Shown here in pieces: positions 1 to 64,000 of a stretch of DNA of 64,000 bases (the stretch's first letter is position 1; each line of letters opens with the position of its first letter). The notes below the pieces were generated by a model. That model was not told where the DNA came from. It did no database searches and was given only the letters and a program-made list of their open reading frames with translations. Position numbers and translations under genes: made by a program. Source of the stretch: Cloeon dipterum (lineage: Eukaryota > Arthropoda > Insecta > Ephemeroptera > Baetidae); NCBI RefSeq assembly GCF_949628265.1, contig NC_088787.1, forward strand, positions 36,506,844 to 36,570,843, given 5' to 3'.

Positions 1-966
1 TCAGGTAAAACCCTGACAGTTTATCAGCAGAAAGAATGCTCGAGACGAGGCGCTGATTGAAGCTCCAGCTAAAGACTTTGTCAAGAAAGTGAAAGGCCAG
101 CTTGAAAGCGGAGAAGTGCAAGCCAAACACTTATTTAACCTCGACCACACCGGGTTGAACTAGGAGTTTCACGCTGGCAGGAGCCTCGAGTTTAGAGTCA
201 AAAAAAGGTTGAGAAGATCGTACAAAGCGTGAACGCGACAACGGACTCTGTGACCTTGGTACCAGCCTGCAATGCAGCAGGTGACCTCCTCGTGCCAGCC
301 TATTTGATCCTGGCCGAGAAGAATGGACATTTTGGCCCTGCAGTGCAAGTCCTACGACCAGAAAACCTGGTCGTGACTTGCAACAACAGTTGCAAGATGC
401 ATGGTGGTCAAGTTCTGGACCTCTTTCAAAAGTGCGCGCTGCCCCACACTCTGCCAGGAATGCGATCGCTCATCATCATCGACAAATGGAGTGGGTGGAC
501 CAAACGCTGAGTAAAGCTCAAGGCTCTGTTCAGGGACAATGGAGTTGAGCTTGATGTTCTGTACATCCCAGAGGGCTCAACAGGAAGGTTCCAGCCATTG
601 GACGTTAACGTGAATGGGCCCTTGAAGAAGATCATGAGAAACATCGAAGATGAAATCATTTTGAATATAATTGAATTTCAAATTCAGACGAGGAACAATC
701 TGATATCGCTCATCTCATTCTCCTACCACCAGCTCGTTTCACCACGATTTCGAAGCATGGAGCAGTACGCTTGGTTCAAGCCAGGCTACGTAACATCGCG
801 ACTCAAAAAATACGAGTGTCCCCATAGATACATCTTTCCCCTGAAGCCTGGCGTGTTCGCAATGTGTGGAGGAAAAAAATTTCTGAAATGTTCCTGGTGT
901 AAGAAACTGCTCTGCCTCGAACATGCAATCAAAGATTTTCACCTGTCCAAAGAGTACAATGAGTGA
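1..966 (+). pseudogene. Broken pogo/Tigger-like DDE transposase, C-terminal half
   Basis: The translation has the layout of a pogo/Tigger-type DDE superfamily endonuclease: an NLDHTGLN block near 143-160 (first catalytic Asp region), an alanine-rich strand with LVPAYLILAEK near 290-330, IIIDKWSGW near 475-500 (second Asp), and an IPEGSTGRFQPLDV block near 568-606, followed by a C-terminal Cys-containing tail to 966. It would act in the nucleus as a cut-and-paste transposase. It is dead: TAG at 161-163, a frame change in the A-run around 195-205, and TGA at 508-510; the two frames either side of 508 are the same. The N-terminal DNA-binding domain lies outside the window or is lost. A better preserved N-terminal half of a similar transposase occurs at 51.1-51.8 kb, so the family has several copies here. 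Confidence 0.75.
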
Positions 967-1191
967 ACTATCAACGCGAAGACTTGCAAAAAGTGTAATT
1001 ACACAGTAACTTAATTTATTTTTATCTCCAATGAAATAATGTTTAATTTTTGCGGATTTTGTGTACTGTTTAAAAATTAATTTTTAATAATACATTGATC
1101 AAAACAAAAAAAATTGCAGAGCGTGTACATAATATGAATGAAATGCAAATCAGAAAATTATGAACGTTAGACAATAAATAACAAATAACCG

Positions 1192-1416
1192 GAGTTGGCC
1201 CCGTGGCTGCTCGTCTGCGAGCCCCAGTAAAAGAACAGTAAAAAACTCCCAAAAAAATATTTAAAATACTGCGTGAATAGTCAGAATTATATTTTTTGCG
1301 TTTGATTTTTATGAAAAGATTGATTGTTGTAAAATTTAGGGTCTTCGAAGGAGTTGGTCGAGCCTTCGGTAGAACCGGAATTGGCCAGGTGGCTGCTCGT
1401 CTGCGAGCCACTCTGC
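1192..1416. repeat. Short direct repeat with a small hairpin
   Basis: A segment of about 35 bases containing GTGGCTGCTCGTCTGCGAGC occurs at about 1192-1226 and again at about 1376-1411. Each copy can fold through GCTCG/CGAGC. The stretch from 970 to 1930 otherwise holds no gene I can support; it is AT-rich with scattered short reading frames. The repeat could be the head of a short interspersed element, but I cannot find convincing A and B boxes. Confidence 0.35.
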
Positions 1417-1935
1417 GGGAGGATGCTTTGTGCGGGGGGCGCAGGTGCGGGTGGGCCTGTCCTGTTGTGGCGTCATGTCGGGTTCGTCAGTCTGTTTGAC
1501 AACCTTCAGCGCTTTTGAAAAACGTAAAAAATTATTTACGGGCAAAGGTAAAAGTTCGGGGACAAAAAATAAATACTAATTACTCCAATGGAAGTGAAAC
1601 GTGATGTGATGATACATTATATATTTTCTTTTCACCGTCTTCCGAGCCTTCCAAAGGTCTGCGAAAACACTACGCTACAGACAATCAACTATGCATTGAA
1701 AATCATGATAAATATTAATGTGTACATACTTGCCACTCAGCTGGAAAACGCAATTAATTACTTTCAAACCAATAGTAAACACAAGAACATGTGATGCCTC
1801 CCCCACCAGACCACAGCGCATCGCTACGCACACTAATAGTCACAAGAGAGCGATTCATCCGCTTCCACGACGAAAAATGGTTCAATTTTTAACCCGTGCT
1901 TACTGCGAGACGCGACCTCGTCGAGAAGTTTCGAA

Positions 1936-1957
1936 TAGATTAGATTAGATTAGATTA
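1936..1957. repeat. Microsatellite (AGATT)n
   Basis: About four uninterrupted AGATT units, lying just upstream of the repeat family described at 2.0 kb. Confidence 0.85.
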
Positions 1958-2011
1958 TTTATTTGCATCTATACATCAGTATTTCGCTAATGTCACTTGT
2001 AGCCTCTTTTC

Positions 2012-2127
2012 AGTCACTTATAGCATCTGTTTACATATTTTTGTCACTTATAGCATCGTTTGTTTAGATGCTACAAGAAGCAAAACAGATGCTATAAGTG
2101 ACGAAAAAGATGCTATAAGTGACAAAC
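2012..2127. repeat. Inverted GTCACTTATAGCATC motifs
   Basis: The 15-mer GTCACTTATAGCATC occurs at about 2013 and 2043. Its exact reverse complement GATGCTATAAGTGAC occurs at about 2088 and 2110, so the segment can fold into nested hairpins. The same motif, in the same nested arrangement, sits at 17.24-17.37 kb in front of a related gene and once at 21.36-21.38 kb. It marks the 5' edge of each family member, so it may be a terminal or subterminal transposon repeat. Confidence 0.7.
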
Positions 2128-2345
2128 TCTTGTAGCATCGGTCAAAATATAAACACGAGTCGTGTTTTTCGCGCAATTTCGAACTTTGTTAGGTTGGCAC
2201 GTCAGCGTTGAGGGCGGAGCCAGTGTTTGGTTACGCCGACCGTTCACCGGCCGCCAAAACCGGTAAAATCGTGATTTTCAGTCCGCTTTGTGAAGTGAGC
2301 AGCGGCCATATTGGATTTTTCGCATGTGCTCTCCGCGTGGCTTGT
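2100..2345 (+). promoter_or_regulatory. Conserved 5' region of a repeated gene family
   Basis: This segment is nearly identical, in reverse complement, to about 21,136-21,360. It runs from the TAGCATC motif through a GC-rich stretch (CGGCCGCCAAAACCGG) to the ATG-proximal leader. It is more weakly matched at 17.37-17.55 kb. Being conserved directly ahead of the first exon, it probably holds the promoter and 5' untranslated region of the element-borne gene. Confidence 0.55.
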
Positions 2346-2413
2346 TAGCACAAACAACATATTTCGCATTTCAAACGAAAATTCCGAGAAAAAGTGCCAT
2401 AATCGAGGACGAA

Positions 2414-3093
2414 ATGGTTGAAATTCCTTCCACGTTCAACTGGGACCTTGTGGTGGGTGGACTCCCTCCAGGTCGAGAGAAAAATGAGCGGAACCGGAGG
2501 AGGTGTGCCAATGAGCATCTTGAAGGCTTTGATAAGGTAAGTGTGCTTTTATCAGTGCTAGTGTGTGTCAGCAGGTTAGGTTAATTATTTTTTTTTAATT
2601 TCAGGATCAAAAAGGTTGCTTCTCAGCCAGGCATGTTGGTGTAATTCCGGTGGCTTCCTTCAAATTGTAAGTTTATGGATGATGCAATCGCATGTATGGG
2701 GGACTCACACTTTCCGCTCACTCACACTTCTCGTTTTTTGATGGGAAGAATCAATGTAATGCCCTATCCTAGCGAGAAGTGTGAGTGTTGGGCGAAAAGG
2801 GTGAGTCCCCCATACTATTATGTTCAGATCGGAGTGTTTGTTTATTCATATGGGATTGTTACTAATTTGCGATTCTTTCAGTGCATTGCCTGAGCATCAA
2901 GAAGGCTATCTTGAGACTAACAGCCGCTGCCGAGAAAGGCAGTGGCAATACCACATTCTGGACCGGACTGAGAGAACAACACATGAAGGGCGGCTCTTGT
3001 TCGTGAGTCGTCGAAGTGTGGCCTCGCATGATATTCCGCCCATCCCCGATAGCTTCATGCAAGCGGAATCTGACATCAGCGCAACTTACGAGT
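2414..3093 (+). CDS. Unrecognised spliced gene, repeat family copy 1 (exons 1-3)
   Basis: I do not recognise the protein. Exon 1 (2414-2536) gives 41 residues with a basic ERNRRRCANEH core and ends in a clean GTAAGT donor. A second coding block starts after TTTCAG at about 2601 (DQKGCFSARHVGVIPV). A third starts after TTTCAG at 2882 (LPEHQEGYLE...RQWQYHILD) and runs to a GTAAGT at 3094, with an alternative GTGAGT donor near 3004. The conserved Cys and His could form a small zinc-binding fold, but the spacing fits no family I know. The same exons recur at 17.7-18.5 kb (diverged) and, on the other strand, at 18.6-19.2 kb (close), so this is a multicopy, probably transposon-borne gene. Copy 1 is damaged: a MITE sits in the second block and a LINE follows exon 3. 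Confidence 0.5.
2697..2812. mobile_element. 116-bp MITE with TA target duplication (Tc1/mariner-like)
   Basis: The ends are inverted repeats beginning TGGGGGACTCAC, extending about 38 bases with minor mismatches. TA dinucleotides flank both sides (2695-2696 and 2813-2814). The related copy at 18.87-18.91 kb (minus strand) lacks the insert and reads straight through the flanking sequence, giving an empty site. TA target choice and size suit a non-autonomous Tc1/mariner element. No coding potential. Confidence 0.85.
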
Positions 3094-3216
3094 AAGTATT
3101 TTAAAATATATTATTATCATCTTTATTGTCTTTTGGCGAGGTCATACATCAGATATTAATACAATTCTAAGTATATGCCCCCCAATTGCAATGCACAAAC
3201 AAATTACACACAAAAA

Positions 3217-4758
3217 TTATAAATTTTTAACAAATGCCAAGAATTCATCACAATCATAAAATTTCTTTAAGTACAGAAATTCTTTTAAGGCTGACACAAA
3301 TTTATCGTATTGTGGCTCAAGTCGCAGTGAAAGTGGCAAAGCATTGTACAAATTTGCAGCACTGGAAAATGGATTTTGCTGCGAAATCATCAATTTCTGA
3401 GGCGCAATATACAATTCAGGCGCGCGGCGCGTTCCATGCCCATGCACGTCCCTGGTCTTTTTAAAATAGGCGGGGTATTTCTTAACAAATTTACATGCTT
3501 CAAACAAATAAACTGAGAACACTGGAAGCAGGTTGTACCGCTCAAAAAGTGGTCTCGCAGAACACAGCGGCGTCAACCCCTTCCAGTACCTCTCGCCCGC
3601 CAGGGCACGAATTAGCCGCTTCTGGGCCATGAACACAGTCCGCAGCGCCCCATCGCTTGCACCCCAGATTACAATACCGTATGACATAATGGAATTAGCA
3701 TGAGCATAATACAGACTTAATAAAATTTTTTCATTAACATTCCCCTTTAGACTATTCAACATCGTCACCGTAGTGTGCAGGCGGCCACTAACGTACTGCG
3801 CGTGGTCATCCCACTTGCAGTCTTGTCGCACGTGAAGCCCTAAAAATTTGGCTTGTTCTGCACACGGAATTATTTTGCCGGCGAGGTCTATTTGAGGGGA
3901 TTCATTATGTTTTTGTCCCCGGAACTGCACGAGAACCGACTTTGACGCGTTGAGTGGTAAATAATTTGCTTCACAGAAATCTTGAAGCATATCAGCAGAC
4001 AACCGGGCGTTTTGGTACAACTGTTCGTTAGTAGGGGCGGAAAGCAAAGAGGAAGTGTCGTCGGCATAATTCACGGTGAAGCCTATCAGAACATACAGCA
4101 GCATGTCGCAGACTCCGGCAACGAATAGTGACGGAGACAATACGCCACCCTGCGGAGTTCCACGTACCACCGAAACCTCCGACGAAAACACTGTCCTCTC
4201 CCACTTGCCGACCCTTTGGGTCATTTTGACCACTTGCGTGCGCCCGGTGAGCGACGATCTCAACCAATCAAGCGCAACGCCGCGAACGCCATTCTGCTCA
4301 AATTTACGCAGCAAAATCGGCACACACACAGTCCCGAAGGCATTACTCAAATCATAAAATATGGCCAAAATCTTTTGCCGATGTTCCATTTTCTCATGCA
4401 ATTTTACAAAAAATTCAAACAACGCAGTTACCGTGCACTTGCCACGGACAAAACCATGCTGGCTCTTTGGAATTATACCGTGCTCCTCATAGAAATTTAC
4501 AAGCCTGATTAGAAAGCAATTTTCCAACACTTTTGAAAAAGTTGGCAAATTCGAAATCGGGCGGTAGTTTTTAACATTACACCTATCGCCTTTTTTAAAT
4601 AACGGCACAACAACAGCCTTTTTCATCAAATTTGGATAAACACCAGTGGAAAAGGAGCAATTGGCTATATCTGCGAGTGGCGCCGCAATATGTTGCGCCA
4701 CACGCTTAACAAGAAACATAGGAATATCGTCCCAGCCAGCGGATCTTTTCAGAGGCAA
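3217..4758 (-). CDS. LINE reverse transcriptase, 5'-truncated copy
   Basis: An uninterrupted frame of 513 codons holds a non-LTR reverse transcriptase of the Jockey/CR1 type. Visible motifs in order: KNYRPISNLP (motif 1), QHGFVRGKCT, IFYDLSNAFGTV (motif A), GTPQGGVLSPSLF (motif B), NYADDTSS (catalytic motif C) and the C-terminal QKRLIRALAG region typical of this clade. The endonuclease and any first ORF are missing, so the element is 5'-truncated near 4757, as is common after target-primed reverse transcription. The frame begins at the truncation point rather than at a native start. The 3' end lies near 3105 in an ATAATA-rich tail. It is inserted inside copy 1 of the unrecognised gene family. 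The open frame suggests a fairly recent insertion. Confidence 0.9.
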   Translation of the reverse strand: MPLKRSAGWDDIPMFLVKRVAQHIAAPLADIANCSFSTGVYPNLMKKAVVVPLFKKGDRCNVKNYRPISNLPTFSKVLENCFLIRLVNFYEEHGIIPKSQHGFVRGKCTVTALFEFFVKLHEKMEHRQKILAIFYDLSNAFGTVCVPILLRKFEQNGVRGVALDWLRSSLTGRTQVVKMTQRVGKWERTVFSSEVSVVRGTPQGGVLSPSLFVAGVCDMLLYVLIGFTVNYADDTSSLLSAPTNEQLYQNARLSADMLQDFCEANYLPLNASKSVLVQFRGQKHNESPQIDLAGKIIPCAEQAKFLGLHVRQDCKWDDHAQYVSGRLHTTVTMLNSLKGNVNEKILLSLYYAHANSIMSYGIVIWGASDGALRTVFMAQKRLIRALAGERYWKGLTPLCSARPLFERYNLLPVFSVYLFEACKFVKKYPAYFKKTRDVHGHGTRRAPELYIAPQKLMISQQNPFSSAANLYNALPLSLRLEPQYDKFVSALKEFLYLKKFYDCDEFLAFVKNL

Positions 4759-4759
4759 A

Positions 4760-4892
4760 CGGCGCAGATGATGCAGAATCTAGTAAGTGTATGAAGCTCA
4801 TAACATTGTCCCACAGCATGGAACGCCACATGACCCTGCTCGGCATGGAAAACTGGCTGCTGGATATGGACCGTAAGATGACAATGCCAAGG
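4760..4892 (+). CDS. Exon-like block of the interrupted gene family
   Basis: Directly beyond the truncated LINE, the plus strand has an open block of about 44 residues containing MERHMTLLGMENWLLDMDRK, ending in AGG followed by a GTGAGT donor. Position and strand fit the continuation of the gene starting at 2414. I see no family match, and no partner exon is preserved in the other two copies. Confidence 0.35.
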
Positions 4893-5069
4893 TGAGTAAA
4901 AACGATGTTGGATTCTTAGCTCGGAATGTATGGATGTCTATGTTTACCCTGGCCCTGCTAACACATAGCTGTGTCTGCAATGAAGCGCCAAATTTTGCCC
5001 CAATTAATTCATTTGAATTGACTCTCGCAGTTCGCTAACGGAAGTGAGGCGGGAATGATTAGCTTCAAA

Positions 5070-5722
5070 TCCAATTACCTTTCTTATCCGGATTGAGAGC
5101 CCCCAGTTGCCCCAAAATATTTTTAATGATTATTTTCCAAGACAATTGTGCTATTTTATTGATAACTTGTGCACACTTTTAAATCTTTTTATTTTTTCAA
5201 GGCGTTGCATGCCATTTTGCCGCCGACCGTGCCCTCTCATGCAAGCCACCTGTGCTGAGGAACATTGGCCGGAGTTAGGACGCAGTCTGTCCGGAGGTGG
5301 TGCTCTCTGCAGTGTTGATGCACTCTGCTGTGTGTGCTAAAGCGCACCAGTACACTCAACTAGTGTGTGGCACAGCATTGGCACCCTCCGGCTGGCTGCC
5401 CCTGCTCCCAGACCTTGGCACAGAGGCGAGGCATCAATTGACAGGTTCAAATTACCTTCCTAATCCGGATTGATAGCCCCCAGTTACCCCAAACTATTTT
5501 TAATGATTATTTTCACAGCCAATTGTGCTATTTTATTGATAACCTGTGCACACTTTTAAATCTTATTATTTTTTCAAGGCGTTGCAAGCCATTTTGCCGC
5601 CGACCGTGCCCTCTCATGCAAGCCACCTGTGCTGAGGAACATTGGCCGGAGTTAGGACGCAGTCTGTCCGGAGGTGGTGCTCTCTGCAGTGTTGATGCAC
5701 TCTGCTGTGTGTGCCACTCCGG
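5070..5722. repeat. Tandem duplication of about 275 bp
   Basis: About 5070-5339 and 5446-5722 are near-identical, both starting near a TCCGGATTGAnAGCCCCCAGTT block and ending in GCACTCTGCTGTGTGTG. About 105 bases of unique sequence separate them. The second copy abuts the Crypton-like fragment at 5722, so the duplication predates or accompanied that junction. No gene is evident in the unit. Confidence 0.85.
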
Positions 5723-6250
5723 TTTGATGAGCGACAACACTTTCGAGGACCCTGTCCCAGTTGATGTGATGACGTCATAACGCTCAGCCAGTTCTTGCTG
5801 TGCCTTTGAGAGGGCTTCACTGTTCTGTCCGGAGTAATTATTCCTCTGCGCGTAGTCCTCGAGGGTACTAAAACTTCCCTCGGTTGCCCTCCGAGCGTTG
5901 AAGGAGCAGAATGCCAAATTTAAGTGTGAGGCCAAAGTTCTGTTGTGCAATTCAATCTCGGAAGGATCTTTCGCCGCGAGCAGTTTTATGTGGTGAAAAT
6001 CACACATCCCCTCTAGGTGATTGTTATACAGCATCAGGTCGTCCGGAGACACATGAGTCTTGTGCAGCTTCTCATTGCTCTTTTTCTGCTTTGCAGCCCT
6101 CGTTGTGGTGTACATACGGAACCTCTTCGTTCCCAAGAACTCGATCAGTAGGCGACACTCTTCAACCCACACCGTCCGATCTTTATCTTCCTCAAACCGC
6201 TCCTGCTGCAACTCACTTGCAACCTGGCGGACAAGCGAGCTGAGTGTCAT
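5722..6250 (-). pseudogene. Crypton-like tyrosine recombinase, N-terminal core fragment
   Basis: The reading frame starts at ATG 6250 (MTLSSLVRQVASELQQ) and is homologous along its length to the plus-strand copy at 14.36 kb. It includes AAKQKKSNEKLHKTHVS and the FNARRATEGS block. In that block the ARR is the likely first catalytic Arg of an animal Crypton-type tyrosine recombinase. Homology stops at about 5722, where the tandem repeat begins, so the second Arg, His and Tyr are absent and the copy cannot recombine DNA. Upstream it abuts a gypsy reverse transcriptase fragment at about 6260. One element has been cut into the other. Confidence 0.65.
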
Positions 6251-6272
6251 GACATCGTTTGGCCTGTGGAAG

Positions 6273-7052
6273 TCAGTCTTGTTTTCGGCTTCCGTAGAAC
6301 CGATCCAGGACTTCCTGAACTTGTGGATACGGGAAAATGTGAGTCCTGGTTACCTTGTTCAACGCACGGAAGTCTACACACGGACGCCACTTTGGAGTGC
6401 CATCTGTGGATTTTTTCCTTACGAGTAACAATGGCGCGGACCATTCACTGCTTGAGGGTATGATAACGCCCATTTCGAGCATTTCTCCCACCGTTTTTTC
6501 AATAACTTGTCTTTGGCTGTAAGGAACTCGATATGGTTTTTTCTGGATTGGTGAGGTATCTCCTGTATCGATGTTTACCTCGGTTCCTTCATAACGGCCC
6601 AGAGTCCTTTTCCCACATGAGAAGGCCCGTTGATTTTGTACGAGTACTGCCTTGATTTCCTTTGCTCGAATCAGGTCGTCGATCGCTGTGAAATCGAATA
6701 GACTAAGGAATTCTTGTTCGTCTAGATCTTCTCCCGGTATATCAGGCCACTCGGCACTTTCTCGGCATTGTGCGGGCTTTAAGTTAGCTAAACATCCCTT
6801 ACACAACATATATTCCTCGTCATCAGCCGGTCTCTGCTCACACTCGAAGCAGGATATTTCTGGGAGTTGGGTTTCGGGTACGTCTCGTATTTTTGCAACC
6901 GGAGTTTCAGGCGTTACCAGCCCTACTCTGATCCGTTTCAGGTGGCGGCCTCTAATCCGGTGCTCTTGGGTGGAGGTGTTAACGCACCATACGTTTACGA
7001 TGCCTCCAGCATCGACAACGGCGTAACTGGCTGGTTCCCCCAATGTCAACAC
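6273..7052 (-). pseudogene. Ty3/gypsy pol fragment (linker and N-terminal RT), element 1
   Basis: This frame matches the complete gypsy polyprotein at 34.9-38.5 kb. It has a CFECEQRPADDEEYMLCKGC zinc-type motif, an IDTGDTSPIQKKPYRVP block, and the start of the reverse transcriptase (PLLLVRKKSTDGTPKWRPC). It breaks off after VQEVLDRFYGS at about 6290, before the catalytic FVDD motif. The rest of pol, integrase and the 3' LTR are missing at the junction with the Crypton-like fragment. It continues upstream into the protease region, which overlaps in another frame. Confidence 0.85.
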
Positions 7053-7596
7053 CTTTGAGTATTACTTCGCTTCCGGCAGGAGCAGTCACTCGAACGGGGT
7101 ATATTGCACTCTCCCGTCCTTCTAACTTGGGAAGAGGACCTGGAGTGCTAGTCTCCAAGACGCGTGGTTCTATAACCTCTGAGTTATGATCGGTGATAGG
7201 TTCTACGTGGTGAAAGAGAAGGTTCCAGTCGGGTTTCATATCTTCTCTAGGAATTGGCTTTTGTTTGTTGTAGTAGTCTAGGTTTGCTTTTCCCCATGGA
7301 AATTCCAGACAATTTTCCGTAGTGAGTAAGTTGATGCGCTGTTTCACTAAGAAATCTTGTCCAAGTAGGGCTGAATAGCCTGTGGCGGCCGCGACAATTA
7401 TTACTGGCTGGCAGATAGTAACTCTGTTGCTTACTTCAATCTCTATTTCTGATTGTCCGGCTAGTGGGACCTGATTTCCTCCGGCTCCGTATACCGCTGG
7501 TTCATTGCGAGTCTTAGTAGTTGTTCTGTCTTGAGTACGGCGTGCCGGCAATGCTGGCACGCCCGTTATTCGTTTTTTGGTTTGAAGTCTGGGCAT
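6979..7596 (-). pseudogene. Gypsy element 1 protease region, active site lost
   Basis: The C-terminal half of a retropepsin is clear (QVPLAGQSEIEIEV, then GYSALLGQDFLVKQR), followed by the LEFPWGKANLDYYNKQ linker that leads into pol. Aligning with element 2, where TIDSGANISLV carries the catalytic Asp, shows that the segment with the active-site Asp is deleted between PALPARRTQD and AGGNQVPLAG. The protease cannot work. In this copy protease and linker share one frame, whereas in element 2 a frame change lies at that point. Confidence 0.8.
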
Positions 7597-8912
7597 GAGA
7601 CTGGACTATGTCCGTCCTTCTTGCAGATGACGCAGTGCAGGTTCTGGCAGTCTTGCAGCCGATGTCCATTTTCCCCGCAGAAAAAAACAGACAAACGGCC
7701 GCTCGCTGTCAGAGCGTCTTGGTGATCTCGCTCGTGCTCGATAGCCCGTGTTTGTAAGTGAGCTAGTGTTTCCATCCCTTGGCGCGGTTTCGATAGTGTG
7801 AACTGACTGGGAAACCGGAGAGGGTGTCGTAGCGAAGCGCACTTGTCTACTTCCTGTGGGTTGTACTGTTGAGGAGTAAATGGCAGCGTGAGCCGCTTGT
7901 AACTCCTCCCTGGCTCTGGACGCGTCGAGCCTTTTCTCCACCTTTAATGCATTGCGCATGGCTTCAGTCAGAGTCGTGGGATTCATCAGGTCCTCCCTAT
8001 CAACCATTTCTGGTCTGAGCCCGTTCAGAAATTGGGAGAACGCCCTCAATTCCCTCCAATTCAATGGTCATCCAGTACATGGGGAGGTACCTCTGGTTTT
8101 GATGGGGTAATGGCTCGTAGTTTCCTCAACTTAGTCAAGAGATTGTCGTAATTCCTGGTGACGGTTTCATGAACTCCTTGCCGGTATTCGCTAAATTCCC
8201 TCTCTAGCTCAGTTCTATCATCTATGGTCTCAAACTCCCGCTTGAAGGCTTGTTTCAGGGTGGGGAATGAGGCTAGCGTGTGCACATCCAATCTTTGAAC
8301 GAGATCCCTAGCTCGGTTTTTCGTTCTTGTGGCCAGCATAGTCCTCAGTTGTGCAGGCGTTCGCTGTTGTTGGATGAGGAACAGTGTTTCCAAGGCCGAG
8401 AGGAAATCCTCCAGCATAGCGTCCTCTTCTCGCCCGGAAAAGAGAGGTAAGTTTGTCATGTCGAAGTACATGCCCGTGGTTCGCGGCGCTCCCCAGCTAA
8501 TTTGTGGCATTGCCTGGGCGGCGGCCATCACCCTTGGCTTTACTCCCAACGGGTGATGTAACATGGTGGGTCCTTCTCGATCGGGCGCCGGCGAAGGTGC
8601 ATGGCGCGAAGCCGTAGAAGAGGAAGGTGCGAACGGGGTGCAAGCTGATGGTGCCACCTGGTGCTCGTCATTTCCTCCTCTAGCGAGGTGATTCGTGGTC
8701 TCGGATCGAGGCACCCTTGTCGGTGGGGTATAATGGGAAACGTCGTCAAGGTCAACGTCGTCAAGGTCAACGTCGTCCCTGCGTGCGCTGTGATTGTCTT
8801 GACTAGAAGGACCGGCGCTAGGTTGACTCGAGTTCGTGTAGCCGTTAGGGTTTCCCAACGGACGAGGCTCAGGGTCAGAAGTCCTTCCTAGTGGTGAATG
8901 TTCCAGTGACAT
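7566..8912 (-). pseudogene. Gypsy element 1 gag
   Basis: The likely start is ATG at 8912 (MSLEHSPLGRTSDPEPRPLG), right at the point where an hAT element has inserted. The frame runs through a Pro/Ser-rich N-terminus and a capsid-like region (MYFDMTNLPLFSGREED; FLSALETLFL; LVQRLDVHTLASFPTLKQAF). After a frame change near 8060 it reaches FSQFLNGLRPEMVDREDL. After a second change near 7700 it reaches two CCHC zinc knuckles (CGENGHRLQDC and CVICKKDGHSPVSC) ending at 7566. Gag would form the particle and bind RNA. Two frame changes make this copy non-functional. Confidence 0.85.
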
Positions 8913-8917
8913 CGTGC

Positions 8918-10677
8918 CAGGCCCGGACTGGTAATCGGGCGCCCCGGGCGAAACCCCAGTGGGCCGCGGCCCAAGTGGGCCGCCCGGACTGCCCAATATT
9001 TCCAAGACTGTCAGGCGGTCCGCGTTTGTGGCTGTCGCAGCCCATATTTTTTAGTGGCTTTCCCGTGTTGGGATGAAGGCAACACACACTCTTATTATTC
9101 AATTCCTTGTTTTGGCTAAAATAATTTCAAAATCTAAGGAAAAATCTTGAAAATAAAAATCTAAAAATAAATTTTCGTTACGCTTGTTACATGCCCACCG
9201 GCCCACCGCTTTAGCCGTTCGGCCAGCTCCTCGTTAAATTTATATTATATTTTTATTGGGGAATGAGCAAACGGGAAAAACTATCATATCCTTGATTTTT
9301 CCGTCTTTGCACATAGGAATAAAAATTAAACCTAGAGCTTGATCACATACTAGGACTCGGCGGCCCCCACTTCGAGAGTGAAAAATTCGCTTTGCGTGTT
9401 TCAAACTAGCGTGGAAACTTTTGAATGCGTTATTTGGGCTGGGTTTTAATTAGATTTATGGATGAGAATAGGCCAAGAAACGGCCAAAGGAGCTAAAACT
9501 TCTTTTTTCCATTTTCGAATTTGGACTGGCGGCTGGCGTGCCTGGTGAACTAAAGCCAAATCGGCTGACCAACATTTTGCCAGGTTGGCTGATGTGAGTG
9601 CTCTAGTAGCATACGTTTCTATTTTTATTTGGAAGACGAGTAAAATTAATTAATAAAATTAATAAAATTCGAAGAAAAAAAATTGATGTCCTACTTATTT
9701 GAACAAAAGTTAAAAAAAGTTATATTGATCTGACAAAAAATTTATTGCTCAGAACCTCTGACAAGAGTGAATTTTGAGCATCACACAGATTTTAGCAACG
9801 CAACCTTATTCAATTGTCAAGTTTTCCCAGTTTTCCAAAAAAATTAGTCCAGAATAGGTTATTAATTCACATATTTGACGTCACTCCATCCATTTCAAAT
9901 TATAAACATTTATGCTGCGTTACTATAATAAATATAATCCGTATAATAAAAAATCCGTTGAAATTAAATGGCAGCTTCCTCGGTGAATAACGAGCTTTAT
10001 ATTTTTCCGTATTTCTACAGAAATATCCTGCTCAACAATGTTCGGCTACTGGTTGTAGTCCTAATTCATGAACTTCCTGTCCCGACTAGGGGCTGAGCAG
10101 GACATTATTTCTGTAGAGATACGGAAAAATAAACAGCTCGCTATCAGGGTTGCATTTGCTTACCACCCGATTTTTTCCCCACTGGTTTTTAACAATTTAA
10201 ACCACTGAATTTTTACAAATTTCTTGCGCAAGAAATGCAAGAAATGAATTTATTCCATTTTCCCCTACTTAAAATCTAAGATTTTCGGTCGGAAGTGGTC
10301 AAAATTTCCTCTTTTCTACACATATTTTTGTTTTTAAATTGCAATTTGCTGCTTCAATTTCTCCAAAAAGTCATTAAAAAATATTAAGTCGGTCATGAGC
10401 TAATAATTAGAAAATTATTGCAAACTGAGATGCATTGAACATTGCCTGCAAGAAACTATTAAAAAACGATAAAAAAACGTTTTTACCACTGCGCACTGCG
10501 TTTTTTTAATGCGGGTCTTTTGCATCCCTGCTCTCTATCCACCGAAATTAAAGGCTTTAAATTTCAATTGAAAGTTATTAAATTTTCGGGGGGGAGGGGG
10601 GTTATGGGCCGCGGTGGCTCGGTGGGCCGCGAAAATCAACAGTCCCCGGTAAAAAATTTGGTGCCAGTCCGGGCCTG
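8918..10677. mobile_element. Non-autonomous hAT element, 1,760 bp
   Basis: The ends are CAGGCCCGGACTG (8918) and CAGTCCGGGCCTG (10665-10677), a well-known hAT terminal inverted repeat. They are flanked by an 8-bp target duplication, CATCGTGC (8910-8917) and CATCGTTC (10678-10685), matching at 7 of 8 bases. Subterminal GTGGGCCGC repeats occur at both ends. The interior is AT-rich and I find no transposase. The insertion falls exactly at the ATG of gypsy element 1 gag (ATG complement at 8910-8912), separating gag from its leader and primer-binding site. Confidence 0.9.
9992..10139. repeat. Hairpin inside the hAT element
   Basis: Two inverted arms of about 43-46 bases (9992-10034 and 10094-10139) share TTTTTCCGTATTTCTACAGA with its complement and are separated by about 60 bases. 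They could be the ends of an older small MITE carried inside the hAT copy, or a stem specific to the element. Confidence 0.75.
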
Positions 10678-10720
10678 CATCGTTCGTTGTGTTTCCGTTT
10701 ACAGGTATTCGACCAGCAGA

Positions 10721-10737
10721 TCCTGGTCACGGCACCA
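10721..10737 (-). other. Primer-binding site, gypsy element 1
   Basis: On the minus strand this reads TGGTGCCGTGACCAGGA, the form expected for a tRNA primer-binding site just after a 5' LTR. The identical string sits at 40,369-40,385 upstream of gypsy element 2 gag. Its position between the LTR and the gag start supports the element orientation. Confidence 0.75.
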
Positions 10738-11689
10738 ATAATTGCTGCTACCAAAATCTTATTCAAGCCACGATCACTCAGCTGGTAAAGAAGATCGGGC
10801 GTGGTGGCGACAATCTTGACGTTAAGAATTAATGCTCTCCTCCACTAATCACTATTTGGGTGTCTCCGTATCTCTAATATTAAAGGTCGAGGGTAAGAGA
10901 GAGAAACCCAGCAATTTTTCATTGGCACTATCAGGAATATTTATTTCTATCCTCAAGTTCACAGAACGATTCGTGAATTTCCGTGGATATCTCGCCGATT
11001 CGGAGCCGTTGGTCGGTCGGTGACGAGTAACTGGTACGCTGATAAGTGGGCGTCTGGGTCCAGGCAGGAGCGCTCAGCAGCCTGGAACAGATATTCGCCC
11101 ATGAAATATGCTGTACAGCAAGTGCGCCAGTATCAGGGCTCAGAAGTCAGAGGATTCCACTGGAGCCGTCCCCCGACTACTTTGCGCGATCTGGTTACAC
11201 TCACCTCGTTCCCCGGCAGTAGGCGCGTCCGTCCGAAGCCAGGCGGGCGCCGCTACCTCCGTCCGGTGACCGTCTGCTTCCCCTGAAACAGTTGATTGAG
11301 GTGAACAGTCTCAACTTTCATGCGTGAGGGAAATCCAGTGACTCACCTTTGGTCAGTAGAGGTCAATTCCCAAGCGGGCAGATTGTGCTAGCCTCGGCTC
11401 GACGTTCCGGTGAAGACCCACTTGAAGACCGGGCGAGTCGAGTCGTTCGTAGGTAAGCTCCGTCTACATCCGCGGCCTGTGAACAAGATCGGAGGGCGAT
11501 GATGTAACGATTCTTATTTGCCCGTATGGAGCTCCACACCTGAACTAAGCCAGGGCCGGCCTGGCAACTCCCGTGACAGGTGAGGCTGGGAAGCGACGCT
11601 CTTCGGCGCTGGACGGCGTGTTGATCGTGTCCCGGCGTGGGTATCTCACGGTCGGGGCCTGGCGCCTACGGTAGCTGATCCGACTCTAG

Positions 11690-11900
11690 TCGTCGGCGCT
11701 GAGTCGGCGGCCGATCAGTTTCGGATCTTGTCGGCGGCCGAGTCGTCCCTGGTCGGCGTTTCGGCGGCCAGTCGGCTCCGCCGGCAACGCTGAGTCGGCG
11801 CCGTCGGCAAACGATCGGTTATCGGCAGCCCTATCGGCGGCCGATTCGTCACCTGTCGGCGGCGTTTCGGCAACCTATCTCCACGTCGGCGTGCAAGCGG
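11690..11900. repeat. Degenerate TCGGCGGC-rich array
   Basis: About a dozen spaced copies of TCGGCGGC or close variants (such as TCGGCGGCCGA and TCGGCGTTTCGGCGGCC) occur within about 200 bases inside the presumed LTR. Spacing is irregular, so this is a motif cluster rather than a strict tandem array. It might bind a host factor or form structured leader RNA. Confidence 0.6.
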
Positions 11901-12130
11901 CAGAGAGCCGCTAGTTGGCGGCGGTACGCTGCTCGAAGCGTGTGTCGGTGGCAATAGCGGCGTGCAGCTCGGACGTACTCGTCAGCGTGCATGCGCGTCC
12001 GCCAAGCGACCGAACACTCAGCCGTGCTTTCCGCTAGCTCGGGCGCCGGCTCAGCTTGGCTCAGGTGAGGCCTCCTTCTTCCCTTTTGGAGTAAGGTACC
12101 TGACTGCTTATCTCTGCTCTGGCCCGGCGC

Positions 12131-12139
12131 CTTTTTATA
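12131..12139 (-). promoter_or_regulatory. TATA box of gypsy element 1 LTR
   Basis: The minus strand reads CTATAAAAAGG in a GC-rich setting, in the orientation needed to transcribe gag-pol. It is about 1.4 kb upstream of the primer-binding site, implying a long R-U5 or an unrecognised insertion. Confidence 0.5.
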
Positions 12140-12509
12140 GCCCGATCAGCTCCCTTGGCTCCTCCTTCTTCGGGCGCAGAGAGAGAGAAGAACCAAGGGT
12201 TGCGGGGGCGTGCAGGATTTGTCGCGTTTCTCAACAATTATGCATACCAATCGCGTGCCTTTCTACTTAAATATTCCGATTTATGTTTCTCGAACCTTCT
12301 TTACCGAAAATAAATCCTCCTTATGCCAATTCGTTAAATTATTATAATTTTAATTGTGTGTATCTTGGTTTTCTGCAATTTGTAACAACTTAATAAGCGG
12401 CGTCTTGTCTTTTAACTGACCTCGCTCAACCCCGACTAGCTCCTAAGCTGCCATTTTTGGTTTGATTTATGGCCGTGGGTGGTTACCATTTTACACCACC
12501 CGGACCAGT

Positions 12510-12990
12510 CATATTCTTGCACAGCATAAGCCGTGATTCTGGCACTCATATGGCACAGCATGTGCACCCGTTTTGCATTGCACTGGCACCTGTTCTGCAC
12601 AAAACATGCACTATGGCCATGGTGCCATGTTTCGGAAAATTGTCCATCGGCCACTTTTGCTTCGGGGGGTTTAGCCACGCTGCTTCTCACAGGGAAGCAG
12701 CGTTTTCACTCGGATCACGTGACTGAAGAGGCCCATGGACAGGGCGATTTTGAAGTGTAGACCACCAGAAAAGTTTTCCACGGCACGCGGCAATTTCCCT
12801 TGTGCAGGAATTGTGCAATACTGGTACCAACCCGATGCCAAACATGTGCAGATGAAGTGCCATTTGACTGCCAGATTTTACTGCAGGTGATGTGCGGACG
12901 CGATTAAAATCGAGATTGGTGCGAGTAAAGTGCAAATGCGATGCAGAACAAGTGCAGAAACAATGCCAATGCAGTGCAAGAATCTGACAA
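12510..12990. repeat. GTGC/TGCA-rich segment with weak inverted ends
   Basis: Both edges carry a related motif, TTCTTGCACAGCAT at 12,515 and, inverted, TTCTTGCACTGCAT near 12,983. The interior is full of GTGCA and TGGCA words on both strands. This suggests an old foldback or satellite-derived element, but I cannot define target duplications. Confidence 0.35.
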
Positions 12991-13169
12991 CGAGACCAGA
13001 ATCAGGCAACCAGTAAGCATATGGAAACACACTCAATTTATTATCTCAGGAGTGATAGCCTTGTACCGCGTAATCATTTCTTTATGATTCCAACCTTGAT
13101 CTTATGTTTTTAAAATAAAACGAAATATGGGGAAACATTTTGAAGAATAAGGGGCAATGTTATAAGGAC

Positions 13170-14010
13170 ACATACAAATTATTTTTTAAGCAAAGATCAG
13201 TTTATTTTAGGTAAGGAATTTTATTTAAATTTAAAATTGACCATATTATTGAATATTTTAAAAAATGAACTTCGACACGGAACATATACATCATTATTTA
13301 TAAAATTTTATCTACTTTTTACACAGCAAAAAATAACATCTGTAGGCACAATAGAAATGTTAGAAATTAAAAGAGATGAAACATGGAAAATGCATTTGAA
13401 TAATCCGAAAATTCACTGAAATATTGGAATCATTAACAATATAAATTTAATAGGGTAGTTAGACAAATGGACGGATTTTAGTGTCCGAAAAATATTTATT
13501 GCACCTTTCAAAAATATTTGGAGTACCTTATTGACAAAAGAATTAAGCACACTTTTGTGCTACCAGTGTCCTTAGTTTTTAGAAAATCATTAAATTTCTT
13601 ATTTGAGTCATTTGAGTTATACTTAGCGTATGCTTTGAGAGTCAACTATGATATTTTTATATGAAACTTAATATTGAAAAACATATTTTGCAGGAGGGTC
13701 AATGTAATTGAGAAATACATACAGGATAGTTTTTTTCAAGATGTGTTTATTTTAGGGAAAGGCATTTTATTAAAATTTAAAATTGTGTTGTTTATTTCAA
13801 AAAATGAATTTGCGCGGTGCATATTCATCATTTATAAATTTCATCTTCTTTTGACACTGCTAAAAATGTAAATTTGTATGCACAGTAGATATTTTAGAAA
13901 TTAAAAGAGATGAAACATGGAAAATGCATTGGAATAATCCTGATATTCACTTGATTATTAATTGGAGTCAATAATAAAAATTTAATAGTGTAGTCCAGGT
14001 AGTCAGAAAG
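13170..14010. repeat. AT-rich direct duplication, about 300 bp units
   Basis: About 13,180-13,475 and 13,730-14,005 are diverged direct copies. Both include TAGAAATTAAAAGAGATGAA and ATGGAAAATGCATT, offset by about 530 bases. No coding capacity is visible in either. Confidence 0.75.
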
Positions 14011-14361
14011 ACGGTTTAATTGTGGCACCGATGTGTTATGTGTTCAGTGGGGCACTCTTTTTATGAAGCTTTATCTCTCCTCTAATCCTCATCCATTGAA
14101 CTACAGCAGGAAACTGGCAATAATAGTGTGCAAATCAACCGGAGGAACATTCTGCTTCTGCACGCTTTGTACAATGCTTTCAAGGTTCACCTACAAATCC
14201 CCGGATTGGTGACCTCGCTAAGAGACATTTTCAAGCGTTCCGTGTAGCATGGACTTCCCAGAAACAGACCGGGCAGCAAGAGTGACAGAATCGATGAGGT
14301 CATCCACACGATTTGCGGTGGTGAAGAAAACAAGGTAAATTTCAAGCGATCCAACGATGTC

Positions 14362-15289
14362 ATGACCCTCAGCTCGCTCGTCCGACAGGTGGCAAGTGAG
14401 TTGCAGCAGGAGCGGTTCGAGGATGATGAAGAGCGGAAAGTGTGGAACGAAGAGTGTCACTTGCTGATCAAGTACTGGATACGAAAAGGTACCGCATTTG
14501 CACGATCACAAGGGCTGCCAAGCAGAAGAAGACGAACGAGAAACTGCACAAGACTCACGTTTCTTCTCAGGACATCCAGTTGTACAACGCCCACCTCGAA
14601 GCGTTGTGTGGTTATCTCCTAAAAGCCAAAAATCCGTCCGATATCGAATTCCACTACAGGACCTTGGCCACACACTTTAACTTGGCTTTTTTTCCTTCAA
14701 TGCTCGCACGGCTACCGAGGGCTTCGTTACACTGCAGAACTACGAGCAGAGGAACTACTCGGGCAAAAACAGTGAAGCGCTCTCCAAGGAACAAAAACAA
14801 CTTGAAGAGCGTTACGACGTGCTGACCTCAACAGGAAAAGGTTCCACCAAAGTTTTTTCCCTCCTGAAACTGGAATAGCGCGAGTTTTGCTGCACCCTGG
14901 CGGACAAAGCAGTGCGTGCTGCTGCAGGAATTCCAGTCGACTGTATCTACCCATTCGGCACCAAGGACGGAAAAGCGATGAACTTGACAATTCCACAGAA
15001 AGTAGAGGTCGAAGCGTGTCTCGCAGAGAGACCTACTGATCTCACGGCTGGTGCAATCAGGACAACCTTCGTGACTACCCTGGGGCAGATGCAATTGAGC
15101 GGACCTGCAAAGAAACTCTTGTGCCTTTTAATGGGCCACTCAATCTCCGTCCATGATCACTACTACGATCTTCCGACAGGCTTCGGCTTCGATCTCATGG
15201 TCGGGAGAGCCCTCGAAATTTTCGAGTGGGGCAAAATGCAAAGTTCTTGGAATTACTTTGTATCACAAAAGATGTCGATTAACAATTAA
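14362..15289 (+). pseudogene. Crypton-like tyrosine recombinase
   Basis: The same protein as at 5722-6250, but with its C-terminal half. It starts at MTLSSLVRQVASELQQ (14,362). Frame changes occur near 14,480 and 14,700, and an in-frame TAG near 14,876. The end has AIRTTFVTTLGQM, LLCLLMGHSISVHDHYYDLP. That pattern (an Arg in the IRTT position, MGH, then YY followed by LP) matches the C-terminal R-H-Y catalytic residues of animal Crypton-type tyrosine recombinases, which cut and rejoin DNA without a DDE chemistry. The first Arg would lie in the damaged ARLPRA stretch. With three lesions it is a pseudogene. The assignment is by motif only; a related phage-integrase-like gene is the alternative. 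Confidence 0.65.
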
Positions 15290-15807
15290 GATACCACAAT
15301 CCGATGCCAACAACCAACAAATGTGATGAAAGACATGATGAGGCACATGTTATTCAAAAGTGAGGTTTCCTGGCTCATGAGTGGCTCATCACGCTGGGTC
15401 AAAAATGGTTCTGGAGTGATAGCAATGTTTCCATTTTTTATCTTAATTGTGAAATTAGTCAACAGCAAGAAGTCCCGACCTAGCGTTATCGCATGGTAGT
15501 GGTCCGGGATGACCAAGTAAGTTTGCGCCGTGGTTGTCGCGAAGACCGGCGCGATAGTGTAGGCGGCTATTGTAACGAAGCTCGCGGTCTCGCTGCCATG
15601 GGAGATGAATAGTTCTTTTGTACCAAGTTCTATGACAGCTGCCAACGGTTCGATTGCCTGGAAGGTGTGCAAGTTTATACACGATCGCTCTGCGCCAAGG
15701 TCAATCAGCGCGTCAAAAGGCAGCCCGGCTACAAACGCTCGGATTAGCAACGGTCTGTAGTTCATTTGCTGCCTATTAAGAGCGGAAGATACTAGAAAAT
15801 TCCACAC
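15286..15807 (-). pseudogene. Retropepsin fragment of an LTR retrotransposon
   Basis: A 173-codon frame contains PFDALIDLGAERSCI, an aspartic protease active-site block in which the usual Asp-Thr/Ser-Gly reads Asp-Leu-Gly, and HAITLGRDFLLLTNFTIK, the C-terminal ILG-R-D block. It resembles a gypsy-class protease different from those at 7 and 38 kb. The Thr/Ser to Leu change at the active site would be damaging. No gag or RT lies next to it, so this is an isolated relic. Confidence 0.7.
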
Positions 15808-17234
15808 TGAAAGAAGTTTTTTTAAAAATTTACCGTTCCAGAGGCATCCTTATCCATGCCAGCGACATCTTTCTTCGTCGGGGTATCAGATTTTACTACA
15901 ACAGATTATAGCGAAAACCCCCACACCAATATCACCACCAACGGGGGGCGCGTAAGTTAGCAGGCTACCGATAGATGCCACAAAATTGGTCAAATCAACA
16001 AAAATTTTTAAAATATTGGTGTAAAGACAAAATTGTTTTAAAATTAGAAAATCAAATCATATTTTTGAAAATTAGAAATGAAAAATAATACTGATTTAAA
16101 ATTGATTAATAAACTGTTTCATTATAGATATATAATTATAATATAATATAATAATGAAAGTCAACACTTAATTTTATAGATGCATAAAAGAAGTGGAATT
16201 TCTCTATTTTTTATTGTTTTTCAAATTTATTCAGCTCATCAAATTTCAATTAAAAAAATTTTAACATCCAAATGTAACGGAAGCCGTCAAAAATGCTCAT
16301 AGCTTGGAAACAGAATTTATCCGAAAACTGGCTGAGCGGCCTACTTTTCGCTGTCACATCTTGTTCACAGCATCGCTTCCTCCCCTTCTCATTCATGTGT
16401 GTGCTCTTCCTGCTCAGTACAAAGAATATGAAGTAATTTTTTCCGGTCATCGTCCTGATAAAAAAGGCAATCTATCCTGAACTGTCGTTTAAACTTTTCA
16501 CATTTCCAAAATGAAATACTCTCTTTGGGGTGACCACACGTTGTGTCATTTTATAGATATCTGGTCGTGACGGATTGTTGTGACACTCTTTGGCCTGTTA
16601 TACTGACCTTAGAGACGCCGTGACCAGGCGCAAATATCGACAGTCAAAAGCACCGTATATTTTACAGAAAACTGAATGGAATTTTGCGAGAATTTTGAGA
16701 ATTAATAAGAAACGGAACTAATTGCGTATTGATGAAGGGAACCGATAAATCATGAATGAATTTTGGAGGGGCACCCGGTATAAAATATGTTGTGCACACG
16801 CGTCGAGCGCGAGCTTGGCGTGGGATTCTTGAGGGGGTGTCGAAGCGTAGTTAATTCGAGCAAAAGGCAACTCTCGAGTTAATATAGCCGCTCTCTTCCG
16901 TTTCTTGGAAGGTGCGGAAGTCATTGTCACAAGTTGCCGAAGCGGCCTGCAAAAGGGGCAATGGCGGCGTCGAAAAACCGCGAAAAACGGGCCCCAGAAC
17001 CGATCTCACCGTGGTTTCTCCTGAAAGAGGTCGTCAGACCTGCGTTTGCGGTGAAACAGCAATAATCGTGATTCAGTTCCATTTCCGTTATAATTTAATT
17101 ATTCTCACGGCATATTAAAAATGTTAAAAATTTCCGAGGGAAATAGACATTTACCTTTATTTTTATCTGCCCTTCTGAATTGGTAATCTTTGATATAAGA
17201 AAATGTTATATATTTCAATGTTGGAACAGTTTTT
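15808..17234. other. No supported gene
   Basis: AT-rich intergenic DNA with only short frames. A 70-codon minus-strand frame at 16,718-16,930 starts with a basic SKKRKR stretch but matches nothing I know. Confidence 0.5.
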
Positions 17235-17372
17235 CATCAAAGTCACTTATAGCATCATTTCTGTCACTAATGGCAACTGTTTATATATTTTTGTCACTTA
17301 TAGCATCCCAACAAAGATGCCATTAGTGACAGAAATGATTCTATAAGTGACGGTCACTTATTGCATCACGCC
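17235..17372. repeat. Inverted CACTTATAGCATC motifs, second locus
   Basis: GTCACTTATAGCATC at 17,241 and 17,295 faces ATTCTATAAGTGAC near 17,338, with an inner CACTAATGGCA/TGCCATTAGTG pair. This repeats the nested arrangement at 2.01-2.13 kb and again precedes a member of the same gene family. Confidence 0.7.
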
Positions 17373-17689
17373 AAATGTAAACAAAGCGATTTCCGATCTT
17401 TCTTGGGTTGGCAGCGATTTGGCGTGGTCAGCACCGGGACAGGGCGAGTGTTTCGGTTTGCGTCGCGTTCACCGGATGGAATGACCGGTACACCAGTACC
17501 GCAATCGGTATTTTGTAATCGGTTTAAGTGAGTTGTGGGTTTGCCGATATCACTCAAACAATAGAGCATCGAATCGCCGTTGTTAGTGTGTAATTTGCCA
17601 CGTGCTATCCGCGTGTTTCATCTGAGGAAAGAAGCTGAAATTGAAGTAGTGCGCGTTATGTGGAAGTGTGTGGAGGTGTAAATCACGGA

Positions 17690-18468
17690 ATGGCGAATGA
17701 AATGGGAGCGTCTTCACTGAACTGGCAATTTGATTTGAGCCGTGCTGCTGCTGTTGATCGAGTTGCGTTGAATAGGAGACAGTGTCGGAACGAGTGGTTG
17801 CCAGGTTTCAATAATGAAAGTTTTGGCTAAATTCCGTTGTTTATTCCCAATGTTGTGTCTTGGCAGGGAATTTCGGATGGTTTACATTGTTAATTAGCCG
17901 CTTAAATTGAAGCTGAGTAGGCTGACAATATCATAATTTGGTTGCAGAAGCTACCTGGCTGTTTACCGCGTGTCAAGTTGGCAAGATCCAAGGTTCAGGA
18001 TTGGCAATGTCAGTAGATCGAATTAATTTTTGGTAGCGGGGGAATTGTTGTTTCAACGTAGTCGTCCGTGTATTATTATGAAATATTTGTCTGCATTTTT
18101 GCATTTTCTAGCCGAGTCCCAGAGAGGCAAGGTGGTATTGACATGGTGAGCTGGCGCTGCAAGGAGCGGCTACGACGGTATCACATCTTGGATCAAAGCA
18201 ATCGTAAAAATGGTGATGGTTGTATTTTTTTGATGAAGGTTAAGGAAATATTTTATTGTCTTTGTTCGGTCGGTGGTGGCTCGTATGGTATTTGAATATT
18301 TTGGCTCCTATTTAGATAATAATGCTATTAATGCTACTTCCTAGAGGAATGGACTTCGTTTGTAGGAGTGCGGCGACAAAGCAAGAGGTTGAAGAACCAA
18401 AGGAAATAATCTTAACTCGATCGAGCTTGGAAGGTGGTTTTTGTCACAGCAGGCATAAGGTATTTTTA
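17690..18468 (+). CDS. Unrecognised spliced gene, diverged family copy 2
   Basis: The ATG at 17,690 opens a block with SLNWQFDLSRAAAVDR and LNRRQCRNEWLPGF. It aligns by position and residues (NW.., NRRxCxNE, GF) with exon 1 of copy 1, though no GTAAGT donor is preserved and the frame runs into a TAA. A later block after TTTTCTAG at about 18,111 (VPERQGG...WRCKERLRRYHILD) aligns with exon 3 of copy 1. A further open block at about 18,350-18,467 ends at AAG/GTATTT. Nucleotide identity to copies 1 and 3 is low, so selection may have kept the protein pattern. Function unknown. Confidence 0.4.
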
Positions 18469-18603
18469 ACGGTCTCATTGCTAGAATAAGAATGTATTAA
18501 TTTTCAAAAGCTCGCTTCACTGTTTTTGTATGTCTCAAACCTCCCCTTCCTCATTGTTTAGGAACAATGCTTGAACCATACGTGATACATATGTATTATT
18601 TTT

Positions 18604-19206
18604 TTAATTTTCTTTCATACCATTGTCGCTATTCCATCTCAGCTTTGAAAAATGAATGATCTGCTCAAATGCAACTTTTTTATGACTCACGAACAAAAGC
18701 CGCCCTTCATGTGTTGATCTCTCAGTCCAGTCAAGAATGTAGTATTGCCACTGCCTTTCTCGGCAGCAGCTGTTTGTCTCAAGATAGCCTTCTTGATGCT
18801 CAGGCAATGGACTGAAAGAATCGCAAATTAGTAATTATCCCTTATGATTTAACAAACACTCCGGTCTGAACATAATAATGCATGCTATTGCATCTTCCAT
18901 CAACATACAATTTGAAGGAAGTCACCGGATTTACACCAACATGGCTGGCTGAGAAGCAACCTTTTTGATCCTTAAAATAAAAAAAAATAATTAACCTAAC
19001 CTGCTGACACACACTAGCACTGATATAAGCACTCTTGCCGACCGAGATTTTGCAAGAGGCAATATAATGACGGCAACACTTACCTTATCAAATCCCTCAA
19101 GATGCTCATTGGCGCACCTCCTCCTGTTACGCTCATTTTTCTCTCGACCTAGAGGGAGTCCACCCACCACAAGGTCCCAGTTGAACGTGGGAGGAATTTC
19201 AACCAT
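18604..19206 (-). CDS. Unrecognised spliced gene, family copy 3 (exons)
   Basis: Reading the minus strand from ATG 19,206: exon 1 (MVEIPPTFNWDLVVGGLPLG, RNRRRCANEHLEGFDK) ends in a GTAAGT donor near 19,084. The second block (DQKGCFSASHVG, then SFKLYVDGRCNSMHYYVQ) spans about 18,975-18,850 without the MITE seen in copy 1. The third block starts after TTTCAG near 18,817 (LPEHQEGYLETNS) and reaches a GTGAGT donor near 18,690. Its 5' region is displaced to 21.1-21.4 kb by a LINE insertion. Copy 3 confirms the exon limits of copy 1 and supplies the empty site for the MITE. Confidence 0.5.
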
Positions 19207-19219
19207 TCCGTTCTCGATT

Positions 19220-21110
19220 GTTTATTGTTAAGCTGTTTATCTCACAATTTGTCAAAGTACATTCATGTCATAACAGGTCAGTTTACAAATAGAAAGAAAA
19301 GCATGTGAGGAAGGGCGACACTTCTGGAAAACAAGTTTCTAAGACTTTGTCCAGGAGGACATAGCCGAAGTGAGCCCAGACTAGTAAAATCATAAATAAA
19401 TCACAGTAATCACACTAAAATCTTGCTGTCACATACGCCTTGCAGAGGGACGGAAACTTTGCCGCTGAGCAGTCCTTTAGTGCGGGTGGCAAATCATTCC
19501 ACTCCTTAACGACGCGAAAGTCAAAGATGTTTTTCCCGAGATCGGTGCGGGCGGATGGCTGCTGAAGTCGAGGGTGCAGTGGATTGTCTCCACGGTGCAC
19601 GCGGCCAAGGGTAATTCGTGCCATCGCGTCGTAGTCCGTTACTCCTGCTAGGCACTTTTTGAAATACAGGAGGTCGTTGTACACCAGTTGTGCAGGCACT
19701 GAAAGTAGATGTTGTTGGTTTGGTGGTGGGATGCGGCGGCTGTGAATAAAATGCAGGGCCCTGTTCTGCACTCTAATCATCTTCTCAGTGTTAGTTTTTG
19801 TTGAGGGGTGCCATGCTGGTGTTCCGTAGAACAGTTTGGGCTTCACCAGTGAAAGGTACGCAATCCTTTTCATTCTTTGCGTGCAGCCGCGCAAGTTCCG
19901 AGCCGCGAACCCAAGGGTTTGCGGCGCTTTTTTCCGCTGGACGTCATCATGGTGGTTCCAGCGTAGGTTTCTCGACAGGTGCACACCAAGCAGCCGCTGC
20001 GTGGCAACGTACTGCAGGCTGCAGCGCTGTGCCACCGACTGCTTAGCGAGGCATGCAGGGTTGTCGTGCATGTGTCACGTCCATGACGACGCACTCCTTG
20101 GCGTTTAGCTGCATACCATTGTTGGCGCACCACACGTCGATGTGCGCGAGGTCCTCCTGCAGGGCCTCAACGTCATCTTCACTCCGAATCTGGTTGTGGA
20201 TGGTGCAGTCGTCAGCGTACTATATGAGGTTTGTCTTAACTACAGATGGCAGGTCTGATACGAAAGCATTAAACAGAAGAGGCCCGAGGACGCTCCCCTG
20301 GATAACGCTGGAAGGGACTTCGCAGGACTCGCTGCATGCCCCATTGAATCGCACGAACTGGCTGCGGCCTACAAAAAAGTTTTTCACCCATTTTAGCGCG
20401 CCGCCGTCCACACCGTATTGCTGCAGCTTGGAGAGCAGCCGCTGATGGGGGACTTTGTCAAATGCCTTTGCCCAGTCCAAGAACACGGTGTGGACCTGCG
20501 CCCCACTCTGGCTGTCTAGCGCTGCTGTCCAATCGTCGAGCGTCCGCATCAGCATGGTCGTGCAAGAGCGGGCGCTTCTGAAGCCGTGCTGCGAGTCGGG
20601 CTGAATTTTGTTGTCTTCAAAGAACGCTGCCATCTGGTTTCTCACGTGTTTTTCAAGAACCTTTCCCACCAGCGAGGTTACGCTGATGGGCCGCCAGTTC
20701 CTAAACTTTGATCGATCGCCGTCCTTTGGAATGGGCGTAACAGCCGCGCACTTGAAGTCCGCTGGCAAATCGCTGGCTCGAAGGGAAAGCTGGAACACGT
20801 GAGTGAAACTTTTACTAAGCGAGGCAGCAGTTTTTTAACAGGATAGCTGGAATTTTATCAGGGCCATTAGCGCTTTTTGAGTCCATTGTTTTCAACAAAG
20901 CCTCAACTTCACCCTCCGTGATGGTCCACTGTGTCAATTTAGGCCTTAGTGTGTGAACACGACGCAGAAATGGGAAATCAAGCGATACTGGGGAGAAATT
21001 TTGCTTAAATGTGGCAAGAAATTGGCTGGCGACGGCAAGAGGCTCGTTGAAGACTTGAACTCCGGACGTGAAACTCGTCGCGTTGATGGGCACTTTTTTT
21101 TCCGGAATTT
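19220..21110 (-). pseudogene. 5'-truncated CR1/Jockey-like LINE
   Basis: The protein order is clear on the minus strand: ANGPDKIPAILLKNC (about 20,840), AAVTPIPKDGDR...NWRPISVTSLVGK, QHGFRSARSC, FLDWAKAFDKV (motif A), SSVIQGSVLGPLLFNAF (motif B), YADDCTIH near 20,205 (motif C), and the C-terminal domain 20,071-19,415 ending NDLPPALKDCSAAKFPSL. A TAG lies directly before YADD and frame changes lie near 20,810 and 20,070. It is the same clade as the LINE at 24-27.5 kb. The insertion splits copy 3 of the unrecognised gene family between its leader and first exon. Confidence 0.88.
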
Positions 21111-21385
21111 ATGTTTGAAATGCGTAAAATGTTGTTTGTGCTAACAAGCCACGCGGATAGCACATGCGAAAAATCCAATATGGCCGCTGCTCACTTCACA
21201 AAGCGGACTGAAAATCACGATTTTACCGGTTTTGGCGGCCGGTGAACGGTCGGCGTAACCAAACACTGGCTCCGCCCTCAACGCTGACGTGCCAACCTAA
21301 CAAAGTTCGAAATTGCGCGAAAAACACGACTCGTGTTTATATTTTGACCGATGCTACAAGAGTATGTCACTTATAGCATCTTTTC
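21110..21385 (-). promoter_or_regulatory. Displaced 5' region of family copy 3
   Basis: Reverse complement of about 2100-2390, nearly identical from GGCTTGTTAGCACAAACAAC through the TGCTATAAGTGACATACTCT motif. It breaks at an A-run near 21,093-21,110 where the LINE begins, which places the LINE inside the 5' untranslated region of copy 3. Confidence 0.8.
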
Positions 21386-21635
21386 CGTCGCTCTGTTTGC
21401 GTCAAAACAATAAAAATTTAATTTTTTAATTTAATTTTTTTAATGCTATTTAGAAATTTCAAAATTTTATTTGAGAAGTGATTGCAATTTTAAAATTTAA
21501 CATTAAATTGTTGGAAATTCTCGTACTATCCTGTGCAATCCGATTATTATTTAGATTTTTGTTTTTAATTTTTAAAATGTGAACGATAATTTTTTCAAAA
21601 AAAATTTAAATTGCTTCAAAAATTGATTTTACCAA

Positions 21636-23394
21636 TCAAAGCTCCTCGAGGATGCCAGCTGCCATCATCTCGGCCTCGTAGTAATCTTCCGCTTCCTTGT
21701 TAGCGTCGCGCGGAATTGGCGGCGGCGCCCCGCCGAGGTCCCACAACTGTCGGCGAACAGGGTTGTGGGTGAACCACAGCCCTTTCTCGTTGTGGTATCC
21801 CTGCTGGTCGTCAGGGAGGACCACCATGCGGATGTTTTCCTTGCGACGAACTCGGCTCAGGGCGACATACAACTTTCCGTGGTCGCTGATGTGGTGCTTC
21901 AGGAAAACACCGACCTGAATGAGACGAATTTAGCACGGAAAATTAATATTATTCGGGAAATTTTCACCTTGTTCAGGGTCATCCCCTGGCTCTTGTTGAC
22001 CGTCATGGCAAAAGCCAGTTTGATGGGGAACTGCACCCTGCGCATCTTGAGCACGGAGCCGATGTCGCCGATTAACTCGATTCTAGCTAAGTCGATTTGC
22101 TGGTTCCGGATGGTTTCAGCGCCGCTCAAAACCGTCACTCTGAGCCTGAGCCTTCTGATGGCGTCGATCCGGATTCTCGTTCCGTTGACCAATCCGCAGC
22201 TGACGTCCAAATTGTGGATTAGAATGGCGATTGCGCCGACCTTCAATTTGAGTTCCTGGTACGGCAATCCCAGCGGTGTCTTTACGTGCAGCTCGTCTAA
22301 TTCAATCGTGCGCCTGTCTTCTGTAATTCCCGCGCCATTGTTCGCGACGATTGGATTGTCAGGATCTTCGTCGACAACCGAATCCTCAGACAGAATCGTG
22401 ACGATTGCCTCATCTCCAGGTAACTTGAGCAGGATCTGGCAACATATATTCGTTTTTTTTTATTTAAAGCGCCAAAAAAGCATGCATATACAGATTTTCA
22501 GATCGGATTACCCTGAAAAAGGTCGTTCGAAAATGTCAGGTCGAAGCCGTTCCTGAAAGGTGTCTAATGATGCCTCGCGGTCTTTGTTACGTTGAAGAAT
22601 CGATTTTTAAAAAAAATAAATTAGATTTTGCTACCGGTCGATTGGTGAATCGACAAATCTCGATTGTGCACCACACAGCATATGAATCAGGGCATAAAAT
22701 TGGTTCTACTGCGGCTAGCTCTTTGAAAATCGAGAAATGAGTTTGTTTCCACGACTCACGTTCGTCAGGGTCTGCACGCATATTCGTGTTTAGTTGCAGA
22801 ATGTGGCATCGGTCGAGGAATCGCGTGTTCCTAAAATGCATTTCTTCCACTTTCTCGTCGGGCTGGCAGAGGTCCCCGCCGAATAGGATGGGCATGCCTC
22901 CGAAGGGTGACTCTGATTCATCGTCTTTCGCCTCGCGAATTAATCTCTCGCCAACCTCGATGGCGCGATTGGGCGCCATGTACACCTCATCCATCAGGAA
23001 AAGTGAGTTTTCTTCGATGTTTTTATAACTATTAGAAAGTGGGGAAAAATAAGCGCGCGTTCGATCAATATGGCGCTTGAAAGGCTTACGCGCTGAACTG
23101 CGGCAGCAGTCTCGACCTCGAGTCTCTCTTGAGCGGGATTGGTAGCCCGAGCGCAGAATGCAGCGTTCGCCCCTTTGGAAGCAGAGCTGCGGCGACGTCC
23201 GTGAAAGCCGCGCACACGAACTTGAGGTTCATCAAGGCGAGCTTGGCGCAATTCACTTTGAATGTGAACGTTTTGCCTGTTCCTGCGGGCCCCTCGATGA
23301 AGAAGAGTCGCGACCTGTCGAGTCGATTTGGCGCCACGTAGGACCTGACAGCATCGACAATTGTGTCCACGATGGTCCTCTGATCGATGTTTAG
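21636..23394 (-). pseudogene. PIF1/Helitron-type helicase with introns
   Basis: Blocks on the minus strand carry the SF1B helicase motifs in order. FFIEGPAGTGKTFTF (Walker A) and AAFTDVAAALLPKGRTLHS are at 23.1-23.4 kb. MDEVYMAPN (Walker B) and ILFGGDLCQPDE (motif III) are at 22.85-22.99 kb. GLVNGTRIRIDAI and FAMTVNKSQGMTL (motif V) are at 21.95-22.27 kb. MYVALSRVR (motif VI) at 21.87 kb is followed by a tail ending at 21,636. AT-rich gaps with splice-like edges separate the blocks. Such helicases occur in Helitrons and as host PIF1. The GPAGTGKT and ALSRV wording plus the repeat-rich setting favour a Helitron or a captured copy. No Rep domain is visible. A possible upstream exon lies at 23,880-23,955, next to a LINE insertion. 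Some block edges are out of frame, so function is doubtful. Confidence 0.75.
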
Positions 23395-23958
23395 CTGCTG
23401 ATATAGTTCTAAGTGTGCAAGAAAATAAAGGAAAAGAATTACGCTAGGTTAATAGTAGTGCGCCTCTAAGAGAATTGAATTTTTCCCGGAATTTTGAATT
23501 TTTTTACAAAATTTGATTTTTTAAGGGGCGGTTCGAAAATATACTCAAATATTGATTACTGATTCTAAAGTTGTTCGCCGATCAGGTGGTGATGCGATAA
23601 AAATATTAAAAAACAAATACTCAATTTGTTTCGGCGCTCGTCGACAATTTTTTAAACAAAAATTTATTGCTTTGAGTTGAAATTTGGTTCGGTCGGTGGC
23701 GGAAAACTCCTCATAATGATGAATTACACGACACATGCGAATAAAAATGACACGCTGATTAAAATGATTAAAATTTGATTTAAATTTTGAAAAAAAAATC
23801 TTTTTTCCATTTTTTTTGTTGCATATTCCAAATTTTGAGGGAGGAGCAGAAATACTGGTAAGAAACGCACGCTCCCTTTGAACGCTCTGCATGTTTCTTA
23901 CGATTCCGCCGAGTCTGTTTAAGATTTCCAGACGAAACGTGTCTAGGGGGCACATGAG

Positions 23959-24720
23959 TTGCTTCCCCCAACCTTCATGGGGCGACTCATCCCTTGGTCA
24001 CTCCGGATACCGAGAATCGAGCCAAATTCCACAATGAGTCGAAATGGACTGCTGCTACTCACCCTGGTCAGCGCGTCACTCTTCCGACTGCCCAAACATG
24101 ATTTCCTGTGGCACCAACAACAACAGCAGGACCTGAGGACTGTCGCCAACCCTAATAACATCAACTTCGCTACCCTCGGAGTTGCCCAGGGATTCAGGTT
24201 GTCCAGTTGGGTGAGTGTTACCTGGGCACACGGAAGGAATGGACAATGCCACCTTTTGAATATTTGCCGCATTTTCACCACACGTGATAAGTGCAGCTTT
24301 CGCTCAGCCGTGGCAGCCGCAGGCAGCAGCCTCACAATTTTTGCCCTACTATGCGGTGATATCAACATACACCCTGGCCCTCTAGTTCTAGCACATTGTA
24401 TTTATTGCAATAAAGCAGGCCGAAAGAATGCAGTAAAAATCTGTTGCTCCACATGCCGAAAATCCTTCCACAAAACGTGTCTCGTCAAGTATGCCAAACT
24501 GGCCGACAGGGAGCTGAATTCTTTCCGCAAGAAAAATAACTTTACATGCTGGAGCTGCACACTGCCAAATCTTAATGACTCTTATTGGAGCCTCCCGCCG
24601 CCGCCCCCAATCCCCCCTAGTGTTAAAACTTTGCCGCGCCGCGCCGACAACGACGCCATCTCTTTTGGTTTTCAACGCTCGCAGCCTCAAGGACAGAAAA
24701 AAAGCCGCCGACATCCTCGC
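23959..24720 (+). pseudogene. LINE N-terminal region: 2A-like motif and PHD-like zinc finger
   Basis: An open frame begins near 23,959; a plausible start is MSRNGLLLLTLVSASLF (24,034), which is hydrophobic. Residues LLCGDINIHPGP (24,349-24,384) resemble the 2A ribosome-skipping motif (D-x-E-x-N-P-G-P) known from the N-termini of several CR1/L2-type LINE proteins; here Glu is Asn and Asn is His. Directly after it comes a Cys/His cluster (CIYCNKAG, CCSTCRKSFHKTC, CWSCTLP) fitting a PHD/RING-like zinc finger. The frame leads into the endonuclease region with a TGA near 24,728. This is the head of the LINE whose RT lies at 26.0-27.5 kb. Confidence 0.75.
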
Positions 24721-25749
24721 TCTGCTTGACACGCACTAGGCCGATATATGCGCGGTGAACGAGACTTGGTTCGCGCCCGACGTACACAACCACGAGGTCA
24801 TTCCTCGCGAGTATGTTGTCCTGCGCAAAGACCGTCTTGGGGGTCGGCGCCCTGCAGGAGGCGTTTTGCTAGCAATCCGACCTTTCCTGCAACCAAAACG
24901 CCTTGAACATCTTGAAGGGAGCGCGGAGGTGGTGTGGGCCAAATTAGAGTCAATAATTTTAAGCTGCTTGTGGGATCAGGGTATCGACGCACAAACGCTG
25001 ATGATAACTACAACGCCGCACTGATGCATTCCCTCGACCTCGCAGCAGCAGAAAAAGACAACTTTGACGGCAGTCTTTTTATGGGAGATATGAATTTTGA
25101 TGTTTGCTGGGAATCGACTCCGCCCCTTGTCCGAGCCGCCGTCGCCGAAAATTTCGTCGACGTTTTTGCCAGTATGGGATTTTCCCAGCTAATAAAATCC
25201 CCCACGAGAACGACTGCCGCGACATCAAAAATACTAGACTTGTTCTTCACTGACGTTCCAGTGATAGTCGCGTCCACGGATGTTGTCCCTGGCGTCAGCG
25301 ACCATGACGCTCTTCGCGCCACGCTTTCGCTTGCGACTATTCGCCCCCTATCCGCGCCACGCGAGGTTTTTGACTTTCGTTAGGCGAACTGGCCTGCGAT
25401 GAACGAAGCCCTCTTGCAGCGCCTGCAGGCCGTTCTCGCATTTGATGACGTCACGGAGAGCTGGGAAAATTGGAAAAAAATCGTTTTCGAGTGTGCTAGT
25501 GAATTCATACCAACAAAAAGGGTCGGAGGCAGAGCCAAGAAACACCTTCTTCCCTGGATGTCCAACCAGATAAAAATACTGATCAGAATTCGCGAAAATT
25601 TATTTCGGCTGTGGTTGCAAAATAAAAACGATGGTACGAGGCAAAGTTTCCTTGCTGCGAGGCGAGCAGCGCAATCTGCGCTAAGAGCTGCAAGGGAAAA
25701 CTGGCTGTGGAAACTAGGAAAGCGGAGAGAAGGCAGCAAAAATATTTGA
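24720..25749 (+). pseudogene. LINE apurinic-type endonuclease region, frame-broken
   Basis: Endonuclease/exonuclease/phosphatase blocks follow in order: DICAVNETWF (catalytic Glu region, 24,750), GGVLLAIRP, GSGYRRTNAD (frame change near 24,940), FMGDMNFDV (25,080), KSPTRTT...SKILDLFFT (25,195) and VPGVSDHDALRA (catalytic SDH block, 25,285). A TAG at 25,381 interrupts the frame before the linker (NEALLQRLQAVLAFDDV; LPWMSNQIKILI) that precedes the RT. This nuclease nicks the target DNA for target-primed reverse transcription. Confidence 0.85.
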
Positions 25750-26046
25750 AGCTATATACTCAAAAACAAAAATTCTGCATGACGGGGCAAGCTTTGAGTG
25801 CAATGGAAGGACTATCACTGATCCTCAAGAGGTGGCAGGCAATTTCAGTGATATGTTCAGGAAGAATTTCTCTAGCGCCAGAAATATTTTCCCATTCCTG
25901 AGGCGAGCGGCACGCGACCCAAATTCCACTGCTAATAAGCAATGTGATATAAGTTGCACTCCTGCTGCAATACACAATTTTTTGCAGCAGACGAAAGCAA
26001 ATGCGGCGGCGGGCCCAGACAAAGTGCCAGCCGTATTGTTGCGTAA

Positions 26047-27459
26047 TTGTGCAGCCTCACTAAACATAAGCCTCAGCCACATTTATCCCTCGAGCAATGC
26101 ATCCTCCCCACCGACTGGAAAACAGCAGCGATTACACCAATTCCAAAAGACGGCCCAAAAGATGACATGGAAAATTACCGCCCGATCAGTATCACGTCAT
26201 TGGTGGGGAAAACACTCGAGAGATTAAATCGCGATGAAATGGTCAAGTTTTTCGACGAGGAAAAAATTATTCCGAACTGCCAGCACGGATTTAGAGGGAA
26301 GGGAAGCTGCAAAACACTCCTCACAGGTACAATCGAGGACTGGACAGCAACACTCGACGAGAAAAGCGGCGAGCACATCCATGTGGCGTTTTTGGATTGG
26401 AAAAAGGCCTTTGACAAAGTGAATCACATGAGGCTCATATCAAAGCTTGACCACTATCGCGTCCAAGGGCCGCTGCTCAGATGGCTCGAAAATTTTCTTA
26501 CCAGCGGAACGCAATTTGTGCATTATAGAGGCGCACGCTCCGAGCCAACAGAAGTCAAATCGGGCGTGGTGCAGGGCAGCGTTCTGGGCCCGCTTTTGTT
26601 CAATGTGTTTGTCGCCGACTTGCCTGACGACGTGCAAAACTGCACTCTTGTGCAGTACGCTGATGACGCCACCATTTACAAGACAATTTCAAGACAAGAA
26701 GATGCGGATGAATTTCAAGACTCTTTGAACAATATAGACATTTGGTGCGCGAAAAACGGGATGGAGATGAATTCCAAAAAGTGTAAGGTGATGGATATTT
26801 CCCGCGCGCGATTACCCCTAAATTTTGCGAACACCCTCGGCGACGTGCCCCTTGAGTACGTGGACTCGCAGCGGTTGCTCGGCGTGAACATTGCGCGCGA
26901 CCTCCGATGGAGCGTGCACACAGAAATTGTGCGAGGGAAAGCGGCGCAGCGGCTCAGCTTTGCTGCGCGCAATTTGCGGGGATGCACGCCACGCGTGAAA
27001 AGAATCGCCTACTTAACATTGGTGAAGCCTGTGATGACCTTCGCACTTCCAGCATGGCACCCGACGACGCAGGAAAACATCAACAAATTAAGCAGAGTGC
27101 AAAATAGGGCGATGCACTTTGCTTATGGGAAAATCCTGCCGGAGCCGAGGTTGCAAAACGTGATGCCTTTTGATATGCACCTACGGCACACCGATCTCGT
27201 ATTTTTCCAAAGGTGCCAAAGCGGCCAGACACAGACAGACTTCGACGCGAGAGCAAGAATCATTCAGGGGCGCGTCCTGCGAAGCGACAGCGCTGCACAT
27301 CCGCGCCTCCAGCGGCCCCCAGCGAGAACAGCTTTCGGCCGAAGCGCCTTTTCTTACAGGGTATGCAAGCCCTGGAACGACATGCCACCGATTCTGAAAG
27401 ACTGCGACGCATCAAAATTTCCGTCCCTCTACGAGCAGTTTTTGTGGTGCAATTTTTAA
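26047..27459 (+). CDS. LINE reverse transcriptase domain (CR1/Jockey-like)
   Basis: A long frame whose RT homology starts near 26,090 (LPTDWKTAAITPIPKDG); the preceding part of the domain (AAAGPDKVPAVLLRNC) lies in another frame just upstream. Motifs: NYRPISITSLVGK, CQHGFRGKGSC, FLDWKKAFDKV (motif A), SGVVQGSVLGPLLFNVF (motif B), VQYADDATIY (motif C, catalytic), QRLLGVNIARDLRW, AARNLRGCTPRVKRIAY, and a C-terminal WNDMPPILKDCDASKFPSL ending at 27,459. The whole element spans about 23.96-27.5 kb and is nearly full length, broken by a few frame changes and stops. Its relative at 19.4-21.1 kb shares most of these words. Confidence 0.92.
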   Translation: MCSLTKHKPQPHLSLEQCILPTDWKTAAITPIPKDGPKDDMENYRPISITSLVGKTLERLNRDEMVKFFDEEKIIPNCQHGFRGKGSCKTLLTGTIEDWTATLDEKSGEHIHVAFLDWKKAFDKVNHMRLISKLDHYRVQGPLLRWLENFLTSGTQFVHYRGARSEPTEVKSGVVQGSVLGPLLFNVFVADLPDDVQNCTLVQYADDATIYKTISRQEDADEFQDSLNNIDIWCAKNGMEMNSKKCKVMDISRARLPLNFANTLGDVPLEYVDSQRLLGVNIARDLRWSVHTEIVRGKAAQRLSFAARNLRGCTPRVKRIAYLTLVKPVMTFALPAWHPTTQENINKLSRVQNRAMHFAYGKILPEPRLQNVMPFDMHLRHTDLVFFQRCQSGQTQTDFDARARIIQGRVLRSDSAAHPRLQRPPARTAFGRSAFSYRVCKPWNDMPPILKDCDASKFPSLYEQFLWCNF

Positions 27460-27779
27460 AGGGTTTGTGAATGTGATTTTAGTCATTAAATATTCAACGG
27501 CACGTGACAACGTCGAATCAACTTTTTGTTTCGCGCGTTAATGCAGATCCTGCATGTCATTTTTTGCCTTTGTTCATGTAAATGAATAATTGATTTAATT
27601 GTACGATATGTTAGGAGTCATGAACAATCAACAACAAATAAATTTAATTATAAAAATTTCTTTCTGATAGTTGGAAATGAGAATGCAGACCAACCAGATG
27701 CTCGTCGCGTCAATTAACTTTAAAAAAATATTTATTTCGGTGGTCTCCGACGGACAGAATGAATTTTTTTTAATAAATC

Positions 27780-27960
27780 ATTGCTTTCGTCTGACTTCCG
27801 CCTCGCTCGAAGGTGCCTCCCCCTGAAGACCTTCGTCGAAGGCGGCGTCTTGGTCCGGGTTGCGCAGCATGTCGTTGATGTCGATTTCTTGGAACAATTC
27901 TTGGTCCAGCGTTGCGTTGTTCAGCAGCAGTTTTCTTGCAAAATATCTGAGTAGTCGGAG
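27780..27960 (-). CDS. Terminal-exon-like coding block, unrecognised
   Basis: The minus strand reads openly for about 57 residues, acidic (RYFARKLLLNNATLDQELFQ, later a Glu/Asp-rich tail), to a TGA near 27,782, with AATAAATA about 55 bases beyond. It has high GC against an AT-rich background, like a real 3'-terminal exon. It abuts the 3' tail of the LINE at 27,960, so the rest of the gene may have been displaced by the LINEs. It could belong to the helicase locus; I do not recognise it. Confidence 0.35.
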
Positions 27961-28086
27961 CCTTTAGTTTTTAGTTTAGTTTTTTTTAGTTTATAATTTA
28001 TATTTATTTTGAGCCAATATGTGCAGGGGCGACTCATTAAAATACGTCAATCTTATCCTAAATACAAACTAAGACTATTGTTAACA

Positions 28087-31000
28087 TTACAGTAGAAATT
28101 CACAGGAAAAGTATTCTGCCATGTCGTAATACTGGTAGGTATACACAATTCGTTTAACAGCTTTTAGAAATTCTTGGTCATCTTCTAGTAGTTTAACTCT
28201 AGCTGGTAAGGTATTGAATATCCTCGCCATCATAATAGTCGGGTTTTGAGCCGACATGGTTAATGAACAAGGTTTTACAAAGAGATCTTTGGTGGAAGAG
28301 TTTGCGGCTGCATGTCTGGTGCATGGGCCAGAAGTGGGTTTGTCGCACGCCAAGGGAAATTTATCTCTTTTCTTGACCAGGAATTTCATACAATCATAAA
28401 TGTGACGATTTTCGCGATAGGATTAAGGGTAATTGTCAAATTTTACCGACTTTATTTGCCCATCCTGAATTTTACATATGTTGTTAGGGATGTTTCATAG
28501 TGTGTAACCTGAAATTTTGAGCAAAAAATTCGGGGGCTCTTTTTGGGAAATCGCGATTTTCGAAAATTGAAAACTTCAGATAGTAAATCCGAAATATCAA
28601 GTTATCTTCGGTCCAGATTGGAATTTTGATAAGATTTTTTCACTTCTAGACGTAAATTTTTAAGTAGAACAAGTTTGCCGTTGGTCAAAATTTTGTAGGT
28701 CAAAGGTCAAGGTCACAAATTCGCATGCCAAATGTTTTGTTAAAAATATCGCAAAATACGCCCCCTCGGATTTTTTTCATGAAAACGTAAAAAATGTAGC
28801 CCTGAATGCGTAGAATCGAATGGTTAAGAGAAATCGATGGGCACTCTCGTAGATCGCGAGATATTTTGAATTTAAGGATTCGTGTCGAGCGTCCGGCACA
28901 ACGACAACATCATCCGCCGATTTTACTTTCGTAATTTACGTCCGAATATGATCTGTAACCCCACATGTTATGCATATGATTACCTAGAAAAATAAACGAG
29001 CTTTCCAGTGGTGTGCTTAAATTTATTTTTGGTATCAAACTTTTCAAGTAATAGCGGCGCGCGAAAAGAAAATATAGATTTTTCAAATATTGACATTTTT
29101 ACAAATCTCAAATCTCGGGTTCTAATCATCAGAATTGCAAAAACTACCCACCGTTGGTCTCGTCTCGACCTACCCTAACCAGCTGAAAGGTTTAGGGGTG
29201 CTTTTACCCCCTACCCCTAAGACGCTACACTTTTTTTACTTTTTTTGAGGGGGTTGAAGTATATAAACTTAGGGGTAGGGGGTAAAAGCACCCCTAAACC
29301 TTTCAGCTGGTTAGGGTAGGTCGAGACGAGTCCAATGGTGGGTAGTTTTTGCAATTCTGATGATTAGAACCCGAGGTTTGAGATTTGCAAAAATGTCAAT
29401 ATTTGAAAATTTTATATTTTCTTTTCGCGCGCCGCTATTACTTGAAAAGTTTGATACCAAAAATAAATTTAAGCACACCACTGGAAAGCTAGTTTATTTT
29501 TCTAGGTAATCATATGCATAACATGTGGAGTTACAGATCATATTCGGACGTAAATTACGAAAGTAAAATCGGTGGATGATTTTGTCGTCGTGCCGGACGC
29601 TCGACACGAATCCTTAAATTCAAAATATCTCGCGATCTACGAGAGTGCCCATCGATTTCTCTTAACCATTCGATTCTACGCATTCAGGGCTACATTTTTT
29701 ACGTTTTCATGAAAAAAATCCGAGGGGGCGTATTTTGCGATATTTTTAACAAAACATTTGGCATGCGAATTTGTGACCTTGACCTTTGACCCACAAAATT
29801 TTGACCAACGGCAAACTTGTTTTACTTAAAAATTAACGTCTAGAGGTGAAAAAATCTTATCAAAATTCCAATCTGGACCGAAGATAAGTTGATATTTCGG
29901 ATTTACTATCTGAAGTTCTCAATTTTCGAAAATCACGATTTCCCAAAAAGAGCCCCCGAATTTTTTGCTCAAAATTTCAGGTTACACACTATGAAACATC
30001 CCTAACAACATATGTAAAATTCAGGATGGGCAAATAAAGTCGGTAAAAATTGACAATTACCCTTAATCCTATCGCGAAAATCGTCATGTACAATGAGTAT
30101 ACCGTAAGAATTTCATATTTAGTGAACAATGGTCGGCATGAGTCAAGGGCAGTATTTTTCCTCCAGTATCTTAGGCCAGCCATTGCCCTTACAACTCTTT
30201 TCTGTGCGGTAAAAACGTTTTTCAGGTACGTAGACCCGCCCCAAATAATAATAGAATAAAAGATATGACTTTGGGCGTACGCAAAATAAATCTGTCTTAA
30301 TACACCATTAGACACTTTGTCTCTTAATTCGGTAAAAAGATACGTCACACTTCTAAGTTTATTGCTGACTAAATCACATTGTTCGTTCCAATTCAAGGTA
30401 TCTGAGATTATAACTCCATGCAATTTACTTATGTTTACAACTTCAATTTGAAAATTGTTAATTTCTATAAGGGGATTTATCACATTTGTCATTTGGGAAA
30501 CATGCATTTGTAGTATCTTAGTCTTACTCGCGTTCAGTGTGAGATGGTTCAGTTTTGTGTACTCAACAATTAGGTCATTTGCTATTTTAGATCTATCGTT
30601 TACTACTTTGTTGCAGGGTCCGTTAATAACGAGACTCGTATCATCCGCGAACAAACATAAAGTGGCAATTACAATATGCAGATCAATGTCATTAGTGTAG
30701 ATATTAAATCCAGTCGGACCTAATGTGGTGCCCTGGGGAATGCCCATGTGAGAAGATATATGTGTCGAGTTCACGTCACGGTATGTGTTATTGTCTTGGT
30801 CTAATACCCGGAGTTGAACAAATTGCTTACGATTTAGTAAAAACGTTTCTAGCCATTTAATTGAGTTATTGCAAAGCCCATATATTTTCAGCTTTTGGAG
30901 AAGGAGTTGCGGGTAAAGAGTCCCGAATGCATTGGAGAAGTCATAGAGGATGACATTCGTCCTCTCTTTAGCGTCAATTGATGTATGTATGTTACTTATG

Positions 31001-32784
31001 AAGTCAAAAAGTGCAGTTACTGTACTTTTTTGCTTCCTAAAGCCATGCTGATTTTGGCTGAAAAGATTATTAACGAAGAAATGGTGGTCGAGTCGGGCTA
31101 GAAATATTTTTTCAAAAATTTTAGACAGTGATGACGTGATTGAAATTGGTCTATAGTTGGAGGGATCGTCTTTTTCTCCTTTTTTGTAAATTGGGACTAT
31201 CTTTGATAGCTTCATATTTTCCGGAAATTTACCTGACACAAGAGATGTATTTATCATGTGGGCGAGTGGATTTACGATAAACAAAGCAATCTTTTTAAGA
31301 ACGTAAACAGAGATGCCATCCCACCCGGCAGAGTGTTTTGTTACTAAGTTAATAATAACACTATAAACTTCCGCGGGGCTAGTTGGAGTTAGATTGAATT
31401 GGTTTGCTATATGCGGATCTCTCATATTGTAAAGGTTTGTGTCTGTACCTTGTGACGGTGGTTTAACAACAAAGTTCGTGTTCAGAGTATTCGCGATTGA
31501 TGTCTGGTTTTTGATTACAGTGTTTCCTAGCCTAAGTGATTCAATTTTGTGTTCATTATTAATTGACTGTGATGATATTTTGACAATATTCCATGCAGTT
31601 TTGCTCTTATTTTTAGAGTTTGCTATCGCTTTGTCATTTTTCTGCTTGATTTCCGAGTTAATGCAAAAGCTAAGATACTTTTTCAATGATTTTAATTCGC
31701 GTTTAAGTTTTTCTTTGTGGTTTTTGTCGGTGACACATTTAATTGACTCGCTCACCTCGCGTAATTCAATTTTAATTCGCTTTGTTGATTCGGATAACAC
31801 AATTTTATTCATTTGGTTTGCTCTGTTGATGTATTTTTTCAAGGGAAATGACAATTCAAAGTATCTCAACAATATAGTCATAAAAGTATCACTCATAGTG
31901 TCAATATCATGTGCCTCATAAACGGATAGCCATGATTCCTTTAGCAGAAGACTTTCGAATTTTTCCCAGTTTTGATCGTTAAATACTCGTTTAAATATAA
32001 AAGTGTCAACTTGTCTGGTTATGGGAACCTTAAGGTTTACGTGAACAGCCTTGTGATCTGAGAATTGGGTGTCTAATATCTCATACGAACTATTTTCAGC
32101 CATGTTTGAGAAAATGTAATCAATTAGGGTTCCAGTTACAAAATTGTTTGGTCGCCTGGTGGCACCTGTGTGGTTAATTAACCGTAGGTCAAAAGATTTG
32201 CAAATTTGAATTAATTTGCGGGAGTGGCTATTAGTTGGTATTATAAAATCGGAAAGGTCGACATTTAGGTCTCCTGCAAGTAGGAAGTTACCGTTACCTC
32301 TATTTTTTTCCTACAAGTCCTGCAGGGTTTCAAAGAACATTTCATGGTTAGTATTTGCATTGGGATTGCTTGGTCTATAAGCTGCAATGACGGTTATTTC
32401 TGAATTGTCAAAAATTAATTTGTTCCCACAGAGTTCAATAATTAAATTGATGGACTTTAACTTAATAGTTTTAACTTTGCAAGTTAAATTATCACTTAAT
32501 AGATTTAATACTCCGCCTCTCTTTTTGGCTCTTGCGTAGTTAGAGATCAGTTTGTATCCTGGTAATTTGAATGAGTTAATTTCACACTTATCCAAGAAGT
32601 GTTCACAAATAATAATAATATCAGGATTGCTTTCAAGGTCATATATAAAATTATAAAAGAGGTTGAAGTTAACGCTGTCATGAAGTCCGTGCGCGTTAAG
32701 CGAAAGTATACTGAGGTTTTTAAAGTTTTGACTTTTTCGATTATAGTTGTTGTCACTGCAAGCAGGATTGTTTGGTGCATTCAC
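28087..32784 (-). pseudogene. LINE ORF2: endonuclease-reverse transcriptase (macrodomain LINE)
   Basis: From ATG 32,784: the endonuclease begins SQNFKNLSILSLNAHGLHD and continues with IIICEHFLDKCEI, then LLAGDLNVDL, GTLIDYIFSN and TQFSDHKAV. The RT has NYRPISITSSLSKIF, QHGFRKQKSTVTALF, YDFSNAFGTL (motif A), IPQGTTLGPTGFNIYTND (motif B) and LFADDTSLV (motif C). The C-terminal domain (QKRVVRAMAGLRYW, MARIFNTLPARVKLL) ends at 28,087. Two lesions exist: an in-frame TAG near 32,311, and a palindromic insertion at 28,403-30,086. Without the insertion and its 2-bp duplication the frame is 1,004 codons long and otherwise open. The 3' end is near 27,960 in an AAACTAAA-rich tail. Jockey/CR1-type; the RT at 3.2-4.8 kb is related. 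Confidence 0.92.
28403..30086. mobile_element. Giant palindrome (foldback element), 1,684 bp
   Basis: The left arm (28,403-29,220) and right arm (29,269-30,086) are reverse complements over 818 bases with only scattered mismatches, around a 48-base spacer containing a T-run. The ends are TGACGATTTTCGCGATAGG. TG dinucleotides flank both sides (28,401-28,402 and 30,087-30,088), and removing one restores the LINE frame, which supports a 2-bp target duplication. No coding region is evident. It looks like a foldback-type non-autonomous DNA element, or an inverted dimer of a smaller repeat that inserted as a unit. Confidence 0.9.
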
Positions 32785-32819
32785 ATTGCTTGATTGATCT
32801 AACTGTCGACTACCGTGGT

Positions 32820-34837
32820 TTAGTTTTTTGGTTGAACTGTTGCTGCTGCTCGTTTCTGGGATCTTGTTCTCAGGAACGGGCTTCCCGTTTTGTCTTGCTT
32901 TGGCGTGCGAACCTCGCTCTCAGCGTGCTCCTCTTCTTCTTTGCCATCATTTGTCTCAACATTGTGGTCGATTAGGCGGCGAGGCATCGGCGTCTTTTTC
33001 CTCTTTGTTCGTTTAGGAGCTGCTTCGCTGAAATGGGGCTCATCGTCAAAGGGGTCATTGCCAGGTGAACCTTTGGCTAAAATGGCCTCAGGGTGTTGTG
33101 AATGAATCTCACCTGACGTTTGCCCTGGGGTGGGGCCAGTCGCGGAAGGAGTGAGAACCCTTGTCGCCCCACAGGTCTCCGTACCGCGACCAGCTGATCC
33201 ACCCGCCGAGGCGACAATAGGGGTGACAGATTTTGGGGCACAGTCTCGCCATGGGGTATAGACATCACCAAATGTTTTTGACTATCGATATAAATCGATA
33301 TATATCGTCTGAAAAAATATCGATGTTAAAATATCGTCCTATATAACCTATGTTAAGCCACAAAAAACATCGATAAAAATCGATAAATATCGTCAGAAAA
33401 AATATCGATGTTAAAAATCGATTTTTATTTGGCCATGTCTAATGGGGTATATGGGGAAGTCTGCAATGTCCTGGTGATGACTTCTGCGGCGGTAGCGAAC
33501 TTGTTGCGCACGTCATTCAATCTTCTCTCCAGGGCCGATATTTTTGGGCTCCGTGTTGGCCAATGAATCGGGGAAGCATTTTCTGAGGCAGCGTCTGAAC
33601 TAATGGCAACCAGGGTAGCCATATGGAGAATTTCTGAACGCTCACCTTGTTTGTCGGCCGCTGGAGGGCTGAGCACAGGATAGGAGGTGGCCCCCTTCGT
33701 TGTGTTCTTCGGCTCGGTTGAATCTATTGTCTTGATGCCCTCCAATCCGTGCTCAGTGAGTCCCTCCTTCCGCGCGGCAGGTTGCTCCTGGACGGCTTCT
33801 GAGTCGCCGTCAAATGCGGGGGCCGTTCTGCAGCGCTGCATCAGTGTCCACTCATCCACCCTGGCAGAGGTGAAAACCTCGTGGGAAGTAGTAGGTTGTA
33901 CGTCGGTCAAGGTGACCGAGTTAGAGCAATTTGAAATGTGCTCACCTGAATTCTCTGCCGCCGGGTGGCTGTACGCAGGTGGAGGAGTGGCCCTCTTAGT
34001 CGTCCCATCTGTTATCTCGGTGGCCTCCGTCCTGCGTACAGTGAGTCCACCTGGGCTGGCGGCATGCTGTGCTCGGGCGGCATCCGGGGCGCCGCTGGTG
34101 TTCGGGGCCACTCGTCGGCTCGGCAGATGAGGATTCCGCCTCTTGTTCGGCCTTTCACAAGGTGAGGTGAAGACCAGGACTTCGGTGTTGCTTCCTGCGA
34201 ATTCTGCCTCAAGGACATCGCGGACCCAGCGCCATCCGAGGTTGTCCAGGCCGGCGCCGATTCTCGGAATGGCTAGAGTGGAGATGTGGTGCTCGGTACA
34301 TTGTCGTGCGAGATCACGGACGGCGGCTTGAAAGTCGTCCGGATGAGGTTTGCACCATGCGGAACGCGGTTTCGTGACTAAGTAATAGACCATCTTGTTG
34401 ATTCCGTCATTGTCGGGGCAGTATCTCAGTGCGGCTGTTTGTCCTGGCTTCTTTTTTAGGGACTTCAGGTGGTTAACATTTCCGAACATTTCTCTGAACG
34501 TGATTGCCAGACCGGCTCCCATCAGAAAATCTGCCCCCACGCAGTGTGCAAGGGCGGCATCCTTCGGGGCGTCCAGGAAAAGGTCGCCGGCTATTTCAAA
34601 GATTTTGGCCTTTTCTGTTCGGCAGGGCTGGTGGCTTGTGCTGGCTGCTCCGGAGTCTTCCCGGGCATCTTGCTGATTAAAAACCGCGCGCTTGATCTGT
34701 TGAAGGTCATCTAGTACCTTTTTCAGGGTAATCCCGATCCAGTGGTGTTGTTGTTCGCTACAGCCGCACCGGCAAGCCGGCCCCGCCTCCATGCCGGTTC
34801 TGGCAGGCTGATATTGCCGGCCGTAGAACACCCTCAT
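32820..34837 (-). CDS. LINE ORF1 with TARG1/OARD1-type macrodomain
   Basis: ATG 34,837 opens a frame with a Cys-rich N-terminus (CRCGC at residues 22-26), a short helical stretch (36-56) and a macrodomain at about 78-227. The macrodomain has EIAGDLFLDAP, LAHCVGADFLMGAGLAITF, YYLVTKPRSAW and IPRIGAGLDNLGW. Lys156 and Asp198 match the two catalytic residues of TARG1/OARD1, enzymes that remove ADP-ribose from acidic side chains and deacylate O-acyl-ADP-ribose. A long Ser/Thr/Pro-rich region follows. The apparent end at 33,425 is an artefact of a MITE: with one target copy kept and the MITE set aside, the frame continues to a basic KRTKRKK tail and a TAA at 32,820 (609 codons including stop). The stop lies 35 bp before the ORF2 ATG, the usual ORF1-ORF2 spacing. 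ORF1 proteins normally bind element RNA; a macrodomain here is unusual. Confidence 0.85.
33259..33441. mobile_element. 183-bp hAT-like MITE rich in ATCGAT
   Basis: The ends are TAGACATCACCAAAT and, inverted, TAGACATGGCCAAAT. A perfect 8-bp target duplication ATGGGGTA flanks it (33,251-33,258 and 33,442-33,449). The interior is made of ATCGATA and AAAAATATCGATGTTAAAA words in both orientations. The 8-bp duplication fits hAT transposition. It interrupts the macrodomain ORF at codon 464-465 and introduces a premature stop. Confidence 0.92.
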
Positions 34838-34903
34838 TTCTCACAAACTCAAGTGGAATTTCGCAGGAGATGGAAAACCCGTATCAAATTGCAGCTCGGA
34901 CCA

Positions 34904-37900
34904 CTATTTACGGCACTTGTTGTCGTCAAAATTGGATTTAGGGAACATTTTTGGCAGAGCGTAGGGACAATCAATGTTTACGCTACTAGCTAGTGCTGCC
35001 AACCACCCTCTGACCCTAAAATCCTCTTCCTTCTCTGGTTCCTCGGTGTCTTCGATAGGGGTTAACTGCAGGTTTTCGCTCGCCATCGGCGAGTCGTTCG
35101 CGGTTAGGGGTACAAATTCTGGGTTGTGCTCAGGCGTGATTGGGTTCTCATTTCGAGTGTTGTCCTCTTTCAGAGACCTCCTTGCGTTTTCCTGACCGAC
35201 CGTAAAGTAAATGGGGCTTCTTAGTTCTCTCTTCAAGATCCTTAAATGACTGGGGTGGAAGAAAAATTCTCTTCCGGTGTTAGGGTCTTGAAGGCCAACG
35301 GTGAGTTTTCCCCATTTCTGGACGACTGAATAGGGTCCTTTCCATCTAGCGTCCATCCGATTCCTGGGTTTCAGATTCTTCACCAGGACTTTATCTCCTA
35401 TTTTGATTTCCTGCATATCCATGTGGAGTTTCCTCTGTGCTTTGTCTCTAGTCGTCTTCCTAGTCCAGAGGTCGGTGCGGTGTGAATCTTCCCTGGCTAA
35501 CTCGAGATCGAACCTTAATAAGTCCAGATAATCCTTGGTGTTTAGCTTAAGCTCTCTGTTCACTATTTCTGGGCGTATTGATGCGTCCCAAGGCCCTTCC
35601 ATTGGAGACCCATACATGAGCTCGTGTGGGGAGAAGCCTAGCGATGTATGTTTACTGGCTCTGACAGCGAGTACTGCAAATGGTAGGAGTTCGTCCCACT
35701 GTTCAGAGGATGGTCCGCTTGTGAAGATGGCCAGGAAGTCTTTTAGAGCTTTATGCATGCTCTCAATGGCATTCGACTGGGGATGGTAAGGTGAGGTGTA
35801 GGCGTGCTTGAACATCAACATGGCACATATGGACTCGAATAACTCTGACTTAAACGAGGCTCCGTTATCCGTCAGAATCCTGTTGATCGTACCGTAGCGG
35901 CAGACCAGAGTGTGAGTGATGGCGATCGATATCTCTTCAGCCTCTTGTGTTTTGAGCGGCACTGCTTCTACGTACCGCGTCCAGGAGTCCATCATAGTCA
36001 GGATGTACCGATTCCCTCTTGTGGTAATAGGGAGCGGCCCCACTACATCAATCATCCATGACTTTCCGACTTGTGATGGTCCTTTAGTGAGCTGAGGTGG
36101 TGGCTTCAGGGTGGTACCTTGCTTCCTCAGCTGACATTGTCGACAGGTGGCGATGTGTTTCAGCAGATCTTTGTGCATTCCCGGCCAGTAAAGTCTGAGT
36201 TTTACTGCCGTCTCAAACTTCTCTCCCTTCCAGTGAGCTCCCCAGAGCGTTTCGTGGAATAGCTCCAGGAGACGATTTTTACAGGTTTGAGGAACGTATA
36301 ATCGTGCTGATCTGGTTCCCCATAAGTACAATAAGCCCCGTTGATCTAGGAAATATGTCCCGTCATCCTTCTCAGGTGTTTGGTCCACTTTCTTCTTCCG
36401 CTTGATGCACTCAGGGTCCTTTAATTGTTCTTCCTTGACCTGCTGAATATCAAATTGAGGCGGCAGGCCTAAGAAAAGAACATGAACATCATTTTCCGGT
36501 GGTGGATCATTATCCGCTGGTCGTGATAGGAAGTCTACCAACGGAATGGTCTTTCCTGGTACGTGGTGCACTAGAAACTGGTATTGTTGTAGTTGAAGCA
36601 CCATCCTAGCGAGTAATGGTTTTAAGGATGCTGACGCCAACAGCCATTTCAAGGAACTATGTTCTGTATATAGGTGAAACAGCCGTCCTTCTAGGTAAAC
36701 TCGGAAGTGCTCAACAGACATTACCACGGCCAGGCACTCTAACTGGCATGCTGAGTACCTGGTCTGCGCACCTGCCAGTTTAGCGCTGTAGAAAGCAACT
36801 GGCTTCCTGACACCTGGGGCTTCTTCTTGTTCAAGGACTCCTACTACTGCTCTGGCGCTGGCGTCAGTGGTCAGGTGAAACTCCTTGTTAAAGTCTGGAA
36901 AAGCTAACGCGGTGTCCATAAGTCCCAAAATCTTGTCAAAAGCAGCCTGGTGTCGTTCTTCCCACTCGAACTTTGGTTTCTTCCCCTTCAACATTTCTGT
37001 TAAAGGTAGCACCACTTCGCTAAACCCTTCGGCGTGCCTCCGATAGAAATTACATGTGGCAACTAATCCCTTAACTTCCTTGATATTGGTGGGTGTTGGC
37101 ATATTCTTGATGGCCTGGAGTTTGTCTGGGTTCGGACGGACTCCATCTTCGCTGAGTAGAAATCCTAGGAAGTGGGCTTCCTTCTTGGCCAACTGGCATT
37201 TTTGTGGGCTGAAGACGATGCCTAGTTCGATGGCTCTGGTCAAAACTTTGGCTAATCTGGTCTTCATTGCGTCCATGTTGGGTGCGTGGATACAGAAGTC
37301 GTCCACGAAGACCTCGACTCCTTTTCCGATCATATCCTGGAATCCCTTCTGAATCCAGTAACTAAATGATGGGGGTCCATTCTTCACACCATAGGGCAAT
37401 CTAGTGAACTGGAATTGGCCTACATGACACGCAAAAGCCGTCTTGTCCTGACTATCCTCCCTCAAGGGTAACTGCCAGAAACCATTGGTTAAATCTAAGA
37501 TTGTGAAGAGTTTGCTACCTCCAAACCGATCCAACACTTCTTGGACGTGAGGATAAGGTCTGATCAGCGTTTTGGTAACTTGGTTTAGGGCCCTGAAGTC
37601 TACGCATGGTCTCCATTTTAGGGTGCCATCAGTACTCTTTTTCCTGACTAGCAGTAGTGGGGCTGACCATTCACTGTTGGACGGCACTATGACTCCCATT
37701 TCTAGCATATCCTGGATGGTATCTTCTATAACTTTCTTCTGGTGGTGTGGGACTCGATACGGGCGTCGTTGGATAGGTTCAGAGCCTTTAGTGTCAATTT
37801 CCACTTCGGCCCCATGATATCTGCCTAAAGTCCTGGATCCATGAGCAAAAGCTGCGCTTTTCCCCAATAAGAGGCGTTGAAGGCCTTTCATCTCCGTCGA

Positions 37901-38545
37901 ATTCTCTAGATGCTCAAAGTTGAAGAGTTTGAGGAACTCAACGCCAGACAGAGTTGCTCCTGGAGGTCTCGGCCATACTTCAGGTTCACGGTATCCTAGC
38001 GGCTTGTGCTTAGTGAGGCAGCTCTTGCACAGCATATACTCTTCATCGTCGACTGGGCGGCTTTCACAGTCAAAGCATGAGATTTCAGGTAGTTGGTCTT
38101 CTGGGATATCCTTTAGGTATGCTATAGAGGCGTCCGGGGGCACTTCTTCTACTTGAATGTCGCGTAAGTGTCGCCCTTTAATTTGTTTCTCTTCTTCCGT
38201 TGTATTGACGCACCATACGTTGACGATTCCGCCCGAGTCTACTACTCCGTACGATGCTGGTACCTTGATTTTCCCTCCTAAATCTACTCCTCGTAACATC
38301 AGCTCAGTGCCAATTGGAGCTGTGACTTTAACTGGAAAGATTGCACTTTCAGAGGGTCGCAGCCTTGGGAGTGGGGCTGGTTTACTGGTTGCTACTACTT
38401 GTATTCGTATAGGTTCAGTCGGATCTTCTACTGGTTCAGTTAGACTAAAGACCTGGCTCCATTCTTCGTCGTCGTTGAAAGTCCTTGGCTGCTGATGTTT
38501 GTAGTACTCCAGATTTAATCTCCCCACGTGAAATCTAAGGTGCAT
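34904..38545 (-). CDS. pol: Ty3/gypsy Pol polyprotein, element 2
   Basis: A 1,213-codon uninterrupted frame. In order: linker with a CFDCESRPVDDEEYMLCKSC zinc-type motif (about residue 155); RT from about 250 (RKKSTDGTLKWRPC, FTILDLTNGFWQLPL, FVDDF at the catalytic site); RNase H (HLTTDASARAVVGV); integrase with an HHCC-type zinc region ending CRQCQLRKQ, then the DDE core (MIDVVGP, LTDNGASF, IESMHKALK); a GPY/F module (RWKGPYSVV); and an acidic tail of about 90 residues. The protein copies the element RNA and inserts the cDNA. The frame joins the protease by a shift near 38,525. It is intact in itself. The tail ends 66 bases before the start of the macrodomain LINE, so its last residues may derive from foreign DNA. 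Confidence 0.93.
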   Translation of the reverse strand: MHLRFHVGRLNLEYYKHQQPRTFNDDEEWSQVFSLTEPVEDPTEPIRIQVVATSKPAPLPRLRPSESAIFPVKVTAPIGTELMLRGVDLGGKIKVPASYGVVDSGGIVNVWCVNTTEEEKQIKGRHLRDIQVEEVPPDASIAYLKDIPEDQLPEISCFDCESRPVDDEEYMLCKSCLTKHKPLGYREPEVWPRPPGATLSGVEFLKLFNFEHLENSTEMKGLQRLLLGKSAAFAHGSRTLGRYHGAEVEIDTKGSEPIQRRPYRVPHHQKKVIEDTIQDMLEMGVIVPSNSEWSAPLLLVRKKSTDGTLKWRPCVDFRALNQVTKTLIRPYPHVQEVLDRFGGSKLFTILDLTNGFWQLPLREDSQDKTAFACHVGQFQFTRLPYGVKNGPPSFSYWIQKGFQDMIGKGVEVFVDDFCIHAPNMDAMKTRLAKVLTRAIELGIVFSPQKCQLAKKEAHFLGFLLSEDGVRPNPDKLQAIKNMPTPTNIKEVKGLVATCNFYRRHAEGFSEVVLPLTEMLKGKKPKFEWEERHQAAFDKILGLMDTALAFPDFNKEFHLTTDASARAVVGVLEQEEAPGVRKPVAFYSAKLAGAQTRYSACQLECLAVVMSVEHFRVYLEGRLFHLYTEHSSLKWLLASASLKPLLARMVLQLQQYQFLVHHVPGKTIPLVDFLSRPADNDPPPENDVHVLFLGLPPQFDIQQVKEEQLKDPECIKRKKKVDQTPEKDDGTYFLDQRGLLYLWGTRSARLYVPQTCKNRLLELFHETLWGAHWKGEKFETAVKLRLYWPGMHKDLLKHIATCRQCQLRKQGTTLKPPPQLTKGPSQVGKSWMIDVVGPLPITTRGNRYILTMMDSWTRYVEAVPLKTQEAEEISIAITHTLVCRYGTINRILTDNGASFKSELFESICAMLMFKHAYTSPYHPQSNAIESMHKALKDFLAIFTSGPSSEQWDELLPFAVLAVRASKHTSLGFSPHELMYGSPMEGPWDASIRPEIVNRELKLNTKDYLDLLRFDLELAREDSHRTDLWTRKTTRDKAQRKLHMDMQEIKIGDKVLVKNLKPRNRMDARWKGPYSVVQKWGKLTVGLQDPNTGREFFFHPSHLRILKRELRSPIYFTVGQENARRSLKEDNTRNENPITPEHNPEFVPLTANDSPMASENLQLTPIEDTEEPEKEEDFRVRGWLAALASSVNIDCPYALPKMFPKSNFDDNKCRK

Positions 38546-38871
38546 GTAGTATTCATCAGGTTAGCTTGGTGTTTCATTAAGAAGTCTTGGCCGAGTAGGG
38601 CCGAATATCCGGGGCTTACTCGTACTACCACAACTGGCAGTTTGATCGCCACCTCACTGCCTAACTGTACCAAGACCTCAGCTTGACCCAGCAGAGGCAC
38701 TTTTGTGCCTGACACTCCGCTTACTAGACTGTTGAATGGGCTAAGCTCTAATTCGAGTGTGTTTGCTAGTTCTTCGCTGACTAAGCTGATGTTTGCTCCA
38801 GAATCGATAGTAAAGGGTACTTCCAAGTGCTGAACTCTTCCCCAAAGAACATAAGTTGGGTAAGCTCGCAC
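38515..38871 (-). CDS. Gypsy element 2 protease
   Basis: Contains VPFTIDSGANISLV, the retropepsin active site with Asp-Ser-Gly-Ala, a middle strand block (TKVPLLGQAEVLVQL), and PGYSALLGQDFLMKH, the C-terminal ILG-type block. It cuts Gag and Pol. The frame ends LDFTWGD at 38,515, overlapping pol by about 30 bases. In element 1 the same junction is in a single frame, so the change here at the GTGGGGA run is more likely a small indel than programmed frameshifting, although the latter cannot be excluded. Confidence 0.88.
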   Translation of the reverse strand: MRAYPTYVLWGRVQHLEVPFTIDSGANISLVSEELANTLELELSPFNSLVSGVSGTKVPLLGQAEVLVQLGSEVAIKLPVVVVRVSPGYSALLGQDFLMKHQANLMNTTCTLDFTWGD

Positions 38872-38966
38872 CGCTAGTAAAGTTAGGTCAATTTCGGGTG
38901 TCTCACTTGAAGAATTTGTCCTAGAGTCTCACGGCAGTGACGGAGATGTTGCCGGCACGCCGCGCT

Positions 38967-40298
38967 TTACTCGTTTTTTGGGTTTTTTAAACACTGAGAT
39001 GGGCAGTGCCCTCGTTCCTCGCATATCAGGCAGTAGAGATACTCGCAGTCCTGGAGTCGGTGTCCTGGCTGGCTGCAGAGGAAACATGTGAACTTCAGTC
39101 GATCGCCTTATTGTCTTTTCGGCGAGCGTCCTCGATGAGAGCTAGAAGCCGATGGTTCCTGGGTCTGGCTCTTCTGTGACTTGGGTGGAGCTTGAGGTTC
39201 GGTTGCGCTGGACGTTGACGGCTGTGATGCATTGAACCGTACTTGACGTGGCTGTAACGGTGTGGGAAGTTGTGTAGAGTAGACAGCGAGTCGTGCCGCT
39301 CGAACTTCTTCGTTCCTTGCTTCTTCTTTAACTCGATATGCAGCAAACGTTTTTTCTGCCTTAAGAGCCATCCTCTTGGCTTGTGCTAGAGTCTTGGGTT
39401 CCAGCAGGTCGACCGTCCTGAACAGCTTTGGCTTGAGGCCATGCAAGAATTGAGTAAGTATGCGCCTGTCGCAAACCTTGTCCCAAACGTGCGGAGGGTC
39501 ATCTGAGAGAGTTGCTGCCTTAATCTTCCGCATTTTCTTCCTCAAGCTCTCGTAGTAATGCTTGACAGACTCTGAATCCTACTGTCGGCTCTCTTGGAAC
39601 TCAGTTTCTAAGGCGGTTAGATCTTCGGCGTCTTCGAACTCGGCTTTGAAAGCTTTCCTGATTTCGGTGAAGCAGGTCAGCTGTCGAAGCTCTAACTGTT
39701 GCACAAAGTCACTTGCCGGAGGCAGTGTTCTAGCAGCCATAGTTACTCGTAGATCTCCGGGAGATAGATCAGGCTGGAACATGATCAAGGTGCTAATTGC
39801 CTTCAGGAACTGATCTAGCGTAGCGTAATCGTCCTCGCCCGAGAACATGGGAATGCCTGTGATGTCAAAATATAATCCTCCTGATGGTTTACCAGACGTG
39901 AGTTTGCTATCTCGACTTATGGTTCCGACAGGGTGACGAACTGAAGGAAGCGACCGTTGTTTGCTTGATCCCTGACGCGATGATGGCTTGCTGACCAATA
40001 AGGATGCGGAGCTAGGTCTTGGAGTGCTGCGTTTTTTCTTATTGCGATCGTAAACCAAGGAAATGGTGGGTGTCATGGTCTGAAGGTCAAGAAGGTCTCC
40101 TCCCGCTGCTTCACTGTGTTGTGAATTTTCCAGGTCCTCTCGGTTATCGCTTTGTTCAGAATCGTAGCTGGTGGCATCATCTTGGCTTCGGGTGGTCGTC
40201 TTCTTCTTCTTCCCGCGCCGCGTCACTTTTCCCTGTTCGGCCCCAGCGCTAGATGGTCCTGGCTGATCCGCAGGCGGAGTTCTCGGAAGGGGAGGCAT
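38967..40298 (-). pseudogene. gag: Gypsy element 2 gag
   Basis: From ATG 40,298 (MPPLPRTPPADQPGPSSAGA) through a basic/acidic low-complexity N-terminus to a capsid-like block (LYFDITGIPMFSGEDDYATL, FVQQLELRQLTCFTEIRKAF). There is an in-frame TAG near 39,579, then LTQFLHGLKPKLFRTVDLLE, a Ser/Pro-rich stretch and a TAA near 39,108. In the same region two CCHC zinc knuckles follow (CFLCSQPGHRLQDC, CLICEERGHCPSQC), ending at 38,967. Apart from the two stops the order is that of element 1. Gag would package the RNA. Confidence 0.88.
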
Positions 40299-40368
40299 CT
40301 TGATACTGTGTTAAAGTAAGTGGTTGTTGCGTTGTGTATGCGTAAGCGTGACCAGATAGCTCCAGCAA

Positions 40369-40385
40369 TCCTGGTCACGGCACCA
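40369..40385 (-). other. Primer-binding site, gypsy element 2
   Basis: Minus strand TGGTGCCGTGACCAGGA, identical to the string at 10,721-10,737. It lies about 70 bases upstream of the gag ATG and directly next to the presumed LTR end (AATT before TGG). Confidence 0.8.
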
Positions 40386-41278
40386 AAATTGCTTCGCTCT
40401 CCCACGTGGATCTCGCGCCACTCGCTGGAAAAGTGGAGCGGAGAGAGGCAACAAAAGACTATAACCAATCGCCGGCCGGCTGAGAAGGCGTTCGAAGATG
40501 CGAGCTAGGGCGTATAGAAACGAGCTGTCTCGAAGCAAAGGCGAGTACTTATTCAGCCAATAGCCTCGCAGTAGTGTTAGCTCCTTTGCTCACACCACAG
40601 TTGCCTATGGCGTCGTTTCGTTCAGCTGGCCGGAGCACAACAATTGCAGAAGGTCTCTTTGGATAGTTAGAAATTCTATAATTCGGGTGATTCGTGGTCA
40701 AGAGGTGAGTCGCTGGCGGCAGAGCCGCACTAAAACCCAATAATTCCGATATTAGCCGTTAGGCGATTTTATTTGTTCGGTCTGTCTGACAAGTCGTGGT
40801 TTTCTCGTCGCGCTAATGTCTGTGTGTTTGTGTATGTTTCAGCGACAGTGTGTTTTGTGCTGATTGCCGTTCTTATCTGCTGGTGGATAGCGGCCGCGCG
40901 TCTGCTACTTGGGCCGAGGGGTGATCCTACAACAGACCGAAGAAATGAGGTGAGTGACGGATTTATTGTGCCTTCAGATTGTGAGTCTATTAGGGATCAG
41001 CCGAGTACTAGGCTGGTCGTAAATAGAGTCGCTTACCTGAGTTAGGTGCTCTAATCTTTTCTCTCTGCTTTCCAGGTCGTAGGCTACGTCAAGGGTTGGT
41101 CCGTCCTCGAGCACTCCTGCGAACAAAATAAACTCGGGTGATCAGGCCGTTCTAAATTGCCGGGGAGGTTAACACTCACAGGTAAGGACTGACGTAGGGG
41201 TGTTCCCTCCTCACTGAAGCTAGTTTTCTTCCTAGGGCTGCCTGCCACAGTCGGTCGCCTTACAGGTCACTCCCGGCT

Positions 41279-41294
41279 GGGGGGGGGGGGGGGG
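41279..41294 (+). repeat. Homopolymer of 16 G
   Basis: An uninterrupted run of 16 guanines inside the LTR-like DNA. Such runs can form quadruplex structures and are prone to length errors in assemblies. Confidence 0.95.
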
Positions 41295-41540
41295 CTACAC
41301 CGAAGGAAGGACTTCTCAACAGATCTCCTGTGGAAAGAGAGCAGAGAATCAACGAGGGGCCCAGCGCTACTCGAAGCGGTCGCACCTATTGCTGATGGAA
41401 GATCTGGCGGAGCCTGGCGATCAGGTAAGGGGTCCTATGCCAAGTGGTCCGTCTGGTGAAGGTCCAATTTCCTTTCCAGGTGGGCAGCTACCTCTTGAAG
41501 GAGATGACAGCTCGTTCTGCCTCGAGTGAAGTGCTGCTGG

Positions 41541-41550
41541 CCTTTATATA
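41541..41550 (-). promoter_or_regulatory. TATA box of gypsy element 2 LTR
   Basis: Minus strand TATATAAAGG, oriented towards gag-pol and matched by AATATAAGCG at the equivalent place near 42,828-42,837 in the neighbouring LTR-like copy. Confidence 0.6.
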
Positions 41551-42049
41551 CCCTTCGCTGACTGCCGCCCCTCAAGCGTCGTGCGGTCGCCCTGGCAGGG
41601 AGAAGTGGAGGGTGGACTCCTGCTGCAGTGGCGACCTTCTCCTTCATCAGGTGAGCACCTGAGTTAAGAGGGGCGGGAGCGGGGAGGTCTCGGCTGGCAG
41701 CCGTGTGACCACGTGCCTTCCCAGCCAGACCGAGCTAGCAAAATCGCCTTCCGACTAAGTGCGGTGAATTTATATCTGATTCTCTTTTTATTTAAGTGCC
41801 TTTATTTTTTTAAATATTTACGTTATTCTATTATTAATTTTTAAACTGGATGGGCTGGGATGATTATCAGTGGACAATTATTTTGTCTCACTTGGGGAGT
41901 AAATATGTATTAAGTTCTAATAATAACCATTGAACTGAACTAATTAATAAAAAGGGGAGATATAAAATTTGACTAAAATTATTCACAAGGGCACTGCGTT
42001 TATGGGCTTTATTAATATTAATGCCATCCAGCTAATACAATAAACTTTG

Positions 42050-42980
42050 CAGGTCTGGAAGGTCTGGAAGTTCTGCGTCTTGGTCATCCCTAGGTCTCCT
42101 CGTTGTTACCGGCAGCTCGTCGGGAATTATTTAAATTAACAAAATTTGTTAATCGGACTCGCCCCGGACCAATATGATGCTTGCGGGTCAGGGGCTCCTG
42201 GACGGCAGGTCTCCAACTCCACCTGCTCGAAGGCCGCGGTTCCCTAAAACAGGAGGAATGGGAGCGAATTAGCGGAAGAGCACGTTTTAGGTGAGTTTAG
42301 TCTATAGAAGGCCAGTCTCACTGGCCAAAAAATAGAAGATCTCTACCTAGTCTAATGCTGGTTTCCTCTGGTCTTCTTTGGGCGTAGGCTGCGCCGTTTC
42401 CGGTCTACCCGAGCGCCTCCTGTGAACAAAGGAAAGGGGGATCAGTCCTTTTCTTGGACTCCGGAGAAGGGATTTCCCTACAGGTAAGATTTGGCACAGT
42501 AGTTGTCCCTCCTCGACTGAAGTTGCGAATCCTCTCTAGCAGCCGCGTGCTCCTGGTAGGCGCCTGCTGGCCTCCTGACCAAGATGGCCTGCTGCGAGGG
42601 GTTCGTCGTCTCCAGAGTTTCCTGAAAAGACGCAGAGTTTAGACGAGAACTGCCGGCTACCCTTATCTACCTTACCTGGACAGGACTTGGTGACAGCTTG
42701 GCCTGGCGATCAGGAAGTGTCCTATGCCAAGTCAAGGATTAGGTGAGTGTCCTCTTCCTTGGGGCAAGGTAGCTCTGAGGTCTATGGTGGACAGCTCGCT
42801 TTCTGCCCCGAGTTGTAGGCTGCCTGCGCTTATATTAGGCTGCACCTCCTTCGGTCGCTGCTGGGAGAATGGAGGGTGGGTTCTCCCTCAGTGGCGACCC
42901 TCCCCTACTCAGGGAAAGCCCTGAGTTAGGTGAGGGTGAGTGGGGAGGGGGCGTGGTAAGCCAGGCAGGGTACAAAGTTA
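42050..42980 (-). repeat. Second, diverged LTR-like copy
   Basis: Aligns in order with 41,040-41,760: the GGCGTAGGCTG block, ACAGGTAAG block, CCTGGCGATCAGG, TCCTATGCCAAGT and the GGAGGGTGG..CAGTGGCGACC block. It carries a TATA-like site in the same orientation. It is not followed by coding sequence, so it is best read as a solo or displaced LTR of a related gypsy family. Confidence 0.6.
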
Positions 42981-43412
42981 ATCTCTAATTGTCAGACTTT
43001 AATAAGCAAATTTACGTTAGGCCTCAGCGCAAATAAATTGGATTTAAAGAGTTTAAATAACAGAAACATTATGTATATAATTACTGGAAATTTTCTGGAT
43101 GTGCCAGTGGTTGGATTGTTGAATGATAAAATATATAATAAAATCCTGGCAATAAAAAAAACTATCGTGCTATTTCCTTTTCCCATCCAGTCAATAATAT
43201 TCTGATCAAATTTTAATTTGTGTTTTGAAGGTCTGAAGTTCTCTGCTGTTCCTGTCCTGCTCTCCGGTGACCTCCGACGGCTGGTTCATTGAGGACGTTT
43301 TTCTGGGCCGGAGTTGTGACCAGCTGGTCCCACCATCTGTGGAAAAGAAATTGAAGATTAGTGTTACATTAGCCAAACGTTGTTTTCTTGGGGGAATTGA
43401 CGGAATCACACG

Positions 43413-45053
43413 TTGATAAATAATGGCGATGAGACCGTAATGTATGAAGAACTTGCTAAAGGAGCCAATTTGTGCAAGGAAGATGTGAAAGGACTGTCCC
43501 TGGACGAAGCAGTTCATTCAGCAGTGAAATACATCCTCAGTAAGTACATAACCACATTACTCAGAATTTTGTATATTATTTGCACTGCTAAAAGTCAAGA
43601 TACTGGATACGAAAAAATGTAGACATAAGACTTTAGGTAGTATGTCAAGAAATTAGCAAAATCAAAAAATTATGTAATTTATGATCTCGTTTTTCAATAA
43701 CAATACTTGGAATGTAAAAAGTATTGAGAAACGCATATTTATATTATTAATCTGTTGCTTTTCTATCCCTCCTGAGAGGTTTCCTAAATCATCTGACTCT
43801 GTTAAGTACTTAAAATTCTATGTTCGCGATTTGCGATGTCATCAGGCAAAAACAATTTTATTGCAAAATGAGAGCAGCAAAGCAATATAATAGGAAAAAT
43901 TTTCACTAGTAAAGAATATACTGCAAATTAGTTTGGGGAAGGACATGAAATTTCAGCTACGGCACTGGGTTATCCTAATAAATAATGAATGATATTTTGA
44001 AAAATATACTGGTTCTTTTCAAACTTGAATTCATTCATGAATTTTCGACATCTAGCTAAACAATGGTTCGACGTGTTTAAGGATATTGAGGCAGTCCGCA
44101 GTTTCCAGCCTAGCCAAATGAATATGCTCTCTTTGAAGCAAGTTATCTTGCAGGCCAAGGCAAAGAGACCCAAGAAGAAGAAAAAAAAGGAAACAGCTGT
44201 TGCAGGTATACTGAAAAATAAATGAAAATTCATAAAATAACACAAACGACTAGGAGTAACAGTTTAAAGCCGTGAAGAACTTTATAAAGAAGAACAATAT
44301 CTTAAGCAATTCAAAATAGGAAGTATTCTTCGTTTGGATGCCTTGGACGAAGACGATAGATCTTGACAGATGCTGAAAAATGGTTATGTTAATGAATGAA
44401 AATGTTCAAATTATAATAGTAAATCAAATTTTTTTAGGACTGAGTGTCCATCAAGGATTGAAAGGTGTCAAAAGTAATATTTTTGTAGTCTAAACTACGG
44501 ATATTCTAGAAAATTGAAACAAATTTCTTTCCATGTACACGTAGAATTCCCACCCCCATTGACTGAGGTCGACTCTGAGGAAGACCTTCCTTCAAAAATG
44601 GACCACTCATTAGCCAGTACCAGCAAGGTCCAGAACAAAGGTAAGCCAGATGGGCACGCGCGTCAAGCGCCCATACGCACCCGTCATGCACCCAATAGTA
44701 CGCGTCATGCACCCAATAGTACACGTCATGCACCCAATAGTACGCGTCATGCACACTGAAGACCGCGTCATACAGCAATCCTGCATGATGCACAAAGGTG
44801 GCTGCTGCATGACGCGTACTATTGGGTGCATGACGCGTGCATTTGAGCGCAATTGAGCTGTACGCAGTTCTAGCATCGCTACTCTTACATTTGTGATATT
44901 ATTTTTTTAACAATTTTTTTTTCTTTTCAGCTTGTACGGAAGCCAAGAAGAAAGGCATCAAGGACCTTGGGGAAGAGCAGGAAAAGGCGAATGCGTTGAA
45001 ACCCAGCAAACCCATGGAATCAAGGGCCAGCACCAGCCAGGTGCAGAACAAAG
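43413..45053 (+). CDS. Unrecognised multi-exon gene (exon fragments)
   Basis: Four plus-strand open blocks end in good donors. The first, 43,413-43,539 (MYEELAKGANLCKEDVKGLS), ends at GTAAGT. The second, about 44,022-44,205 (RHLAKQWFDVFKDIEAVR, then a KRPKKKKKK nuclear-signal-like run), ends at GTATAC. The third, about 44,545-44,640 (EVDSEEDLPSK, LASTSKVQNK), and the fourth, 44,931-45,053 (after TTTTCAG; KPMESRASTSQVQNK), end at GTAAGC. The third and fourth end in near-identical sequence and the introns after them start with the same 40 bases and the same minisatellite. This indicates an exon-intron tandem duplication. Exons 3 and 4 share phase, so both could be spliced in. I do not know the protein; the lysine run suggests nuclear location. 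Confidence 0.45.
44660..44850. repeat. CGTCATGCACCCAATAGTA minisatellite, array 1
   Basis: Units of about 20 bases (CGTCATGCACCCAATAGTACG) repeat four times, then appear inverted (GCATGACGCGTACTATTGGG). The array can fold back on itself. It follows the donor at 44,641. Confidence 0.92.
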
Positions 45054-45069
45054 GTAAGCCAGATGGGCA

Positions 45070-45655
45070 CGCGCGTCATGCGCCCATACGTACTCGTCAT
45101 GCACCCAATAGTACGCGTCATGCGCACTGAAGGCCGCGTCATGCAGCAATCCTGCATGATGCGCTAAGGTGGCTGCTGCATGACGCGTACTACTGGATGC
45201 ATGACGCGGCCTTCAGTGTGCATGACGCATCAAATGAACGCGTCACGCACCCAAATGTACGCGTCATGCACCAAAAAGTACGCGTCATGCGCCCAAATGC
45301 ACTCGTCATGCATCCAGTAGTACGCGTCATGCATCCAGTAGTACGCGTCATGCACCCAACAGTACGCGTCATGCACACTTAAGGCCGCGACATGCAGCAG
45401 CAACCTACACGCATCATGCAGGACTGCTGCATGACGCCTTATAAAGTGTGCATGACGGGTACTGTTGGGTGCATGACGCGTACTACTGGATGCATGGCGC
45501 ATCAAATGAACGAGTCACGCACCCAAATGTACGCGTCATGCAACAAAAAGTGCGCGTCATGCACCCAAATGTACGCGTCATGCACCAGAATTTCGCGTCA
45601 TGCACCCAAATGTACGCGTCATGCACCAGAATATCGCGTCATGCACCTGTGGGTG
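45070..45655. repeat. CGTCATGCA minisatellite, array 2
   Basis: More than 20 units of about 20 bases, with variable spacers between invariant CGTCATGCA cores (CCCAATAGTA, CCAAAAAGTA, CCCAAATGTA, TCCAGTAGTA). Orientation switches at least twice (inverted units near 45,130-45,235 and 45,415-45,500). It directly follows the donor at 45,054. Confidence 0.92.
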
Positions 45656-46229
45656 CTCGAATAAGCAGGCTGCGTTTTATAGTCAAACACCTCAACTATT
45701 CCTTGCATGTGTGCTTTTATTTGCCAAGTAGCAACGAAGTGGAGTCTGAACTGGAAAATAACATGCATACAATCAATTTTTGGAATTCCACATTTTACAG
45801 GCAAAGTAATTTTACAATAATTGAAAGACATTAAAATGCAGTAAAGCACACGTTAAGAATAAAGTATCAATCAAAATAATCATCTTAAAACAAGAACAAA
45901 TTATTCTGCTTACCCCTATACGGTTTCAATCGCATTTTTTATATCAGCAAACGCTTAACGAGCCCTCGGCCAACAGCTTTACATACACGAGTGGTGCAAG
46001 AGCTGGAAAGGGGCATTATGACTTATAAGAATTCATCACAACACTAATTTTTAGCACAGTCTAAAAACACTTTCACTAATGAAATAAAATACCTCAAGCG
46101 TGAGATTGCTTAGCTGTCTAGCCTATACACTCGTGTCGCATCGGCTGCTGCAGGGCTTGTGAATACGATAGCCGCTGCAGCGGTGAGTGGGGGTCAAAAG
46201 TTACCTGTCGTACAGGTGACGTGCGCCGA

Positions 46230-46330
46230 CAGGCAGTCCCCATACACCCAACAGTACCCGTCATGCACACCAAAAGCAACGTCATGCAGGACACCGCTGC
46301 ATGACGCTTATTAGAGGGTGCTCGACGAGT
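46230..46330. repeat. CGTCATGCA minisatellite, array 3 (short)
   Basis: Four CGTCATGCA-type cores in both orientations, ending in a GTGCTCGACGAGT that echoes the end of array 2 (GGTGCTCGA at 45,650). It lies just downstream of the convergent minus-strand gene. Confidence 0.85.
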
Positions 46331-46521
46331 CGTGATTTTGGGCAAAGAAATTAAGTGATTCCGAAGAAACATGAAAATTTAAGAACGATAAAAAATAAAA
46401 CCATGAAGACTTCTTATTGGACATTTTCGGAAGGGATCTGTGAATTGTCTCATTAAAATTCATCTGTTTACAGTATCCTGTCAATAAATAAATTTGACTT
46501 GAAGAATTTTTCACCACTTGT

Positions 46522-47675
46522 TTATTGCTCATTTGCAAACTTTTCATTTAAGTTTCTGTAGGTTTTTTTTGTCATGTAAGTTTGTTTCTGACAACCAATA
46601 TGGCAGCAGAAGAAAGTCACCTTGAGTCCTGAACTGGCACTGACAGACCCGACACTTTTGAGGTTGTATTCAACAAGCTTGAATCCTCCAAGCTTGAAAT
46701 TCAAGCCATAGGTCAAATAGAGACCTCCAACTAGCCTCTCTAGCAGCTGGCACCCATCGCCATCAAGTTTGTATTTTGGGTTGTAAAAGTGCAACGTTTG
46801 TTCACAAATATTGACCACCAACACGGAGTATGCGTCCTTATGAATTTTGAATGGTACAATGAGGTGGTTAATATCTTGTGGCAGTTCTGCATCTTGCTTC
46901 TCCATGGGCCTAATCAAGAGTTTGGCTGCCAAGTCACTGTCGACTATGTAAGCTTCATCGCTGACCTTCTCGATGAGCAGCTTCAGAAGTTTGGCAGGTA
47001 CCTCATTCTCTATGTCCGAAGCAGAATATTTTTCAAACAGCTGCTCACTTGACTGTTCTTCATCAACTTGCTCCTCAAGTGCCTCAATATCAACCACATC
47101 TCCATACATTTGAACCCTGAAAAAAGTTATTTCATTTATATTTGTACTAACCACAACTATCTTGCAATAGCAAATTTAAACATTTTACGTGACCAATAAC
47201 AAATTGTATTTCTTCTACTAATTTTTTTTTTTTTTTGAAATTCAATAGAAATACTGAATTGCCCGTATATACACATTTGCCTAATATTTCAATTATAATA
47301 TATTATTACACTCACCATTCTTCTTTGTGCGACTCTTTGCAGTGTTTTACCATGTTGAGGAACCCATTCAACTTCATCTCACAGTGAGCGTGAGCACACT
47401 TCATCTTGTTGGTCAACTTGTGATCCTCCAGCTCGCTTTCGCTCCTTAGCTTTAGATTCGTGAGGCAATTGATGCAGTCAAATCTTACATAATAATAAAA
47501 TTGGAAATAGATTATAAGAGTTTTAATGAATATTATATTTTTGTTACCTATTCTGCGGCTGCAGATCCTTGCAGCGATATCTGTGCGCCCTGAGCCGAGC
47601 TCCAACACGCAGGGGATTCTCAGCCATGTCAGTGACATATGAGCATCCGTTGCAACCAACTTTCGTAGACAACAT
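46522..47675 (-). CDS. Intact three-exon gene: Cys/His-rich N-terminus plus ULP1-like domain
   Basis: Exon 1 is 47,548-47,675 (ATG at 47,675), exon 2 47,316-47,483, exon 3 46,522-47,116. All junctions are GT-AG and the frame is continuous for 296 residues. Exons 1-2 hold Cys/His clusters of C2H2 style (CNGCSY, HRYRCKD, FDCINC, MKCAHAHC, MVKHCKESH). Exon 3 has an acidic region and then IVPFKIHKDAYSVLVVN, TLHFYNPKYKL and a C-terminal FFCCHIGC, recalling the strand-rich core of ULP1/C48 cysteine proteases. The residues at the usual His, Asp and Cys positions look replaced, so if the fold is right it is probably a binding domain rather than a protease. It may be a domesticated or transposon gene. 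It is divergent from the zinc-finger frame at 48.4 kb. Confidence 0.65.
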
Positions 47676-48405
47676 TTTCACACAGGTACTCTGAATAAGA
47701 ATCACAACAATAAATTATTTACAAACAGTTTGATTGTTTTTATTTATATTTGAGCTCAAGAATTTATCCTTTACATTCTGAATGTCGCATTTAATATGGC
47801 GCCTAATTACATAATTCTTGTATCGTGAATTATTCATATTGAATGACTGAAAATGATATTGAATTGACTTTGACATGATCACTGAATGTTTGTTTAACAA
47901 TTCATTAGGTTAATGATTCACTTACCCCTAAAGAGAGTTGAAATTATAATAAAAATTGTTGGAAGAGAAACACACGCTTAGCGGTTTCGTTCTTTACATC
48001 GAATGCGCACGGCACGAATGTTATGCAGTTCTCACTGCATTAGTGACTGCAGCTGGCGCGACCTGCTCTCTCGCGACCATCTGCACAACTAGGTGAACGT
48101 GAAGTTTCACACTGCAATGTTGCCACGATTTCAGCGCAGGCGTGGGCGTGGCTAAAAGCTCCACAGCTGGCCGCAACCACGTAAGTATAATCCGACCAAT
48201 CTTAGTTTCAAGCGCTCGGGTTTGTGTCAATTATTGCTCAAGAAGTAGAGCTGTCAAGAATCCTTCCGTAGGTGCGTAGTGCGAAGAGTGTGAAAAACCG
48301 CTCACGAAGCCTTCGAGGTGTGATATGTATCCAGGTGAGAAGAGTTCACACCAAAACCGCGATTGTTTACTGCGCGCCCATTGATACTGTTCTGCATCCA
48401 GCAAG

Positions 48406-48657
48406 ATGTACTTGCAACAGCAACACCTTCCAGAGACGATTAGGTGCGAACAGTGCAACGAATTGTTTGCCACGGAATCCCTTCTCGAGCGTCACCAACG
48501 CAACAGTCACGAATGCGTTAGCTGCACAGAGTGCGCGCTGCAAGTGCGGCGTCAAAACATACGTCTACACCAGCGCGTCAAGACTTGCAACCGCTGCGAG
48601 CGCCTGTTCAGGTGCTCAGGGTCATATCAGCAGCATATGGAGAGCTACTGCCAATAA
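48406..48657 (+). CDS. Small C2H2-like zinc-finger protein or exon
   Basis: An 83-residue frame with three Cys/His units: CEQCNELFATESLLERHQ followed by a spaced His, CVSCTECALQVRRQNIRLHQ, and CNRCERLFRCSGSYQQHM. The first and last have the C-x2-C...H spacing of C2H2 fingers. It may be a single-exon gene or the terminal exon of a longer one. It lies 730 bases from, and divergent to, the Cys/His-rich three-exon gene, so the two could share regulation or belong to one element. Confidence 0.55.
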   Translation: MYLQQQHLPETIRCEQCNELFATESLLERHQRNSHECVSCTECALQVRRQNIRLHQRVKTCNRCERLFRCSGSYQQHMESYCQ

Positions 48658-48659
48658 AA

Positions 48660-50310
48660 GCCAGCAGTATAGTTGTTGCTAAGTTCAAGGGCCGTGGACT
48701 TCTTGGAAAATATGGAAAATTTATAGTTCTCGCCGAGTTACAGTTCTCGCCTCTCAATGTTATTAGTATAAGGGAACGAATCACGTGATTAAATTTTAAT
48801 TTCGCGCGCATTTAGGCGACATCTTGTGGTTGAAAAGTGTAGCCGAGTGAAGTTTTTGTTTGTTTACGTCGGTCAGATGAAAAGAAAAACACAAATCAGC
48901 TGTAATTCCAAACAGGTGGTATTAATCTAGCCTTCTGGCGGTCGTTGAAGGTGATGTATTCAATTAGTTCTTTCCAGTTAGTAATTAATTATAGTTACTG
49001 GCCAAAGGAAAGTGAGAATTAGTTAAAATTCTAGCCATTCACCTTTTTTCTACCGATATATCAATCACACAGAGAGTGTTAGGGTGCGATTGAATGCATG
49101 TGTAAGTGTTTTAAACAAGTCTGCGATTTTGAAACATTTTCCAAAGGCTCGTTTTAAAAATTACATATGTATACATATCATTTGTTAATAAATTTTGCAA
49201 TGTATCATCAGAACAGGCAAAAGTTATGTGGAGTTGTCTTTTTTTAATAATCACAAATTTGGTAATCACACATGACATTTCAGACTGACGGCGGAGTGAA
49301 TACATCGAAAAGTTTGTAAAATGAATCCTTGGAGAAGGACTGCAAAGACGAAAGGGCAAAAATCTGGACGGCAGCAGGGCAGCACCAGAGTGCTTAGTGA
49401 CGTGACTAATTCCCCCATAGGCGATCGGTGGATTTTGATACACCTAAAGTGGCAGTGGCCAATATCGTGGAAAAAACCGGAAAAACTCATATCTACCGTA
49501 AATGGAATACATCAACCTCCCGACCAAATTTTAAAGCAAAAGTACATAGTATATAACAATTTAACTATTTTAGTTTTGTTTATATTTTATAAGGTAAAAG
49601 TGATTTCTTTATTCAAGATCCAAAACAAGATTGTATATAAGAGCTCACAAATTGTATTATTGGAGATCTTTTTGACTAAAATAGTAAAATATTCACTTTG
49701 TAACTCACTCACTTTTATAAAATAATAGCTTAGCAAATAAAATCAAATTAAATTTTTGTCACAATTAGTTAATCAATTGGAGAGTAAACATTTGATTGTT
49801 TGTCGAGCGCGGTGCGCATTTTAAACTTGACGACCACGACAATTTCCCTAACCAAAATGTCTTTGTGCACCATATTTTTATAATATTCAATTCAGCATTT
49901 TGACAGACGTGCTTGTTTTTGTTTATTCTCAATCAGCAATCATCTTGTCCAATCAATCACCAAAACAAGTAAAAAATTGAAGTCGCTGTCACATTCACGT
50001 GCTCTCTTACCACTTTTAAGTGACTTTGGCTACCACTTGCTGCTGATGGGATTTTACGTGTTAAATTTGGAGGTCGCTGATTGGTCCCAATTTCCCATTT
50101 GATTTAACCCGTGGATTCGTGTGGCACTAGCCTTGCACACGAGTCGCTAGTACGCATGCGTCCGTGTGCTTGCGCTCTAGAGCGAGCAGGCGGCAATCCT
50201 GCAGACTGAAATATATTATATCGACCAAAGGGAAATTTGGCTGGGAAAATTGAGATTTAGGAAATTTTCCTTCCTGCCTCCTTTGGACACCTGAAGTGAC
50301 CCTTGACCCA
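48660..50310. other. No supported gene
   Basis: AT-rich DNA. A plus-strand frame at 49,321-49,725 begins with a basic WRRTAKTKGQKSGRQQG stretch but has no recognisable domain. A CATAGGCGATCGGTG word in it recurs inverted at about 50,325-50,339. Confidence 0.4.
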
Positions 50311-50315
50311 CTTAC

Positions 50316-50713
50316 ATGCACCGATCGCCTATGAATTCCCCACCAAAAAGACACACAAGCAGAGCAGCCAGAGCAGCAAAAAGTGGAGAGCAGGTAATAA
50401 ACCTATGGTTCATCAAAAGTGAAAACTGTGCTTTATTTTTAAAATCGTTACAGGTATCACAAAGAGCAAGAGAAGGAAATTCGAACGACCGCAGGTCAGA
50501 GCAGCCGACTCTCAAAGCAATAGAATCGCAGGTAACATTTTTGTCAAGTTGATTAACAGAGACAGTTTTAATTTGTGTAACGTGTACATTACGTAGCTGG
50601 ATGCAATTTTACGCATTCATCGGCTCCCTGCCATCAGTGTAAGCCCTTCAACTTCTCATGGCAACGCCAGCACCACCGCAGCTATATCCAGTCCTGTTAC
50701 AAGCGCCCCGAGA
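50316..50713 (+). CDS. Candidate small exons ahead of the pogo transposase
   Basis: Three short open blocks with good splice edges: 50,316-50,393 (ATG; PPKRHTSRAARAAKSGEQ), 50,454-50,531 and 50,597-50,713, all a multiple of three and in the same phase. They are basic and Ser/Thr-rich. The phase at 50,713 does not match the transposase frame if the next exon starts at 51,121, so a link to that gene is unproven. Confidence 0.3.
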
Positions 50714-51103
50714 GTATGTATCTTTAAAAATTAGTGCGTGCTTCGGGAGAAAATGTTTCCCCCAGAGAGTCCCGCTGCCAAAAATATTTCCTTTCGCCGG
50801 AATTTCGTTGTGGCCCTATGAAATATTTTACCCTGGAACATCCGCATCTTCTTTCCCGATTCCTCCCGTCACCGTTTTCTCTTTTTCATTAAATATTTTT
50901 AGAGTTTTGACACCATGTGCGTTGGTAAATTTATTCTAAACTCGCAAATTTACAATGGCAGACTTACTTCATTAGTTAAACACAATACTTTGGTTAGAAA
51001 AATCAAATATTCACAAAGACAAATTTTAACTGTTTAATGCAAATGATTTTGGCTTATTATTCTTGATCTAGTCTTATAGTACATTAATTCATTTAAATTA
51101 ATA

Positions 51104-51777
51104 ATGTACTTTTGCTGCAGGAGGAGAAAACGAAAAAAGAAAGGAGACTACAAAATCCACTCGGAAGGGGAAAAAACGCGCTTGTACAGTGAAGACCAAC
51201 TCACACTCGCCGTAGAGTCTGTAAGGAACGGGGAGTTGAGTGTGACCAACGCTGCGAACCATTACATGGTTCCTAGGACTACACTTAAGAAACAAATTGG
51301 ACGGCCAGTTCACTAAAGAAGGGGAACCAAAACCGCTGTTTTGCCGTCGGGGACCAGCTCTAACTCTCGAGAAAGACATGGAGCTACTCTTGGAGAACCA
51401 CATCACGGAAATGGATCGACATGCCTTCCCACTGCGCGCTAAGGACATCATACTGTTTCTACCAAAACTACTACGTGACACAAACATAGAAAACCCATTT
51501 TCATCAAAAAGGCCATCCAGTGCGTGGTTTTTCAATCGCTTCATGAAACGACACCCAAAGCTATCTTCAAGAAGAGCCCAAACGCACTCAAAATCCAGGG
51601 CCAACGTGACCCTCGAAGGGATATATTCCTGGTTTGACAAAATAGAACAATACCTGCAAGAGGAGAGTTTGTTCCAGCACTACCAGTTGCACCCCGAACT
51701 GTGCTATAACATGGACGAGACTGCATTCTACCTTTACGACAGCAAGGGAAAGGTAGGAAAATATATATACTGATTTT
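51104..51777 (+). pseudogene. Pogo-like transposase, N-terminal half
   Basis: A psq-type helix-turn-helix is clear (RLYSEDQLTLAVESVRNGEL, ITNAANHY-like core, then PRTTLKKQI), preceded by a basic RRRKRKKK run. A one-base frame change near 51,300 leads into GEPKPLFCRRGPALTLEKD, a CENP-B-type second DNA-binding region (SAWFFNRFMKRHPKLSSR), and NMDETAFYLYDSKGK, the first catalytic Asp region of the DDE domain. A GTAGGA donor follows at about 51,754. The remaining DDE exons are missing, replaced at about 51.88 kb by virus-like sequence. The same superfamily as the relic at 1-966. Confidence 0.78.
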
Positions 51778-51884
51778 GTAGATTCTTTGTTCTTTGCCAT
51801 TTTTAATAAATATTATGCTGGGTTTTCAAACACTTGCAACACTTAAGTTTGAGCATATGATATTATTTTTTTTCAAAATTTTCT

Positions 51885-52255
51885 CAGGAGCAGTTTTCCT
51901 CGAAATTAGAGGCCGATTAGAAGTGCAAAACTCGCTGAACTTCGCAGGAAATGAAAACTACCTTGTCCCATTCATGTTCTCTTTCATTTCGACTGGTAAT
52001 TTTCTGGCAGACGACGGCTATTGCGTGAATAGGCAGGACTATAAAGACGGCTACTGCCTATACGCCTACGACCTGTCGCCAAACGAAAGTGCCAGTTTCG
52101 ATTACTGCTCGCCGCCGCAGCAAGGGAACGTACGGCTTGAACTAACATTTAAAATCCCGCTGGCGCACGTCGTTAATGTCGTTTGTCATGCCGAGTACCC
52201 TGAAACGCTGGAGATAGACCGAAACAGGGAGGTGATGATCCAATATAAGAAATAG
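51885..52255 (+). pseudogene. Polinton/adintovirus-like capsid protein, C-terminal part
   Basis: The frame up to TAG 52,253 has NENYLVPFMFSFISTGNF, GYCLYAYDLSPNESAS and, at the end, RLELTFKIPLAHVVNVVCHA followed by LEIDRNREVMIQY. This matches the C-terminal pattern of the F54H12.2-like capsid family found in Polinton/Maverick elements and adintoviruses. Only the last 120 or so residues remain; nothing upstream belongs to it, since a pogo fragment lies there. It is a genomic remnant and cannot build a particle. Confidence 0.7.
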
Positions 52256-52472
52256 CGATACGTACGGTAGCGTCATAAGGGAAGAAGGCTCTGATCGTAG
52301 AAGTTCAGGGCTTCTGCTGCTCATCGTTTCTGTCAAAAGAAGTTTTTTTGCTGGCGGATGACTTGTCCAGAAAATATTTGATAAAGCCCGGGATGGATTT
52401 CAGCTCGCTGAGCGACAAAGAGAAAAAACGATCGCGTGGAATTCGCGTTATTATCACAAAATACCGTGGCAC

Positions 52473-52778
52473 ATGGGCAACTGCACAATGAGCGACTTCA
52501 TCTTGAGTATAAATATGATTGCACTCGGCTACAAATACATTGTTACAAAGGGCAGCACCAAAGCAGCTTATCTGAGCGAGATACTAAGCAGGCGCGTTCA
52601 CGATCTTTCTTTCTTAGGCTGCCCCAATGTGCGTGGAGCCACGGCCGCTTGCAAATTACATTTTTCGTCAGACGCGCGCTGTGCCGAGTCGAGTGCGAGA
52701 GAAATAAAAATATTTCTAGATGGTCGCGGTGATGTTGAAAAGCTGCTTGGCGGGTCTTCAGGAGAGAGCGAAAAGTAA
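52473..52778 (+). CDS. Unrecognised frame between capsid and protease remnants
   Basis: A frame of 101 residues (MSDFILSINMIALGYKYIV, then FLGCPNVRGATAACKLHF) overlaps the start of the protease block in another frame. Its position within the virus-like cluster suggests an element protein. I see no family match. Confidence 0.4.
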   Translation: MGNCTMSDFILSINMIALGYKYIVTKGSTKAAYLSEILSRRVHDLSFLGCPNVRGATAACKLHFSSDARCAESSAREIKIFLDGRGDVEKLLGGSSGESEK

Positions 52779-53192
52779 TACGCACGTTGGTGTGTACGCC
52801 GCGGATATGCTTCCTCGCAGAAAACTCAAGCGACCCGCAGCGATCGTAGTTAACACGGCCCCATCGAGAGAAACCACCGGTCATTGGATCTCGATTTATC
52901 TCCCCGGGCGCGGAAAAATAATATTTTTCGACTCGTACGGGATGGGACCGCACGTTCCAACACACGAGAAATTTTTGAAGAGGCAAGGATAGTTCACGTA
53001 CAACAAAAATGTTACCAGTCGGTAAATTCCGTTGTGTGTAGTGGGTACGCTTTACTTTTCCTCGCTTCAAAAATGGGGTCGTTTAAGAATAGCATGACGG
53101 AGAACAAGCAGCAAAACGACGACTTTATCGCACTTGCCTGTGGAAATCAATTGAATCGTTTGGGGGTGGAACTCTTAAGTCCTCCAATCTAA
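52720..53192 (+). pseudogene. Adenain-like cysteine protease of a Polinton-type element
   Basis: Blocks typical of the Polinton/adenovirus-type maturation protease appear in order: HVGVYAADMLPRR, TTGHWISIYLPG (catalytic His), IIFFDSYGMGPHVP (acidic residue), then, after a one-base frame change near 52,970, QKCYQSVNSVVCSGYALLFL (Gln and catalytic Cys). The enzyme would mature capsid proteins. With the frame change it is a pseudogene. Together with the capsid remnant directly upstream it identifies the 51.9-54 kb block as a Polinton/adintovirus-like relic. Confidence 0.75.
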
Positions 53193-53219
53193 CCACCAGA
53201 TGGCGGTCCAATGGTATAA

Positions 53220-54047
53220 ATGTTCTCGCGGTGGACCGGTCTAAGTAGCACGGCTCCAGTCACGCGACAAGTATCATCACCGGTCTCGCCAACAAGCAGC
53301 CATATGGACAGGAAATTTCTGTTTAATCGCGGTGATAAGCCGTACGCAAGGCCGATGGAGGAGACTGTTCCGGACAAGAAGAAGAAAATCACTTATGATC
53401 CGGTGGACAGATGCCATGAGGTTCTCCGCAGGATTTACCCCGTCAACAAGAGCGGTGGCAAACAGATCATCATTGCTTGCGATCCTCTTGAAGACTACAA
53501 CCCCGTCATTCTACTTAAAAAACCAGGAACCCGCGGTGTCAAGCTGCAGCACGAAGCTTCTTTGAGGTTCATCGACTGCTTTGAGAAATTCACCGAGTTT
53601 TTCAAAGCAGACGCGGATCCTCATAACAAGATTTTGCGCCTGACGGACAGCGCCACTGTTGAATTCGGCTATCTCTACAACAAAAAGGCGATTTTCGTCC
53701 ACCTTGACGGATCCGAGCCGAACGGGCAGCTCTAAATCATTAACTGCTACACTTGGCAGTTCATGCGGACCATCATTCCGCTGATTGTTCACACGTTCGG
53801 CCTGCTGAGCAAGTACTCCACCGAGCTGAAAAAGATGAGCGATGTCATGAAGGCGCACTTGGCAGCCCACTTCAAGCTCAGCGACCCGCAGGAAGCAGGA
53901 CGAGCCGAGCAATACCTCTCCGAGATGAAGACAGACGACATCAACTTCGAGCCTGACGAGAAGGGAGAGACGCTCTCCACCCTGGACTACTACGCCTGCT
54001 TCTGCGAGATCAAGCGTTTCTGTATTCATTCTTTGACATCTCAATAA
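53220..54047 (+). pseudogene. Unrecognised virus-like-element ORF, one internal stop
   Basis: A TATA-like GGTATAAATG lies just before ATG 53,220. The frame (MDRKFLFNRGDKPYARP; RRIYPVNKSGGKQIIIACD; LHDSATVEFGYL-type region) reaches TAA at 53,733 and continues in a neighbouring frame (FMRTIIPLIVHTFGLLSKY; acidic C-terminus) to TAA at 54,045, with AATAAA overlapping that stop. The composition is GC-rich like the capsid and protease block, unlike the AT-rich flanks. No family recognised; probably a structural or accessory gene of the same element. Confidence 0.5.
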
Positions 54048-54049
54048 AA

Positions 54050-55380
54050 TCTGATGATTTAATTTTTTGAAAAAGGAACACCATGCATTTCATTTGAATA
54101 CCCATTTTTATTGTTATAAGTTCAATAAAGACAACGTACAGTAAATTTCACATTATGAAGAACGTACTTACAAAACAGAGTATTTGCTTTAATATTTAAC
54201 ATCTTTTGAAGAAATGTGCATCAGGAGAAAATTCAACGCCTGGCGATAACGAATAATGACTTGCTCTGCATTGGGCAGTTTCTCTCGGAAATCTATGAAC
54301 AGATGAAGAAATATTTTTGCGATTAATGATATAATAAAATCGTACTACATATCTGCGATTGAAATGCCTTGCGGAGAGAGGTTATGTGGTAGCATTCACG
54401 CGGTTCTTCATATTTTAAAAAACTGGACCTTCTCAATACATATTGTCCAGGCGGCTGCGAACATATTATAATAAAGAATTAGTCACATTCAACATACACC
54501 GAGTTTTCATCGTCCTTACTGCTGTGCCGGGGTTGGCGCCTCTGAGTCCGTATATCACCGCGCAGAAAAGTTCAGCATCTCTAACAATCTGTAAAATGGA
54601 AGAGGGGGATTATACAATTAAAAGTGTCGCGGGTACGAGCGAAATATTATATTTACCACACTATCTGCATCGTGGCTGCAGCGTTGCTGCCTGCCTTCAT
54701 CCTCCGTTGTATGTGGCTCTCGTGTGTCCTTTATCGGGATACAGTGACAGGAGTGTCGATTTAACATGAGACACGTGTTTTTATAGCACGACCCTGCCCT
54801 ACCACAATACTCTCTATACCCTCTTTACGATCAAAGGTCACTAATTGAAAACAAATATTTGTATTAGAGAGAACCTGCAATTTTTGTTTTTTCACATACG
54901 CAACACGCAACATCGACACATTGAACACACAGGGTTATGTGTCCACAAGGCAGTTTTTTCCTTAACCGAGCTAACGCGCTGATACATGTGCGGCAACTTG
55001 CCTGCCACACACATGCTCGTGCTTCGGTCACTTTTTCTCTCATGCTGCTTTTTATTCATCCCAGCAGAAATATTACAGAATAATTCTTTCTCGAGCGCGC
55101 CGATGCGCCCCGCTACAAAATATAATGCATGCGCTGCGTGTCACGCCACTACTGCGATAAATATTTTCTCTCCGTTCTACACCGCTACAGTTAAAAATCA
55201 CATCCTCGTGAAGTGCTCGGCTCGCGCTGACAGTTTGTTGCCTCACAATCGATTGGTAATCTAGAGGCCAGTGACGAATAATATGTTAAAAAGTGGAAAT
55301 AATGAAAAATGAATTTGAAAAGAGGGCTCAAAAATGCGAAACATGCCTAAATATTTCCATATTTTTGATTGTATTCTCTT
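54050..55380. other. No supported gene
   Basis: AT-rich DNA. A plus-strand frame of 108 codons at 54,443-54,769 (MEEGDYTIKSVAGTSEI in its middle) has no recognisable domain and no clear splice partner. Confidence 0.4.
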
Positions 55381-55389
55381 GAATCGCCC

Positions 55390-56500
55390 CAAACAGCAGT
55401 CTCCTCGCTTTAATTTCACTTTTCGGAGCGCCACCTCGTGCACTCTATTCATTTTCCTTCATTTCACCTCCGCACACTGAGCTATGCCATTCAAAGTTGC
55501 GGCAAACCTGCTTGACTTCCCCTCCCCCCGTCTATGACGTCACTCCAAGCTCTACCAGCGCCGCGTCTGATTATTGTGTGGCAACTGCTGAACCAGTGGC
55601 AGGGGAACGCGGCAGCACAGCTAGCGCGAGGCGAGCTAGCGCAGAAGCCTCGGCCGCCGGGGCCCTAGAGAAAAGGGGAGGGGCGCGTCTCCCCGTGTGT
55701 TTACTTACTATTCGTCGTGGCCCTAGGGACTCGGGAAATAATGGGTGTTGCTGTATGTCTCGGTAATATGCCTCATTAGGGCCAGGCGATGCGAGCAGGG
55801 AAAAAAGTGATATTACTTAAATAATGTTTATTGTGCCGATTGCGAGAGGGGAGAGAGTGGGCTTGACTGCTTGCACCGCTGGTCCGTCTTCGTCTCGTCT
55901 TTTTCGCACTCTGTCCTCGACTTTCATAAGTCTCCTCCCACTCGTGTACCCTCACACCGAATAATAACACGTTGGAAATACTGAAAAAATAAGCTGAAAT
56001 TGGCTAGATCAATTCAAAAACTGCAATTGTATTTAATCCTTTAGAATTTCTGCGCGTTGGTCCGCTCTGAATGTTTGATAATAAGGAAGGAGGAAACTCA
56101 AAACAGTAGCCTCATCGCTTCTATTTTTCTTTTCCCAGCACCACCTCATGCACTCCATTAATTTTCATTCATTTCCCCTCCACACACTTGGCTATGCCAT
56201 TCAAAGTCGCGTGCCTGCCTGTTCATTTAACTGATTTTCCTCCGCCCCCGCTGACGTCACACCAAGAGCCACCAACGCCGTGTCTGCGAGTGAGTGGGCA
56301 ACTGTGGAACCAGCGTCAGGCCCCTTCTCTTGGCTTTGAATGTGGAAGCTCCGCCTCCTCTCCTTCATTCGTTCCCCCTCCAGCGGTATGCCATTCAAAG
56401 GTCAAAGTCGCGTGCCTGTTTAACTGGACGATTTGCTCCCCACCCTCACTGACGTCACGCCAAGTGCCACCAGCGCCGTGTCTGACGATGCTTTTGAACT
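55390..56500 (+). repeat. Three diverged copies of a TGACGTCA-containing unit
   Basis: Units at about 55,400-55,570, 56,100-56,290 and 56,360-56,490 share GCTATGCCATTCAAAG, a C-rich stretch, TGACGTCAC and GCCACCAnCGCCGTGTCTG. Each holds a full CRE palindrome (TGACGTCA) about 60 bases after the shared core. Low coding potential. They may be regulatory duplications or an old non-coding element. Confidence 0.65.
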
Positions 56501-57041
56501 AACACAATCAGGCTGTGGCGAGAATGCTGCCTCTGGTCTGGAGGCAACTTTAAAACCATTGCATAAAATCCAAGGTCCAAGGTTGAACCAATTTTCCTGA
56601 ATTCTCGCTGCCGCACGGCGCACACGCTGACCAAGAAAGCCACGAGAAAAGTTTTTCTAGCGACCAATACCATTCTATGTCCTTTTTATTAAAATTAGAG
56701 GACAAAATAAATTAAATAAATTGACTTTTACAGAAACTACTTGGCTGCTTGATTTTAAATTATGATTTCTATTTTTGTTAAGTAAATTATTTTATGTTGT
56801 GAAAACAGTTTATTCGTTTGAAATTAACGGAATGATTGAACAAAAATACATATTGAAATTACAAGGTATATTTTTCCAAAAATATTATTTTTTGACTCAT
56901 CTTAAGAACCAAGTTCCGATGGTGCTCATGGTAGGATTTTAGGTATTGCACAGAAGAAGTATCTTCACTATGTGATGATCTGGAAGGTTCAAGTGCAAGT
57001 TTATCCTGCCGATATTCCGGCTGAGCAAGGCCGACGTCGTG

Positions 57042-59156
57042 TCATTCTCGACTGGAGCACGAGGCGCTTCTCCAGATTTCTTGAGCATCCTCGGCCTCGC
57101 TGGCATCGCTTTCACGCAGATCGCGTGCTGAGATAAATCGTCTGCACGTAGGCACTAGGTGAAGGGGGCGTGACGGCGACCCAATTGCGTACGTGACTTC
57201 CTCAAACTGCTCTTCCGCGGGGTCGATGTCTTCATTGTAGTCAAATAAAGCGGACATTTGCATGGCCTCGTTTGTGCTTTGTGGAGTGAGTAAATTGTTC
57301 ATCTTCGGTCCTAGGATGGGCCAAAGAATGAATAGACTCAACAACACGATGACGCAGATCAGAGTTATGATAATTATGCTATTTTCGTTAGAATTTTCGG
57401 TCAGGATGCAGCTCTCCTGCACCTCAGTTGCGGCATTTCCCTCAGATTTTGCTGTCGTCGGACTGGACATGGTAACAGGCGTTGGTTTGGTCTTAAGGGA
57501 AATGGTTGTGGTGGTTGTGGTGGATGGTGTAACTGAAATTAGAATAAATCAAAATGATGGCATTTATCTAGAATGAACACTTGTTGATTCGTTGCTTTTT
57601 AGCAGTAATCCCTACAAAGAGCTCATCTTTGGCTAAAATTAAATAAAAAATATTCCAATTCTTAAAGGTTTTTAAGGCAACTCATGGTCATGTTAAGAGA
57701 AAACTTACCTGATGAGGTCTCAAAGATGTATGATTTTGCACCGACTGCGGCCATTAGTAGCCTTGGCTTAGTTCCTGTTTTATTATGCTCAGTCATCCAA
57801 AAGTTTCCCGAAGAGTCAAATGCCAAAGTAAATGGCACATAGTTATCCAGTTTTCTATCCTTAAAAATTTAACAGGACTCTATTGTAATTTTAGCAAAGA
57901 TCAAAGGATAACACGAAGAAATGTTATTGCACACACAGCTCTTCAATTTAAAATAAAGTAATATGATATGAACCAGTAAAAAAATCAATCTTCAATAGAA
58001 TAGCAAATTGAATACTTAAATTGCTGACGTACCTCATAAATAAGCTGCTTCTTAAATAATGGCTCTGATGTGTTCCAAGAGAGTATGAAGTTTCTCTGCC
58101 AAAAGGCGGCAAACATGATCCCGTGACTGTCAATCAGCATTCTATATGGTCTTCCAGTCCATTTTCCGATTTGTTCGGGATATGCAATTTGAGTTCCGTT
58201 ACGAAGTGCGGTAACAGAAATTGAATACAGATCGTAGGACTTCCAATTGGTTAGGTAAAGCTGTCTCGGTTCTCCCTTAGGGGACAGAGCAATGGTTAAA
58301 ACCGCAATTCCTGGCGTTTTCACGATCCAAGATTGATTTTTCTCCAAACTAAACACGACAATGTGTTCTGGACCAATATGCGAGATGAATGCCAAGGTTC
58401 CATTGGGCGATTCATCAAGCACCAAGTCAAACGTGCGATGGGGAGAAGGAAATCGATGAAAGCGATTCGTGTGTTTGTTTTCGGACAAATCGAAAATCCA
58501 TAGTTTTGTATTGCAATTCTTGCTACCGTTGTCCAGCACCCAGAGCCTTCCAACGGAGTCAACCTCCAGCCCTCTTGCTTCTTCAATTTTGTTGCAGTCA
58601 CCTTTACCCTGCAAAAAATGTAAATTGATGTGTTTTAGAATAAATCTTCATCGGAATATCACTTTTGGTACTGGTATCCTTTTTTGAGAAAACACCGAGT
58701 TTTCAGAATATATGAAAATTTTAATAAAATGACTGCCCATTTCATTAAAATATAATACTAAACTACAAATTTCTACTAAAAATTAACTTTTTGGGCTAGG
58801 CGCATATGATTTGATTGGTAATCTTTCATTTTCACACTTACATGCATGTCCCACGATTGGAATGGAGTGAGCTTCGGGGACGCAGAGGACGCGCTGCTCG
58901 TCGGCAAGGACACCAGACTCACTGGAATATTTTCATATTTCTTAAGGCTTAGAAAGATTATTCTTCCATAGATAGCCATAAAAATAGGTTCAATATTCTT
59001 TGGATTGAAAGTTTTATTTTCCAAGGCCTGTGTCCTTTTCGCCTCGGAAGGCCACTCGTAGTCCATTCCATCTTGCCACTCGAAGACTTGCGTGAATATA
59101 ACGGCAGTGGTCAATGAAAGATGGAGCAAAACGAAGAAAAAGGAGAAATTATTCAT
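57042..59156 (-). CDS. MRJP/yellow-family protein, membrane-anchored, intact
   Basis: Exons: 58,842-59,156, 58,033-58,608, 57,709-57,859 and 57,042-57,532, joined by GT-AG introns into 510 residues. A signal peptide (MNNFSFFFVLLHLSLTTA) precedes the MRJP domain: FEWQDGMDYEWPSE, NIEPIFMAIYGRIIFLSL, ARGLEVDSVGRLWVLDNG, ALSPKGEPRQLYL, PYRMLIDSHG and FALDSSGNFW-type blocks. Yellow proteins act outside the cell in pigmentation, development or as secreted factors. Here a Thr-rich stalk (about 348-398), a transmembrane helix (about 400-421, IITLICVIVLLSLFILWPIL) and an acidic cytoplasmic tail follow, unlike the usual secreted family of about 400-450 residues. Head-to-head with a decayed twin. The exact yellow subgroup cannot be set. 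Confidence 0.9.
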
Positions 59157-60708
59157 GATTTAAACGTTTCTGATCTGAAAAATGCGAAAAAAATTTAATA
59201 TAAAAATTGTTTCTTTACAATGCTTAAAATTCATGGAAAGCTACTTGGAAGAAACAGAAAATAAAAACAAAGAAATAAATATCCAAAGAGAAACCTAGTT
59301 TTTTCCTAGACGTGTGAAATTTTTGTATTGTACGATACGACTAAATTTCTAATAAAAAGGTGGCAAAATACTTGCTTCCAAGAAAACGAACCAGCTGGCT
59401 GTATAAAAACTGGGACGAAAACTGCAAAATATCGCAGAGAATCTTTAAAATCAACGAATTTTCCTCTAAAATAAGCAGCCTTTATCCACGGAAATTTTTC
59501 AAGCTCTTTAGTGATTGGTTTTTGAAGTGTATTTAATGTGGGTGGTGGGGAGCTTTCTCTTTGATATTTATATTTAATAAAGGGAAGCACAATTTTGTCG
59601 TAAACAATTATAGATTAATGTGTTATTTAATTAACATACAACAAAGTTCTACACAGTCAACTTCTTGATATTGATATAACTATAGGTGCAAAATGATAAT
59701 TATCCAAAAGGTACGAACGTACGAACATACTCTCTCCCCTCCCTCCTTGCTTGAGAATTAAGGTAAGCAGCGCAGATTCGAGTCGAGTGGTTTATCAGCT
59801 CGATTTTTTTCACGCAAATTGAATATCTAAAACCAACCTCAAGTTTCCCGAACGTTAATACTACGAACACCAACAAAAGAGTCTCGCTGAAATCAATGCT
59901 TCATTACCTAATTATAATTCAAAGAAAGGAAAGAGAGCGACTAGATTTGAATAATTTGGTCCATTTTGAACGGACCATATTCTACCCCCTGAAAAGCTTT
60001 CAAAAACACCTAATGGATACATGATATAATAGTTCAATTTTTTCTTCTGAACGATGTGATATTACTAATTTCCCTGTTCGCTCCCCCTGGCCAAAAGAAT
60101 GAATTCCTTAGAAATACAGCAACACCGATAGATTCTCGAGTTTTATTTAGCCTGTGTTTTTACCCAACAAGCAGGTTCGTATTTTTTGGACACAGTTAAA
60201 CAGCATTTTGCACGTTTTGTCACACGCAGTTGATTGTGAAGAACTTTATTGATTGTTAAATAAATAGCACATTGATCTAATTGTTAAGGATAAACATAAA
60301 TATTAATGAGATGTAAATAGCCAAGGAAGAGCTCCCCCACCCATTAAATACGCTATACGAACCAATCACAAAATAAATAGCATGAAAGGGTTCCGGGTAT
60401 AAGGCTGCTTATTTCAGAGAAGAATTCGTTTTGCTTCTGAAAGGCTTTCGACTCTGCGATCTAGCTGCAATTTCATCCCAGCTTTTACCCAGCCAGCAGG
60501 TTCGTTTTCTTGGAAGCTGGCGTTTTTCCACTTTATTATTTTTAAATATTTGTCTCATATACTTAGAAAATATTATTCAAACTTCTAGAAGAAACTATGT
60601 TCCTCTTTGAAATTATAATTTTTATTTAATATTCAGTTTCTTCAAGCACTGATATAAGAGCATTTTAATCGTGTTAACCAAACCATTTTATCACTATTTT
60701 CAGATCAG

Positions 60709-60741
<33 letters not shown>

Positions 60742-60749
60742 TATAAGTC
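59157..60749. promoter_or_regulatory. Divergent intergenic region of the MRJP-like pair
   Basis: Each side carries a matched leader: TATAAGGCTGCTTATTTCAGAG on the plus side at about 60,398, and GGATAAAGGCTGCTTATTTTAG on the minus side at about 59,490. Both are followed by a CCAGCAGGTTCGTTTTCTTGGAAG-type block, which probably marks the first untranslated exon. A second, weaker copy of that block lies at about 60,150-60,190 on the plus side. The centre is AT-rich and unique. Confidence 0.55.
60709..60741. repeat. (AT)n microsatellite
   Basis: About 33 bases of alternating AT with one interruption, ending nine bases before the position of the lost start codon of the plus-strand MRJP-like copy. 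Confidence 0.95.
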
Positions 60750-62902
60750 ACGAATCATTTCTTTTTTGTCATCGTTTTGCTCCGTCTTTCATTGGCCACC
60801 GCCGCCAACTTCACGCAAGTCTTCGAGTGGCCCGACGGAATGGACTTTGAGTGGCCCTCCGAGGCGAACAGGACAAACGCCTTGAACGATAGAACTTTCA
60901 ATCCAAAGAATATTGAACCAATTTTCATGGCTGTGTACGGAACAAGGATCTTCCTCAGCCTTGAGCAATATGAAAATATTCCGGTCAGTCTGGTGTCTTT
61001 GCCGACGAGCAGCGCGTCCTCAGCGTCCCCGAAGCTCACTCCATTCCCATCGTGGGAGATGCATGTAAGTGTGAAAATTAAAGAGTAACTTCTTGCGCTA
61101 AAAACGCATATGATTTGATTTGTTAATTTTTAGTCGAAATTTGTAGTTTAGAATTATATTTTTTCATGAAATGGGCACTCATTTTATTAAAATTTTCATA
61201 TATTTTGAAAACTCGGTGTTTTCTCAAAAAAGGAAACCAGTACAAAAAGTGATATTCTGATTAAGATTTGATCTAAAACACATCAATATTCTTTTTGCAA
61301 GGTAAAGGTGACTGCAACAAAATTGGATTAGCAAGAGGGCTGGAAGTGGACTCTGTTGGCAGGCTGTGGGTTCTGGAAACCGGTAACATATATTGCAACG
61401 CCAAACTATGGATTTTCGACTTGTCCATCGACGATCACACGAATCTCATTTATTCATTTCCTTTTATCTATCGCATGCACGACTTGGTGCTCGATGAAAC
61501 ACCCAATGGAACCTTGGCATTCATCTCGCATATGGGTTTAGAACAAATTGTCGTGTTTAGTTTGGAAACAAATCAATCCTGGGTCGTGAAAATGCCAGGA
61601 ATTGAGGTTCTATCCATTGCCCTCTCCCCTAAGGAGGAACCAAGACAGCTCTATGTCAGCTATTGGAACTCCTATGAACTCTATTCAATTTCCATTACCG
61701 CACTTCGTAACGGAACTCAAACTGCATATCCCGAACAAATCGGAAAATGGACTAGAAGACCATATAGAATGCTGATTGATAGTCACGGGACCATGTATGC
61801 CACCTTTTGGCAGGAAAACTGCATCATCTCTTGGAACACATCCCAGCGAGCAGCGTTTTTATGAGGTACGTCACCAATTTAAATTTTAAATATGTTTTTC
61901 GATTTAAGAATTGATTTTTTTATTGGCTTAAATTATATCACTATATTTTTAATCTAAGAGCTGTGTGTGTAGTATCATTTCTTCGTGTTATCCTTTAATC
62001 TTAAATTAATTTAAAACAAATCGTTTCATTTTTTAGGTTGGAAAACTGAATATTTATAAGCCATTTACTTTTGCATTGGACTCGTCGGGAACCTTTTGGA
62101 CGACTGAGCTTAATAAAACAGCGACTAAGCCACGGTATAGGCTGCTAATGGCCGCAGTCGGTGCGAAATCATACAACTTCGAGCACTCGTCAGGTAAGTT
62201 TGCTCTGAACATAGTTGCCTTGAAAGCTTGCTAATTGTTGAATTTGGTTTGTATAATTCAAAGACGAGCACTTTGCAATGATTTTTGCTAACGAAGATTC
62301 AATAAGGGTTCATGCTAGATAAACGACATCATGTTGATTTATTTTAATTTCAGTTACAAAAGCCAGTCTAACCACCACTACCATTTCCCCTAAGAGCGAA
62401 TCAACGCCCTGTTAGCTTGTCCATTCCGGCTACAACAACTACGAAACCCGAATCAACGCCCGTAACAGCCACAGCCTCGATCCAAATTCATATAACGACC
62501 GATATAGTTGAAAATGGCACGCAACTCCCAGAATTAAATCACACTACGCCTGTTAATTTGTCAATTCCGACCACAACAAAATCTCCGGCTGAGGAAAATG
62601 CCACAACCGAGGTGCAGGAGAGCAGCATCCCGACCGAAAATTCGAACGAAAATAGGAAAATTAACATAACTCTGATCTGCGTCATCGTATTGTATAGTTC
62701 AATCATTCTTTGCCTCGTCCTGGGATGGAAGTGCATCATCAGTGTAATCCCACAAAACACTACTGAGGACCAGGAAATATCCGTTTTCTTTGACAACAAT
62801 GATGTAGTCGGATCCGCGGAAGTGCAGTTCGAGGAAATAGCTCTGCCCCGCCCCTTTCATCCAGTCCTACGAACAGCCGATTTGTCCCAGCCCGCGATCT
62901 GA
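60750..62902 (+). pseudogene. MRJP/yellow-family twin, decaying copy
   Basis: Equivalent exons: 60,750-61,064, about 61,301-61,866, 62,037-62,193 and 62,354-62,902. The protein text parallels the minus-strand gene (FEWPDGMDFEWPSE, ARGLEVDSVGRLWVLETG, PYRMLIDSHGTMY). Lesions: the start codon is ACG (60,750-60,752) where the twin has ATG; the exon 2 acceptor reads GCAAG instead of GCAGG, moving the AG by one base; an 11-base deletion near the end of exon 2 produces a TGA at the splice site (61,861-61,863); and exon 4 has a frame change with a TAG near 62,412. The transmembrane helix and acidic tail are still readable (ITLICVIVLYSSIILCLVLG). It is probably a recent pseudogene, although alternative starts and splicing could yield a shorter protein. 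Confidence 0.85.
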
Positions 62903-62926
62903 GTGAAAGCAAGGCTGGGAATATTC

Positions 62927-62932
62927 AATAAA
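62927..62932 (+). terminator. Polyadenylation signal AATAAA
   Basis: AATAAA 25 bases after the stop codon of the plus-strand MRJP-like copy, in the expected place for its transcript end. Confidence 0.6.
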
Positions 62933-63430
62933 TGTGAAGAGGCGCCTCGTGCTCTAGTCGAGACTGACGTCAACCAGAACATCTAATGCGATATAATGTC
63001 ATGAGCACAATCGAAACTCTTATCTTAATATGAACAAAAATATTTTAATTTATTCAACACTTGCGCATTATCCTTTAATTTATGTATTGTAATTATTTTT
63101 GGAAAAATAAACCTTTGTTATCTCTGAATATTTTTTGTTTAAAAAATCATTCCTTTGATTTCTCATGAATTAACTGTTTTTCACAACATATATATAAATA
63201 ATACACTCGACAAAAATAGAAATCATAATTTAAAATCAAGCAGCCAAGTAGTGTCTGTAAAAGTCATTTTATTTTATTTATTTTGTCCTCTAATTTTAAT
63301 ATAAGGGACATAAAAAGAAGCATGTCGTGTGCTGTATTGATCGCTAAAAAAACAAACTTTTCTCGTTGCTTTCTTGGTCAGCGCGTGCGCCATGCGGCAG
63401 CGAGAATTCAGGAAAATTGGTTCAAGCAGT

Positions 63431-64000
63431 CAATTTAGGCTTTTGTCGGCTATTTAATTGCTTTTTCTGTTTTCAATTTTGGTTTGATTTCTTCCATAAG
63501 TTGCGAATCGAGTGGCTGATTTTCTGCGAACGGCGCTTCGTCTTTTTATTGCGAGATAAAGATAATTTCCTATCGAGCCGAGACAACTTCTTTCACAATT
63601 TTAGTCATTTGCTGAATTAATTGTAGGCCCGGAGAAAGAGAATTTGTTGTTAATCGCGCTCACTCTTTCTCCAGAAATTGCCCATTTTGAGAAGAAATCC
63701 CTTTTCTCTGTTTTTTTGTCCATTTTCAGGTTGCGACCGAGGTTTGGGCCTGTTTTTGCGGTTAGACCGGCTTTTATTCTTATGAAACGTCAGACGCAAA
63801 TAACACGCATCCTGCTTGAAAACGCAACTGAGTCTTGCAGAGGGTAAAATACAGAGAGTATAAACTAGTAATATTGAATTTAATGCGTTGCTCTCGCAAT
63901 AATCAGAACAAGACACGATTATTATTGCCCGTTTTCAGCTAGCCAAGTCGCTCCCGTCTTTTAAGCGTTCCCTGAAGTGTCAATGCAGTTCCTTGAGCAC
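63431..64000. other. No supported gene
   Basis: Only short frames are present beyond the distal edge of the inverted duplication; I see no domain, repeat or RNA gene. Confidence 0.5.

Follow-up and report, generated by a model that had tools for sequence, protein, structure and literature searches.

The ORF1 proteins of LINEs are the poorly understood half of their machinery. In the 64,000-nucleotide stretch of Cloeon dipterum DNA analysed here (the window), an open reading frame upstream of an endonuclease-reverse transcriptase (RT) frame appeared to hold a complete TARG1-type macrodomain, and the original prediction took it for the ORF1 of a LINE that might erase ADP-ribosylation. We know of no LINE ORF1 class with a macrodomain. 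This raises the question of whether the domain is a working part of a LINE, and what it would do there. All of the evidence below comes from one genome and from sequence analysis.

As read from its translation, the window ORF1 begins with a Cys-rich region that is putatively coiled coil, continues with a macrodomain of the TARG1 class that has a Lys/Asp dyad, and ends in a long basic tail of low complexity (Table 1). Stretches resembling the N-terminal region were recognized by eye in three related families (B to D, see below). Residues 75–224 match the structure of human TARG1/OARD1 (PDB 2lgr) with E 6.6e-25, and an endonuclease-RT unit follows, so the proposed complete macrodomain is indeed present in that arrangement. 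TARG1 is the best match among solved structures for this domain and also for the macrodomains of families D (E 1.6e-26) and E (E 5.4e-10). A macrodomain profile is less telling: the Pfam Macro score on the window ORF1 (19.6 bits) lies below the cut-off of 22, and it is the structure match that recovers the domain. Single-sequence structure prediction was too poor for use (mean pLDDT 43.9).

Table 1 Positions of the family A LINE copy, its parts and its surroundings in the window.
Feature	Position	Strand	Basis or remark
Family A LINE copy	27968..35004	(-)	Both ends and both inserts by blastn against L011 and L031
LINE 5' UTR	34838..35004	(-)	Starts GGTTGGCAG; doubles as final ~32 codons of gypsy pol ORF
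ORF1, first part	33425..34837	(-)	Cys-rich N-terminus, putative coiled coil, macrodomain, low-complexity tail; 470 aa
Cys-rich motif and putative coiled coil, residues 22–52	34682..34774	(-)	By eye from translation
TARG1-type macrodomain, residues 75–230	34148..34615	(-)	Structure match; dN/dS ~0.07 against family B
Lys156 codon (TARG1 Lys84 equivalent)	34370..34372	(-)	Alignment with TARG1
Asp198 codon (TARG1 aspartate equivalent)	34244..34246	(-)	Alignment with TARG1
AT-rich insert breaking ORF1, 181 bp	33261..33441	(.)	10-bp duplication; missing in L011
ORF1 C-terminal tail	32820..33260	(-)	Stop at 32822-32820; L011 98.6% identical; homologous tails in B, C and D
Slippery heptamer A_AAA_AAC	32823..32829	(-)	In phase, immediately 5' of ORF1 stop
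N-terminal part of the endonuclease, in the ORF2 frame (-1 to that of ORF1)	32311..32829	(-)	172 open codons from heptamer; motif LSLNAHGL; stop 32313-32311
Endonuclease, second part, same frame past stop	32095..32310	(-)	Pfam Exo_endo_phos_2, 6.6e-05
Reverse transcriptase part of ORF2, same frame	30086..32103	(-)	Pfam RVT_1, 7.5e-27
Palindromic (foldback) insert in ORF2, 1,682 bp	28404..30085	(.)	Arms ~830 nt; missing in L031
LINE 3' end, ACTAAA-type repeat tail	27968..28403	(-)	L031 98.2% identical
Surrounding gypsy element	gag 40298-39108; protease 38871-38515; pol from 38545	(-)	

Three proteins, the ORF1 of family A, the ORF1 of family E and the RT of family A, served as queries against the genome itself (190 Mb in 10 contigs), and the surroundings of macro matches L011–L030, of RT matches L031–L038, and then of L050 and L051, were examined. 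Nine working families carry a macrodomain ORF1 followed by an endonuclease-RT (A to G, I and J), and one, H, is without the macrodomain. Family A comprises the window copy and L011; B, L012 and L018; C, L020–L023; D, L013–L017 and an ORF1 piece in L019; and E, L030 with near-identical copies, while F, G, I and J are represented by L036, L037, L050 and L051, respectively. Thus, the macrodomain ORF1 extends well beyond a single copy, with the same gene order and an intact dyad in nine families. These elements have the endonuclease and RT of a LINE without an LTR-type RNase H or integrase: RVT_1 stands alone in the RT ORF, Exo_endo_phos_2 precedes it, and no LTR-like pair was found around the LINE unit in the window. 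The ORF2 of L020 spans 949 aa counted from its first ATG. Among RT structures, family D ORF2 matches R2 (3.7e-15) and LINE-1 (4e-13), which is insufficient to settle its clade.

The window and family E ORF1 proteins matched 49 and 61 places in the genome, respectively (some of them tail stretches and not macrodomain), against 5 for Pfam Macro, so similar elements could be missed elsewhere. Of the 49 macro matches, 20 are followed on their own strand by a family A RT match no more than 5 kb away; three of the 20 are pieces of one element. D copies fall outside this count, since the family A query does not reach their divergent RT. Conversely, 39 RT matches are 5'-complete, and upstream of these a macro ORF1 was found in 21, the ORF1 tail alone in 2, and neither in 16. 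Six of the 16 were opened. L031 is truncated at its 5' end and belongs to family A (RT 99%), L033 (family H) has an apparently whole 548-aa ORF1 with no macrodomain by profile search, L032, L035 and L038 have no recognizable ORF1 upstream of the RT, and L043 (C8:215877) is a different LINE type. A second RT match, like L033 46% identical to A, probably belongs to the same family. Since the family H ORF1 appears whole, the macrodomain is dispensable in at least one lineage.

The two residues proposed as the catalytic pair, Lys156 and Asp198, do align with the lysine and aspartate of TARG1, the latter of which we take to be numbered Asp125. In the passages of a review that name the pair (PMC7050489), the lysine is Lys84 and its partner is printed as Glu125; the TARG1 sequence in the PDB has Asp, not Glu, in that column. 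The dyad is intact in all 13 LINE ORF1 rows, including rows that are just 20–30% identical (two of the 13 are ORF1 pieces in L019, with which no RT was found), and in all five aligned non-LINE macrodomain rows of the same genome. Identity to human TARG1 is 33–40% in the macrodomains of A to D and 20–27% in those of E to G, I and J. In the alignment, the glycine-rich loop of E, F and G departs from that of TARG1, and their substrate or activity could therefore differ.

From the domain and its dyad we infer that the LINE macrodomain is an ADP-ribosyl hydrolase. The substrates of TARG1, as given in the relevant part of the review, are O-acyl-ADP-ribose esters, modified proteins and ADP-ribose at nucleic-acid ends (PMC7050489), and a further study describes, where it deals with DNA, removal of thymidine-linked ADP-ribose by TARG1 and no rescue by K84A (PMC8501950). 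We consider it fairly probable that these elements are LINEs whose ORF1 carries a TARG1-class macrodomain, whose ORF2 is made as a -1 fusion, and whose domain removes ADP-ribose at the RNP or the nicked target, aiding insertion or evading restriction. The bulk of ORF1 protein would stay free and coat the RNA, and a minority would link the macrodomain to the endonuclease and RT. The nick made by the LINE would be a site of host PARP action, where the tethered macrodomain would clear ADP-ribose from DNA ends, from the ORF proteins or from PARP itself. It is plausible that the domain evades a PARP-based response in this way, and the element may bring its own tool against the cell's damage or defence signal during insertion. 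If so, a conserved ORF1 ADP-ribose hydrolase would couple LINE insertion directly to the PARP signals raised at nicked DNA, and would offer a natural handle on whether ADP-ribosylation restricts or assists transposons.

The macrodomain could also act as a reader, binding ADP-ribose or RNA without useful hydrolysis, and either guide the RNP to PARP-marked breaks or chromatin or package RNA in place of an RRM. Pfam scans of six ORF1 proteins (window, L012, L013, L030, L037 and L033) detected no RRM, zinc knuckle (CCHC), PHD or esterase, so something else must bind RNA, and the position of the RT matches, 47 of 55 of which on contigs C1–C5 lie within 3 Mb of the contig ends, could reflect targeting. 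However, a mere reader need not keep both dyad residues, and both are kept in every LINE row. We therefore regard a reader as rather unlikely, and hydrolysis as the preferred role of the domain.

At the cut site, the macrodomain as proposed would be joined to the endonuclease and RT of ORF2. The original prediction placed an ORF2 start codon 35 bases past the ORF1 stop, as in a two-ORF layout; the ORF listed from 32784 begins with GTG, and no ATG occurs in its frame 5' of the endonuclease motif. Instead, ORF2 is read one frame back (-1) from ORF1, and its frame continues open past the stop codon that ends ORF1. An in-phase slippery heptamer occurs within the final 14 ORF1 codons in all ten families. 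Seven of them (A–D and F–H) have A_AAA_AAC, E has A_AAT_TTT, I has A_AAT_TTC and J has T_TTA_AAT. The background outside the last 14 codons is 0.03 expected per family, a figure that carries no formal probability because the families share ancestry. The endonuclease motif is recognizable in 18 of 19 loci (L023 is the exception); 16 of the 18 have A_AAA_AAC, and in 15 of the 18 no ATG precedes the motif in the ORF2 frame. Since ORF2 lies in the -1 frame and every family has an in-phase heptamer, an ORF1-ORF2 fusion made by -1 slippage at the end of ORF1 is the most likely mode of expression, and frameshifting is indicated where a separate start had been assumed. The predicted product is a macrodomain-endonuclease-RT fusion alongside free ORF1 protein.

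Twelve of the 16 loci have 33 nt between the end of A_AAA_AAC and the end of the stop codon; three (family A) have 3 nt and one (L018) has 105 nt. The constant 33 nt, seen in six families, comes close to the length of one ribosome (about 30 nt), and a ribosome paused at the stop codon may thus determine the frameshift. A -1 frameshift at a set distance from the stop would add another mechanism of interest in these elements. Termination-reinitiation at a non-ATG codon, with no frameshift, would also yield ORF2 and is the mode for several known LINEs. It would suit families F, G and H, which have one or two in-frame ATGs ahead of the endonuclease motif, and it would suit the lack of a clear stimulatory structure: simple folds of the 100 nt downstream of the heptamer are no more stable than shuffles (14 loci, z -0.9 to 1.0). 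Reinitiation would account neither for the heptamer that ends ORF1 in all families nor for its repeated spacing from the stop, and we judge it improbable beside slippage at the heptamer.

If the macrodomain were a host TARG1 fragment transduced by chance, with no role in the element, its dN/dS would be expected near 1. Ratios were calculated by the Nei-Gojobori method with Fisher tests on counted sites. For the macrodomain, dN/dS is 0.09 for L013/L015, 0.08 for L015/L019, 0.07 for L013/L019 and 0.07 for A/B (each P < 1e-23; dS for A/B is 2.3, near saturation), and for the ORF1 tail in the same comparisons it is 0.54, 0.44, 0.55 and 0.44. For C/D and F/G the macrodomain dS is saturated and the tail dN/dS is 0.53 and 0.66, respectively; the close pairs L020/L021, L013/L014, L015/L017 and L015/L016 have too few changes for a ratio. 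As measured by these substitutions, the macrodomain of LINE ORF1 is under purifying selection, in line with what the original prediction called for. The genome does have a possible donor: L026 is 54% identical to human TARG1 and is probably the host TARG1 gene, L024, L025 and L027–L029 are further macrodomain genes without LINE parts found, and a macrodomain tree places the TARG1 rows of host and human, with weak support, between the rows of A to D. Given nine families in two RT groups, a complete dyad and the low ratios, a chance passenger is rejected as highly improbable.

A relationship with DarG, the DNA ADP-ribosyl glycohydrolase that serves as antitoxin in DarTG, was also considered. Its macrodomain is related, and the NCBIfam DarG profile matches the window ORF1 at 2.3e-10; however, the score is 40.3 bits against a cut-off of 250, the LINE macrodomain stands in no operon, and there are no DarT matches in the genome, so this identity was rejected. 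A five-row macrodomain alignment found no relatives in bacterial and archaeal genomes, and neither this alignment nor the window ORF1 nor the gypsy pol found relatives among viral contigs.

By RT, A, B, C, F, G and H form a group at 46–70% identity, with E at 34–36% to them, and D, I and J are 53–79% identical among themselves and 22–27% to the other families. The macrodomains clash with this: A and D share 24% in the RT and 60% in the macrodomain, and C and D 25% and 66%, whereas D and I share 64% and 24%, and A and F 49% and 24%, respectively. The simplest reading is that whole ORF1s have probably been replaced between LINE groups. For other types of ORF1, Metcalfe and Casane (2014, PMC4120745) put forward reticulate exchange of whole ORF1s between lineages. 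The macrodomain tree places E, F and G on one side of a branch (95/94). Neither monophyly of A to D (AU p 0.336) nor that of all LINE macrodomains (AU p 0.406) was shown or rejected; with D left out, grouping A–C with F and G was rejected by a narrow margin (p 0.042), and A–C with E–G (p 0.084) and A–C alone (p 0.146) were not. Because these tree tests are weak, the case for exchange is made by the pairwise identities.

That the macrodomain ORF is instead a third ORF of the adjacent gypsy LTR element, as its position 66 bases after the pol ORF on the same strand and its codon usage (correlation 0.82 with pol against 0.49 with the LINE RT) might suggest, can be dismissed with near certainty: L011 carries the macro ORF with its tail and the endonuclease-RT but lacks the body of pol, similarity among LINE copies begins at 35004, inside the pol ORF, and among 20 macro loci tested with the window pol the sole other match is at L018, to a distant pol (25–27%) about 1.4 kb upstream. 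The only part of pol in L011 is aa 1182–1213, so the LINE 5' UTR supplies the final ~32 codons listed for the pol ORF, and the host site of the window copy is the gypsy pol gene. Of the two findings that might have spoken against the original prediction, then, a recurrent gypsy pol beside the macro ORF was not seen in these 20 loci, and copies without the domain were, in the truncated L031 and in family H. The gypsy gag ORFs were assigned by position, with no Pfam match in them.

The window copy is ~5.2 kb long once its two inserts are subtracted, and upstream of the 181-bp insert it is 98.7% identical to L011. ORF1 had been described as one frame (34837-32820); its stop lies where those limits put it, but the frame is interrupted by the insert. 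This insert, the stop in ORF2 and the 1,682-bp palindrome, into which the listed RT ORF extends (to 29989), leave the window copy broken. Other copies retain intact reading frames, for example the ORF1 of families C and E. Families D and E are young, with copies that are about 99% identical or more.

RNA viruses carry macrodomains that counter host PARPs, and in these too a genetic parasite has an ADP-ribose hydrolase; theirs is of another macrodomain class, and the carrier is a virus, not a retrotransposon. If the present reading is right, a transposon would join the genetic parasites so equipped. Human TARG1 and the other ALC1-like macrodomain hydrolases are matched over the full length of the domain and in the same Lys/Asp pair, but the LINE version is embedded in an ORF1 with a putative coiled coil and a long basic tail. 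LINE ORF1 types I–V (Khazina and Weichenrieder; Metcalfe and Casane 2014, PMC4120745) likewise lie upstream of an endonuclease-RT, and, in the part of the latter paper that defines them, types I–IV have RRM/CCHC, coiled coil-RRM-CTD, PHD or esterase domains and type V is unclassified; the terms 'macro' and 'ADP-ribos' each occur zero times in its main text, and 'frameshifting' zero times in the paper. The esterase ORF1 of CR1, L2 and RTEX, as described in the relevant part of PMC5408684, also combines a hydrolase with a coiled coil in the gag position of a LINE, but its fold and chemistry are unlike those of a macrodomain. We found no description of a LINE ORF1 macrodomain in the open-licence literature searched, and by its domain content the element appears to be a LINE with a new ORF1 class. 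More tentatively, and with considerable doubt, it may represent a sixth class that is a mobile ADP-ribose-erasing module, moved whole between distant LINE groups, fused by frameshift to the endonuclease-RT at the cut site and kept by an arms race with expanded host PARPs.

PARP-domain matches in the genome number 24, found exon by exon and some with stops, with clusters that include C1:8.32 Mb, C3:7.55 Mb and C2:35.50 Mb. L047, the one PARP-like locus compared with solved structures, matches tankyrase (E 2.8e-24). Insects usually have few PARPs, which makes this number suggestive as a context for the macrodomain, although it is circumstantial and may be unrelated. Vertebrate LINE-1 is restricted by ZAP, which is PARP13. 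A review speculates, in its discussion of RNA, that ADP-ribosylation of RNA may aid recognition of transposon-derived RNA (PMC7050489).

The similarity between the 5' UTRs of the two RT groups is marginal. No clear target duplication was seen at the window copy, L011, L031, L020 or L021. The 3' tails are of ACTAAA type in A and TCTGAA type in C, and family D has no clear repeat beyond TTGATTGA in L013 and L014. Target duplications of 13, 12 and 15 bp bracket the whole unit in three of the four D copies examined, and that of L014 sits in a short repeat.

Macrodomain genes also occur in the Cloeon dipterum genome with no LINE found beside them. One family (MSRQE...) comprises L027, L028, L029 and the genes at 23.16–23.99 Mb of contig C5, is partly arranged in tandem, and retains the catalytic Lys/Asp dyad of TARG1 in both of the rows aligned (2/2); LINE parts were not found at any of these genes. 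Two further macrodomain genes, L024 and L025, carry basic tails and are 84% identical to each other in the domain, and no LINE was found in the 10 kb examined at each. Each of these two genes may be a paralogue of the host's TARG1 or else an ORF1 that has become domesticated. Six of the genome's 24 PARP-domain matches are represented by loci L044–L049, several of which exhibit a Cys-rich CxxC segment; the Pfam check covered two of these six.

The RT of the window LINE (family A) matched 64 places genome-wide. For the five contigs C1–C5, 47 of 55 matches lie no more than 3 Mb from a contig end, and these end zones account for 16% of the sequence of the five contigs. Repeat arrays are seen around LINE copies, both in the flanks of the family D loci L013 and L015 and upstream of L030 (family E) and L033 (family H, whose ORF1 has no macrodomain). 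A repeat with CTATCGATT is common to the upstream regions of L030 and L033.

Features of the window

Feature	Window position	Details
LINE, 5'-truncated, near family E	3217–4758	89% to L030 RT
Second gypsy element, broken	6260–10746	related to gypsy at 35005–40400
Foldback element	28404–30085	inside LINE ORF2; 1,682-bp near-perfect palindrome
AT-rich insert, 181 bp	33261–33441	ATCGAT motifs repeated; 10-bp duplication at both ends
Gypsy LTR element	35005–40400	primer-binding site near 40386
21-bp repeat array	44613–45649	both orientations; repeats such as CCAATAGTACGCGTCATGCAC
Inverted pair of copies	57449–62438	DNA identity 79%

The palindrome interrupting ORF2 of the window LINE has arms of ~830 nt with 97% complementarity and a centre of 24 nt, and is a foldback element. 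For the first gypsy element, an LTR pair was sought within the window and none was found. Its primer-binding site, judged by eye, is of tRNA-His-like type. A 34-bp stretch of the second gypsy element (10713–10746) matches the primer-binding region of the first at 94%, and a pol stretch matches at 75%. Of the two inverted copies, one contains a yellow/royal-jelly-like ORF.
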